A stretch of DNA of 45,775 nt, from NCBI GenBank assembly GCA_009924135.1, contig RFSE01000027.1:1-45775 (forward strand), read 5' to 3'. The notes below the pieces were generated by a model that saw only the letters and a program-made list of their open reading frames with translations, did no database searches and was not told the DNA's origin. A program made the translations under genes and the position numbers. The stretch is from Pseudomonadota bacterium (GTDB lineage: Bacteria; Verrucomicrobiota; Verrucomicrobiia; Limisphaerales; SXTU01). This document shows, piece after piece, positions 1-45,775 of the stretch; positions within the stretch are counted from its first letter, which is position 1; every line of letters starts with the position of its first letter.

Positions 1-63
1 TAGTGCGATACATGCTTCATCGTTAATGAAGGCGCTGCACTTTTCGACCGCCCTGTCACACAC

Positions 64-735
64 GTGACCCCGTCTCACTTTTCAACCGGCGTTTACACGC
101 AGGTCGATGCCGAGCGCAAGAAGCTGTTGATGGATGCCAGCCGAATGGCCGAGGAGAAGCTCGGTACCCAGCTCAAGGACATGCAGATCCAGCTGGCTGA
201 ACAGCAACAGAAGGCGAAGGCAGCGCAGGCCACGGAATTGGAACTGCGCCGGAAGCACCGGGAGCTGGAGGAGACCAAGGCCAGTCTGGAACTGGAGGTC
301 GCCCGTCAGCTCGACCAGGAGCGTGGCAAGATCGCGGATACCGCCCGGCAGCAGGGTGCCGAGGCCGAGCGGCTCAAGGTGGCGGAGAAGGAGCAGGTTA
401 TCAAGGGCCTCCAGGAGCAGATCGCGGCGCTTCAGCAGCGTGCGGCCCAGGGTTCCACGCAACTCCAAGGTGAGACGCTAGAAGTGGAGCTGGAGAACAA
501 TCTCCGTCGGGTGTTCCTGCATGACGAAATTGCGGAGATCAAGAAGGGGCAGCGGGGGGCGGATGTAATGCAGCGCGTCCGGACCAATGCCGGTCTCAAC
601 TGCGGGGCAATACTCTGGGAGCCCAACCAGCACGCACAACACCTGCTTGTCCCGGATGCGCTGGGCAATTTCGGGTCGAATGGTCTTCATCACCATGTCA
701 AACTGGTAAGCGGCCTCGAGGATGGTGACGTCTGA
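64..735 (+). pseudogene. DUF2130-like protein fragment, truncated
   Basis: The reading frame holds a long Glu/Gln/Lys/Arg-rich coiled coil (about residues 15-130), then the start of a DUF2130-type domain (GETLEVELENNLRR, HDEIAEIKKGQRGADVMQRV, CGAILWE). DUF2130 proteins are normally about 400 residues and continue well past the CGxILWE motif. Here homology stops at about nt 621, residue 186, and the remaining codons are only the antisense of the gene that ends there. No ribosome binding site precedes the GTG at 64, and the frame is open back to nt 4, so the 5' end is probably missing too. Function unknown. Probably a remnant fused to foreign sequence. Confidence 0.6.
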
Positions 736-942
736 TACCTTGGCGGAGGTGGCGATGAGGATATTTTGGACCAGGGTCGCCTTTTTGAAAAAGTTCGTGC
801 CGAGCTTGTACTCCGCAGCCTGCGCTTCGGAAACGGGATGAATGTGGAAAACCGCATCGGCGGCGTCCAGGGAGGCGCAACCCAGCCAAACGGCGGCGAG
901 GAGCAAGGGGCCGGTCAGGCGGGAAACAAGGGAGCTTCGCAT
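478..942 (-). pseudogene. Secreted metallopeptidase-like protein, N-terminal fragment
   Basis: Residues 1-28 form a signal peptide (LLLAAVWLGCASLDAADA). Residues 45-107 (YKLGTNFFKKATLVQN, then IATSAKVSDVTILEAAYQFD and KTIRPEIAQRIRDKQVLCVL) resemble the N-terminal part of secreted proteins with an anthrax-lethal-factor-like zinc peptidase fold that are common in Planctomycetes and Verrucomicrobia. After residue 107 (nt 622) the frame merely reads the antisense of the DUF2130 fragment, so the metal-binding part is gone. It lies 24 bp downstream of the ThuA-like gene on the same strand and was probably the last gene of that operon. The family assignment is from memory of motifs and is moderate. 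Confidence 0.5.
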
Positions 943-966
943 CGGAGTTGGGAATGAAAATGGCCG

Positions 967-2001
967 TTATCTGTAGGCCGAAACGGGCTTGGGAACGACC
1001 CCTAGTTGCTTGTAGTTGAAGCCGCTTTCGAGCGGTTTATAGGTGCCGACGATGTCAATGCTGCGCGTGGCGGTGATGGCGGATTCCATGCCCATGCCCC
1101 AATAGGCGGCGTTGATAATGAGGCGGCGCAGGCCGGGATTTTCGAGATCATCGCCGCTGCCCATGGTGGATTGGAAGACGCGGGCCTGCTTGCCCTCGCT
1201 GGTCTGCCAAGTCTTAAACCAGGCCACGGGCAGCGCCTCCAGTTTCGGGTTCGGCGGGTCGTCGTGTTTGCGGCCCATCAGCGGCTGGCCCCAGACCAGC
1301 GCGGTGCAACCGGCCGGCAAACTCGTGCCCTCCTTGTAAGTCCGGTAAACATCCGAATTCCCCCAGATGTCGCTCACCCCGGTCAGGATGGGATGGTTCT
1401 TTTGCTCCTCAACGATGATGCCGCGGGTCGAGTCGGCGTGCCAGCGACCATGATGCCCCATGAAGGAGCCACCCAGCACATCCTCGCCCCAGCGCACCTG
1501 TTTGCCGTTGATCTTGTAGGGCAGGGCACCGTGGAAGCCATGGTTCCCGGTCCGGATCGAGATGATGGGCTTTCCGGAATCGATGTACTTCACAATGAGT
1601 TCGCGCTCCGTCATCGGGAGGGTGAGCAGGCGGGGAAAGAAGATGACGAGATCGGCCTTGGCGAGGTGCTCCAGTCCGGGAATATGGTGTTCCTTGAACT
1701 CCTTTCCCTTCTCAGGATAGACCGGCATGGTCGGATCAACCTCGCCCTGGTCGTTGACGGCGAACAACACCGTGCAATCAAAGCCGTGATGCCGGCTGAG
1801 GATCTTCGCCATCATGGGCATCGACTGCTCGCTGCGATACTCCTGGTCCGCCGCAATCAGGACGATGCGTTTGCCTTTGCCGGGACCGTCAACACCGAGG
1901 TAGGTGAGCCATTGCTCGCTCTCCGCTGCGCACGTGAGGCCGCAGCCGAGGAGCAGGGTGAGCGCGATGAAACAGGTGATGGGATGCGGTCGTTTTGGCA
2001 T
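967..2001 (-). CDS. Secreted ThuA-like domain protein
   Basis: 344 residues with an N-terminal signal peptide (ITCFIALTLLLGCGLTCAAE). The body is a ThuA-like (trehalose utilisation, glutamine-amidotransferase-like fold) domain: IVLIAADQEYRSEQSMP at the first strand, ADLVIFFPRLLTLPMTERE, IISIRTGNHGFHG, and a C-terminal RVFQSTMGSGDDLENPGLRR-type segment matching the usual 'help T-D--HP-R' region of the family. ThuA-like proteins are frequent in verrucomicrobial polysaccharide and sugar operons; their exact reaction is unsettled. It follows the 2023-3516 gene by 21 bp on the same strand, so the two are probably co-transcribed and both act in the periplasm. Confidence 0.8.
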   Translation of the reverse strand: MPKRPHPITCFIALTLLLGCGLTCAAESEQWLTYLGVDGPGKGKRIVLIAADQEYRSEQSMPMMAKILSRHHGFDCTVLFAVNDQGEVDPTMPVYPEKGKEFKEHHIPGLEHLAKADLVIFFPRLLTLPMTERELIVKYIDSGKPIISIRTGNHGFHGALPYKINGKQVRWGEDVLGGSFMGHHGRWHADSTRGIIVEEQKNHPILTGVSDIWGNSDVYRTYKEGTSLPAGCTALVWGQPLMGRKHDDPPNPKLEALPVAWFKTWQTSEGKQARVFQSTMGSGDDLENPGLRRLIINAAYWGMGMESAITATRSIDIVGTYKPLESGFNYKQLGVVPKPVSAYR

Positions 2002-2022
2002 GATTGACTTGGAAATGAGGCC

Positions 2023-3516
2023 TTAACTCTTCGGTATCTCGTTCACCGTGTAGTACGCCTTGTGGTGCAACAGGTGCTGGCCGTCCGGGGCCGTGATCTG
2101 GGACAGGTCGAAATCGTGGATATGGTCCTCCGTGATTCCCTCCAATTGCACCATTACAGAGAACCCGTCCGCAGAAGGAATGGCCCGAGTCACGCGCGGA
2201 GTCGTCTGATCCACCTCGGGACTGCCGTAGGCACCGTGGTAGATGTGAGTGTACGTGGTGATGTTGTAGGCCTCCGTCCGGGCGGCGACCTGTTTGTCCA
2301 CGGGCTTGGTGAAGGTGATCAGAAAGCCACCCTTCTTGATGTTGATTTCCTTGATCTCGAAAGGCACGACGCCATTCCAGTCGATGCGCTGAAGGGCGAA
2401 GGGCTCCGTTCCGCGCACGGGCCACTGCCGGCTGGTGGTGAATCCGCCGGCAATGAGCTGTCCCCTGGGAGAGAACTCCACGTTCATGATGCCTGTGGCC
2501 AGGCCTTCGCGGAAGGGATAACACGCGCCCTGCCACACGCCGTTGATCTGCTCGGTCGTCGCGCGCATGATGAGGCTGAGGCTGTAGTCACCGAGGAAGA
2601 TCTGATTGTCGAAGGGGCCGAACTTGCCGCCTGTTTGGTTGAGCCGGAAACCGGAGATGGATCGGCCCATTTTGATGTACGGAAACTTCACCGCCGGTGG
2701 CACCAGTTCCTTGACCCGCTTCTTTTCCACACCCATGCGCGAATTGGTGTTCGGCGCGAGCGCCGGAGCCGGGATGCCGGGGGCGTACGGGTACCAGTTG
2801 TAGCTCGCCGGGTGGCCGAGGAACGCGCCTTCCTTGAGATGCTTCAGCGAACAGCAGCCGTTCCACGGTCCCTGGCTCTCGATGACAAACATCGCACCCT
2901 CCGCGTTCGGACCTACGCCGGCCGGGCTGCGCAGTCCGCTGCACACCGGAATCATCTTGCCGGACGGCGTCACTTTCACGGCCCAGCCCCGGAACAGGTT
3001 GTGCGATTCGTACGAACCACTCAGGCCCAGCACCACCCAGATGTTACCCTGCGGATCGTGCTTGGAAGCAAAGGCGAACTCGTGGCCCTCCGCGTAACCC
3101 CAGTTGCTCGTCAACGTGTCGTAACGGTCGGCGACACCATCACCGTCGGTGTCCGAAATACGGGTGACTTCGCCCCAACTGGTGGACGTCATGGCACCGT
3201 CCTTCCATGCGAGCGAGAAGATTTCATCCTGTCCGCTGGCGAACAGGTGGTACTCCGGCATGGGCGGGGCATCAAAAGCGCCCTTGACGAAGTAAATGTC
3301 TCCCCGCCGCGTGCCCACGGCCAGCCGCCCATCCGGCAGGATTTCCAAGCCGCCCGGACGCATCGGGACGCCGGTCGGAATCGGGATGTTAACGATGGGG
3401 TAGTATTTCGCCTCTTCGGCGGCCGTGCCCCACATGGCCCCGAGGTCTTCCTCGGCGTGCAGCAGCGGGGTGACGGCGAGGGCCAGGAGGGCCAGGATGG
3501 AGCCAGCGTTCAGCAT
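2023..3516 (-). CDS. Secreted sorbosone-dehydrogenase-like beta-propeller protein
   Basis: 497 residues, signal peptide at 1-21 (ILALLALAVTPLLHAEE). The sequence is a six-bladed beta-propeller of the glucose/sorbosone dehydrogenase or DUF7133 type: RPGGLEILPDGRLAVGTRRG, DGVADRYDTL (Ca-binding-like loop), EGHEFAFASKHDPQGNIWV, CSGLRSPAGVGPNAEGAMFV, GAFLGHPASYNWYPY. The C-terminal third is a beta-rich extension (INIKKGGFLITFTKPVD). Such proteins occur in PVC bacteria beside c-type cytochromes and ThuA proteins, as here, and probably oxidise sugars or alcohols, or bind them, outside the inner membrane. The substrate cannot be read from sequence. Confidence 0.75.
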   Translation of the reverse strand: MLNAGSILALLALAVTPLLHAEEDLGAMWGTAAEEAKYYPIVNIPIPTGVPMRPGGLEILPDGRLAVGTRRGDIYFVKGAFDAPPMPEYHLFASGQDEIFSLAWKDGAMTSTSWGEVTRISDTDGDGVADRYDTLTSNWGYAEGHEFAFASKHDPQGNIWVVLGLSGSYESHNLFRGWAVKVTPSGKMIPVCSGLRSPAGVGPNAEGAMFVIESQGPWNGCCSLKHLKEGAFLGHPASYNWYPYAPGIPAPALAPNTNSRMGVEKKRVKELVPPAVKFPYIKMGRSISGFRLNQTGGKFGPFDNQIFLGDYSLSLIMRATTEQINGVWQGACYPFREGLATGIMNVEFSPRGQLIAGGFTTSRQWPVRGTEPFALQRIDWNGVVPFEIKEINIKKGGFLITFTKPVDKQVAARTEAYNITTYTHIYHGAYGSPEVDQTTPRVTRAIPSADGFSVMVQLEGITEDHIHDFDLSQITAPDGQHLLHHKAYYTVNEIPKS

Positions 3517-3562
3517 TGTTCTTATGGGGTTAGATTGTTGGGTTCCATGAGATTGAGGCGAG

Positions 3563-4090
3563 TCAATACCTTGCTGCTGACTGCGTTGATGGCAACGACG
3601 ACGAACCTCCGTCGGGTGCCAAATTTAGAACGACCTCGTCAATCTCCCGGTCGCGGGCATTGGCAAACCCACGGTCAGCCCCCTGGTGTTTGAAACCGCA
3701 TTTCTCCAGCACACGGATCGAAGCATGGTTATCCTTGGCGGCCCGCGCGTGCAGTGGGCGCATCGTCTGGCAGCCTAGAAACAAATCCAGCGCCTTGGTG
3801 GCAATGCCCCGGCCCCAGAATTCTTTTCCGAGCCAGAAGCTCACTTCCAGATAATCAGACCAAGGGGCAGTAAAGCTCATGACATGGCCTGCCACCCTAT
3901 CCTCAAAGAGCACCGTTTTCTTCATGATCGTATCGTCCGTCAGCAACCTGTTCCACCTCTCCATGAAGGCGGGTCTGTCCGCCGGGTCCTTGGTCGTGAA
4001 CGCCGCCATGTGATTGGCCTCAGGATCAAGCTGCTGTTCGAAGAAAAGCGGCAGGTCACTCGCGGTCACCTCTCGAAGTAAGATGCTCAT
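3563..4090 (-). CDS. GNAT family N-acetyltransferase
   Basis: 175 residues of a RimJ/RimL-like GNAT fold. Acetyl-CoA motif A is GKEFWGRGIATKALDLFL (consensus Q/R-x-x-G-x-G/A), followed by PLHARAAKDNHASIRVLEKCGFKHQG, the usual N-x-x-S-x-x-x-x-x-K-x-G-F motif B. The substrate is unknown. The gene sits between the cytochrome and the propeller gene on the same strand, 43-46 bp from each. It is unrelated in sequence to the tRNA-acetylating GNAT at 10393. Confidence 0.85.
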   Translation of the reverse strand: MSILLREVTASDLPLFFEQQLDPEANHMAAFTTKDPADRPAFMERWNRLLTDDTIMKKTVLFEDRVAGHVMSFTAPWSDYLEVSFWLGKEFWGRGIATKALDLFLGCQTMRPLHARAAKDNHASIRVLEKCGFKHQGADRGFANARDREIDEVVLNLAPDGGSSSLPSTQSAARY

Positions 4091-4133
4091 TCGTTATCTG
4101 TGCGGGAAAGCCATCATTTCAGGACGCGCAGTG

Positions 4134-6890
4134 TTACCATTGATATTCCAGGGTGAGGGTGGAGCGGCCTTTGGGCAGCGTCAGGGGGATCAGCACTTCG
4201 CCGGCGTTGCCCTCGCGCACGATGCCCTTGTGCTCGCTGGTGATGCGCAACTGGAGTTGCGCGATGCCAAAGCTGCGTTCGGATTGTGTGGTGATGTTTT
4301 TACCGGTCGCGGCGCGGAAATAAAACGGCGTCGGTTCGGAGGGCGCGTCGAAGCGGAGGATCCGTTTGAAGTAGGTCTTGCCGTCCTTGTCCCGCACGTC
4401 CTCGAAGTAATCCTCCACCGCGATGTCGCCATACAGGTAATGGAACGTGGGCCGGCGCTGGGCATCCAGATGATAGCCGCGGAACTGGTACCCGTGATCC
4501 TGAGGGAACGCGTAGCTGGTCTTGCCCTTGTAAGGCCAGTTGTCCTCCAGCGATTTCAGACGGTGAAAGGGAATGCCCGGAGGGAATGCGATTTGATCGG
4601 TCCCGCGCGGTTGGAAGGAGCCCAGATCGACGTTGGCAAACTCGCCTTTCCAAAGTTGCCGCAGCGCCATTTCCTCGGAATCGAAGGCCAGGCTGATGCG
4701 CTCGGGATAACCCACGCCGATCCCGCGATAACCAATCGAACTTCGGCCCCGGCAGATCTCCGTGACATCGCTTACGCGCAGTTCACTGGACTGGCGAGAT
4801 AATCCCATCGGCTTCTTTACCCGGATGCCGTCCTCCAGATAAACCCAGAGCGCCTCAATCTGCTGCGCGACATCGCCGCCGAGCAAGTTGGGGCGGAGGG
4901 ATTTACCATCCGGCCAGTAACTGGGCATGATCACCGTGGGATGAAAACGGGCCGGCTGCCGCAGGTAGAGATGGAACCAGTTCTTCTGGAGCCGCTCGGT
5001 CACATACACAAGGTCCAAGGCGCTGACCTCGCCCGATTTCTGGCCGTTGAATTCATGGCACACGATGCAGCTCAATCCGGCGGTGCCGATCATCTCATGG
5101 CCAGCCGCCTTTGACTCCGACAGGTTGGCCACCTTGGGGATCGGTGACGTTTCGAGCTTATCCACCTTGCCGAACAAATCCACGAGATGCCCGACCTGGG
5201 CTTCGCCAAACTGCGGCATGGCGGCATCCAGATAGCCCCGCTGGCGTTTGCCGCGCAGCAGCACCTCGGCAATCCATTGGGGTTGCACCTTCGCCCCGAC
5301 GTGAGTGAGCGGCGGAGGGAGACGGCCCTGATCCCCGAGTGCCGGCTGGGTTCCGGTAAAGATCGCATTGCGCTCGGGTGCGATGCCTCCCAAGCCCGAG
5401 CGTTCGTGACAGGCGATGCAATTGAAGGTCGCCAGGGTCTTGTTGATTTGCTGTGCGTTGTCGAGCTGCGGCTGCTCTGCCCGGGGCAACGCCTTGGTGA
5501 TCCAGCCGCGCTGTTCGGCCGACAAATCAAAGCGCGGCCAGGGTCCGGCGGTCCCGCTCAAGCATCCTTGGTTCGGATTGAGCTTCGCCCAGGCCGTGGC
5601 GGCTTTCGCCGGGACACGGAGGTCTTCATGGCAGTTCGCACAGCCGAGCTTGCAGAATTGCTCACGCCCCCGCGCTGCGAGACCGGCATCCACCTTGAGC
5701 GGTTCGAAGGCGGGTATCTTTTCGTTGGAAGTGGACAGCATTGAGGTCGGGATCGATTGCCGGGCAAATTGCGGACCTTCCATTTCGCAGGAGAACTTGG
5801 CTTCGCGTCCGGTGTGGAAATACGTGAGCTGAAGCTGGTGCCAGCCGGAGGTCAGCTCGGCCGCGCCCTCCAGTTGTTTGACCCCGCGACGGTCGCTCGG
5901 CTCCTGCTGGATGACCGGCTTCCCATCCAGCACCAGCGAACCGCCGTTCAGCTTGAGGTAAAACTTGTAGCGCCCCGGATTGGCAACGTTCAGCCAGCCC
6001 TCGTATTTGATCGCCGTGTGGTGTTGAAGCTTGCCCAGGCTTTCCAGCGAAAAATCGTTTACGTGGCCGGCCCGCTCGGCAATCACCTTGTCACTTCCCA
6101 GCCCTTCCCAAACCTCGCCGCGATAGAGCGTGTAGGCGAGAGCCCCCGGCACGAGCGTGTCCTGAAGCAGAAAATGAGCAATCCGATCAAGGTCCTGCCC
6201 CGACAGTCGCAAGTCAGGCATGCGACCCGAGGGCCGGCTGGCGTGCGGCTGCCGTAAAAACTCCACCAAGCTTTTGAAGCTGTATTTCTTTTCCAACGCA
6301 CCTAGCGGGACGGAGTTTTGCGCTGGCAGTTCCTTTCCCTTTTCGTCGCGCGGGGCATGGCATGCGGCGCATCCCCGGGCATGGAACAGGCGTTTCCCCT
6401 GCTGCGCGGCCACGGCATCGGGCGGCTGGAGGGAGAAGTCGTTTCGCTTGAGCGAAACCAGGAAGTGCGTGAGCGCCGAGGCGGTTTCCTTCCTTTCGTC
6501 ATCGTTCAACTGCTTCAGCACGTCCGGCATGGTGGTGCCAGGTTTGGTCCCGTGCGGGTCACGCAGATACGTCTCAAGGTAATTGGGATTCACCCGGGAA
6601 CCGACCTCGGCCAGACGCGGGGCTTTTTTCGATCGCGTGGACAACGACGCATCACCCGTGTGGCAGGCCACGCAGTTCAATTCCTCGATCAGCACGAGGC
6701 CCTTGAGTTCCGGTCCGAGCTGGCCGGGGACGACTACCTCAGCCAACATCATCGGTACCGCACTGAAAAAGGCCATGACCACGCACGCGAACAGCGGAAA
6801 ACCCGCCGCGCTCACGCGGAACGTCTTCGCGCCGACCACCGCATGGTCACGGGGCTTCGGCTGAAAAAAAGAGGCATGCTGTTGCGTCAT
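4134..6890 (-). CDS. Penta-haem c-type cytochrome with PA14 domain
   Basis: I place the start at the ATG at 6890 (918 residues), because the 52 codons upstream are Arg/Pro-rich out-of-frame-like sequence. A single hydrophobic segment at about residues 27-50 anchors or exports the protein. Five CXXCH haem-attachment motifs are present: CVACH (73), CAACH (174), CANCH (417), CIACH (491) and CIVCH (608). Between the second and third lies a PA14-like carbohydrate-binding domain (about 245-370; IKYEGWLNVANPGRYKFYL). Distal ligand candidates are in MPDVLKQL, MPDLRLSG, MPQFGEAQ and MPSYWPDG. Probably a periplasmic electron acceptor for the neighbouring propeller dehydrogenase. Confidence 0.85.
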   Translation of the reverse strand: MTQQHASFFQPKPRDHAVVGAKTFRVSAAGFPLFACVVMAFFSAVPMMLAEVVVPGQLGPELKGLVLIEELNCVACHTGDASLSTRSKKAPRLAEVGSRVNPNYLETYLRDPHGTKPGTTMPDVLKQLNDDERKETASALTHFLVSLKRNDFSLQPPDAVAAQQGKRLFHARGCAACHAPRDEKGKELPAQNSVPLGALEKKYSFKSLVEFLRQPHASRPSGRMPDLRLSGQDLDRIAHFLLQDTLVPGALAYTLYRGEVWEGLGSDKVIAERAGHVNDFSLESLGKLQHHTAIKYEGWLNVANPGRYKFYLKLNGGSLVLDGKPVIQQEPSDRRGVKQLEGAAELTSGWHQLQLTYFHTGREAKFSCEMEGPQFARQSIPTSMLSTSNEKIPAFEPLKVDAGLAARGREQFCKLGCANCHEDLRVPAKAATAWAKLNPNQGCLSGTAGPWPRFDLSAEQRGWITKALPRAEQPQLDNAQQINKTLATFNCIACHERSGLGGIAPERNAIFTGTQPALGDQGRLPPPLTHVGAKVQPQWIAEVLLRGKRQRGYLDAAMPQFGEAQVGHLVDLFGKVDKLETSPIPKVANLSESKAAGHEMIGTAGLSCIVCHEFNGQKSGEVSALDLVYVTERLQKNWFHLYLRQPARFHPTVIMPSYWPDGKSLRPNLLGGDVAQQIEALWVYLEDGIRVKKPMGLSRQSSELRVSDVTEICRGRSSIGYRGIGVGYPERISLAFDSEEMALRQLWKGEFANVDLGSFQPRGTDQIAFPPGIPFHRLKSLEDNWPYKGKTSYAFPQDHGYQFRGYHLDAQRRPTFHYLYGDIAVEDYFEDVRDKDGKTYFKRILRFDAPSEPTPFYFRAATGKNITTQSERSFGIAQLQLRITSEHKGIVREGNAGEVLIPLTLPKGRSTLTLEYQW

Positions 6891-7093
6891 GTTCAATGGG
6901 TTCGATCTTCTACGCCGCAGGCCGTGTAGCAACAGATTTTCACCGGGGTGTTGCTTGCGCCTCCGGTCATTGGGGCGGGCTTCGGGTGGCTGAAGCCGCT
7001 GGCGTGATGTGCGTGGAAGAAGCCTGATTGGATGCCGCTTTGACAATTAGATGAATCGGGCAGCAAAAAAAGCGCGCAAAATAAAAAAGACTA

Positions 7094-7122
7094 TTGACGT
7101 AACCTTTCCTCTGTATTAAAAC
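7094..7122 (+). promoter_or_regulatory. Candidate sigma70 promoter at the head of the RNA island
   Basis: TTGACG (7094-7099) and TAAAAC (7117-7122) are separated by 17 bp in an A/T-rich stretch that contrasts with the GC-rich surroundings. Transcription would begin near 7128, on or next to the in-frame ATG codons at 7127 and 7145. The reading is from consensus only. Confidence 0.4.
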
Positions 7123-7144
7123 TCTTATGCATTCGAAGACCTGT

Positions 7145-7300
7145 ATGAACACTTCATTACAAGCAACCAGGACGGCGGTCGCCAAGGCGACACGTCGTGA
7201 GTGGATGCGTTGTGAAGACGTATTCAGTCTGGGACGCCATTCCGGCCAGTCGGGTTATATTCCCGGCCTCAACCCGAAAACACCCCCGGTAACCAGGTAA
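7145..7300 (+). CDS. Small basic protein or leader peptide (51 aa)
   Basis: An open frame of 51 codons begins MNTSLQATRTAVAKATRREW and ends SGYIPGLNPKTPPVTR before a TAA. An in-frame ATG at 7127 could extend it by six residues and would make it nearly leaderless relative to the candidate promoter. There is no recognisable domain and no strong Shine-Dalgarno. It sits alone between that promoter and a perfect intrinsic terminator 22 bp downstream, so this is either a tiny gene, an attenuator leader peptide for the downstream array, or a non-coding RNA. I do not recognise a family. Confidence 0.35.
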   Translation: MNTSLQATRTAVAKATRREWMRCEDVFSLGRHSGQSGYIPGLNPKTPPVTR

Positions 7301-7322
7301 CGAGCGAACCATTTTTCCGCCC

Positions 7323-7354
7323 ACCCTGCTTACCGAAAGTGAGCAGGGTTTTTT
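7323..7354 (+). terminator. Intrinsic terminator or attenuator
   Basis: ACCCTGCTTAC (7323-7333) pairs with GTGAGCAGGGT (7339-7349) through 11 pairs, one of them T-G, around a CGAAA loop. Six T follow (7349-7354). This is a textbook rho-independent terminator. It lies upstream of the tRNA-like array, so it could act as an attenuator. Confidence 0.8.
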
Positions 7355-7676
7355 GTTGGTCGGATCGGGTCAGCCAGCCATGTGATCGGAACAGACACAT
7401 ACAAACGAAAGTGAACACACTGTGACCAGAAAGTTTTTGACATCTATATGATGTCAGTCGCGCCAAATCAGACCGTCCGGAGGAGAGACTTAGAGCTCCA
7501 CCGGCGGGGTGTGCCCCGAGGCGATGCGCCAGGCCGCCGGAACGACAAATATCCCTTTTTACAATTCAAGGGCTTCGCAAGAGGTGTGCCCATAAACACC
7601 GAAACAGCCGCCGTGAATCCGCGGGCTGGGGTCGCATAGACCACCAGGAGGTGTTTGTTCTTTGTTGAAATGGCAT
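7355..7676 (+). other. Gap before the array: structured, no convincing gene
   Basis: No convincing protein gene. A -10-like TATGAT lies at 7447-7452, with a weak GTGACC (7422-7427) upstream; a perfect TTGACA at 7437-7442 lacks a partner. CCGGC (7501-7505) and GCCGG (7536-7540) enclose two small hairpins, GGGG-TGTG-CCCC and GGCG-ATG-CGCC, giving a possible three-way junction. At 7630-7646 a GGTC-GCATA-GACC hairpin is followed by ACCA. No T-arm or Y-RNA motif could be built here. Confidence 0.3.
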
Positions 7677-7706
7677 GGGCCGGGGGCGCGCAAGCGCTCC
7701 CGGCCC
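7677..7706 (+). repeat. Strong hairpin 10 bp upstream of tRNA-like Gly
   Basis: A 13-bp stem with one G-T pair closes a GCAA tetraloop (GCGC-GCAA-GCGC at its tip). No T-run follows, so it is more likely a spacer or processing hairpin than a terminator. A similar hairpin precedes tRNA-like Pro. Confidence 0.6.
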
Positions 7707-7716
7707 TCTACTTTCC

Positions 7717-7790
7717 GCGGCTGTGATTTAACAGCAGAATGTCTCTTTGCCAGGGAGAATGTCCGGGTGCGATTCCCGGCAGCCGCACCA
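7717..7790 (+). tRNA. tRNA-like Gly(GCC), non-canonical elbow
   Basis: Acceptor GCGGCTG (7717-7723) pairs perfectly with CAGCCGC, followed by A73 and an encoded CCA. The anticodon arm is TCTCT/GGAGA with loop TTGCCAG, giving anticodon GCC. The T-arm is CCGGG/CCCGG with loop TGCGATT: position 55 is G, not the near-universal U. The D-loop AACAGCA lacks G18-G19. G1:C72, C2:G71 and C35-C36 fit glycyl-tRNA synthetase recognition. Staphylococcal tRNA-Gly species used for peptidoglycan bridges have comparable D-loop and UGCA T-loop changes that weaken EF-Tu binding. Whether that holds here is inference. Confidence 0.85.
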
Positions 7791-7819
7791 ACCCGTTCGA
7801 GGACGGGAGCCGGGCCCGC

Positions 7820-7885
7820 ATTCCTCTGCCTCAAATTCCTTTGCCAAGCTCGGGAGCAGCGCTCCAACCGCATTGACAGAGGAAT
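7820..7885 (+). other. Long-range stem between tRNA-like Gly and Ala
   Basis: ATTCCTCTG (7820-7828) is the exact reverse complement of CAGAGGAAT (7877-7885), closing a 66-nt segment with an inner GGAGC-AGC-GCTCC hairpin. The shape recalls a Y RNA, but the GGGYCG and TTATC motifs of the other Y RNAs are absent. The rest of 7791-8049 shows a CCCGT/ACGGG hairpin at 7792-7807 and nothing else I can name. Confidence 0.3.
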
Positions 7886-8049
7886 TAAGGGCAGGGGAAC
7901 AGTTGCTTAAGGCCCGGCACACTGAGGGCTTCAATTCACTGATCCCCCCAGTCCTCTTGTTTCCTTCGCAGGCCGCGCGCCAGCTCGCGCCACCGGGTCT
8001 CCAAAACCCAGTCCGCTTGGGGCGGCACCAAGGCGGCCTGCCATTGTCC

Positions 8050-8124
8050 GGGGTCGTGGCAGACAAGCAATGCACCTGCTTTGCAAGCAGGCCGATGTGG
8101 GAGCGTTACCCACCGATTCCACCA
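8050..8124 (+). tRNA. tRNA-like Ala(TGC), non-canonical elbow
   Basis: Acceptor GGGGTCG pairs with CGATTCC in seven pairs including G3:U70, the alanyl-tRNA synthetase identity pair; A73 and CCA are encoded. Anticodon stem CCTGC/GCAGG carries loop TTTGCAA (anticodon TGC). The variable region is 5 nt. T-arm GTGGG/CCCAC has loop AGCGTTA, so positions 54/58 are A/U instead of U/A, with G55-C56. The D-arm GCA/TGC has loop GACAAGCAA without GG. Retention of G3:U70 argues that the RNA is still charged with alanine. Confidence 0.85.
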
Positions 8125-8130
8125 TTTCAC

Positions 8131-8203
8131 TGCGGGGAGAATGAGATTCAGGCGAGCCCCATAAGCTCTGTCTCCGTGGGTGCAACTCCAACCCCCGCAA
8201 CCA
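8131..8203 (+). tRNA. tRNA-like Met(CAT), non-canonical elbow
   Basis: Acceptor TGCGGGG pairs perfectly with CCCCGCA; A73 and CCA are encoded. The anticodon loop CCCATAA on stem GAGC/GCTC gives anticodon CAT but has C33 where U33 is nearly invariant. The T-arm GTGGG/CCAAC (one mismatch) carries loop TGCAACT. The D-arm is a stunted GAAT/ATTC with a 3-nt loop. Initiator features (1:72 mismatch, three G:C pairs in the anticodon stem) are absent. Begins 6 nt after the Ala element. Confidence 0.8.
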
Positions 8204-8207
8204 TTTC

Positions 8208-8295
8208 GGGTAGTGATCCGGCTGCCGCCCTGTAAATGCGGTGTCATCAAACAGGCCGGAAGCGACGACTGGAGCGTTACCAGCACTTCCCACCA
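8208..8295 (+). tRNA. tRNA-like Tyr(GTA), class II, no normal D-arm
   Basis: Acceptor GGGTAGT pairs with ACTTCCC (one T-T mismatch), then A73-CCA. Loop CTGTAAA gives anticodon GTA, and a long variable region follows, as expected for bacterial tRNA-Tyr. Only 10 nt separate the acceptor from the anticodon stem, too few for a D-arm. Instead TCCGGC (8217-8222) is exactly complementary to GCCGGA (8256-8261) in the variable region, so a helix embracing the anticodon arm may replace it. The T-loop is AGCGTTA on CTGG/CCAG. Confidence 0.75.
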
Positions 8296-8300
8296 TTTCC

Positions 8301-8388
8301 GGACTCGTAGCTCGATCAGCGGAGCAGCCCGTTGGCTGCGGGGTCCTGGCGGACGGCCACCAGGGTGCGAATCCCTCCGGGTCCGCCA
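8301..8388 (+). tRNA. tRNA-like, class II Ser-type with anticodon GGC
   Basis: Acceptor GGACTCG pairs with CGGGTCC (one T-G), followed by G73 and CCA. The D-arm is GCTC/GAGC with loop GATCAGCG. Anticodon stem CCCG/CGGG with loop TTGGCTG reads GGC, an Ala anticodon. But G3:U70 is absent, the variable region is 17 nt with a TGGC/GCCA stem, and the discriminator is G, all marks of tRNA-Ser. Seryl-tRNA synthetase ignores the anticodon, so this may be a Ser-accepting RNA. A competing GCAGCC-CGTT-GGCTGC hairpin overlaps the anticodon arm. T-loop TGCGAAT. Confidence 0.75.
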
Positions 8389-8403
8389 TTTTCCGAATCT
8401 TCA

Positions 8404-8436
8404 GGTGGGACTGTTCCCAGGGTTTCATGTCCCGCC
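8404..8436 (+). repeat. Spacer hairpin
   Basis: GGTGGGAC (8404-8411) pairs with GTCCCGCC (8429-8436), eight pairs with one G-T, in the 92-nt gap between the Ser-type and Pro elements. Confidence 0.5.
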
Positions 8437-8445
8437 TCCCCCAGT

Positions 8446-8473
8446 CCCGGCTCCGTCGCCCGACGGAGCCGGG
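8446..8473 (+). repeat. Perfect 13-bp hairpin 7 bp upstream of tRNA-like Pro
   Basis: CCCGGCTCCGTCG (8446-8458) and its exact complement (8461-8473) are separated by two bases. Like the hairpin before tRNA-like Gly it ends a few bases before an acceptor stem, which suggests a processing or insulating role. Confidence 0.65.
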
Positions 8474-8480
8474 GCCTTCT

Positions 8481-8555
8481 CAGCGCGTAGTGTAGGAGCA
8501 ACATGCCCGGCTTGGGCCCGGGTGACCGCAGGTGCAAGTCCTGCCGCGCTGACCA
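8481..8555 (+). tRNA. tRNA-like Pro(TGG), non-canonical T-loop
   Basis: Acceptor CAGCGCG pairs perfectly with CGCGCTG; A73 and CCA are encoded. C1:G72 with A73 matches bacterial prolyl-tRNA synthetase identity. D-arm GTGT/ACAT has loop AGGAGCA. Anticodon stem CCCGG/CCGGG has loop CTTGGGC (TGG). The variable region is TGACC, and T-arm GCAGG/CCTGC has loop TGCAAGT with G55. This is the one array member with a GG in the D-loop. Confidence 0.85.
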
Positions 8556-8560
8556 ATTTT

Positions 8561-8648
8561 AGTTGAGAGTTGAAAGTTGAAAGTTGAGAGGTCCGGAATC
8601 GATCAGCGACGGCGTACGCCTCTCAACTCTCAACTTTCAACCCTCAAC
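8561..8648 (+). repeat. Inverted-repeat spacer A (heptamer-based)
   Basis: The left arm (8561-8591) is built of GTTGAGA/GTTGAAA heptamers and the right arm (8618-8648) is its near-perfect inverse, with a 26-nt centre. It starts 5 nt after the CCA of tRNA-like Pro and ends 7 nt before tRNA-like Asn, so it fills the whole spacer. Confidence 0.8.
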
Positions 8649-8655
8649 GATCCCT

Positions 8656-8730
8656 TGCCAGGTGGTGTCAAAGTAGCACAGCGGTTTGTTACGCCGCACG
8701 GTGTTGGTGCGAGTCCAACCCTGGCAGCCA
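8656..8730 (+). tRNA. tRNA-like Asn(GTT), non-canonical elbow
   Basis: Acceptor TGCCAGG pairs perfectly with CCTGGCA, followed by G73 and CCA; G73 is the asparagine discriminator. D-arm GTGT/GCAC has loop CAAAGTA (no GG). Anticodon stem GCGGT/GCCGC has loop TTGTTAC (GTT). The variable region is ACGGT, and T-arm GTTGG/CCAAC has loop TGCGAGT. Confidence 0.85.
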
Positions 8731-8731
8731 G

Positions 8732-8823
8732 TTTGAATTGCGATTTACGATTCACGATTGACGAGCCGTTTTGCGGGCGGCCGTCGCGGGGCTTCGTAAA
8801 TCGTAATTCGTAAATCCCAAATT
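8732..8823 (+). repeat. Inverted-repeat spacer B (TTACGA-based)
   Basis: The left arm (about 8732-8764) is made of repeated GATTTACGA-like units and the right arm (about 8793-8823) of their inverse TCGTAAATC, around a GC-rich centre. It begins 1 nt after the Asn CCA. Spacer D is a relative. Confidence 0.75.
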
Positions 8824-8826
8824 TTC

Positions 8827-8849
8827 CCGGGCCACTTTTCATGGCCCGG
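8827..8849 (+). repeat. Hairpin before small ORF
   Basis: CCGGGCCA and TGGCCCGG form eight perfect pairs around a 7-nt CTTTTCA loop, just upstream of the Shine-Dalgarno of the 8877 ORF. Confidence 0.5.
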
Positions 8850-8876
8850 TCCGCAACCACAACGAAAGGTGATCCC

Positions 8877-9041
8877 ATGAAACCTGCCCTCCGCTATCAA
8901 AGCCAGTTGCTCCCACGCCGGAGCTACAAACCTAAACGCGTCCTCCGCATCCCGCCGGTGGCGAAGTTGAACTTCGTCTTCCACCCGGTGCGCTTCGGAG
9001 TGAAGCCCCAGATCAAAACCCTGGAATGCGCCACTGTCTGA
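8877..9041 (+). CDS. Small basic protein (54 aa), unknown
   Basis: The ATG at 8877 is preceded by an AAAGGTG Shine-Dalgarno (8865-8871), so it is probably translated. The product begins MKPALRYQSQLLPRRSYK and is rich in Arg, Lys and aromatic residues, with an FVFHPVRFGVKP core. It has no signal peptide or transmembrane segment. The charge is compatible with RNA binding, but I recognise no family. It lies inside the tRNA-like array between the Asn and Ile elements, on the same strand. Confidence 0.5.
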   Translation: MKPALRYQSQLLPRRSYKPKRVLRIPPVAKLNFVFHPVRFGVKPQIKTLECATV

Positions 9042-9097
9042 GGTCAGTCCGTTGTAACCAGCGCGCGACCGCCACGTGGCTCTTTCCCTAATTTCCG

Positions 9098-9130
9098 GCA
9101 GTGGCGTCGCCAGTCGTGCGACGCCACTGC
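9098..9130 (+). repeat. Perfect 12-bp hairpin
   Basis: GCAGTGGCGTCG (9098-9109) pairs exactly with 9119-9130 around a 9-nt loop, between the two small ORFs. No T-run follows. Confidence 0.6.
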
Positions 9131-9155
9131 GCGGACGAAGCTTGAGAGACCTTCC

Positions 9156-9395
9156 ATGAAAACATCCCTGTGGTCGTCCGTGCTCGGCGCCGACGAACGA
9201 ACGCGTCGGCTCAGACGGCACGCTGCTCCGACGCAACTGCCCATCTATCAAGCGGAACGGCTCGCCTACACCGACGCTGCCAACCTGTTGGCCGCCAACC
9301 CGGGAGCAGCGACGAAGGCACGACCGTCGCGATTTGAAGTCCATTACCGCTGGCTGCGCCTCCGTTTGCGCACCAGTCCGTCAGCCCTTCTGTAG
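9156..9395 (+). CDS. Small protein (79 aa) whose stop lies in tRNA-like Ile
   Basis: The ORF starts MKTSLWSSVLGADERTRR with a weak GAGAG (9144-9148) Shine-Dalgarno. It is Arg-rich, with no membrane segment and no domain I can name. Its TAG stop (9393-9395) falls within positions 8-10 of tRNA-like Ile, so translation of the ORF and maturation of that RNA from one transcript would be mutually exclusive. It may be a real small gene or a chance frame in GC-rich DNA. Confidence 0.35.
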   Translation: MKTSLWSSVLGADERTRRLRRHAAPTQLPIYQAERLAYTDAANLLAANPGAATKARPSRFEVHYRWLRLRLRTSPSALL

Positions 9396-9459
9396 CTCAA
9401 AAGCAGAGCGCCCGGCCGATAACCGGAAGACCGCGGAGCATTACCGCGCAGAAGGACCA
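9386..9459 (+). tRNA. tRNA-like Ile(GAT), non-canonical elbow
   Basis: Acceptor CCTTCTG pairs perfectly with CAGAAGG; A73-CCA is encoded. D-arm GCTC/GAGC has loop AAAAGCA. Loop CCGATAA on CCGG/CCGG reads GAT but has C33 instead of U33, as in the Met element. T-arm CGCGG/CCGCG has loop AGCATTA, the A54/U58 class. A73 fits isoleucine. Confidence 0.85.
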
Positions 9460-9500
9460 ACCTTCGTCCGCCCGACCGCCTGTGAGTCCGGCGCGACCAT

Positions 9501-9575
9501 CCCCGAGTAGCTGAGACAGATTAGCGCCTCCCTGAAGAGGAGGAGACGTTGGCGCGCTACCAACCTCGGGGACCA
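9501..9575 (+). tRNA. tRNA-like Phe(GAA), non-canonical elbow
   Basis: Acceptor CCCCGAG pairs perfectly with CTCGGGG; A73-CCA. D-arm GCTG/TAGC has loop AGACAGAT. Anticodon stem CCTCC/GGAGG has loop CTGAAGA (GAA) with U33. T-arm GTTGG/CCAAC has loop CGCGCTA, a third T-loop class with C54 and C58 but the same G55-C56-R57 core. The 41-nt gap after the Ile element holds no further arm. Confidence 0.85.
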
Positions 9576-9576
9576 G

Positions 9577-9666
9577 ATTAATGCGGAATGGCGAATGCGG
9601 AATGCGGAATGAAGGCGGCGTGCGTCGCGGCCCATTCCGCATTCCGAATTCCGCACTCCGCATTTC
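9577..9666 (+). repeat. Inverted-repeat spacer C (GGAATGC-based)
   Basis: The left arm (about 9580-9616) consists of GCGGAAT(GG/GC) units and the right arm (about 9632-9666) of the inverse ATTCCGC units. It starts 1 nt after the Phe CCA and ends 6 nt before the Arg element. Confidence 0.8.
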
Positions 9667-9672
9667 CTCCTT

Positions 9673-9750
9673 GCTCTCAAGGTGTAACCAGAACTGCACG
9701 CCGCCCTGCGAAGGCGGAGGCTCGTGGTGCAAATCCACGTGAGAGCACCA
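9673..9750 (+). tRNA. tRNA-like Arg(GCG), non-canonical elbow
   Basis: Acceptor GCTCTCA pairs perfectly with TGAGAGC; A73-CCA. D-arm GTGT/GCAC has a 10-nt loop AACCAGAACT without GG. Anticodon stem CCGCC/GGCGG has loop CTGCGAA, anticodon GCG. Bacteria normally read CGN with an inosine-modified ACG anticodon, so GCG is itself unusual. T-arm CGTGG/CCACG has loop TGCAAAT. Confidence 0.85.
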
Positions 9751-9751
9751 A

Positions 9752-9832
9752 TTTGATTTGCGATTTACGACTTGTGATTTACGAGGCCTTACCACCACGT
9801 AAATCGTCCTTCGTAATTCGTAAATTACCTTT
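9752..9832 (+). repeat. Inverted-repeat spacer D (TTACGA-based)
   Basis: The GATTTACGA units of the left arm (about 9752-9786) are mirrored by TCGTAATTCGTAAA units (about 9798-9830). It fills the gap between the Arg CCA and the His element and is related to spacer B. Confidence 0.75.
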
Positions 9833-9838
9833 TCCACT

Positions 9839-9913
9839 GGTGGTCATGATGTAAGAGCAGCATCACGCCCTGTGAAGGCGTTTGTGCCGGTGCAAGTCCG
9901 GCTGGTCACCCCA
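9839..9913 (+). tRNA. tRNA-like His(GTG) with G-1:C73
   Basis: Acceptor GTGGTCA pairs with TGGTCAC (two G-T), preceded by G-1 (9839) and followed by C73 and CCA: the G-1:C73 pair is the histidyl-tRNA synthetase identity element. D-arm ATGT/GCAT has loop AAGAGCA. Anticodon stem ACGCC/GGCGT has loop CTGTGAA (GTG). T-arm GCCGG/CCGGC has loop TGCAAGT. It is the last cloverleaf of the array; a Y RNA begins 5 nt later. Confidence 0.87.
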
Positions 9914-9918
9914 ATTTC

Positions 9919-10025
9919 CGACGGGCCGTTGAGTCTGGGTTACCGAAAGCGGGCAACCGCGAGCGGGTGCAAAACCCGCACCCTCGGGCAACCGTGGGAA
10001 AACCCAGCTTGCCTCTTGTCCGTCG
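9919..10025 (+). ncRNA. Predicted Y RNA a
   Basis: The ends pair: CGACGGG (9919-9925) with TCCGTCG (10019-10025). After an internal loop, CTGGGTT (9935-9941) pairs with AACCCAG (10001-10007). The 5' strand GGGCCG..CTGGGTTACC and 3' strand CTTGTCCG match the other Y RNAs of this window and, in layout, the Ro60-binding stem of animal Y RNAs. The effector part is a multi-branch of two GCAA tetraloop hairpins flanking GCGGG-TGCAAAA-CCCGC, a 5-bp stem with a 7-nt loop, roughly tRNA-sized. A T-rich CTCCTTTTCTTC follows the 3' end. Confidence 0.65.
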
Positions 10026-10090
10026 CTCCTTTTCTTCAGTGTCAGGGAGGAATGCGATATCAGGTAGAAAACAGACCCCATTGACTGGGT

Positions 10091-10107
10091 GGTGCCAAAG
10101 TGGCACC
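10091..10107 (+). promoter_or_regulatory. Palindromic operator of the toxin-antitoxin pair
   Basis: GGTGCC-AAAGT-GGCACC is a perfect palindrome 8 bp before the antitoxin start. RHH antitoxins usually autoregulate by binding such sites; a TTGACT lies just upstream at 10081. Confidence 0.5.
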
Positions 10108-10115
10108 GTCTGATC

Positions 10116-10400
10116 ATGGAACACGTTTTGGACGAGCCTCGCAAGCGGATCACGGCGCGCGTTACCGATGATGTGCGCACGACCCTGGAGCAGGCGGCGG
10201 AGCTGCTGGGCTCCACCGTGAACCAGTTCGTCGTGCAGACGGCCTATCAGGAAGCGCAACGCGTGATCGAACGCGAATCGGTCATCCGCCTTTCGCAACG
10301 GGATGCGCACAAGATCTTTTCCCTGCTGGACCACCCGCCCAAACCAAACGCGCGTCTGAAAGCGGCGGTCAAGGCGTTCAAAAGCTCGGTCCGTGCGTAA
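10116..10400 (+). CDS. DUF1778-type RHH antitoxin
   Basis: 94 residues from the ATG at 10116, chosen because the longer frame would run through the operator. The N-terminal half (KRITARVTDDVRTTLEQAAE, then LLGSTVNQFVVQTAYQEAQR) is a ribbon-helix-helix DNA-binding domain of the TacA/AtaR (DUF1778) family. The C-terminal tail (SVIRLSQRDAHKIFSLLDHPPKPNARL) is the usual toxin-neutralising segment. Its stop overlaps the toxin's GTG start by 8 bp, the usual arrangement. The cytoplasmic complex should repress its own promoter. Confidence 0.9.
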   Translation: MEHVLDEPRKRITARVTDDVRTTLEQAAELLGSTVNQFVVQTAYQEAQRVIERESVIRLSQRDAHKIFSLLDHPPKPNARLKAAVKAFKSSVRA

Positions 10401-10920
10401 GCTTGAACTTTTGACGAAGGCCCATGAGCGGGCCGGCTTTGACTGCGGCAGCGAGCCGTTGAACGTGTTTCTCCGGCAGACCGCGCGACAGCACGCTGAA
10501 CGAGGTATTTCACGGACGTTTGTGCTGGTCGAGGAGAACGCAGTTGAGCCGAAGCCAATCCTGGGATTTTTCTCCCTGAACCTCTGCCAGATCAAGCCAG
10601 CGGCCCTTACCCCGGAATTTGCCAGGCGGCTGCCGCGGGATGTGTCGGGAATCCGGCTGGGGCGGCTGGCAGTGGCAAAGGAATTCCAGCGCCAAGGCAT
10701 CGGCAAGCTGCTCCTTGTCGGGGCAATGGTGAAGTTCTTGGAAATCTTTCAACTGGCCGGAGGGATCGGCTTGTTCGTGGACGCCAAAGATCAGGCCGCC
10801 CGGCGCTACTACGAACAGTTTGGGTTTGTTGCGCTGCCCTCGAACGAACTGGAACTGTTTCTGCCCGTCAGGAGCATACAGGACGCGTTGGCTGGCTTGA
10901 AGCAACGTCAGCCAGACTGA
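10393..10920 (+). CDS. TacT/AtaT-like GNAT toxin (aminoacyl-tRNA acetyltransferase)
   Basis: 175 residues from a GTG start overlapping the antitoxin. The N-terminal signature (AHERAGFDCGSEPLNVFLRQ) is typical of GNAT toxins paired with DUF1778. Acetyl-CoA motif A is at 93-108 (AVAKEFQRQGIGKLLL), and YYEQFGF at 139-145 includes the candidate catalytic Tyr. Characterised members (TacT, AtaT, ItaT) acetylate the amino group of charged tRNAs and stop translation. Its position between tRNA-like genes and Y RNAs is suggestive, since both substrate class and neighbours are tRNA-shaped. No inactivating change is seen. Confidence 0.9.
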   Translation: MRKLELLTKAHERAGFDCGSEPLNVFLRQTARQHAERGISRTFVLVEENAVEPKPILGFFSLNLCQIKPAALTPEFARRLPRDVSGIRLGRLAVAKEFQRQGIGKLLLVGAMVKFLEIFQLAGGIGLFVDAKDQAARRYYEQFGFVALPSNELELFLPVRSIQDALAGLKQRQPD

Positions 10921-10932
10921 GTCATCACGCCG

Positions 10933-10957
10933 CTGGGATTGCGAAATGCTTTCCCAG
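10933..10957 (+). terminator. Hairpin after the toxin gene
   Basis: CTGGGA and TCCCAG with an inner GC/GC pair form an interrupted stem 12 bp after the toxin stop. It lacks a long T-run, so termination is uncertain. Confidence 0.35.
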
Positions 10958-10982
10958 TTCGTTGCTCCAGTTGCATCACTTT

Positions 10983-11111
10983 CGACGGGTCGCAGAATTG
11001 GGTTATCCTTATCACGGACGTGGTCGCCGGTTCGAATCCGGCCTCCGGCTCCAGATGCCGGGGTAGCTCAGTGGTAGAGCGCGTAAACCCCAGTTCAACT
11101 TTTATCCGTCG
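10983..11111 (+). ncRNA. Predicted YrlA-type Y RNA b with tRNA-mimic module
   Basis: CGACGG (10983-10988) pairs with CCGTCG (11106-11111). After an internal loop (GTCGCAG opposite AACTTTTAT), AATTGGGTT pairs with AACCCcAGTT (one bulged C). The apical part is a tRNA cut at the anticodon and rejoined at its ends: variable region TGGTC, T-arm GCCGG-TTCGAAT-CCGGC, acceptor strand CTCCGGC, loop TCCAGAT, acceptor strand GCCGGGG, D-arm GCTC-AGTGGTA-GAGC. D- and T-loops are fully canonical. The YrlA subfamily of bacterial Y RNAs is known to mimic tRNA next to Ro genes. Confidence 0.8.
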
Positions 11112-11134
11112 TTCTTTCAGGGGCCGCCAGTTAA

Positions 11135-11161
11135 CGGAGCGCCGGTCTCCGACCCGGCGCG
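11135..11161 (+). repeat. Dispersed palindromic repeat, family 1, copy 1
   Basis: A GCGCCGG-TCTCCGAC-CCGGCGC palindrome. Further copies lie at 12113-12136, 12158-12183, about 12624-12650 (degenerate), 12673-12698, 31898-31922 and 32055-32080. It is always intergenic and often next to a Y RNA. Confidence 0.8.
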
Positions 11162-11233
11162 TTGATGCATAAGCAGGACACGCCGGGTCAGAGGCCGTCG
11201 CTGATTTGAATGGATCAAGCATCGAGTTCGACG

Positions 11234-12112
11234 CTAGAGCAGGCGCGGATAGCGCGGGGCATCACCCCTCAAAATGAAGCGAGCGATTGGCCGCAGTCCG
11301 TCCGCATTGAAGAGGTAGATCCCATCGGATTCCTCCTGACCGGGGTCTTGACCTTTCTGGGTGGTCACTCTGATTGCCAGACACTGTTGTTGAACAAGGA
11401 CCGCCTTCACCTCTGTCATCAAGTATTCCTCGGGGTCCTTAGCCAGGCGATTTCCCAAGTCATCCAGCAGGTTCTCAACTTTCTTTCTACCGAATGCCAG
11501 GCTTCTACCTTCGATCGAAAGCTTTCCATCGAGGAAAGTTTTCAAAGGCACGGCGGGTGAGTTTCTGGTCAGTCGGACCACCTCGGCGGCGGTGGGGTAG
11601 GGGCCGTGATAGGTTTGCGGAGGCGGCCCCCAAAGTGTACACATCAACTGGAGCGCTGAGTTATAGGGCAAATGGACTATCCGCTCGGTACCCGTGATCA
11701 CGCATCCCCCCGTCTCACGGTAGCAGCGCGTCTCTGGGTCAAGATTGGAAAAGTTCCGTCCCGGCAAGCCCATGGTCAGAAAAACTGGACGCGCGGAAAA
11801 CCAACTGAAGATTCCAAAACCACCGAAGAGGCACACGACGGTAATTGGAACGATCATCCCAATCAGCACGCGTCGCCGCAGCCAGGCGAGGATGATTCCA
11901 CTGATGGCTCCGACCAAAAGGCAAAAAAGACCAAACAGGTCAAAACCGGCGATCACAAAACCAATTGCCAGAATCCAGACCGAGCAGAGCAGGATGGCCA
12001 AGATCCGCCAATTGCTCCGGTATGGGGCTTTGTTTTCGGGGAGGCTCACGGGGGATAGCTTAATGCTGAATCGTTTTTTTTCAACACCAGAGACCTCTTC
12101 AGGATAGCTCAC
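11234..12112 (-). CDS. Membrane protein of unknown function
   Basis: The only minus-strand gene of the island, lying between Y RNAs b and c. I place the start at the GTG at 12112 (292 residues), since upstream codons translate a repeat and the antisense of a Y RNA. Residues 35-57, 58-76 and 81-104 are three transmembrane segments. The rest is a soluble domain with Cys residues, TGGCVITGTERIVHLPYNSA and a Lys/Arg-rich KKVENLLDDLGNRLAKDPEEYL stretch. I recognise no family. No clear Shine-Dalgarno; the start sits inside a palindromic repeat, so the 5' end may have been disturbed by the repeat's arrival. Confidence 0.6.
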   Translation of the reverse strand: MSYPEEVSGVEKKRFSIKLSPVSLPENKAPYRSNWRILAILLCSVWILAIGFVIAGFDLFGLFCLLVGAISGIILAWLRRRVLIGMIVPITVVCLFGGFGIFSWFSARPVFLTMGLPGRNFSNLDPETRCYRETGGCVITGTERIVHLPYNSALQLMCTLWGPPPQTYHGPYPTAAEVVRLTRNSPAVPLKTFLDGKLSIEGRSLAFGRKKVENLLDDLGNRLAKDPEEYLMTEVKAVLVQQQCLAIRVTTQKGQDPGQEESDGIYLFNADGLRPIARFILRGDAPRYPRLL

Positions 12113-12183
12113 CGGAGCGCCGGTCCCCGAACCGGCATCTACCATTTTTCGCATCACCGCGCCGGGTCGGAGACCGGCGCTCC
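12113..12183 (+). repeat. Paired family 1 repeats upstream of Y RNA c
   Basis: Two copies in opposite orientation (12113-12136 and 12158-12183). The second ends 5 nt before the 5' stem of Y RNA c. The copy at 12673-12698 ends at the same distance before Y RNA d. Confidence 0.75.
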
Positions 12184-12187
12184 TTTT

Positions 12188-12318
12188 CGATGGGCCGCAG
12201 TCATGGATTATCGTTGGTCGCAGGTTCGACTCCTGTCCGCTCCACCAGACGGGGCGGTAGCTCAGTTGGATAGAGCAGCCTCCGCAAGGAGTAATTCCCT
12301 GACGTCCCTTGCCCATCG
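12188..12318 (+). ncRNA. Predicted YrlA-type Y RNA c with tRNA-mimic module
   Basis: CGATGGG (12188-12194) pairs with CCCATCG (12312-12318); then GTCAtGGA pairs with TCCcTGAC with one mismatch. The 5' strand carries GGGCCGCAG and ATTATC, as in Y RNA b. The module has T-arm GCAGG-TTCGACT-CCTGT, acceptor CCGCTCC, loop ACCAGAC, acceptor GGGGCGG (one G-T), and canonical D-arm GCTC-AGTTGGATA-GAGC, plus an extra CTCC-GCAA-GGAG hairpin after the D-arm. The acceptor strands are joined by a 7-nt N-CCA-GAN loop exactly as in Y RNA b. Confidence 0.8.
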
Positions 12319-12327
12319 TTCCCTTTC

Positions 12328-12343
12328 GCCGCGCGTGCGGCGA
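12328..12343 (+). repeat. Perfect hairpin after Y RNA c
   Basis: CGCCGC-GCGT-GCGGCG forms six perfect pairs, preceded by a TTCCCTTT stretch after the 3' stem of Y RNA c. Confidence 0.45.
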
Positions 12344-12377
12344 TGTCCCAACCGCAAACATTAACCATGGAGGCCGT

Positions 12378-12560
12378 ATGGCAAATCACATCCCTGACGA
12401 AAACGCATCCACCTACGAAATCACCAGCAAACGCCGCCAAGGTTTCCCGTCCGAAACGCAGGTCAAACGCGGCCTGCGCATTGTCCACGGGGACAAGGAA
12501 CTCCGCGAGAAGCTCGGGCGCAACGACCTCTGTCCGTGTGGCTCAGGCCGCAGCTTTTAG
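12378..12560 (+). CDS. Small SEC-C motif protein, frameshifted at its zinc motif
   Basis: The ATG at 12378 has a good ATGGAGG Shine-Dalgarno (12367-12373). The 60-residue product ends [15 protein letters not shown] at a TAG. In the +1 frame the SEC-C motif continues as [12 protein letters not shown], restoring C-x-C-x8-C-C. The slip site is AGC TTT TAG G, one T too many. This is either a disabling insertion or a +1 frameshift on TTTT before a stop codon, as in prfB. SEC-C motifs bind zinc and occur on SecA and many RNA- or stress-associated proteins. Sited between Y RNAs c and d. Confidence 0.6.
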
Positions 12561-12672
12561 GAACTGCTGCCTGCGCTCCGGTCGCTACGATGGGGCCAAA
12601 CGGAACTACTTTTTTCCGCGAGTAGCGGAGCACTGGTCTCTGAACCGGTGGGTTCCAATTATTAATCATCAC

Positions 12673-12698
12673 CGCGCCGGGTCGGAGACCGGCGCTCC
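12673..12698 (+). repeat. Dispersed palindromic repeat, family 1, copy upstream of Y RNA d
   Basis: Near-identical to 12158-12183, in the same orientation and distance relative to a Y RNA. A degenerate inverse copy lies at about 12624-12650. Confidence 0.75.
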
Positions 12699-12702
12699 AT
12701 TT

Positions 12703-12769
12703 CTGCGGGCCGAAGGACCTGGGTTATCTCTTGCACAGACCAATCCCACGTTCACCAACTTGTCCGCAG
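12703..12769 (+). ncRNA. Predicted minimal Y RNA d
   Basis: CTGCGG (12703-12708) pairs with CCGCAG (12764-12769). An internal loop (GCCGAA opposite ACCAACTTGT) follows, then GGACcTGGG pairs with CCCAcGTTC (one mismatch) and the apex is a 21-nt loop starting TTATC. The 5' strand is strikingly close to the 5' end of human Y RNAs (CCGAAGG, GTTATCTC). There is no tRNA-like module. It lies 83 nt upstream of the Ro60 start on the same strand, the usual place for a bacterial Y RNA. Confidence 0.75.
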
Positions 12770-12852
12770 TTTCACATGCCCAATCGCACCGGAAGTTGGC
12801 GGTGCAGCAAAAACGGCGGTTATCAACTGCCACAAAATGAAAGGAGGCCACC

Positions 12853-14541
12853 ATGGCCATCAACTACGCAAAACTCTTCAACCGTCACACCACCCCGCAG
12901 TCCCAGCCGATCCCTGGCTCGAAGCAGGTCGCCAACTCGGCGGGCGGCTTCGTCTGGCAGGTCGATGACTGGACGCGGCTCGACCGCTTCCTGATCCTCG
13001 GGGCCGAGGGCGGCACGTACCACATCGGCGAGGTTGAACTCGTGAAGCAGAACCACGACGCGCTCCTCCGCTGCATCCAGGCGGACGGCGTGCGCGCCGT
13101 GAACCGCATCGTCGAGATCAGCGCGGCCGGTCGCGCGCCGAAGAACGACCCGGCCATCTTCGCCCTCGCGCTGGTGACCGCGCACGGTAATGCCGACGCC
13201 AAGGCGCTGGCTTTCCAGAGCCTTGGTCAGGTCTGCCGCACCGGTACGCACCTGTTCCACTTCGCCGAGTATGTGAACGCCCTGCGCGGCTGGGGTCGGG
13301 GTCTGCGCAACGCCGTGGGCCGCTGGTATGTCAGCCGGGAGGCGGACGACCTGGCCCATCAGGCGGTGAAGTACCAGCAGCGCGATGGCTGGTCGCACGG
13401 CGACCTGCTCCGGCTCGCCCACCCGAAGGCTCCGGGCCGGGAGCATGAAGCGGTTTTCCGCTGGATGCTCAACGGCGCGGATTCGCTCGGCGAACGCGAG
13501 GTGAAGCGCAAGGTGCGCGGCGAGGAGCGCGTGGCGAAGTACGCTGCGGTCGGTGAGTTGCCGGCGGTCATCACCGCGTTCGAGCAGGCCAAGCGGGCGA
13601 CCAGCAAGGGCGCCATTGTCCAGCTGATCGCCGAGCATGACCTGCCGCGCGAGGCGATCCCGACGCAGTGGCTCAACGAAGTCGCCGTGTGGGATGCGTT
13701 GCTCCAGCGCATGCCGTTGACGGCGATGATCCGCAACCTCGGCAAGATGACGGCCATCGGGCTCCTCTCGCCGTTCAGCGAGGCGAAGCAGTTGGTGCTC
13801 CGCAAGCTGAAGGATGAGGCGACGCTCCGGCGCTCCCGCATCCACCCGCTCGCCGTGCTCGTGGCGCAGAAGATCTACGCCCAGGGTCATGGTGAGAAGG
13901 GCGCGCTCAAGTGGTCGCCGGTGCCGGCGGTCGTCGATGCGCTGGACGAGGCGTTCTACGCCACGTTCCGCAACGTGGAACCGTGCGGCCAGCCGGTGCT
14001 GCTCGCGCTCGACGTGAGCGGTTCGATGGCTGGTTCGATGATCGCGGGCTCCTGCCTCTCGGCCCGGGAGGCGAGTGCGGCGATGGCGCTCGTCACGGCG
14101 GCGACGGAGCCGGCGCACGAGGTCATTGCGTTCAGCGCGGGTACGCACGGTTACGGTGGCATGCATGGCGGGGGCGAGCCGGGCATCACCCGCGTGGCCA
14201 TCTCGCCCCGCATGCGCCTGGCCGACGTCATCCGGCGCATCGAAGCCATCCCGATGGGGGGCACGGACTGCGCGCTGCCGATGGTGTGGGCGGCGCGCAA
14301 CCGGTTGCCGGTGTCCGGGTTCATCACCTACACGGACTGCGAGACGTGGGCGGGCAACGTCCACCCGGCGCAGGCCTTGCGCCAGTATCGCAGCGAATTC
14401 GTCGGGGACGCGAAGGCGGTCGTGGTCGGGTTGACCTCGAACGGCTTCACGCTCGCCGATCCGAACGACCGCGGCATGTTGGACGTGGTGGGCTTCGACA
14501 CCTCGGTGCCGGCCGTCATCGCGGACTTCATGCGCCGCTGA
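12853..14541 (+). CDS. rsr: Ro60 / TROVE-domain RNA-binding protein
   Basis: 562 residues with a perfect AAAGGAGG (12840-12847) 5 bp before the ATG. Residues about 15-370 form the TROVE HEAT-repeat ring ([51 protein letters not shown]). Residues about 380-562 are a von Willebrand A domain with an intact MIDAS: D387-x-S-G-S, T471 in MGGTD, D495 in TYTD. Ro60 rings bind misfolded RNA ends in the central hole and Y RNAs on the outer surface, and assist RNA decay or repair. No RtcB, RtcA or PNPase gene is nearby; instead it follows four Y RNAs and the tRNA-like array. Confidence 0.96.
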
Positions 14542-14563
14542 ACAACTAAATGGGGAACACAAC

Positions 14564-14597
14564 ACGCGGGCGGAGGCGCATCCGTCTCCGCCCGCGT
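14564..14597 (+). terminator. Strong terminator of the Ro60 transcription unit
   Basis: A 15-bp stem (14564-14578 with 14583-14597, one G-T pair) around CATC, followed by CCTTTT. It starts 22 bp after the Ro60 stop and abuts the truncated giant gene. Confidence 0.8.
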
Positions 14598-14617
14598 CCT
14601 TTTCAAGCCAACACGCG

Positions 14618-17600
14618 GTGGCGACGTTCAGCCCGGGCCCGGCGAATGAGAGCGGGCAGGCGATCACGAACGTGACCATTGCGAGTGTGACCAACAGCGC
14701 GTTGTTCAGCAGCCAACCGGCGATCAGCACCAGTGGCATCCTGACCTTCAAGCCGGCGGCGAACGCGAACGGTACGTCCCTCGTGACCTTCACGATCCAG
14801 GACAACGGCGGCACGGTGAACAGCGGCGTGGACACGTCCGCCTCGGCTGCGTTCCTGATCACGGTGACGCCGGTGAACGACGCGCCGACGATTACGTTCA
14901 GCACGAACAACGTGGTGGTGCTGGAAGACAGCGGCAGCTACAGCGGTGCGCTGGCGACCTTCACGACCGGTCCGGCCAATGAGTCCAGCCAGAGCATCAC
15001 GAACGTGACGGTGAGCAGCGGCAACCCCGGCCTCTTCAGCGTGGCCCCGAGCGTGAGCCCGGCAGGCGTGCTGACCTTCACCCCGGCCGCGAATGCCAAC
15101 GGCAGCGCCACGGTGACGGTCATCGCGCAGGACGACGGCGGCACGGCCAACGGCGGCGTGGACAAGGCGACGAACACGTTCACCATCTCGGTGATGGCGG
15201 TGAATCATGCGCCGAGTTTTGCACTGCCGGCGGGCCTGTCCAGTACGGGAGCGACGCTCTGGGCTTGGGGTTACAACGCTTTCGGGCAGTTGGGCAACGG
15301 CACGACAGCGGACCAGTTGAGTCCGGTGCAGATCGGCACGGATGTTCACTGGCAGGCGGCGGCGGCGGGCAGCAACCACACCGTTGCAGTCAAGAGCGAC
15401 GGGACACTTTGGGCCTGGGGCGGCAACGCCAACGGACAGTTGGGCGACGGCACGACGACGGCCCATTCCAGCCCCGTGCAGATCGGCACGGACACCAACT
15501 GGCAGGCGGTGGCTGCCGGGGCCAGTTACACGGTGGCCGTGAAGAGCGACGGGACGCTTTGGGCTTGGGGCGTCAATACCTTCGGCCAGTTGGGCGATGG
15601 CACCACCACCGAGCGCCATAGCCCGGTGCAAATTGGCTCGGCGACCACCTGGCAGAAAGTGACGGCGGGTTATGCCCATACGCTGGGGATCAGGACGGAT
15701 GGCACGCTCTGGGCCTGGGGTAACAATCCTGACGGCCAGTTGGGTGACGGGACAACCACCGACCGGCACAGTCCGGTCCGGGTTGGCACGGGCACCACAT
15801 GGCAGTCCGTCTCGGCGGGGCAGAGCCACACGGTTGCTACCAAAAGTGACGGAACACTCTGGACTTGGGGTGATGATTACTATGGTCAGTTGGGTGATGC
15901 CTCCACCTCCTATGATTATCGAGTAACGCTAAATATTTTGGGCTTTGTTTGGAAGGATGAGGCTTACATCAGCGAGGCAAAGCGATCCAACCCCACACAG
16001 ATTGTCTTGTCTCAAAGTTATGGGGACTCCGCCGCGATCAACAATTGGTCGAATTCTGGTTGGTCTGCAATTGCTGCGGGCAGGAACCACACGGCCGCAT
16101 TCCAAAGCTCTGGCGCAGGTTGGATTTGGGGCGATCAGGCCGAAGGGCAGGCGGGTGCTCCTGAAGGAGCATCGAGCTTGATCAGCCGCTTGACGCTAAA
16201 TAATCCCCATCCCCTCTCGACTTTGAGCATCGCGGACATGGTCTTTTTTACCAACCAGCCGGCTCCCCTATTCCAAGATGGAGCTGGAGATTTTAGTTAT
16301 GTGGGTGCCAGCGCGGTTTCTTCCTTCGCGTTGAAAACTGATGGCACCCTCTGGACCATGGGCGGCGACGATCACGGACAGTTAGGTGATGGCACCACGG
16401 TCAATAACACGAGTGGGGTTCCGCGTCAGTTGGGTGTCTCCACCAACTGGCTGTCATTGTGGCTGGGATCAATGGCGCAACACACGCTTGCCTTGCAGCG
16501 GGCGAATTACTCGCAGCCGTTCAGCTTGGCGGTCATGGAAGACAGCGGCGCGTTTGTTTCCAACAACTTTGTGACTGCCATCTCCGCCGGTTCGGCCAAT
16601 GAATCCGGCCAGGCGGTGACCTTCATTGTCACGAACGACAACAACTCGCTGTTCAGCGTGCAGCCGGCCATTGACAACAATGGGACGCTGACCTTCACGC
16701 CCGCACCCAACGCCGTGGGCACCGTCACCATCACGGTCATCGCCCAGGACGACGGCGGTACGGCCTTCGGTGGCACGAACGTCAGCGCACCCCAGTCCTT
16801 TCCGCTTACCATCACACCGGTGAACGACGCGCCGACGATTACGTTCAGCACGAACAATGTGGTGGTGCTGGAAGACAGCGGGAGCTTCACCGGCGCGCTG
16901 GCGACCTTCACCGTTGGAGCGGCCAATGAGTCCAGCCAGAGCATCACGAACGTGACGGTGAGCAACAACAACCCCGGCCTCTTCAGCGTGGCTCCGGCCA
17001 TTGACACCAATGGCGTGCTCACCTTCGCCCTGGTGGCGAATGCGAACGGCACCGCAACGGTCACGGTCACGGCCCAGGACGATGGCGGCACCGCCAACGG
17101 CGGGGTGGACACCAGTGCGCCGCAGACCTTCACCATCACGGTGACGGCCGTGAACGATGCGCCGAGCTTCACGCTGCTGTCCGCCACAGTCACGGTGCTG
17201 GAAGATGCGGGCGCGCAGAGCGTCGCCAATTTCACGACGAACATTGTCGCCGGTCCGGCTGACGAGGCCGCCCAGCTCGTGGCCTTCACCCTCACGAATG
17301 ACAACAACGCGCTCTTCAGCAGCCAGCCGGTCATCGGCGCGAACGGCACGCTGACCTTCACCCCGGCGGCCAATGCGTACGGCTCGGCCACGGTGACGGT
17401 CGTCGCGCAAGACAATGGCGGCACGGCCAACGGCGGCGTGGATACGAGCGCGGCGCAGACCTTCACCATCACGGTCAACAGCGTGAACGACGCGCCCACG
17501 GTCACGCTCGCGGCGAGCAACATCGCGCTGCTGGAAGACAGCGGGCCTTCACCGGCGGGGTGGGCTTCGCCAGCTTCTCGCCCGGTCCGGCCAACGAGGC

Positions 17601-17713
17601 CGCGCAGACCCTGCTCGGCTACACGGTGGCGAACAACAACAACGCCCTGTTCAGCACCCAGCCTGCGATCAACACCGCTGGCACGCTCACCTTCACCCTG
17701 GCGGCGGGCGTGA
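14618..17713 (+). CDS. Giant repeat protein, N-terminal part (5'-truncated, frameshifted)
   Basis: The frame begins in the middle of a cadherin-like/tandem-95 repeat ([13 protein letters not shown]), with no signal peptide and no Shine-Dalgarno, 20 bp after the Ro60 terminator, so its 5' end is missing. About six repeats of roughly 95 residues ([14 protein letters not shown]... NGGVD... VTPVNDAP) surround an RCC1 propeller (nt 15240-16500; [19 protein letters not shown] units). At 17543-17545 the expected run of four G in GACAGCGGGGCCTTC has three, shifting the frame; codons after it are spurious. The real protein continues in the 17560 ORF. Probably surface-exposed; function unknown. Confidence 0.75.
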
Positions 17714-20700
17714 GTGGCAATGCGACGGTCACCGTCGTGGCGCAGGACTCGGGCGGCACGGCCAACGGCGGCGTGGACAAGACGACGAACACGTTCACCA
17801 TCACAGTGGCATTGGTGAATCACGCGCCAAGCTTCGTGCTGCCCGGTTCCGGCGGGGGCGGGGCCAACGGTTACACCTTGAGTGCTTGGGGCAGAAATAG
17901 CGGCGGTCAACTCGGAGACCCCAGCGTAGCAGGTCCGCAGCTTACTCCTTTGCAAATCGGAGCCTCCGGTGAGTGGCGGCAGGTGAAAGCCGGGTGGAGC
18001 CACACCTTGGGAATCAAGCAGGATGGGACGCTCTGGGCTTGGGGTGTTAACTCCTCACTGCAACTGGGCACCGGTTCGACTGCTGTTTTCGAGCCCACCC
18101 CCACACAGGTTGGGACTGCGAATGACTGGGTGTTCGTCGCCCCTGGTCAAAGCACTTCTTACGCAATCAAGTCGGACGGGACACTTTGGGGCTGGGGAAA
18201 TAACAGCGATTCAGCTCCACTGGGAGCCGGCACAACGGATAATCCCCAGGCCACTCCAGTCCAAATCGGCGCGGACACGGACTGGGTGGCAGTTGCCGCT
18301 CTAAACGGAGGTCTCGGCCTGAAGCGCAATGGCACTCTCTGGGGCTGGGGTGCTAATTCTGTTGGACAATTGGGCTTGGGCAACCTAGACCCTCAAGCCA
18401 CTCCTGTGCAGATCGGCACGGACACCGATTGGGCTTCCATGGTGACGGATATAACCGCTTCCATTGCGATCAAGACGACTGGGACGCTGTGGTCTTGGGG
18501 TAGCTCGTCTTTCGGCCAGTTGGGTTTGGGTGCTGCAACGACCCAAACGCTCGTTCCGATGCAGGTCGGCACCGATACGAACTGGCGGTCCGTAGCGATG
18601 GGGCGGAGGCATGCGGTGGCCACCAAAACAGATGGGACGCTTTGGGGATGGGGTTACAACGTCAACGGTCAATTGGGGAACGGGACTACGGCAGGGGATG
18701 GAAGCGGCACAACAGGGGGGCAATACACCCCGCTCCAGAGCGGGACCGATACGAACTGGCGCACGGTTGCGGCGGCGAAGCTTGGTGATAGTTCAATGGC
18801 CATCAAATCGGATGGCACGCTCTGGGGATGGGGGCAAAACGCCAGTGGCATGCTTGGGATTGGAAATGCCTCACAGCAGCTCAGCCCGGTGCAGGTCGGC
18901 ACGGCGACGGACTTCGTGTCCATTTCTTGCGGCAATGTTTTTTCAATCGCGCTCAACGGCAGTGTCGGCACTGGGCTGTATAGCCTCACGGTTGCAGAAG
19001 ACTCCGGGGCGCAGTCGGTGGCCAACTTCGCCACGAGCATCTCGCCTGGCCCGGCGAATGAAGCTGCGCAGGTTGTGAGTTTCACCGTCACGAACAACAA
19101 CAATGCGCTGTTTACCAGCCAGCCGGCGATCAGCGCGGCGGGCACCCTGACCTTCACCCTGGCCGCCAATGCCAACGGCGTCGCCACCGTCACGGTCATC
19201 GCGCAGGACGACGGCGGCACGGCCAACGGCGGCGTGGACACCAGCGCGCCGCAGACCTTCACCATCACGGTCACGCCGGTGAATGACTCGCCGGGCATCA
19301 CGTTTGCGACGAACAATCTGGTCGTGCTGGAGGACAGCGGCGCGGCCACGGTCAGCAGCTTTGCCACCTTCAGCCCCGGAGCGGGCAACGAATCCGGCCA
19401 GAGCATCACGAACGTGACGACCAGCAACAGCAACCCCGGCCTCTTCAGCGTGGCCCCGAGCGTGAACACCGCCGGGGTGCTCACCTTCAAGCCGGCGGCG
19501 AACGCCAATGGCTCCGCCACCGTGACAGTCATCGCCCAGGACGACGGCGGCACGGCCAACGGCGGCGTGGACAAGGCGACCAACACCTTCACCCTCACGG
19601 TCACGGCGGTGAATGACGCGCCCACCATCACCTTCGCGAACGCCACCGTCAGCGTGCCGCAGGACAGCGGCGCGGCGAGCGTCAGCAGCTTCGCCACTTT
19701 CAGCACCGGACCGGCCAACGAGTCCGGCCAGACCATCACGAACGTCACCGTGACCAGCGACAATCCCTCGCTCTTCAGCGCCGGGCCCGCGTTCACCGGC
19801 GGCACGCTCACCTTCACCCCGGCGGCGGGGGCGGCTGGTTCCGCCACGGTCACCGTGGTGGCTCAGGATGATGGCGGCACGGCCAACGGCGGCGTGGACC
19901 TGACGACGAACACCTTCACCATCACGATCACCATCGTGAACCACGCGCCGACCTTCACGTTGCGCCCGGTCAACACGCAGAGCCTCGTGAGCAACGGCAG
20001 CTTCGAGACCGGCAGCTTCACCGGGTGGGTGACGAGCGACACGGCGAACACCTCGCCCTCGCTGGCGGTGCGGGCGGACGGGTCCAACCTCGGCTTCTTC
20101 AACGTTTCCTCCTCGGACGGCACCTATTCCGCCTCGCATGGTTTCAGCGGAGCGCAGGCGGGCAGCATCAGCATCGCGCAGGACGTGGTCATCCCGCCCA
20201 ACGGCGTGGCGACGCTCTCGTTCACCTACCGCGCGGCGTGGCAGAACTTCGGCGCGGCGGGCAACCGCGTGTTCCGCGTCGCCGTGCAGCCCAGTGGCGG
20301 CGGGGCGGACCTGTACTCGCAGACGCTCGTGACCGCGACGCCGAACACCATCGGCTTCGCGACCACCAACACGCCGGTGACGATGGATCTCTCGGCCTAC
20401 TCCGGGCGATCCGTGCGCCTGGTGTTCGTGACGGACATCGCGGCGGGCGACGTGGGCAACGGGTCGTTCCAGTTGGACAACGTGGTGCTCTCGGCCACCA
20501 CGCCGGACTTCGTCGTGTACGAAAATTCGAGCGCGAACAGCACGGTGAACTTCGCGACCAACATCGTGGCCGGCCCGGCGACGGAAGCCAGCCAGACGGT
20601 CACGTTTACGGTGAACAACAACAACAACGGCCTCTTCAGCAGCCAGCCGGCCATCGATGCCAGCGGCCTGCTCACCTTCACGACTGCGCACGACTCCAAC

Positions 20701-23700
20701 GGCGTGGCGACGGTGACGGTCATCGCTCGCGACAACGGCGGCACAGCCAACGGCGGCGTGGACACGAGCGTGGCGAAGACTTTCACGGTGACGGTGCTGC
20801 CGGTGAACAGCTCGCCGCGCATCACGCCCACCAGCGTGACGGTGCTGGAGGACAGCGGCGCGTTCAGTGCCACGCGGGTGGTCTTCGCCGGTGGACCTTC
20901 GGATGAACTCAGCCAGAGCATCACAAACGTGGTGACTAGCAATGACAACAACACGCTCTTCAGCGCGCAGCCCGCCGTGAGCACGGCCGGCGTGCTGACC
21001 TTCACCCCGGCCTTGAACGCCAACGGCAGCGCGACGGTGACGGTCGTGGCGCAGGACAACGGCGGCACGGCCAACGGCGGCGTGAACCTCGCGACCAACA
21101 CCTTCACCATCACGGTGACGCCGGTGAACGATGCGCCGAGCTTTGCGCTGCCGCAGGGACCCGTCGGGCCGGCCGGGGTCGTTTGGACCGCGCGCGACAG
21201 CACCCGCAACTGGTTGTATATGGCTTCCTCGGCAGATGGGACGAAACTGGCGGTAACGGTGGACCCAGGCCAGATTTACACGTCCAGCGATTCCGGGGTG
21301 ACTTGGACCGGCCGGGATAGCGTGCGCAGTTGGGCTGAGGTGGCCATGTCGGCCGACGGCACCAAGCTGGCCGCGACCGTGACGGGCGGTCAAATTTATA
21401 CCTCCACCGACTCGGGCGTGACGTGGACGGCCCGCGAGAACAACCGTAATTGGCGGCACATCACCTCATCGACCAACGGCACCAAGCTGGCGGCGGTAGT
21501 CAATGGCGGTCAGCTCTTCACCTCGGCAGACTCCGGGGTGACCTGGACGGCCCGGGACAGCAACCGTGGGTGGACCGGCATTGCCTCGTCCGATGACGGC
21601 ACCAAGCTCGTAGCGACCGTGGAGAGCGGCAACATTTACCGCTCCACTGATTCAGGTGTTACTTGGACAGCTCTCACGGGTGCCGGGACAAAGAACTGGC
21701 GGCGCATCTGCTCCTCGGCTGATGGTACGAAGCTGGCGGTGGGAACGTATGGGGATTACCTCTACACCTCTTCGGATTCCGGGGCTACTTGGATAGCCAG
21801 AACGGCTCAAGGCAGCGGCACCTGGTATGATATCGCGTGCTCCAGCGATGGCACGAAACTGGTGACGGGTAACATCGGAGGAAAGATCTACATCTCGACT
21901 GACTCCGGGGTAACGTGGACACCACAGGACAGCAATCGCAGCTGGCTTGGCATGGCCAGTTCGGCCGACGGTTCGAAACTCGCAGCCGTCGTGCAGGGTG
22001 GCCAGCTTTACACTTCCGTGGGGGTTCCGGGTCCCGCCGTTGTCACCGTTTTGGAAGACAGCGGGGCCTACTCGGGCGGCGCGGGCTTCGTCACCAGCAT
22101 CTCGCCTGGTCCGGCGGATGAGTCGGCCCAGACCGTGAGCTTCACGGTCACGAACAACCTGAACTCCCTGTTCAGCGTCCAGCCGGCCATTGATGCCAGC
22201 GGCACGCTGACCTTCACCCCGGCGGCCAACTCCAACGGCACCGCCACGGTGACGGTCATCGCGCGTGACAACGGCGGTACGGCCAACGGTGGCGTGGACA
22301 CCAGCGCGGCCCAGACCTTCATCATCACGGTGACGGCGGTGAACGACGCGCCCACGGTGGCGCTCAGCTCGGCGAATGTGACCGTGCTGGAGGACAGCGG
22401 GGCCAACACCGTCAATGGCTTCGCCACGGTCACGAGCTTCGGGACCGGCGATACCGGCCAGGCGATCCTCGGCTACACGCTCACGGCGGACAAGCCGTCC
22501 CTCTTCAGCGTGCAGCCGGCCATCAACACCAGCGGCGTGCTGACCTTCACCCCGGCGGCCAACTCCAACGGCGTGGCGACCATCACGGTCGTGGCGCAGG
22601 ACAACGGCGGCACGGCCAACGGCGGCGTGGACAAGACCACGAACACCTTCACCATCACCATCACGGCGGTGAATGACGCTCCGAGCTTCGCGCTCAATGG
22701 CGGCGTGCTCAACTCGGGCAGCGGCGGCGGCGGCGGCAGCGGCGATGGGCTCATCGTTGGCGGTGCGACCTATTATCCCGCTGGCGGTGCCACCGTGCTG
22801 GTGGCCCCGGACCTGACCTACTCGAACTCGGTGTCCTCCACGACCGCCGGCGCGGCGGTCTCGATCGACAACGGCCAGAGCGGCGACGTGCTGGGCTGGA
22901 GCAACTCGCTGGCCACGTCCTACGGCATCAGCGGCAGCTACAACAGTACCACCAAGGTGCTGAGCTTCACTGGCAGCGCCACCACGGCCCAGTATCAGGA
23001 GGTTCTGCGCTCGGTGAACTACAGCAACGCCTCCGGCACGCCGACGACCGACCGCTCGATCTCGTTCAACGTCGGTCTGAACACGCTCTACAATCCGCTC
23101 AACGGCCACTTCTACGAATACATCTCTTCGGGCCTGTCCTGGCAGGCGGCCTTTGCGGCCGCGACGAACCGGACCTTCCAAGGCATGCGCGGCTATCTGG
23201 CCACCGTGACCTCCCAGGCGGAGAATGACTTCATCCAGACCAAGCTCCAGGCGGATGCGTGGATCGGCGCTTCGGATGATTTCAACTACATCAACGCGGC
23301 GGTGGGTTCCACGCTCTATGCGAACCAGTCGGCCTCGGAAGGCAAGTGGTATTGGGTGAGCGGTCCGGAAGCCGGGACGCAGTTCATGACATCCAACGGC
23401 AGCCCCATCTCAGGGAAATACAGCAACTGGCGCGGTGGTGAGCCGAACAACGCGGGCAACGAAAACTACGCCGAGTTCTATGTCTCCGGCGGATGGAATG
23501 ATCTGAACGGCAGCCAGGGCCTGCCCTACGTGGTCGAATACGGCGGCCAGGCTGGCGACGTGACGAGTTCGCTCGCGCTTTCCGGCTCCCGCATCCTCAC
23601 CTACAACCCGGTGCTCCAGGTGGTGGAGGATTCCGGCGCGCACACCTACTCGCTGGCGCTGACCAACATCCTGGCGGGCCCGCCCGATGAGTCCGGCCAG

Positions 23701-26700
23701 ACGGTGAACTTCATCGTGTCGAACACCAACAACACGCTCTTTACCAGCCAGCCGGTGATCGATGCCAGCGGCACGCTCAGCTTCACGCTGGCCGGCAGCG
23801 TTTACGGCACAACGACCGTCACGGTGCAGGCCCACGACAACGGCGGCACGGCCAACGGCGGCGTGGACACCAGCGCGGCCAAGACCTTCACCATCGTGGT
23901 GCTGAACGTGAACCACGCGCCCACGGTGGCCCTGGCTTCGAACAACGTGACCGTGCTGGAAGACAGTGGTCTCAAGACGGTCAGCGGCTTCGCCACGGTG
24001 GCGAGCTTCGGCACGAACGAGTCCACCCAGACGCTGCTCGGCCACGTGGTCACGGCGGCGAACAGCTCGCTCTTCAGCGTGCAGCCGGCGATCAACACCA
24101 GCGGCGTGCTGACCTTCACCCCGGCGGCGAATGCCAACGGCAGCACGACGGTGACGGTGGTGTCGCAGGACTCCGGCGGCACGGCCAACGGCGGCGTGGA
24201 CAAGACCACGAACACCTTCACCATCGCGATCACCCCGGTGAACGACGCGCCGAGCTTTGCGCTGCCAGGGGGCCCGAATGTCCCTGTGGGCGCGGCGTGG
24301 ACGGCGCGCGAGAGCAGCCGCAATTGGTATGCCGTCGCGTCGTCGGCGGACGGGACGAAGCTGGCGGCGGTGGTGTACGATGGTCAGATTTACACTTCGA
24401 CGGATTCCGGGGTGACATGGACGGCGCGCGATAGCAGTCGCAGTTGGGCGGCCATCGCGTCGTCGGCGGACGGGACGAAACTGGTGGCCGCCGTGCGGTT
24501 CGGCCAGATCTACACCTCGGCGGACTCCGGGGTGACGTGGGTGGCGCAGGCGTCAGGCAACCGGTTTTGGTGGTCCATCGTGTCCTCGGCGGACGGGAAA
24601 AAACTGGCGGCGACGGAGCGGGGAGGTCCGATTTACACCTCGACCGACTTCGGGGTGACTTGGACGGCGCAGGCGTCTGGCAACCAGTATTGGGGAGCCC
24701 TCGCATCGTCGGCGGACGGGACGAAGCTGGTGGCAGGGGGGACGCCCAGCAATATTTACACCTCGACGGACTCCGGGGTTACGTGGCAAGTGCGGTCGGG
24801 GTCCCCCAGTCACGATTGGGTATCCATCGCTTCGTCGGCGGACGGGACAAAGCTGGCGGCGTGGGGGGACTCCCAGTTTTACACTTCGACGGACTCCGGG
24901 GTGACCTGGACCCTGCAGTCGGGTATCCCGACACAGAACAGCGTAAATTTACGTTCGGTCGCGTCGTCGGCGGACGGGACGAAGCTGGCGGCGACCAGCG
25001 GCCAAATTTTGACCTCGGCGGATTCTGGCGTGACGTGGACGGCGCAACCTTCGGGCAGTCTGGGTTGGATATCCATCGCGTCGTCGGCGGACGGAATGAA
25101 GCTGGTGGCGGCGGTGTATCCCGCAGGTCAGATTTACACCTCGGCCGGGTCTGCAGGTGTCACCTCCGTCACCGTGCTGGAGAACTCTGGCGCGTTTACC
25201 ACGAACACCTTCGCCACCAACATCCTCGCCGGTCCGGCGGATGAGCAGGCGACGCAGACGGTGACCTTCACGGTCACGGCGGACAACACCGCGCTCTTCA
25301 GCACCCAGCCGGTGATCAGCACGGCGGGCACGCTGACCTTCACCCCGGCGACGGATGCCTTTGGCACGGCCACGGTGACGGTCATTGCCCAGGACGACGG
25401 CGGCACGGCCAACGGCGGCGTGGACACGAGCGCGGCGCAGACCTTTACCATCGCGGTGACGCCGGTGAACGACGCGCCGACGGTGGCGCTGGCCTCGGCA
25501 ACGGTGACCGTGCTGGAAGACAGCGGGCTCAAGACGGTGAGCGGCTTCGCCTCGGTGACGAGCTTCGGTCCGGGCGAGTCCAGTCAGACGCTGCTCGGCC
25601 ACACGGTCACGGCGGCGACGCCCTCGCTCTTCAGCGTGCAGCCGGCGATTAGCACCAGCGGCGTGCTGACCTTCACCCCGGCGGCGAACGCCAACGGCAG
25701 CACGACAGTGACGGTGGTCTCGCAGGACTCCGGCGGCACGGCCAACGGCGGCGTGGACAAGACCACGAACACCTTCACCATCACGATCACCCCGGTGAAC
25801 GACGCGCCGAGCTTTGCGCTGCCCTCGGGCGGCGGGGTGGCCGGCACGGTGACCACTTTCGCTGGCACGGCGGGGGTGGTGGGCAGTGACGATGGGACCG
25901 GTCCGGCGGCGCAGTTCGGCAGTGTGTATGGAGTGGCGGTGGACGCGGCGGGCAACGTGTATGTTCCTGACTCGCAATACCACACGCTGCGCAAGATCAC
26001 TCCGGCCGGGGTGGTGACGACCTTGGCGGGTTCACCCGGTTTGCCGGGCACCAGTGATGGCACCGGGAGCGCGGCAAGGTTTTACGCTCCCACTGGCGCG
26101 GCGGTGGACAGCGCGGGGAACATCTACATCACTGACCAATTCTACTCCATCATCCGGAAAGTCACCCCGGCTGGGGTGGTGACCACCTTGGCGGGATCAG
26201 CCACCTACGGCAGTGCGGACGGCACCGGTGCGGCCGCCAGTTTCTACGGGCCGCACGGGATTGCGGTGGATCCCGCCGGAAATAACATCTACGTGGCGGA
26301 CACGGTCAATCGCACCATTCGCAAGGTGACGGCTGCCGGCGTGGTGACGACCCTGGCTGGCCAGGCTGGGAACCAAGGGACCAGCGATGGCGTGGGGGCC
26401 GCCGCGCAATTTGACGCGCCCACCCTTCTGGCTTTGGACAGTCATGGTGACCTCTACGTATCTGACCGGGGTGTGCTCCGCAAGGTCTCCACCAGCGATG
26501 GAACGGTGACGACGATCGCTCCCGCTCCCGCCCTGGCCGGTTTGGCCTTGGGCGTGGCGGTGGACAGCTCGGACAACGTGTTCGTCATCATCGAAAACAG
26601 GCATGTCATCCAGAAGGTGTCCCCGGCGGGAGTCGTTACCACGATCGCAGGCGTGGTGCTCAGCAGCGGCAGCGCCGATGGCGTGGGCAGTGCCGCACGC

Positions 26701-29700
26701 TTCAATTATCCGTATGATCTGGCGTTGGACAATGCGGGCAACCTCTTCGTCGCCGACACTGCCAACAACACCATCCGCAAGGTGGTGACTGGCTCCGGCT
26801 CCGGCTCCGCCACGGTGGCCGTGCTGGAGGATTCCGGGGCTTACGTCGGTGGTGCCAACTTCGTCACGAGCATCTCGCCCGGCCCGGCGAATGAAGCCTC
26901 GCAGGTCGTGAGTTTCACAGTGACGAGCGACAACACCGCGCTGTTCAGCAGCCAGCCGGCGATCAGCGCGGCGGGCACGCTGACCTTCACCCCGGCGACC
27001 AATGCCAGTGGCACCGCCACGGTGACGGTCATCGCTCAGGACGATGGCGGCACCGCCAACGGCGGCGTGGACACCAGCGCGGCGCAGACCTTCACCATCA
27101 CGGTGACGGCGGTGAACGACGCGCCGACGATCACGTTCAGCACGAACCTCGTGACGGTGCTGGAAGACAGCGGGGCCTACAGCGGCGCGCTGGCGACCTT
27201 CACGACCGGGCCGGCCAACGAGTCCAGCCAGAGCATCACGAACCTCGTGGTGAGCAACGACAACACCGCGCTCTTCAGCGGCCAGCCGGCGGTCAGCGCG
27301 GGCGGCGTGCTCACCTTCACCCCGGCGACGAACGCCAACGGCAGCGCGACGGTGACGGTCATCGCCCAGGACAACGGCGGCACGGCCAACGGCGGCGTGG
27401 ACAAGGCGACGAACACCTTCACCATCACGGTGACGGCGGTGAACGACGCGCCGAGCTTTGCGCTGCCAGCCGGGGCCGCAGCCGGTCGCGCCTTGAAGAC
27501 GTGGGGCAACAATGGGAACGGCCAACTGGGCGATGGGACCTACGCTACCAGGATCACTCCGGTGACTGTCGGAACGGCTACCAACTGGCAGTCAATTTCG
27601 GCCGGCGCACAGCACACCTTGGCGGTGAAGGGCGATGGTACGCTGTGGGCGTGGGGACTCGACGGCGATGGCGAACTGGGTGATGGGACCACGGATTCCA
27701 AGCCCAATCCCGTGCAGGTTGGGACAGCGGCGGACTGGCAGTCCGTGTCAGCAGGTTCCTACCACTCGGTGGCGGTGAAGAGCAACGGAACGCTCTGGGC
27801 CTGGGGTTACAACAACCTCGGACAACTCGGTGATGGTACGACGGTGGAAAAGACCAGCCCCGTACAAATCGGCTCGGCGACTGACTGGCAGTCGGTCGCC
27901 GGCGGTGATTATTTCACCGTGGCGGTGAAAACTGACGGGACACTTTGGGCCTGGGGTGCCAACGGGCGTGGCCAGCTGGGTGATGGGACCACGGATTCCC
28001 AGAGCAGTCCGGTGCAGATCGGAACCGATGCCAACTGGCAGTTGGTCGCGGCGAGTTACTCGCGGACGATGGCCGTGAAGCGCGATGGAACGCTCTGGGG
28101 TTGGGGTGTCAATGGCCACGGCCAATTGGGTGATGGCACCACGGCGGACAAGCTCAGCCCGGTTCAAATCGGGACGGCGGCCAACTGGCAGACGGTGGCG
28201 GCTGGCGCTTATCACACGTTGGCCGTGAAGCAGGATGGGACACTCTGGGCGTGGGGTCAGAATGATTATGGCCAACTGGGTGATGGCTCCAATGACGACA
28301 AGACCAGTCCGGTGCAAATCGGGACGGCTACGGACTGGCAGACTGTGGCCGGTGGGTATCTGCACTCGCTGGGGGTGAAGCGCAACGGGACGTTGTGGGC
28401 GTGGGGCGCCAACGGCAGCGGCCGTTTGGGTGATGGCAGCTTGGCCGACCAGAACAGCCCAATACAGGTTGGGACAGCGACCGACTGGCTGCTGGTGGCC
28501 GCAGGAGCTTATCACTCAGCGGCGATCACGGGCGGTGGGGCCGGTTCCTACGCTCTGACCGTACAGGAAAATTCTGGTGCCTACACTGGCGGCGCGAACT
28601 TCGCCACCAGCATCTCGGCTGGCCCGGCGAATGAGTCTTCGCAGACCGTGAATTTCCTCGTTTCGAACGACAACAACGCACTGTTCAGCAGCCAGCCGGC
28701 GATTGCCGCGAACGGTACGCTGACCTTCACGCCCGCCGGCAGCGGTTACGGCTCGGCCACGGTGACGGTGATCGCGCAGGATGATGGCGGCACGGCCAAT
28801 GGCGGGGTGGACACGAGCGCGGCGCAGACCTTCACCATCACGGTGAGCCCGCTCGCCACGCGCGTCTTCCTCTCGGGCGCGACCCCGGCGGGCCGGCAGG
28901 GTGAAACCCTGGTGGTGCCCATCCTGCTCAAGGCCGCCGGCACCGAGAATGCCGTGGGCTTCACGCTGAACTTCGACGCGAGCAAGCTCACCTACGCGGG
29001 TGCCGCGCTCGGTGCGGATGCGACCGGAGCCTCGCTCCTGGAGAACACCGGTCCTGCCGCCAATGGCCGCGTTGGGTTCGTGCTCACGCGTGGCACGGGC
29101 GGCGGCGCCTTCACGGCCGGCACGAACGAGTTGTTGCTGGTTTCTTTCACGGTCAGCCCGACGGCCACCGTGGGCACGACCCCGGTCACCTTCACCGATG
29201 CGACCGCGCGGCGCGAAGTGACGGATGCGTCGGCCACGGTGATCGCCACCGCTTTCGTGGATGGCAGTGTGACCATCGCGAGCGCGGTGGCCGGCACGGC
29301 GAGCAATTACGAGGGTGACGTGGCCCCGCGGCCTTACGGCACCGGCAACGGCAGCGTGACCGTGGCGGACGCGGTCCTGATCGGCCGCTTCGCGGCGGGT
29401 CTGGATACGGCGAACAGCGCCAACGGCGAGTTCCAACGCGCGGACTGCGCGCCGCTGGGGACCAAGGGAGATGGCCGGATCACGGTCGCCGACTGGGTGC
29501 AGTCCCTGCGCTTCGCGGCCGGGCTGGATACGCCGGGCACGGTCGGTGGTCCGACGGTGCAGGCGACCGGGCTGGGCACGCACAGCGCGAAGGTGGCGGC
29601 GGGTGGTCGTGTGGTGCGGGTGGTGAGCAGCAGCCTCATCGCCGGCCAGGCGAACACCGTGACCGTGCAGATCGACGCGCAGGGCAACGAGTCCGGCGTG

Positions 29701-30273
29701 AGCTTGAGCCTGAGCTTCGACCCAACCACGCTGACCTTCGTCAGCGCGACGACCGCCAGCGGCGCCACGGGCGGCTCGCTGATGGTCAACAGCGTGAAGG
29801 CGGCGGCGGGCAAGGTGGGCTTGGTGCTGGTGATGCCGGCGGGCCAGAGCCTCGCGGCGGGCACCAAGGATCTGGTGACGTTGACCTTCAACGTGACGGG
29901 CACCGGCAGCACGGCGATCAGCGTATCCGGTGATTCGCCGGTGGCGCGGGAAGTGGCCGACGTGACGGCGAACGTGCTGGGCGCGAGCTTCGTGGACGGG
30001 ACGTTCAACATCCTCCTGCCGGCCGGGCTCAAGGCCGCCGGGATCGAGCGTGCGGTGGACGGCTCGCTGCGCCTGGTGGTGCGCAACGCCGACGGCACGG
30101 CCGTGACAGACGTGCAGGCGGCGAAGTACCAGGTGTATGTCACGGGCAACCTCGGCGGTGCGTGGACGCTGCTGGCCAATGCGCTGGTGGTGGAGAACGG
30201 CGCGCTGAAGATCGTGGACCCGGCGTCCAAGTCGGCGGGCGTGCGGCTCTACAAGCTGGTGGTAACACCGTAA
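17560..30273 (+). CDS. Giant modular surface protein (tandem-95, RCC1, BNR, lectin, NHL, cohesin/dockerin)
   Basis: 4,237 codons, continuing the frame broken at 17545. Cadherin-like/tandem-95 repeats alternate with cassettes: RCC1 (17865-18960), galactose-binding-like (19975-20515), BNR/Asp-box-like SSDSGVTW repeats (21165-22025 and 24285-25145), C-type lectin (23080-23560; [23 protein letters not shown]), NHL (25840-26790) and RCC1 again (27480-28540). The C-terminus holds a cohesin-like domain (28855-29280), a dockerin-like double repeat (29300-29560; [17 protein letters not shown] and [16 protein letters not shown]), a second cohesin-like domain (29610-30010) and a small beta domain. Predicted extracellular, Ca-binding, adhesive or polysaccharide-associated. 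Confidence 0.85.
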
Positions 30274-30330
30274 AACCCGGGCGCGCTGCGGCGCGTCCCT
30301 TTCCCTGTAGCAGCCTCGTGTGAGGTTGCG

Positions 30331-30382
30331 ACGGGCTTCGGCGGAAGCAGTCGTGTGCCCGCTGAAGCCCGTTTTCTTTTTT
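30331..30382 (+). terminator. Terminator of the giant gene
   Basis: ACGGGCTTCGGCGG (30331-30344) pairs with CCGCTGAAGCCCGT (30359-30372), 14 pairs with one G-T, followed by TTTTCTTTTTT. Confidence 0.85.
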
Positions 30383-30383
30383 C

Positions 30384-30433
30384 GTGGCGGCAGGCATCCT
30401 GCCTGCCGTAGAGGGCGGCATCTTGCCGCCCGG
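30384..30433 (+). repeat. Dispersed palindromic repeat, family 2
   Basis: A GGCGGCAGGC-ATC-CTGCCTGCCGTAGAG palindrome with an adjoining GGGCGGC-ATCTT-GCCGCCC hairpin. An inverted copy lies at 30519-30549 and a diverged one at 45681-45731. Apart from these the 30274-30689 gap shows nothing else. Confidence 0.7.
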
Positions 30434-30518
30434 ATGGGCGTGAGGAGTTTCACCGCTTGGGATGGTCCGTGAGTGCACGGGTGTCCGGACGTCCCGTTCC
30501 GCCGGGCTGGAAGCCACG

Positions 30519-30549
30519 GCTCTACGGCAGGCAGGATGCCTGCCGCCAC
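30519..30549 (-). repeat. Dispersed palindromic repeat, family 2, inverted copy
   Basis: Exact inverse of the core of 30384-30413, so the two copies could form a stem about 165 nt across. Confidence 0.65.
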
Positions 30550-30689
30550 TGGTGCGGGCGGCGACTTGCAGGCGGGTGAAAAATTGGCTGATGCGGACGT
30601 GCCGGAATGTGTTGCCCGTCAAGCAATAGTTGCATCCGGCCACATTTGCGTTGCTGGACGCGCCTTGCCCGATAGCCTCGTGCGAACGA

Positions 30690-31352
30690 ATGACGTTCAG
30701 CGCCAGCGCCACCGAGATACTCGCGCCGGAACTTGCGGGTGATGCCCGCGAGTTGCTGGAGCAGTTGGGTGCCCCGGAGGCCTTGCCGGCCTTGTCGCTC
30801 GCCACTGCGGCGTTGACGCTGGAGGCCGTGCGCGATGCCGCGACGCTCCGGCGGTTTCTCGCCGGCTATCGCGGACAAATCCTGGTGCCCGTCGAACTGC
30901 CCGCCATCCTCGCCGCCCATGGGCATGCCGGCCGGGGCGAACTCCGCGAGCTGCTCGCGCTCGATCGCGCGCTCGGGGCGGAGGTGCGGCTCCGGGAGTT
31001 CCGGGCCGCCAGCGCCGCCGTGGGGCGTCGGCAGCTCAGCAAGCTGCGTCCGCTGCGCGACCAGCGGCTGGTGCAACGCTACCTGCGCGCGGTGGAAGCC
31101 GGGGAGGCGCATGGCTGGCACACGCTCGTCTTCGGGGTGTTCCTCGCGCAGTACTCGCTGCCGCTCCGGCAGGGGTTGCTGCTCTACGGCCAGCGCACGC
31201 TGGGTGGGTTCCTGGATTCAGCAGCAGCGTCCTTGCGGCTGACTCAGGATGAGGGCGATGAAATTTTCGCGGGTGCCACCCGGCCGTTGGTGGACGAGGT
31301 GAACGGTTTGCTGGTCCCGTCGGTGCCCGGCATGCTGGTGGCGGCGCGTTGA
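30690..31352 (+). CDS. UreF-like urease accessory protein
   Basis: 220 residues from the ATG at 30690, close to the usual UreF length. An all-helical protein whose C-terminal half follows the UreF pattern: ELLALDRALGAEVRLREFRAAS, HGWHTLVFGVFLAQYSLPLR (compare HxPVVFGxxAxxxGIPL) and LGGFLDSAAASLRLTQDEGDEI (compare SxLVSAAVRLxPLGQxxGQ). UreF works with UreD and UreG to load nickel into urease in the cytoplasm. No other urease gene is in the window. Assignment is by motif pattern and is moderate to good. No strong Shine-Dalgarno. Confidence 0.6.
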   Translation: MTFSASATEILAPELAGDARELLEQLGAPEALPALSLATAALTLEAVRDAATLRRFLAGYRGQILVPVELPAILAAHGHAGRGELRELLALDRALGAEVRLREFRAASAAVGRRQLSKLRPLRDQRLVQRYLRAVEAGEAHGWHTLVFGVFLAQYSLPLRQGLLLYGQRTLGGFLDSAAASLRLTQDEGDEIFAGATRPLVDEVNGLLVPSVPGMLVAAR

Positions 31353-31442
31353 GCCGTCCGGGTCGTGCTTCGCGATGCTTGATTTCGTCGGCGGGCAGGC
31401 GTATCCCTGCCGTGACACCGAAACATCAACCGTCGCACCAAC

Positions 31443-31892
31443 ATGAAACTGCTTCGTTCCATTCTGCTCTTCACCACCGCGTTTGCCTTCGTGGCCTCGG
31501 CGCAAGCCGCCCCGGCGGATAAATCCGAAAACGCCAAGCTCGAAGGCACCTGGGTGGGCGGCGTGCGTGCCCCGGCGGGCAAGGCTAAAAACCCCTCGGG
31601 CACGATGGTCCAAATCTCCGAGCTGACCATCAAGGACGGCAAGATCGTCGCCTGCAAAGACGGCAAGGGTGTGAGCCTTGGTAATTGCGAGAGCCTGTCC
31701 CTGAATCCCGCTGCCAAGACGATGGATGCCACGGGCAACACGAAGGAAAAGAAGGGTGTCTTCGAGGGCATCTACCGGGTCAACGGCAACACGCTCGAAT
31801 GGTGCGCCGCCAACCCTGGCATCGCGCGTCCGAAGGATTTCTTCACCACGCCGCAGGTGCAGTTCCACATGGTCTTTACCAAGAAGCCGTAA
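31443..31892 (+). CDS. Secreted TIGR03067-like protein
   Basis: 149 residues with signal peptide 1-22 (ILLFTTAFAFVASAQAA). The mature part LEGTWVGGVRAPAGKAKN ... KKGVFEGIYRVNGNTLEWCA ... IARPKDFFTTP matches the lipocalin-like TIGR03067 domain of Planctomycetes and Verrucomicrobia (LxGTWxx...GxYxxxGDTLxxCxA...RPxxF). Role unknown; probably periplasmic. Confidence 0.65.
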   Translation: MKLLRSILLFTTAFAFVASAQAAPADKSENAKLEGTWVGGVRAPAGKAKNPSGTMVQISELTIKDGKIVACKDGKGVSLGNCESLSLNPAAKTMDATGNTKEKKGVFEGIYRVNGNTLEWCAANPGIARPKDFFTTPQVQFHMVFTKKP

Positions 31893-31897
31893 CTGCT

Positions 31898-31922
31898 GGA
31901 GCGCCGCTCTCCGGGCCGGCGC
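31898..31922 (+). repeat. Dispersed palindromic repeat, family 1
   Basis: Diverged copy 6 bp after the stop of the TIGR03067-like gene. Confidence 0.6.
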
Positions 31923-31964
31923 GTTGACCTCGGTCGCTAACATCTTTGCCGCAAAATTGCGCAC

Positions 31965-32011
31965 AAGGCACAAGGAGAAGGCTGGCTCCCTTGTGCCTTT
32001 TTGCGTTTTTT
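31965..32011 (+). terminator. Bidirectional-looking terminator
   Basis: AAGGCACAAGG (31965-31975) pairs exactly with CCTTGTGCCTT (31989-31999), followed by TTTGCGTTTTTT. It lies between the convergent 31443 and 32088 genes. Confidence 0.8.
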
Positions 32012-32054
32012 AGCAGCCGGTCGCCGGAGATTTTTGGCTAACGGCCAACCGATT

Positions 32055-32080
32055 CGCGCCGGGTCGGAGACCGGCGCTCC
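32055..32080 (-). repeat. Dispersed palindromic repeat, family 1
   Basis: Identical to the core of 12158-12183, 7 bp from the stop of the aminotransferase gene. Confidence 0.75.
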
Positions 32081-32087
32081 GCTGCAT

Positions 32088-33464
32088 TTACTTCAGCGCC
32101 GCCACGGCTTCGTCCGTCGCTTCGGCGAGCACGCCAAGGGTTTCTTCCAACGCGTCGAGCGGGATGGTTAGCGGCGGGGCGATCTTCACCGTCTGGCCCC
32201 AGGCTCCAACGGGTGCGAAGAGCAGCAGGCCCTTCCACATGCAGCGCTCGATGATGGCGTGCGCGAGATCGTGGTCCGGTTCCTTGGTGCCGCGTTTCAC
32301 GGTCTGCATGCCTGCGACCAGTCCACGGGCGGTGACGTGGCCGATGACGCCCGGGTGCTTTGCCTGAATCGCCTTCAGGCCTGCCAGCAGCACCGGTTCC
32401 AGCGCGGCGGCGTTTTCCGTGAGCTTCTCGCGGATGATTTTCCGCACGCTCGCGAGCGCAGCGGCGACGCACACCGGGTTGCCCGTGTGCGTGCTGGTCA
32501 TCGAGCCGGGCGCGAACTGGTCCATGACGCTCTCACGGCCGATGACCGCCGAGAGCGGCAGCGAGCTGCTGATGCCCTTGCCGCAACAGATGACGTCGGG
32601 TGAAACGCCGTAGTGCTCGAACGCCCAGAACTTGCCGGTGCGTCCGAAGCCCGCCTGCACCTCATCGAAGGTCAGCACGATCTGGTGCTGGTCGCACCAC
32701 GCGCGGAGCTTCTGCACGAACTCCACCGGGGCGAAGTCCGGTCCCACGCCCTGATACGTCTCCATGATCACGCCCGCCACGTTCTCCGGCTGGAGGCCGC
32801 GCGCGGTGACGGACTTGAGGAACGATTCAAAGGTCGTGTCCTGCTGCCAGTAACCGTCGGGGAAGGGCGCGGTGATGATCGCGGGGTCCTCGTTCACGAT
32901 CCAGTTCTTCTGGCCCGCCATGCCGCCGGCCTGCTGCGAGCCCAGCGTGCGTCCGTGGAAGCCGCGTTCCCAGCCGATGATGCCGATCTTTTTCTTGCCG
33001 CCGACCTTGATGCCGTGGGCGCGGCTGAGTTTGATGGCGCACTCGGTCGCTTCCGAGCCGGTGGTGAGCAGAAAGACCTTTTTCAAGCCCTCGGGTGCGA
33101 GGCCTGCGAGGGTTTCGGCCAGTTCCGCGCGCTCTTCGCTGGGGAAGACGTAGTTGTGCAGCAGGTGGCTGTTCACCTGGTCGAGGATGGCCTGCTTCAC
33201 TTCCGGGGCGCAGTGGCCGGCGTTGGTCACCAATACGCCGCTGGACCAATCGAGCCAGCGGTTGCCGTACTTGTCATAGACAAAAATATCCTGCGCATGG
33301 TCCCACACGATGGGCGGCTGGCCGCGCATGGACTGCGGCTCGAACCGGCGAAGCTTCTCGAGGGTCGGCACCGAGTCCGGATGTGGAATCGGCGTGACGA
33401 TGCGCCGGTACTTGGTGTCAACGTGCGGAACGGTCTGCGGTACGATGCTGAATTCTTTGCCCAT
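32088..33464 (-). CDS. Class III aminotransferase (GabT/acetylornithine type)
   Basis: 458 residues, the full length for fold-type I class III aminotransferases. WLDWSSGVLVTNAGHCAPEV, LLTTGSEATECAIKLSRA (phosphate-binding Ser/Thr), GWERGFHGRTLGS, D267 in the FDEVQAGFGRTGKFW motif (pairs with the pyridine N of PLP), K296 in CCGKGISSSLPLSAV (Schiff-base lysine) and STHTGNPVCVAAA. It catalyses PLP-dependent transfer of an omega-amino group, probably 4-aminobutyrate or a similar donor, to 2-oxoglutarate. The exact substrate is not readable. Cytoplasmic. Confidence 0.9.
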   Translation of the reverse strand: MGKEFSIVPQTVPHVDTKYRRIVTPIPHPDSVPTLEKLRRFEPQSMRGQPPIVWDHAQDIFVYDKYGNRWLDWSSGVLVTNAGHCAPEVKQAILDQVNSHLLHNYVFPSEERAELAETLAGLAPEGLKKVFLLTTGSEATECAIKLSRAHGIKVGGKKKIGIIGWERGFHGRTLGSQQAGGMAGQKNWIVNEDPAIITAPFPDGYWQQDTTFESFLKSVTARGLQPENVAGVIMETYQGVGPDFAPVEFVQKLRAWCDQHQIVLTFDEVQAGFGRTGKFWAFEHYGVSPDVICCGKGISSSLPLSAVIGRESVMDQFAPGSMTSTHTGNPVCVAAALASVRKIIREKLTENAAALEPVLLAGLKAIQAKHPGVIGHVTARGLVAGMQTVKRGTKEPDHDLAHAIIERCMWKGLLLFAPVGAWGQTVKIAPPLTIPLDALEETLGVLAEATDEAVAALK

Positions 33465-33479
33465 AGATGTTGTGGTGGA

Positions 33480-34238
33480 TTAAAGGGGCTGCGGAGCGTT
33501 TTGACCAGCCGTTCTGTTCAACGCCGACAACGAAACGCGCCCGTCGCTCGCGAGGCAGCGCTCGAAGTTTGCCTTCCGTGCCGGCCAGTCGGTGTTCAGC
33601 ATCGCGAACCACGCGGTGTCGCGGTTGCGGCCCTTCACGATCATGTGTTGACGGAAGAGGCCTTCAAACTGGAAGCCCAGGCGCAACGCGGCGGCGCGGC
33701 TGCGGGCGTTCTCGGCGTCACACTTCCACTCCACGCGGCGGTAACCGAGATCATCGAAGAGATGCCGCAGCAGCAGGAAGACGGCCTCGGTGTTGGCCGG
33801 CGTGCGTTGCGCGGCGCGGCCGTACCAGATGTGCCCCAGCTCGGCGACGCCGTGCTCCGGGGTGATGCGCATGATCGAAATCATGCCCACGCGCCGTCCG
33901 TCCTGCCTGCTCGTGACGGTGAAGTAGAGCGGGTCAGTGCCGGCCTCCAAGGTGCGGAGCCAGTCGCGAAAATCCGTTTCGCTCGCGAACGGCCCGTACC
34001 AGAGGTGACGCCAGATCGCCTGCGCCTCGGCGGGTTCGTGCCCGGCCTGAAAGAGTTCCGCTGCGTCCTCGTCCGCCCGCAAGGGCGTGAGGCGGACGTG
34101 ACGGCCCTCGTACGGCTGGCGCACCGGCAACGGCCAAGCGGCGGGAAAGGTTCCGGCAACAGAGTTCACGCGAGACAGTTCAAACCAAACGCCTCCCGCT
34201 GGCGACGGGAAATGTCCGTCCGTCCGCAGTTGCGCCAA
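33480..34238 (-). CDS. GNAT family N-acetyltransferase (RimJ/RimL-like)
   Basis: Up to 252 residues; a GTG at 34169 would give 229 and may be the true start, since the first 23 residues look non-homologous. The core VRLTPLRADEDAAELFQAG, RQDGRRVGMISIMRI, ELGHIWYGRAAQRTPANTEA and GYRRVEWKCDAENARSRAAALRLGFQFEGLFR follows the COG1670-type acetyltransferase pattern. Substrate unknown. Lies 15 bp upstream of the aminotransferase start on the same strand, so probably one operon. Confidence 0.85.
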   Translation of the reverse strand: MAQLRTDGHFPSPAGGVWFELSRVNSVAGTFPAAWPLPVRQPYEGRHVRLTPLRADEDAAELFQAGHEPAEAQAIWRHLWYGPFASETDFRDWLRTLEAGTDPLYFTVTSRQDGRRVGMISIMRITPEHGVAELGHIWYGRAAQRTPANTEAVFLLLRHLFDDLGYRRVEWKCDAENARSRAAALRLGFQFEGLFRQHMIVKGRNRDTAWFAMLNTDWPARKANFERCLASDGRVSLSALNRTAGQNAPQPL

Positions 34239-34281
34239 GGGTGGGAATGGTCCACCAGTTCAGCGTGAGCGGATGATTTGT

Positions 34282-34312
34282 CGGTAGGGTTTGACGGAGT
34301 CTCACCCTACCG
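34282..34312 (-). terminator. Hairpin downstream of the 34365 gene
   Basis: CGGTAGGGT and ACCCTACCG form nine perfect pairs around a 13-nt loop; on the minus strand it follows the stop at 34365. Confidence 0.5.
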
Positions 34313-34364
34313 GTTCACGACGTGCGTCGCGCCGTCCATCGCCAAACTGGTTCCACCGTTGGGA

Positions 34365-34796
34365 CTACTGCTCTGAGTTGGAATTGGCGGAGGTCTTTTC
34401 CCCCGCCGGTTTGTCCTTGGGCTTGGACAGGTTCTGCGCGATGGCTTTGGGGCCGTCGTAGAAGACCTTTTTCACTCCCCACAATGGGGCTCCGACCGCT
34501 CCGGATGCCGCGAGGTATGGCAGTGCGGCGCTGTACGCCCCGACTTCAGAGCCCTTCTTGAACGGCCGGCCGGCCATCCAACCGACCATGTAACAGGGTG
34601 TTGCGGCCACGATGCCGGCCGTCAGGGCTGGACCGGACACGAACGGGTCCCCGTTACCGAAGGGCACCGGCATGCCGCACGCGCGGGTATCCGTGGTGGA
34701 TAAGGCGAGCAGGCCGCCGAGCAGCAGGGCGCGCAGGCCGGTGGCTGCGGTGCGGGGGAGGGCGATGGAGGTTGCGGAAGTGAGTTGCGGTTTCAT
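34365..34796 (-). CDS. Small exported protein, paralogue 1
   Basis: 143 residues from the ATG at 34796 (MKPQLTSATS). Signal-like hydrophobic segment LRALLLGGLLALSTTDTRACG, then GDPFVSGPALTAGIVAATPCYMVGWMAGRPFKKGSE, LPYLAASGAVGAPLWGVKKVFYDGPKAI and a charged tail. Two weakly hydrophobic Gly/Ala-rich helices suggest membrane association. Clearly homologous to the next gene upstream (34864-35292): shared FVxGPxxxA, GRPFKK/GLPFKK and KKVFYDxPKAIA. Function unknown; a tandem duplication. Confidence 0.7.
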   Translation of the reverse strand: MKPQLTSATSIALPRTAATGLRALLLGGLLALSTTDTRACGMPVPFGNGDPFVSGPALTAGIVAATPCYMVGWMAGRPFKKGSEVGAYSAALPYLAASGAVGAPLWGVKKVFYDGPKAIAQNLSKPKDKPAGEKTSANSNSEQ

Positions 34797-34863
34797 AGTT
34801 CTGAGGGTGCCCCGACAGCTCAGCAATCGCTCCGTGACTGCAAGCTGGCAGGGCGTTGGCAGT

Positions 34864-35292
34864 TCAAGGTTGTGTTTGGGCCTTGCGGGCCGGGCCATAA
34901 ACGGTCGTATGGTTCTCTGAATTGGCCTGGCTTTCGGCGATGGCCTTGGGGCAGTCGTAGAAGACTTTTTTCAGGATGCAGAAGGGCGCACCACCTGCGG
35001 CCATGCCCACCATGGCGGGCATGGCCGCCATGTACTCAGCAGTTTCCTTCTCCTTTTTGAACGGGAGCCCCGCCACGTATCCGACCGCGTAAGGAGGAGC
35101 ACCTGCGAGGCAGGTTGCGGCGATGGACGGTCCGTTTACGAAGGGTCCTTCATTGTGATAGATGAAGGGATTGCTCGCCCGGCCATCCAGGGCTGCCACG
35201 GTCAGAACACTTCCGAGCAGGATGGTGCGAAACCTTGCGGCGACGGTGGTGTGGGTTGCGGTGGCGGTTGAATGCGGCAGTTGTTTTTTCAT
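34864..35292 (-). CDS. Small exported protein, paralogue 2
   Basis: 142 residues. Signal-like FRTILLGSVLTVAALDGRAS, then EGPFVNGPSIAATCLAGAPPYAVGYVAGLPFKKEKE, MPAMVGMAAGGAPFCILKKVFYDCPKAIAES. Same layout as the 34365 gene, 67 bp away on the same strand, but with diverged linker and tail. Function unknown. Confidence 0.7.
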   Translation of the reverse strand: MKKQLPHSTATATHTTVAARFRTILLGSVLTVAALDGRASNPFIYHNEGPFVNGPSIAATCLAGAPPYAVGYVAGLPFKKEKETAEYMAAMPAMVGMAAGGAPFCILKKVFYDCPKAIAESQANSENHTTVYGPARKAQTQP

Positions 35293-35375
35293 GCCGCAAG
35301 CCTGAGCCTCCCAACGAGTACAGCGTTAATCGATATTACTGCGCCGTCGAATTGAGAGAAGCAATTGCTCCGCGC

Positions 35376-37106
35376 CTACAACCTCGGCGTCGGCGGTTTG
35401 ATGGGGGCTTGGAAGGACAGCACGCCTTTGGCCTGCGTCTTGCGCTTGTAAACCTTGTCCGAGCAGCAGACGTAGAGGTCCTTAAAATCCGCGCCGCCGA
35501 AGACGACGTTGGCGATCCACTTGTTCTGCGGTTTGGCGATGATGCCGTTCACGCGGCCGGCCTGGTCGCAGAACTGGATGCCCAGGTGCGTGGTGACGTA
35601 GAGGCGGCCCTCGGTATCGGTGGTCATGCCGTCCGCGCCGCTCTCGGTGCGGCCGTCCGGGATGCGGAGGTGGTGGTAGGCCTGCTTGGCGGCGAGCGTG
35701 CCGTCGGCGTTGATGTGGTAGGACCAGACAAACTGCCCGCGCATGTCGGCGACGAGCAGGAGGCTCTGGTCGGGAGTGAGGCGCACGCCGTTCGGGAAGG
35801 CGAGGCCCTTGTCCACGACGCTCTTCGCTCCGCCGGGCTTGATGAGCCAGACCTGTTTGTTCGGCGGGTCGCTCACGTAAATATTTCCGTTCTGGCCGAT
35901 GCAGAGGTCGTTCGATTCGAGTCCTTCGGCGATGACGCTGACCTTGCCATTCGCATCGTAGGCAGTGATCTGCTTCTTTCCGTTGGCGCAGGCGTAGAGG
36001 CGTCCGTCCGGGCCGAACATGAGGCCGTTGGCGTTGCCGGTGTCCTCGGCGAAAACGCTGACCTTGCCATCGAGGCCGATCTTGTGGATGCGGCTCTTGG
36101 GGATGTCGGTGAAGAAGACTTCACCCTTGGTGTTCGCGGCGGGGCCTTCGGTGAAGCCGTGGCCTTCGCTGACCAGCTGCCATTCCTCGCCGGCGACGAG
36201 CACGCTCATGACGGGAGCCTTGGAGCCGACGCCCTTGGTGACGGGCTTGGGCCAGTCCTTCCACAGCCAGCGTAGTGCGTCGGGAAAAATGGCGGTGCCG
36301 TGCTTGCCGTTGTGGCCCCCATCGCCCCAGACGTGGTTCACCTCGTAGCCGGCGAACTCCAGCGCGCTCAACATCTCCTGATTGGCCAGGAAAAAGTTCC
36401 CGCCGAAGCCGTTGGCGTCATTGCTGCCGTCCTGGAGGAAAACGCGGAGGGGCTTCGGCTCGGCCTTGCGAATCATCGAGGGATAGTCGTTGCCACCGCG
36501 CAGGTCCAGGTAGGTGCCCACCGTGGTGAAGACCCGGCTGAAGGCGTCGGGCCGCTCCCAAGCGGCGGTGAAGGCGGCGATCCCTCCGCTGCTGGAGCCG
36601 GCGATGGCGCGGTCGTTGCCAGTGTGGGAAAGCTTGATGGGGCGGCCGTCAGTCGCGGTGCGCTTTTCCACGTCGGGGAGCAGTTCTTCGAGGATGAAGC
36701 GCACGTAGTTGTCGCCGAGACTGTCGTATTCGTAGCTGCGGTTGAAGCGGTCGTGGGCGTTGGTGGTCGCCGCCTTCACGCGTCCGTGCATGACGAAGAC
36801 GCCGATGACGACCGGGATTTCTTTTTTGTGGATGAGGTTGTCGAATGCGACCGGGGCCAAGAACTGGACGCCGTCTTGATTCACGTGGACACACGCGGGC
36901 TTGGCGGGGTCGTACTGCTTGGGGATGTAAACCCAGTAATCGCGATACGTGCCGGGGAAGATCTTGCTGTTTTCGAAGCTGAACTTGAGCACCTCGCCCT
37001 CCGGCACGCCGGGCTGTTTCTTCGAATCGGGGCCGGGCACGTAGTCGTCCGCCGCATGGACGGCGATGGACGTGAGGAGGAGCAGGACCGGGATGAAGCG
37101 GCGCAT
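35376..37106 (-). CDS. Secreted esterase fused to SMP-30/gluconolactonase-like domain
   Basis: 576 residues, signal peptide 1-18. Residues about 40-290 are an alpha/beta-hydrolase of the enterochelin-esterase-like (esterase D) type: DYWVYIPKQYDPAKPACV, RSYEYDSLGDNYVRFILEELLP, nucleophile motif AGSSSGG, and GDGGHNGKHG supplying the catalytic His. Residues about 305-565 are an SMP-30/gluconolactonase/LRE propeller: GFTEGPAANTKGEVFFTDIP, NDLCIGQNGNIYVSDPP, FPNGVRLTPDQSLLLVAD. The fusion suggests sequential hydrolysis of a sugar ester and a lactone in the periplasm; the substrate is unknown. Confidence 0.85.
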   Translation of the reverse strand: MRRFIPVLLLLTSIAVHAADDYVPGPDSKKQPGVPEGEVLKFSFENSKIFPGTYRDYWVYIPKQYDPAKPACVHVNQDGVQFLAPVAFDNLIHKKEIPVVIGVFVMHGRVKAATTNAHDRFNRSYEYDSLGDNYVRFILEELLPDVEKRTATDGRPIKLSHTGNDRAIAGSSSGGIAAFTAAWERPDAFSRVFTTVGTYLDLRGGNDYPSMIRKAEPKPLRVFLQDGSNDANGFGGNFFLANQEMLSALEFAGYEVNHVWGDGGHNGKHGTAIFPDALRWLWKDWPKPVTKGVGSKAPVMSVLVAGEEWQLVSEGHGFTEGPAANTKGEVFFTDIPKSRIHKIGLDGKVSVFAEDTGNANGLMFGPDGRLYACANGKKQITAYDANGKVSVIAEGLESNDLCIGQNGNIYVSDPPNKQVWLIKPGGAKSVVDKGLAFPNGVRLTPDQSLLLVADMRGQFVWSYHINADGTLAAKQAYHHLRIPDGRTESGADGMTTDTEGRLYVTTHLGIQFCDQAGRVNGIIAKPQNKWIANVVFGGADFKDLYVCCSDKVYKRKTQAKGVLSFQAPIKPPTPRL

Positions 37107-37137
37107 AACGGGGGCAAAGAATTGCAGGGCGGACGGT

Positions 37138-37429
37138 TACTTCGCGGCCGGAGCCGGGGCCGGAGTGGCGGGGACATACATGAACGAGCCGTCCGCTGGA
37201 TGGTATTCCAGCTTCATGCCGGCCGGGGCGGCGGGGATGGCGGCGATGTATTTCATCGTGACCAGCTCCTCGAGGTCCTTGGGCGGACGGCTCTCGCCCG
37301 CCTCAAATTTTTGGAGGGCATCAATCAGCTTCGCCTGGTCCAGCCGGCTGATGTTCGCCTTCTGCGCCTTGCCCGCCGCAGGCCGCGAGGAAAAGACCGA
37401 GGGAGCAGAGCAGGGGAAGCTGGATTTTC
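37138..37429 (-). pseudogene. Small lipoprotein with a frameshift
   Basis: From the ATG at 37429 the frame gives MKIQLPLLCSLGLFLAACGG, a signal peptide with a lipobox (LAAC), then hits a stop 17 codons later. Removing one G from the GGG at 37372-37374 (plus-strand CCC) gives an uninterrupted continuation, GKAQKANISRLDQAKLIDAL ... PPKDLEELVTMKYIAAIPA ... PATPAPAPAAK, to a stop at 37138. A single-base insertion or a sequencing error in a homopolymer. The product resembles small verrucomicrobial lipoproteins of unknown role. Confidence 0.55.
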
Positions 37430-37472
37430 ATGGGCGGCACGTTAGCAACGCGCGCCCGTTAGCCAAGTTCTT

Positions 37473-38822
37473 TTACGCGGACTGCCACTGCGCGACCGTG
37501 TCGTCCAGATATTGCTCGATCTGTTCCACCGTGGCGGCGAACTGGAAGCGCGCGACCACTTCTTCCTGACCCGTTTGGGCAAGTTGGGTGGCGACGCCAG
37601 GCGTCTGGACCAGTTCGAGCATCCGGTTCGCCAGCAGGCCGGAATCGCCGGAGGGAAAGGTCAGGCAGTTCTCGCGGGAACGGAACAAATCTTCCACGCC
37701 GTGATCCTCGGTGACGATCACGGGCAGGCCGCAGGTCATCGCCTCCAGCGGCGGGCCAACAAACGCCTCGGGGTGTTCCGCCGGATAGATGAACGCGTCG
37801 TGCGACTGGTAGATGAGTGGGAGCTCGCGCAGCAGTCCGCCAGAGCGGAACTCGACCGGCAGCTCGCCTTGCACCGCGCGGGTGCGCAAACTCGCAAGTT
37901 CGGACGAACTCCCGCGTCCGTACACGGTCAACGTGGCCTTCACGCCTTGCGCCCGCACCAGTCTCAAGGCGTCAATGACGGTGGCGACGCCGCACTCCGG
38001 CGTGAGCCGGGTCACGATGAGAAATTTCTTCACGGGCGCAGTGGCCGGTTTCACCTCGCCGTGGAAGAGTTTCGTATCCACACCGGGGTGGATCACGGCG
38101 GCATGACTGACGCGGAAGCCAGCCGCTGCGGTCGCGGTTTTGAGCGCCTGGCTGCTGAAATAAATCCGCCGAAACTGGAACGAGGAGACGGCGTTGGGCT
38201 TGAAACTGGCGTTGGGATCGCGGTCGAAAATGGCGGGCATCCGGCGGACGCCCGGTTCGATGAATGTGGGCGTGGCGGCATCCCACTTGGTGCGGTGATT
38301 GAGCAATTCCAGAACCCCACGCTCCACCTTGTGCCCGAAGGGAACGCGTTCCCGGTGCCACCACTCCAGCCACGGGTCCGTCCGCAGTTCCTCGCCCATC
38401 CAGCCGTCCGCGACATCGAAGACCGTCGGCACGTTGGCCCGGCGCAATGCCAGCAGCAGGGATTTGGAGAGGCCGGTCATGCCCCATACGTAAACCAAGT
38501 CCGGGGCAAACCCCGCGAGGGCCTCGCGCAGCACGCCCTGGTTGCGCGTCTCCAGTTCACGCAGCCCGCCCAGGCCGCAGACGGACGACTGGCCATAAAC
38601 TCCATTCAGCCGCAGCCGCCGCTGCACCAATGCATCTCCTTCAGCCCCGGCTCCGAAGGCCCGGGCCGTGTGTCCCACCTCGGAGGCCAGCCCGCAGGTG
38701 GAGGTCAGCACCCTTACCGTGTGCCCCCGGTCGCGCAACACCTCGGTCACATTCTGGCAGCGAAAATCGTCCGTGTCCGCGTGGTGCGGTGGAAACAAAT
38801 TCGTGACGACGAGAATCTTCAC
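37473..38822 (-). CDS. Glycosyltransferase family 4
   Basis: 449 residues of a GT-B fold. The N-terminal half begins MKILVVTNLFPPHHADTDD, with the usual LRDRGHTVRVLTS. The C-terminal half has IHPGVDTKLF, LIVTRLTPECGVATVIDALR, LTVYGRG, and the nucleotide-sugar site HPEAFVGPPLEAMTCGLPVI followed by TEDHGVEDLF (the family's E-x7-E region). It transfers a sugar from an NDP-sugar to an unknown acceptor in the cytoplasm. 9 bp downstream of the MOSC gene. Confidence 0.88.
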   Translation of the reverse strand: MKILVVTNLFPPHHADTDDFRCQNVTEVLRDRGHTVRVLTSTCGLASEVGHTARAFGAGAEGDALVQRRLRLNGVYGQSSVCGLGGLRELETRNQGVLREALAGFAPDLVYVWGMTGLSKSLLLALRRANVPTVFDVADGWMGEELRTDPWLEWWHRERVPFGHKVERGVLELLNHRTKWDAATPTFIEPGVRRMPAIFDRDPNASFKPNAVSSFQFRRIYFSSQALKTATAAAGFRVSHAAVIHPGVDTKLFHGEVKPATAPVKKFLIVTRLTPECGVATVIDALRLVRAQGVKATLTVYGRGSSSELASLRTRAVQGELPVEFRSGGLLRELPLIYQSHDAFIYPAEHPEAFVGPPLEAMTCGLPVIVTEDHGVEDLFRSRENCLTFPSGDSGLLANRMLELVQTPGVATQLAQTGQEEVVARFQFAATVEQIEQYLDDTVAQWQSA

Positions 38823-38831
38823 TAACTGAGT

Positions 38832-39326
38832 CTAGTCGGACTCTTTCGCAGTGGCGAGCCGAATGGCATCCCCCACCCGGATTGCTCCGCCACGCACGAC
38901 CTGGGCCAGCACGCCCTGCCGCCGGTCCTCCATCCGCTCGCGCAGGCCGGGGCACAAGGCGTCCATCTTGTGGCACGGCGTGCGCGGCGCGTAGAAGTCC
39001 AGCACCGCCTCGCCCACCTCAACCCGTTGGCCGAGGAGCGCGATGAGGTCGATGCCCGTCGTCTCGAGGTTGGACCGCACCTCGCCGGGCGCGAAGTCAA
39101 CGATGCCGAAGGCAGCGGCGTGGTCGGCGATCTGTTCGCGTTCGATCAACGTGACCTGCCGCCGGCTGCCCCGGTTGAAATAGCGCCGGTCTTCCTCAAT
39201 GCCCTTGCCTGCCACGACGTGGATGATGTCCACCGACGTGAGCGGTTCGCCGCCCTTCGCCGGGTGCAGATGAATGGAGGCGACCCGGCCGGCGGCTTGG
39301 CCGGTCACTTCACTTGCCTTTGACAT
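38832..39326 (-). CDS. MOSC domain protein
   Basis: 164 residues from the ATG at 39326. GRVASIHLHPAKGGEPL, AGKGIEEDRRYFNRGSRRQVTLIE, FAPGEVRSNLETTGIDLIALLG, and TPCHKMDALCPGLRERMEDRRQGVLAQVVRGG with the conserved MOSC cysteine. MOSC proteins bind or transfer sulfur or molybdenum cofactor. The start lies inside the 3' end of the PQQ-propeller gene (17-bp overlap), so translational coupling is likely. Confidence 0.88.
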   Translation of the reverse strand: MSKASEVTGQAAGRVASIHLHPAKGGEPLTSVDIIHVVAGKGIEEDRRYFNRGSRRQVTLIEREQIADHAAAFGIVDFAPGEVRSNLETTGIDLIALLGQRVEVGEAVLDFYAPRTPCHKMDALCPGLRERMEDRRQGVLAQVVRGGAIRVGDAIRLATAKESD

Positions 39327-40536
39327 CGAAGCAGAAAAGCAGCTCCTGATCGCGGAGGTAGAGCTTGCCATCACTGACGACGGGGTGCGTCCAGACCTTG
39401 CCCTTGGGATTGCGCTGTTCGGTTTGGGGCGTGAGCTTGAAGCGGCCCTTCTCGTTCCAGCCCTTTTCCGAAACCTCCACCAGCGCGACCGTGCCGCTGC
39501 CTTCTTCGAGGCAGTAGAACATTCCGTCGGCGCAGTGGATGGCACCCTTGCCAAGATTTTTCGCGGACCAGGTGACGTCCCCGGTCTTGAAGTCCTGGCA
39601 GGTCCAGCCGCCCTTGTCCGAGTAGCCGTAGAGCTTTTCCCCGACGAGGATGACCCCGCCGTGGTGGTTGATCATGTTGGTGTTTTCCCAGACGTTCGCC
39701 GCCGTCCCGTCCGCACCCAGCTTCACGAGCTTGCAGCCGACGCCGTAGCCGGACGCGATGAAAACGAACCCATCCTTGTAAATCGGGGTGGGGATGACGG
39801 CCGTCTTGCCGCCCCATTCGGACTTCCAGAGGAGCTTGCCGTCCTTGGCACTGACGCCCGCGACGTGCTGCTGGGTGAGCTGGATGTATTGGCGGGTGCC
39901 ATTGTGGGTGGCGATGATGGGCGAGGAATATTGCGCACCATCCGTCCAGTCAGTGGTCTGCCAGAGTTTCTTGCCCGTGGCCTTGTCGAGGGCGAGCAAT
40001 GTCCCGTCCTTGCCCCCCGGGGTGCAAATCACTTTGCCTTCATCCACGAGCACCGACTCGCAAAAGCCCCAGCCGGGCGGCTTGCCGCCGAAGTCGCGCA
40101 TGTTGGCCTTCCAGACTTCCTTGCCGTCGGCGGCCTTCGCCGCGAGCAACGCGCCAGTCCCGCCCAGCGCATAAACGAGGTCGCCATCCACGGTAGGCGT
40201 GGCACGCGGGCCGTCGCCCCAGCCGTTCTTGAGGATCGGGCCGACGGGCGTGGCCCAGAGTTCCTTGCCGGTCTTTACGTCCACGGCGATGAGGTGCTCG
40301 GTATCACCCCGCAGGCCCAGGGTGAAGAGCTTGCCGCCGACGATGGCGAACCCGGAATAGCCCAGGCCCACGTCCTTGTTCATCCAGGCGAGCTTGGGGC
40401 CCCCTTCGGGCCACTGCTTGAGCAGGCCGGTTTCTTTCGAGACGTCCGTACGATCCGCGCCGCGCCACTGTGGCCAGTCAGCGGCGGTGGTGAGCAGCGA
40501 GGTGGCAAGCAGGGCGGGCAGCAGCAGTCGGTTCAT
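39310..40536 (-). CDS. Secreted PQQ-like beta-propeller protein
   Basis: 408 residues from the ATG at 40536, chosen because it begins a proper signal peptide (LLLPALLATSLLTTAADW). Eight-bladed PQQ/BamB-like propeller: DWPQWRGADRT at the start, GKLFTLGLRGDTEHLIAVDVKTGKELW, GDLVYALGGTGALLAAKAADGKEVW and DGTLLALDKATGKKLWQT. No CXXCH motif or clear dehydrogenase active site, so PQQ binding and enzymatic role are unproven. Common in PVC secretomes. Confidence 0.85.
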   Translation of the reverse strand: MNRLLLPALLATSLLTTAADWPQWRGADRTDVSKETGLLKQWPEGGPKLAWMNKDVGLGYSGFAIVGGKLFTLGLRGDTEHLIAVDVKTGKELWATPVGPILKNGWGDGPRATPTVDGDLVYALGGTGALLAAKAADGKEVWKANMRDFGGKPPGWGFCESVLVDEGKVICTPGGKDGTLLALDKATGKKLWQTTDWTDGAQYSSPIIATHNGTRQYIQLTQQHVAGVSAKDGKLLWKSEWGGKTAVIPTPIYKDGFVFIASGYGVGCKLVKLGADGTAANVWENTNMINHHGGVILVGEKLYGYSDKGGWTCQDFKTGDVTWSAKNLGKGAIHCADGMFYCLEEGSGTVALVEVSEKGWNEKGRFKLTPQTEQRNPKGKVWTHPVVSDGKLYLRDQELLFCFDVKGK

Positions 40537-40775
40537 GTGCAAAGTAAGACGGTTAGCGAACGTTGCGGTTACAGACGGGGCGGAGCGGAAAACCTTCAGA
40601 CAGGCTCTCCGTCCGCGCTCCTGCGCAAGGCAGTTCACGAACCTCTAGTCGTAAGCTTTTGCTGAAAGATTTACCCCGTGAGCTTTGCCATGGTTTGGCA
40701 TCGCGACACGGCTGTTCGCTCCAAAACCGTTGGTTCCGGGCAGAGTTGAAGACTAGCGGTGGCCGGGCTCGAACC

Positions 40776-42089
40776 TCAGCTGAACTTCGTGCGGCCGGGC
40801 ATGGCCAGCGGAGGGACTTCCACCTTGCCGTTCCAGTCGCGTAGATCTTGCGGGGCGAGCACTTCCTTCGAGTTCAACGCCATGTCCCAGGTGATTTCCA
40901 GGCCGGTGTAGCCGGCCATGCGGCCCATGATGCCGGCCATCGTGCTGGTCACCATGCGATCACCGTTGTTGATGGGCTTGCCAGCGCGGATGGAGGCGAA
41001 GAGTTCGTCGTGTTCCACCTGATACATGTCGGGCGCGGGGCCTTCGTATTTCCAGGTCCGTTCACCGGCCAGATCAGTGGTGTAGGCGCCGCGAGAGATG
41101 TACGCGTTGCCCTTCGTGCCCAGCGCATAGAAGGAGTTTTCGCCATAGCAGCCGGTGATCTGGCGCTGGGCGATGAAGCCTCGCACGCCCTTTTCCCATT
41201 CGTACGCCACGGAGATGTGGTCGAAAATGTTGCCGCCGTTGGCCGGGATCTGTCGGCCGCCGGTGGCGGTGCATTTCACGGGCGGCTTGTCCTGCATGGC
41301 CCACATCATCCAGTCCACCGTGTGGATCGCCTGCTCGACGAGGCCATCACCGGAAAGCCAGGTGAAGTTGTACCAGTTACGGGTCATCCACTCGAGGTCG
41401 GACATGCCGGCGGGGCGCGTTTCGGCCTTGGGCATCGGTTTCACCGGGCCGGTCAGGTAGGTGCCATAAACGGCGCGGACATCACCGATGGAGCCGTCGA
41501 GAATCTTGCCGAAGACGGCGCGCTTGGCATAGTCATAGCGCCAGCAGAAACCGGCGACCATCGCGAGGTTCTTTTCCTTGGCGATCTTCACGGACTCGAT
41601 GACCGAGCGCACGCCGGGGCCGTCCGTGGCCATGGGCTTCTCGGTGAACACATGCTTGCCGGCCTCGACGGCGGCGCGCAGATGGCCGGGCCGGAAGCCG
41701 GGCGGTGAGGTGAGGATGACGAGGTCCACGCCGCTCTTGAGCACTTTCTCGTAAGCGTCCACGCCCACGAACTTGCGCTCGGGGGACACGTTGAACTTCT
41801 TGTCGTCCTTCACGGCGGCCTTCACGGAACTGAGGCTGCGTTCAATGGGCTCGGGGAAGGCGTCGCCCATCGCCCACAGCTCGACATTGCTGTCCGCCTT
41901 GAGCGCCTGTGCGGCGGCCCCGGAACCGCGTCCACCGCAGCCGATGAAGCCGATGCGGATCTTGTCACTTGCCGAGGCGGCCCGCGTGAGCGAGGGGAAG
42001 GCGAGGTCAGCGGCAGCGGCAGCGGCGCCGACCGTGGCGGTGGAGGTCTTGAGGAAGTCGCGGCGGGAGGCGGAGACAGGTTGGTTCAT
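40776..42089 (-). CDS. Tat-exported Gfo/Idh/MocA family oxidoreductase
   Basis: 437 residues. The Tat signal SRRDFLKTSTATVGAAAAAA is followed by a Rossmann fold (IRIGFIGCGGRGSGAAAQAL), the HVFTEKPMATDGPGVRSV motif with the conserved EKP lysine, and a C-terminal GFO_IDH_MocA_C-type domain (NWYNFTWLSGDGLVEQAIHT, with the HTVDW histidine). NAD(P)-dependent sugar or inositol oxidoreductase, exported to the periplasm as is usual for this subfamily in PVC bacteria. Substrate unknown. The 40640-40775 gap holds no visible gene. Confidence 0.92.
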   Translation of the reverse strand: MNQPVSASRRDFLKTSTATVGAAAAAADLAFPSLTRAASASDKIRIGFIGCGGRGSGAAAQALKADSNVELWAMGDAFPEPIERSLSSVKAAVKDDKKFNVSPERKFVGVDAYEKVLKSGVDLVILTSPPGFRPGHLRAAVEAGKHVFTEKPMATDGPGVRSVIESVKIAKEKNLAMVAGFCWRYDYAKRAVFGKILDGSIGDVRAVYGTYLTGPVKPMPKAETRPAGMSDLEWMTRNWYNFTWLSGDGLVEQAIHTVDWMMWAMQDKPPVKCTATGGRQIPANGGNIFDHISVAYEWEKGVRGFIAQRQITGCYGENSFYALGTKGNAYISRGAYTTDLAGERTWKYEGPAPDMYQVEHDELFASIRAGKPINNGDRMVTSTMAGIMGRMAGYTGLEITWDMALNSKEVLAPQDLRDWNGKVEVPPLAMPGRTKFS

Positions 42090-42279
42090 GTGATTTGTTT
42101 ACTAGTGACCGGAATCGAAAGTAATGTCAACGGAACGGTCGCTAAAGACGACGCGGTAAACCGTTGGCTATTCAGCGTGAGTTCAACGAGGGCGAGTCGC
42201 AAAGTGGAGTGCTTCATTGTTTGTCGCTCTGGTCGAAGAAGGGGTTGACCGGTCCGCGGATAAAGCGCACATTGCGGAC

Positions 42280-43017
42280 ATGAAACACATGCGTGCCGAC
42301 ATGCCACTCCCGCTGGCTGGACGGGCTTTTTGCGCTGCTTTTACCCTGATTGAACTGCTCGTGGTCATCGCCATCATAGCGATATTGGCGGGCATGTTGT
42401 TGCCGGCGCTTGGCAAGGCGAAAGCGAAGGCGTCGGCCACAGCCTGCACGAACAACCTGCGTCAGATGCTTTTTGCCCAACGGCTTTACAACGATGATTT
42501 TGACGACAAAGTGACCCTGTCCAACTGGGGGCAAACCTTGAATGAGGCGGGATGGCTCTACACCTACACCGGAGCCGCTTACCCAGGAGGCGTGTTTGAC
42601 TACACGCTGGGCAATTACTGGCCTTATCTCAAGACAACCAATTCTTACATTTGTGTGATGGATTTCAAAAACCCCGTTGACTACATGAGCCGGCCGCAGA
42701 AGATCAGCAGCTATTGTATGAATGGGGCTTTTGGCCGCGCAGCAAATAACTACCGTCGGGTAACGGATTACCAAAACGATGATTTTATCCACTGGGAGCA
42801 GGACGAAAAACTCGGGGCGGGCGGCTGGTGGGATGGGGGAAATTACCCTTTCGAAGGCATCAGCAAACGGCATGTGTCCGGCGCCTTGGCTGGCACGATT
42901 GGCGGGGTGGCCGAATGGGTGGACTACAATAACGTGTGGCCGATCCTCGCTGTGAATCCGCCGACCAACCGGACCCGCTTGTGGTGTGAGCCCGGTGTAG
43001 CAAACGGTCAATACTGA
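42280..43017 (+). CDS. Type II secretion pseudopilin-like protein
   Basis: 245 residues from the ATG at 42280. The prepilin leader is [20 protein letters not shown], with cleavage expected before Phe and the conserved Glu at +5, followed by [31 protein letters not shown]. This verrucomicrobial family occurs in many copies per genome. The soluble C-terminal part is rich in Trp/Tyr/Asn ([20 protein letters not shown]). Probably assembled at the inner membrane or secreted; specific role unknown. The upstream gap 42090-42279 shows nothing. Confidence 0.88.
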
Positions 43018-43303
43018 CTTGCCGTTAAACCGCTTGGGCGTCAGTTGTTTGACGTGCTGGCTGGGAACCTGTCTGAAATTGGGAGAGGTTCCGTTTACGT
43101 GGGCAAGGCCAACTGGCAGGGCGAAACGAAGAAAGATCCCTGCGATGGTCTCTGACTGAGGCGCAAAGGCCCCTGACGGACTGGCCTGCAAAACCCCTCC
43201 GGGCGGCCCGGAACTGGCTACTGACTGACACTGGCTTGCCCATCGGCTCGGGCCAACCTCAAAACCCCGGTCCGCAGCACCGCTCCAAATTTTCAGTCAG
43301 GCG
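43018..43303. other. Intergenic region without visible features
   Basis: Between the pseudopilin and the convergent lipoprotein gene I find no reading frame with a start signal, no tRNA-like arm and no strong hairpin. Confidence 0.5.
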
Positions 43304-43729
43304 CTAAAGAGGCATCATCGGGATGCGCATGTCACGATTCAGCTTCTTAAGCGCTTCAGTATCTTCCGCTGACAAGCCAGCCTGTTTGATCTCGGCAACC
43401 ACCTTTGCCTTCGTGGCGGCATCCCCCAGCATGTAAACTTGGCACCATCCAAAGTAAGCCGACTGTTTTTCAGCGGCCGTCCTTTTTGCCCACGGAGTGG
43501 CTGACGGCATGTAGCGCTTGCGGATTTCAGCCTCATCTCTGGCGGATAGTGCAGGTACGGAGGTGGCAGTTGGTGCCTGGGCCGGAGCCGGGGTCGTTCC
43601 GGGCGCGGCAGTTGTGGCCCCAGTGGGGGCGGAAGAGTCGGGTGCCGCAGGCCGTTTGCGGCAGGCACTGCTGCCCGCACCGATGGACAGGATGACCGCA
43701 ACGGTTGCCAACAACTTTAAATTTTTCAT
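43304..43729 (-). CDS. Small lipoprotein
   Basis: 141 residues. Signal peptide with lipobox (LSIGAGSSAC), a Pro/Ala/Thr-rich linker (about 25-60), then a helical domain ALSARDEAEIRKRYMPSATP ... GWCQVYMLGDAATKAKVVAE ... MRIPMMPL. Predicted to be anchored in a membrane facing the periplasm. No known family recognised. The 43730-43979 gap upstream is empty as far as I can see. Confidence 0.65.
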   Translation of the reverse strand: MKNLKLLATVAVILSIGAGSSACRKRPAAPDSSAPTGATTAAPGTTPAPAQAPTATSVPALSARDEAEIRKRYMPSATPWAKRTAAEKQSAYFGWCQVYMLGDAATKAKVVAEIKQAGLSAEDTEALKKLNRDMRIPMMPL

Positions 43730-43979
43730 GCGAGTTCCTAAAACACTTACCTGAGCCCCCTGGTTTCGACAACATCCAAACTGCTTGCTGCTTCAGGTTT
43801 TGTTAAAAAATGAGGGACAACATTTGCGCTCCCAGCGCATCCAATCGGTTCCAATCGGGGCGGGACTGTTGTCGATTGGGGTAACCGTGCATTGGACGCC
43901 ACCACTGCGGCCAAGGATTTGATCACACGAGTGAGCCAAAGCATTTCCGGGCCCTCGTCTTCAGCCGCATGACTTGCAC

Positions 43980-45569
43980 TCAAAACTTCCCGCTCATCTT
44001 CTGGACGCCGTCCCGGATGTCAGTCAGGCAATCCACGAGGAAGGCCAGGAAAAAGCCGCCCAGCATGAGGCTGCCGCCGAGGAGCGCCATCTGCCGGCCC
44101 TGCGGCGAAGGCTCCGGGCTGCACCCCATCACGATCAGGCCCGTGAGCAGCACAAACAGGCTCAAGCCGGCGACCATTCGCAACGCAATCGCCCAGCCGG
44201 AGCTTTTCGTGCTCATTACCTGCTGCACCAGCGGCGTTACGGGATCGATCGCCATCCAGCTCAGGCCGCCCACCACGTACACGGCGGCGAAGAGGTAGAA
44301 CACCGCGTTCCACGAAGGCGAGGCAGCGTCGGGGAGATTGGTCAGGCTCAGTACCATCGGCACCACGAAGCCCGGCATCGCGCCCCCGAGATTGCCCATC
44401 ATGTTCATGCTGCCCGAGAGCGACCCGGTGTGTTTGCCGCCCACTTCCATGCAGGCTCCCCATGCGCCGGGCATCGCGAGGTCGTTGCAGAAGCTCGCCA
44501 GGCCCACCGCCAGCATGGAGAGAATCGGAATCCATGAACCAGCCTCTCCGGCCGACGCGGTCTGACGCAGCCAGACCGAGGCCAGCAGCATGACGGCCGC
44601 CGAGCAAAGGCCGACACAACCCATGAACCGGCGCGCGCTGCCCGAACTGCCGAAGTATTTCTCCAGCGGGGCGGACACCAAACCGGCGAAGATTGAGCCG
44701 AGTCCGCCGAAGAACAACGGCACGCACGCCAGCAGCGAGCGGTTGATGTCGGTCAGATTAGGGAATGTCTCCTTGATGAAGGTCGGCATCCAGGTGATGT
44801 AGAAGTACCACGCAAAGGACATGCAGAAGTATTGCAGCCAGAGCATCCAGACGCTGCGGCTGGCGAAGAGTTCCGCCCAGGGAATGGAATGATCGCCACC
44901 CGTCGCGTGCGAGTGGTCACCGATGATGGCCAGCTCCGCCGCGTTCACGCTGGGATGATTTTTCGGCAGGTCGCAGAACCATTGGTAGAAGAACACCGCC
45001 CAGATCACCCCCAGCAGGCCGAAGATGAGGAAGACCCATTTGTAATGGAGGCCCAACCCCGCCTTGCCCTCGCCGCCCACGGCGAGCATCCAGCCGACCA
45101 GCAGCGGGGTAAAGGCCCCGCCCCAGCGGGCGCTCAACCACATCACGCCCTGGGCCTTAACCCGTTCGTAGGCGGGAAACCACAACGTGAACGCCTTGGT
45201 CACATTCGGAAAGCAGCCCGCTTCGCCGATGCCGAACAGGAAACGAAAAACAATCAGCGATGCCAGGTTGAACGCCCAGCCGGTCGCGATGGTGAAGACC
45301 GACCACATGGCGACGACACGCATGAGAACCTTGCGCGGCCCGATCTTGTCGCCGAGCCAGCCGCCGGGAATCTCGAACAGCGCGTAGGCCAGGCTGAACG
45401 CGGTGAAGGCCCAGCCCATTTGTTCCTTGGTCAGTCCGAGATCCTTCTGCATCTGCGGAGCTGCCTGCGAGATGCAGACGCGGTCCACGTACGTGATGAC
45501 GGCCAGGGAGACGGCAAAGAACAGGACGAAATGGCGGGCGCGCGTTGGGGCGGCTTGCGGTACTGACAT
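43980..45569 (-). CDS. MFS transporter, anion:cation symporter type
   Basis: 529 residues with about 12 transmembrane segments. The N-terminal VITYVDRVCISQAAPQMQKD and WAFTAFSLAYALFEIPGGWL followed by GDKIGPRKVLMRV are the signature of the ACS family (hexuronate, glucarate, phthalate and phosphate transporters). IVFRFLFGIGEAGCFPNVTK is also typical. It should import an organic acid, possibly a sugar acid, with a cation. The C-terminus (from about residue 440) is longer than in E. coli members and adds two extra hydrophobic segments. The substrate is inferred only. Confidence 0.9.
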   Translation of the reverse strand: MSVPQAAPTRARHFVLFFAVSLAVITYVDRVCISQAAPQMQKDLGLTKEQMGWAFTAFSLAYALFEIPGGWLGDKIGPRKVLMRVVAMWSVFTIATGWAFNLASLIVFRFLFGIGEAGCFPNVTKAFTLWFPAYERVKAQGVMWLSARWGGAFTPLLVGWMLAVGGEGKAGLGLHYKWVFLIFGLLGVIWAVFFYQWFCDLPKNHPSVNAAELAIIGDHSHATGGDHSIPWAELFASRSVWMLWLQYFCMSFAWYFYITWMPTFIKETFPNLTDINRSLLACVPLFFGGLGSIFAGLVSAPLEKYFGSSGSARRFMGCVGLCSAAVMLLASVWLRQTASAGEAGSWIPILSMLAVGLASFCNDLAMPGAWGACMEVGGKHTGSLSGSMNMMGNLGGAMPGFVVPMVLSLTNLPDAASPSWNAVFYLFAAVYVVGGLSWMAIDPVTPLVQQVMSTKSSGWAIALRMVAGLSLFVLLTGLIVMGCSPEPSPQGRQMALLGGSLMLGGFFLAFLVDCLTDIRDGVQKMSGKF

Positions 45570-45680
45570 GCGGGGAAGTAAAGCGGTTCAACGCACGGAC
45601 GCAAAGTCGCAAAGCGCGGGAGCGGTGAATTCTTTTGCCGCGCGCTTGCTTAAGCGTGCCTGGACTTCAAGGCCGGTCCG

Positions 45681-45731
45681 GTGGCGGCAGGCGTCCCGCC
45701 CGCCGTAGAGCCGGGGCGTCCCGCCCGGCGG
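45681..45731 (+). repeat. Dispersed palindromic repeat, family 2
   Basis: GTGGCGGCAGGCGTCCCGCC-type copy of the 30384 repeat with the same CGCCGTAGAG junction. The rest of 45570-45775 shows no gene. Confidence 0.6.
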
Positions 45732-45775
45732 AACAAGGCACCCGGCTACCGAGCACTCGCGGATAATCCCAAGCC

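Follow-up and report, generated by a model that had tools for sequence, protein, structure and literature searches.

The window, by which we mean the whole 45,775-nucleotide stretch analysed here, carries 12 plus-strand tRNA genes for many amino acids, densely packed within positions 7717-9913 (~2.2 kb), with a leader region upstream and a gene for Rsr, the bacterial Ro60, downstream. The annotated features are as follows.

7145..7300, plus strand: leader peptide ORF containing all 20 amino acids and ending GGTAACCAGG-TAA; 51 codons from ATG 7145, or 57 from the alternative start ATG 7127
7323..7354, plus strand: intrinsic terminator (putative attenuator) 3' of the leader ORF; stem 7323-7349, T tail
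7439..7455, plus strand: palindrome GACATC-N5-GATGTC, a candidate operator; pattern present in 21 of 30 upstream regions
7560..7712, plus strand: second leader RNA, structured and conserved, whose 3' end is a terminator-like hairpin (7677-7706) just before the first tRNA
7717..7790, plus strand: tRNA-Gly(GCC), T-loop TGCGATT; ARAGORN, Rfam, scanner and slot profile
7970..8043, plus strand: tRNA-Trp(CCA), T-loop GGCGGCA; slot profile
8050..8124, plus strand: tRNA-Ala(TGC), G3:U70, T-loop AGCGTTA
8131..8203, plus strand: tRNA-Met(CAT), T-loop TGCAACT; U1-A72 here, mismatched 1-72 in relatives
8208..8295, plus strand: tRNA-Tyr(GTA), T-loop AGCGTTA; slot profile, anticodon by eye
8301..8388, plus strand: tRNA of the Asp family, anticodon GGC, variable arm enlarged, T-loop TGCGAAT
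8481..8555, plus strand: tRNA-Pro(TGG), T-loop TGCAAGT
8656..8730, plus strand: tRNA-Asn(GTT), T-loop TGCGAGT
9386..9459, plus strand: tRNA-Ile(GAT), T-loop AGCATTA
9501..9575, plus strand: tRNA-Phe(GAA), T-loop CGCGCTA
9673..9750, plus strand: tRNA-Arg(GCG), T-loop TGCAAAT
9840..9913, plus strand: tRNA-His(GTG), G-1 and C73 retained, T-loop TGCAAGT
10983..11114, plus strand: YrlA-like Y RNA (tRNA mimic), RF02553, 44.2 bits (gathering score 69)
12213..12279, plus strand: second YrlA-like element, RF02553, 41.6 bits, below the gathering score
12378..12560, plus strand: small SEC-C motif protein, 60 aa, PF02810
12701..12770, plus strand: Y-RNA-like RNA directly 5' of Rsr, RF01656, 37.0 bits (gathering score 38)
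12853..14541, plus strand: Rsr, bacterial Ro60; TROVE PF05731, 162 bits; Ro60 vWA PF25045, 202 bits

All 12 tRNA genes encode CCA at the 3' end when read from the sequence, as originally predicted. ARAGORN alone recovered seven of them, as did the Rfam tRNA model. Across 26 sequences (25 fetched loci plus the window, with one mononucleotide shuffle each), our scanner made 228 matches on the strand that carries the array; the opposite strand gave 2 and the shuffles none. The predicted array is real, although its count of eleven genes overlooked Trp-CCA at 7970-8043, and the anticodon of the Asp-family copy, GGC, is of Ala type. The window copy is incomplete; it represents the upstream half of a long array of tRNA genes. 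Elsewhere in the same draft genome, ARAGORN found 40 ordinary tRNAs (stretches L001-L039), with which array Trp-CCA, Met-CAT, Tyr-GTA, Pro-TGG, Asn-GTT, Phe-GAA and His-GTG are redundant; an ordinary Ala-GGC shares its anticodon with the Asp-like array copy. The incomplete assembly of this genome yielded no ordinary counterpart for Gly-GCC, Ala-TGC, Ile-GAT or Arg-GCG.

Nearly all tRNAs have the G18-U55 contact. All 40 ordinary tRNAs were printed by ARAGORN with a U55-type T-arm, and each of the 38 parsed by the scanner has U55 with GG. The array tRNAs carry G at T-loop position 55 in 12 of 12 window genes, read from the sequence, and in 494 of 499 distinct array tRNAs, bearing out the G55 that had been claimed for every T-loop. 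Loss of G18-G19, also claimed, holds for the nine window tRNAs with a scanner-parsed D-loop (GG at 18-19 in 0 of 9); the Trp, Met and Tyr D-arms are unusual and went unparsed, and the Tyr D-loop has CCGG.

Changes in the two loops are coupled. A G in the D-loop interior accompanies C56 in 265 of 273 tRNAs versus 12 of 49 with A or G at 56, and Watson-Crick 19-56 pairs occur in 133 of 197 usable array tRNAs (shuffle maximum, 112), the other 128 of 325 being excluded as position 19 was not placeable. Homologous arrays with kept stems, proposed earlier as a check, do exist elsewhere: 97-99% of acceptor, anticodon and T-stem cells are paired, versus 86-93% after within-slot shuffling, and array gene order is common to many related loci. 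G55, 19-56 coupling, paired stems and shared gene order support selection for a different elbow, as first suggested, and the folded corner of the array tRNAs likely has a different build.

Elements used in aminoacylation are retained. G3:U70 is present in 8 of 8 Ala-TGC array tRNAs, G-1 and C73 in 11 of 11 His tRNAs and a mismatched 1-72 in all 5 parsed Met tRNAs; 1-72 and N73 of the Asn and Pro array tRNAs match those of ordinary tRNAs, and full 20-slot sets hold both a mismatched and a paired 1-72 Met. Given these elements and the co-change at 19 and 56, the array tRNAs therefore look functional, with a rebuilt elbow. Many array tRNAs have features that would be unusual in decoding tRNAs: C at position 33 in 43 and A8 in 76 of 325, a short variable loop in parsed Leu tRNAs, A73 in 16 of 26 Gly tRNAs and a 1-72 in Phe that differs from ordinary Phe tRNAs. 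Slot profiles run on 29 related loci and the window matched all 20 amino-acid slots in 4 of 30 loci, with 25-40 slot matches in each of the four (40 in L102 and 38 in L076), some of them weak.

Upstream of the array, and beyond the interval first described, the leader ORF stops just short of the intrinsic terminator. A search that did not reach the window copy itself found leader homologues in 32 of 196 genomes from the order. Our leader set comprised 29 distinct homologues from 46 loci, with no candidate dropped by the script's filter; a terminator match was absent in 15 of the 46 (some contigs end early), and 1 match had no ORF. All 20 amino acids are encoded by 21 of the 29, 19 by 7 and 18 by 1, counted from whichever start codon made the peptide most complete and among related sequences that are not independent; in the 8 incomplete leaders one or two amino acids are absent, most often Tyr. 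Column shuffling gave a mean of 3.8 all-20 leaders and a maximum of 10 in 5000, which points to selection on the regulatory codons of the leader ORF. A second set, partly overlapping the first and gathered by protein rather than terminator search, had all 20 in 21 of 30 and a terminator after 28 of 30.

The combination is also enriched more broadly. Among 2711 short ORFs in 914,342 bases, 71 encode all 20 amino acids, 65 have a terminator and 23 have both, versus 1.7 expected. Eighteen of these are homologous leaders; the other five (L353, L362, L363, L365 and L366) precede tRNA genes and show no resemblance by eye. In L362, L363 and L365 the all-20 leader is followed by just one tRNA-His, of the U55 type, and an HNH gene; an all-20 leader is therefore not always for a complete set.

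Alternative pairing is less uniform. The last leader codons complement a terminator arm over at least 8 bases in 12 of 29 loci, a level reached in 0.5% of shuffles, and a predicted antiterminator is clear in only these 12. In the window the pairing runs to 6 contiguous bases, or ten with a single mismatch, and the terminator persists in the predicted fold. Two terminators precede the first window tRNA, an arrangement compatible with silence; the second structured RNA (7560..7712) matched no Rfam family when the window was scanned. No promoter was found at the locus by consensus scan, and no sigma-54 type site with at most 3 mismatches on the plus strand of window positions 6212-8069; RtcR-type control is therefore unsupported in that interval.

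Rsr, Y-like RNAs and RtcB are common to the array locus in many relatives. The RF01656 Y-like family scores above its gathering threshold in 4 of 8 loci scanned, and homologues of the SEC-C protein adjoin Rsr in relatives. A TacA/GNAT pair lies between the array and Rsr in the window. RtcB and HNH genes are absent from the 45-kb window; rtcB is on another contig of the same genome, and in many relatives within or beside the array. A 36% HNH relative is on another contig of this genome, and HNH genes are present in many fuller related arrays, from a family widespread in the phylum (256 of 387 genomes).

We think it probable that the array is a set of altered-elbow tRNAs kept in reserve and released by attenuation at the leader as a stand-in when ordinary tRNAs are cleaved or short. 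A ribosome reading all 20 kinds of codon through to the stop would let the terminator form and keep the array silent; one stalled at any codon would free the 5' arm, so that the terminator fails and the whole set is made. Host synthetases would then charge the tRNAs for use in the ribosome, and G55 without G18 might leave them poorly recognised by nucleases or other enzymes that read the G18-pseudouridine-55 corner of ordinary tRNAs. The same response may include RNA quality control and repair, contributed by Rsr with its Y RNA and by RtcB. A broader version, which we offer tentatively and with slightly less than even confidence, is a self-contained second tRNA set with its own elbow code, silent until the all-20 leader senses any single tRNA failure and then replacing all; with Ro60, Y RNAs and RNA ligase it would form a portable rescue kit common to Verrucomicrobia and jumbo phages.

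Alternatively, the tRNAs may be decoys, folded and perhaps charged but barred from the ribosome by their elbow, serving as bait for toxins that cleave or modify tRNAs and as substrates for the linked repair proteins. Such bait would suit the resemblance of G55-C56 without G18-G19 to staphylococcal cell-wall tRNA-Gly, the C33 tRNAs (43 of 325) and other core oddities, RtcB and Rsr inside many related loci, and the TacA/GNAT pair. However, 20-slot sets with mismatched and paired Met, G3:U70 and G-1/C73 exceed what bait needs, and an all-20 leader suits supply better; we consider decoys unlikely, with some chance of being right.

The distribution of the arrays raises the prospect of selfish or phage-derived cargo, remnants of tRNA-rich phages or plasmids moved by HNH and useless to the bacterium. 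An Ala probe hit 33 of 196 genomes of the order (reversed control pattern, 3 of 196) and TROVE 30 of 196 (29 above the cut-off); in the 8 same-genus genomes the counts were 2 and 0. This patchiness, with several copies in some genomes (for example, G107), suggests horizontal transfer, and phage contig L178, which has a tubulin-like gene, carries Rsr, an HNH relative and 14 G55 tRNAs. Yet compensated stems, elbow coupling and all-20 leaders point to continued selection on many separate loci, and useless cargo seems rather improbable.

We give a slim chance to the elbow being a label that marks tRNAs for Rsr, RtcB or another partner, in repair or signalling rather than decoding. Rsr, Y-like RNAs and RtcB do share the locus in many relatives, and among the 80 Rsr loci from named genomes that were retained out of 140, G55 tRNAs accompany 22 of 22 Verrucomicrobial loci at at least 68% identity and are absent from a 57%-identity Verrucomicrobial locus and 57 others. 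Against such marking, L267 (same genus) and L281 have long G55 arrays without Rsr between their halves, and phage loci L190, L197 and L231 have Rsr beside U55 arrays. Amino-acid donors for non-ribosomal peptide or cell-wall chemistry, in staphylococcal style, are very unlikely despite the T-loop resemblance, as all 20 amino acids are represented and no such transferase appears among annotated conserved genes (part of the conserved ORFs being annotated).

A reserve set of this kind would matter in several ways. An elbow without G18-U55, heritable and compensated in sets for all 20 amino acids, offers a natural test of the elbow's purpose. If our reading is true, the leader is an attenuator sensing shortage of any aminoacyl-tRNA, and we know of no earlier one; elbow and leader together would suggest a purpose for long tRNA arrays and tie tRNA replacement to Ro60 and RtcB.

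Staphylococcal peptidoglycan tRNA-Gly, with a G55-C56 T-loop and no G18-G19, had been named as the nearest precedent. The T-loop resemblance stands, but that tRNA serves one amino acid and has no array, leader or Ro60, whereas the window has 12 slots and four relatives 20; the identity elements that are kept, and coverage of every amino acid, favour a reserve translation set over a cell-wall donor. The trp and his attenuators combine a short leader ORF, regulatory codons, a terminator and alternative pairing; the present leader shares the first three, with the pairing clear in 12 of 29 loci. They read one to three amino acids before biosynthesis genes, whereas here all 20 would be read before tRNA genes.

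Long tRNA arrays, as described in the available parts of PMC5966550 and PMC12803027, are supernumerary, patchy, mobile sets for most or all amino acids in which HNH is the commonest protein gene; it is not a strict definition of the class. From the accessible portion of PMC10272220, the Anabaena trn operon stays silent until translation stress induces it, and its repressor also controls rtcB and HNH genes. As far as these portions go, that operon and the Mycobacterium array units are, like ours, patchy many-tRNA units, and are HNH-linked as in many of the fuller relatives of the window array. An all-20 leader with terminator is unmentioned for long tRNA arrays in the same portions of the three papers, and was not found in five plasmid and three phage arrays fetched via a related HNH gene; those arrays have U55 with few exceptions, whereas G55 is nearly universal here. 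The rsr-yrlBA-rtcBA operons, on the partial account of PMC7790460, serve RNA repair and pair Rsr with Y RNA and RtcB. Rsr is common to both, along with candidate YrlA-like RNAs here, RtcB joins only in relatives' loci, and the large altered tRNA set is present only at our locus. Phage tRNA sets that evade tRNA-cleaving defences are predicted, in the part of PMC10264068 available, to be altered where host nucleases read; those changes lie in the anticodon loop, whereas ours lie in the elbow of nearly every tRNA. The original view of the multi-amino-acid set as undescribed thus holds for the G55 variant but not for long tRNA arrays, a known class, and we read as new here a long tRNA array variant with a G55 elbow and an all-20 attenuator-like leader.

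The plus-strand array at 7717-9913 comprises 12 tRNA genes, all with G55 in the T-loop and an encoded CCA (12 of 12). The original prediction of a G55 array is right as an observation, and its count of eleven becomes twelve with a Trp-CCA gene that it had overlooked. The window corresponds to contig C180 (45,775 bases) in a draft genome of 6.68 Mb, split into 490 contigs and 90% complete, in which we found 40 ordinary tRNAs of the U55 type. Across related loci, position 55 was G in 494, U in 3, A in 1 and C in 1 of 499 distinct array tRNAs, counting all CCA-ended matches of our scanner; a count of 323 of 325 left out U55 tRNAs by design. Decay of a single array is rejected because G55 and paired stems recur across many loci, and selection for a different elbow, as originally proposed, is supported. 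The window array is a real, selected, functional-looking set, a variant of the long tRNA array with an altered elbow. One Asp-family member (8301-8388) now has anticodon GGC and an inserted variable arm, its parsed relatives having GTC. By eye, imperfect long inverted repeats, probably small mobile or repeat elements, separate tRNA genes at 8558-8640, 8732-8830, 9577-9670 and 9752-9830.

The homologous arrays with covarying stems on which the original prediction hung do exist. Pairing held in 98.6% of cells for the acceptor stem, 96.8% for the anticodon stem and 98.8% for the T stem (92.7%, 86.2% and 90.7% when shuffled within slots, the amino-acid positions of the shared gene order), and 157 of 651 stem positions had changed on both sides; the D stem was paired in 90.3% of cells versus 88.8% shuffled. 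At the elbow, we counted D-loops free of alignment rather than with MAFFT because loop lengths differ: a G was present in the D-loop interior of 265 of 273 tRNAs with C56 and of 12 of 49 with A56 or G56. Among the 197 of 325 tRNAs in which position 19 could be placed, 19-56 was Watson-Crick in 133 (mean 96 and maximum 112 in 2,000 shuffles). Together, these counts show that G19-C56 is mostly kept or swapped and that G18-U55 is gone. One U55 exception, a Leu-CAG tRNA, also carries GG in its D-loop; both elbow states occur under one anticodon for Leu-CAG and Pro-TGG, and Pro genes fall into two types by acceptor stem. Identity elements match those of ordinary tRNAs for most amino acids compared (Ile and Cys lacked an ordinary counterpart), the unlike ones being Phe and, in 16 of 26 cases, Gly. 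Frequent oddities include C33 (43/325) and A8 (76/325).

To place the array among relatives, we scanned named genomes for Rsr, the bacterial Ro60, finding 140 relatives and keeping 80 loci. All 22 verrucomicrobial loci with Rsr of at least 68% identity carried G55 tRNAs; none were found in L114, a locus with Rsr at 57% identity, or in the 57 remaining kept loci. The named genomes sharing the locus are mostly labelled Verrucomicrobia, three being labelled Pedosphaera or Pedosphaerales and one Akkermansia; we accordingly assume a host from this group. Within the order, 30 of 196 genomes have TROVE proteins, 29 above the cut-off, and an Ala-tRNA probe matched 33 of 196 (reversed control, 3). Of 20 stretches taken around probe matches, 18 held at least three array tRNAs, L272 one and L285 none. 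G55 tRNAs also occur in a different family of the same class (17 in L366, 29 in L367).

Gene order is mostly constant among loci, with single members absent here and there. The upstream half reads Gly, Trp, Ala, Met, Tyr, Asp, Pro, Arg, Asn, Ser, Ile, Phe, (RtcB), Glu, Arg, Thr, His; after (Y RNAs, SEC-C, Rsr) follow Cys, Gly, Lys, Arg, Leu, Leu, Leu, Ser, Ile, Arg, Gly, and finally Glu, Leu, Thr, Met, Thr, Leu, Lys, Gln, Val, Gln, (HNH). Across 30 profiled loci, many of them cut by contig ends, all 20 amino-acid slots were matched in L102, L113, L070 and L076, some of the matches being weak. By parsed anticodon, L102 and L076 have 19 amino acids and L113 has 18, with Tyr-GTA misread; the parser misread or missed Tyr in every locus, and we assigned Tyr-GTA by eye. 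Provided that U34 reads four-codon boxes, L102 and L076 would decode 55 of 61 codons, to which the two Tyr codons are added.

Downstream of the window array lie a TacA-type antitoxin, a GNAT protein, two YrlA-like RNAs, a 60-residue SEC-C protein, a Y-RNA-like RNA and Rsr. The antitoxin and GNAT genes form a pair at 10089-10920, between the array and Rsr, that was absent from the related loci searched; we take the GNAT protein to be TacT-like, and such proteins act on charged tRNA. In relatives, RtcB is encoded inside the upstream half or 3' of the HNH gene, which closes the downstream half. Neither gene is within the window; the same genome encodes RtcB on contig C116 and, on C449, a distant HNH (36%), the HNH family being frequent in the phylum (256 of 387 genomes). 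Association with Ro60 only is rejected, as L267, L271 and L281 are long arrays whose two halves have no Rsr between them. Next to the arrays of L092 and L270, Rsr survives only as fragments, a sign that Ro60 can disappear while the array persists. Further along the window, a 4,237-codon ORF (17560-30273), downstream of an RCC1/cadherin-like gene, possibly encodes a very large surface-type protein.

The most striking part of the locus is a leader peptide. Upstream of the window array, a 51-codon ORF (7145-7300; 57 codons if begun at ATG 7127) encodes a peptide with all 20 amino acids, and an intrinsic terminator starts 22 bases past its stop. Searching 46 loci for a terminator pattern (no match in 15, no ORF in 1), we obtained 29 distinct homologous leaders, with 20 amino acids in 21, 19 in seven and 18 in one; shuffling alignment columns gave an expectation of 3.8 complete leaders versus the 21 observed. 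Complete sets are expected in 3.4% of 52-residue peptides of random composition and were present in 149 of 3,171 56-residue windows of six real proteins. The Trp position varies, lying mostly in a WPT-like motif and elsewhere in the window, L081, L082 and several others. Using one leader as the query, a protein search reached 41 places in 32 of 196 genomes; the window's own, more distant leader was not reached. Thirty of these taken as loci, a set overlapping the terminator-pattern set, had 20 amino acids in 21, 19 in eight and 18 in one, with a terminator after 28 and at least one array tRNA, within short stretches, in 26; the L397 leader has 19 amino acids and an internal stop. In a homology-free scan of 914,342 bases, 23 ORFs combined a complete amino-acid set with a terminator, against 1.7 predicted from the separate frequencies: 18 were homologous leaders and 5 others preceded tRNA genes (L353, L362, L363, L365, L366). 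L367 has a related leader with 19 amino acids. Three loci (L362, L363, L365) are minimal operons of all-20 leader, terminator, single U55 tRNA-His and HNH gene; this layout suggests the HNH protein as a possible output, in its own right, of the proposed leader switch.

How the leader might act is indicated by its end: the last codons and stop, GGTAAGCAGG-TAA, complement the terminator 5' arm, CCTGCTTACC, over at least 8 contiguous bases in 12 of 29 loci. A ribosome reaching the leader stop would cover the arm and permit termination; one stalled anywhere upstream would leave the arm free. Folds were near-equal in L269 (antiterminator -21.2, terminator -20.3 with the arm hidden), and each of the nine further loci that we folded kept its terminator in the full fold. 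In the window, the codon/arm complementarity is imperfect and the terminator is the preferred fold, which makes this proposed switching the least certain step.

Two further elements separate the leader terminator from the first tRNA, a palindrome and a second conserved RNA that carries a terminator hairpin of its own:

7439-7455: palindrome GAC-T-C N5 GA-GTC, between the two leader elements, present in 21 of 30 upstream regions
7560-7712: conserved structured RNA of ~150 nt, a GC-rich hairpin and T-rich tail directly 5' of tRNA-Gly

Given these two elements, array control probably has more than one layer. The palindrome is a possible operator for a regulator. The RNA, which had no Rfam match, was paired in 1,359 of 1,519 cells across 30 sequences and 52 pairs (a few of which fall in the first tRNA), with 15 pairs changed on both sides, and could act either as a small RNA in its own right or as another attenuator. 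Sigma-54 control finds no support: in the 320 bases 5' of the first tRNA in each of 24 loci, one match to 10 of 12 fixed positions occurred, in L268, and in the window, scanned with up to 3 mismatches, matches were scarcer than in shuffled sequence and absent from the plus strand around the leader.

We also compared arrays found through the HNH protein, taking 12 of the 68 plasmid and 58 phage records matched and using scanner counts, as T-loop positions taken from ARAGORN were frequently shifted. Four (L288, L293, L296, L297) had at most two tRNA-like matches each. Plasmid arrays of Nostoc, Mycolicibacterium, Paenarthrobacter, Acidiphilium and Variovorax, and phage arrays of Tunturi_5, Mx1 and S-CBWM1, were U55 with few exceptions; G55 is therefore not a general trait of HNH-linked arrays. 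Phage contigs L301, L307, L306 and L311 mix both types, giving two discrete elbow states per array. Phage loci totalled 199 U55 tRNAs with GG (84 + 115), 59 G55 tRNAs without (44 + 15) and 20 exceptions (17 + 3), nine C55/A55 rows being left out; these counts are not independent, because the first group was found by patterns from G55-array tRNAs and L306 and L309 are apparent copies of one sequence. Phage contig L178 combines 14 G55 tRNAs with Rsr, an HNH relative and a tubulin-like gene that weakly matches PhuZ, and a tmRNA gene (L178:8079-8522) adjoins its Rsr and G55 tRNAs. In viral contigs L190, L197 and L231, Rsr lies next to 20-30 ordinary U55 tRNAs; those with CTA anticodons in L190 and L197 are possible stop suppressors.

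In aggregate, a reserve tRNA set is the best supported reading; that the array tRNAs are decoys is possible. Literature searches, with most subscription papers outside reach, found neither G55 arrays nor an all-20 leader. Long tRNA arrays with HNH genes are already described (PMC5966550, PMC12803027), and ordinary elbow contacts are covered in PMC7912444. Alterations in nuclease-escape phage tRNAs are proposed for the anticodon loop (PMC10264068), and contact-dependent toxins include a nuclease cutting the T-loop beside pseudouridine, a precedent only (PMC9086364). The Anabaena array is silent and induced by translation stress, and its repressor also controls rtcB and HNH genes (PMC10272220).
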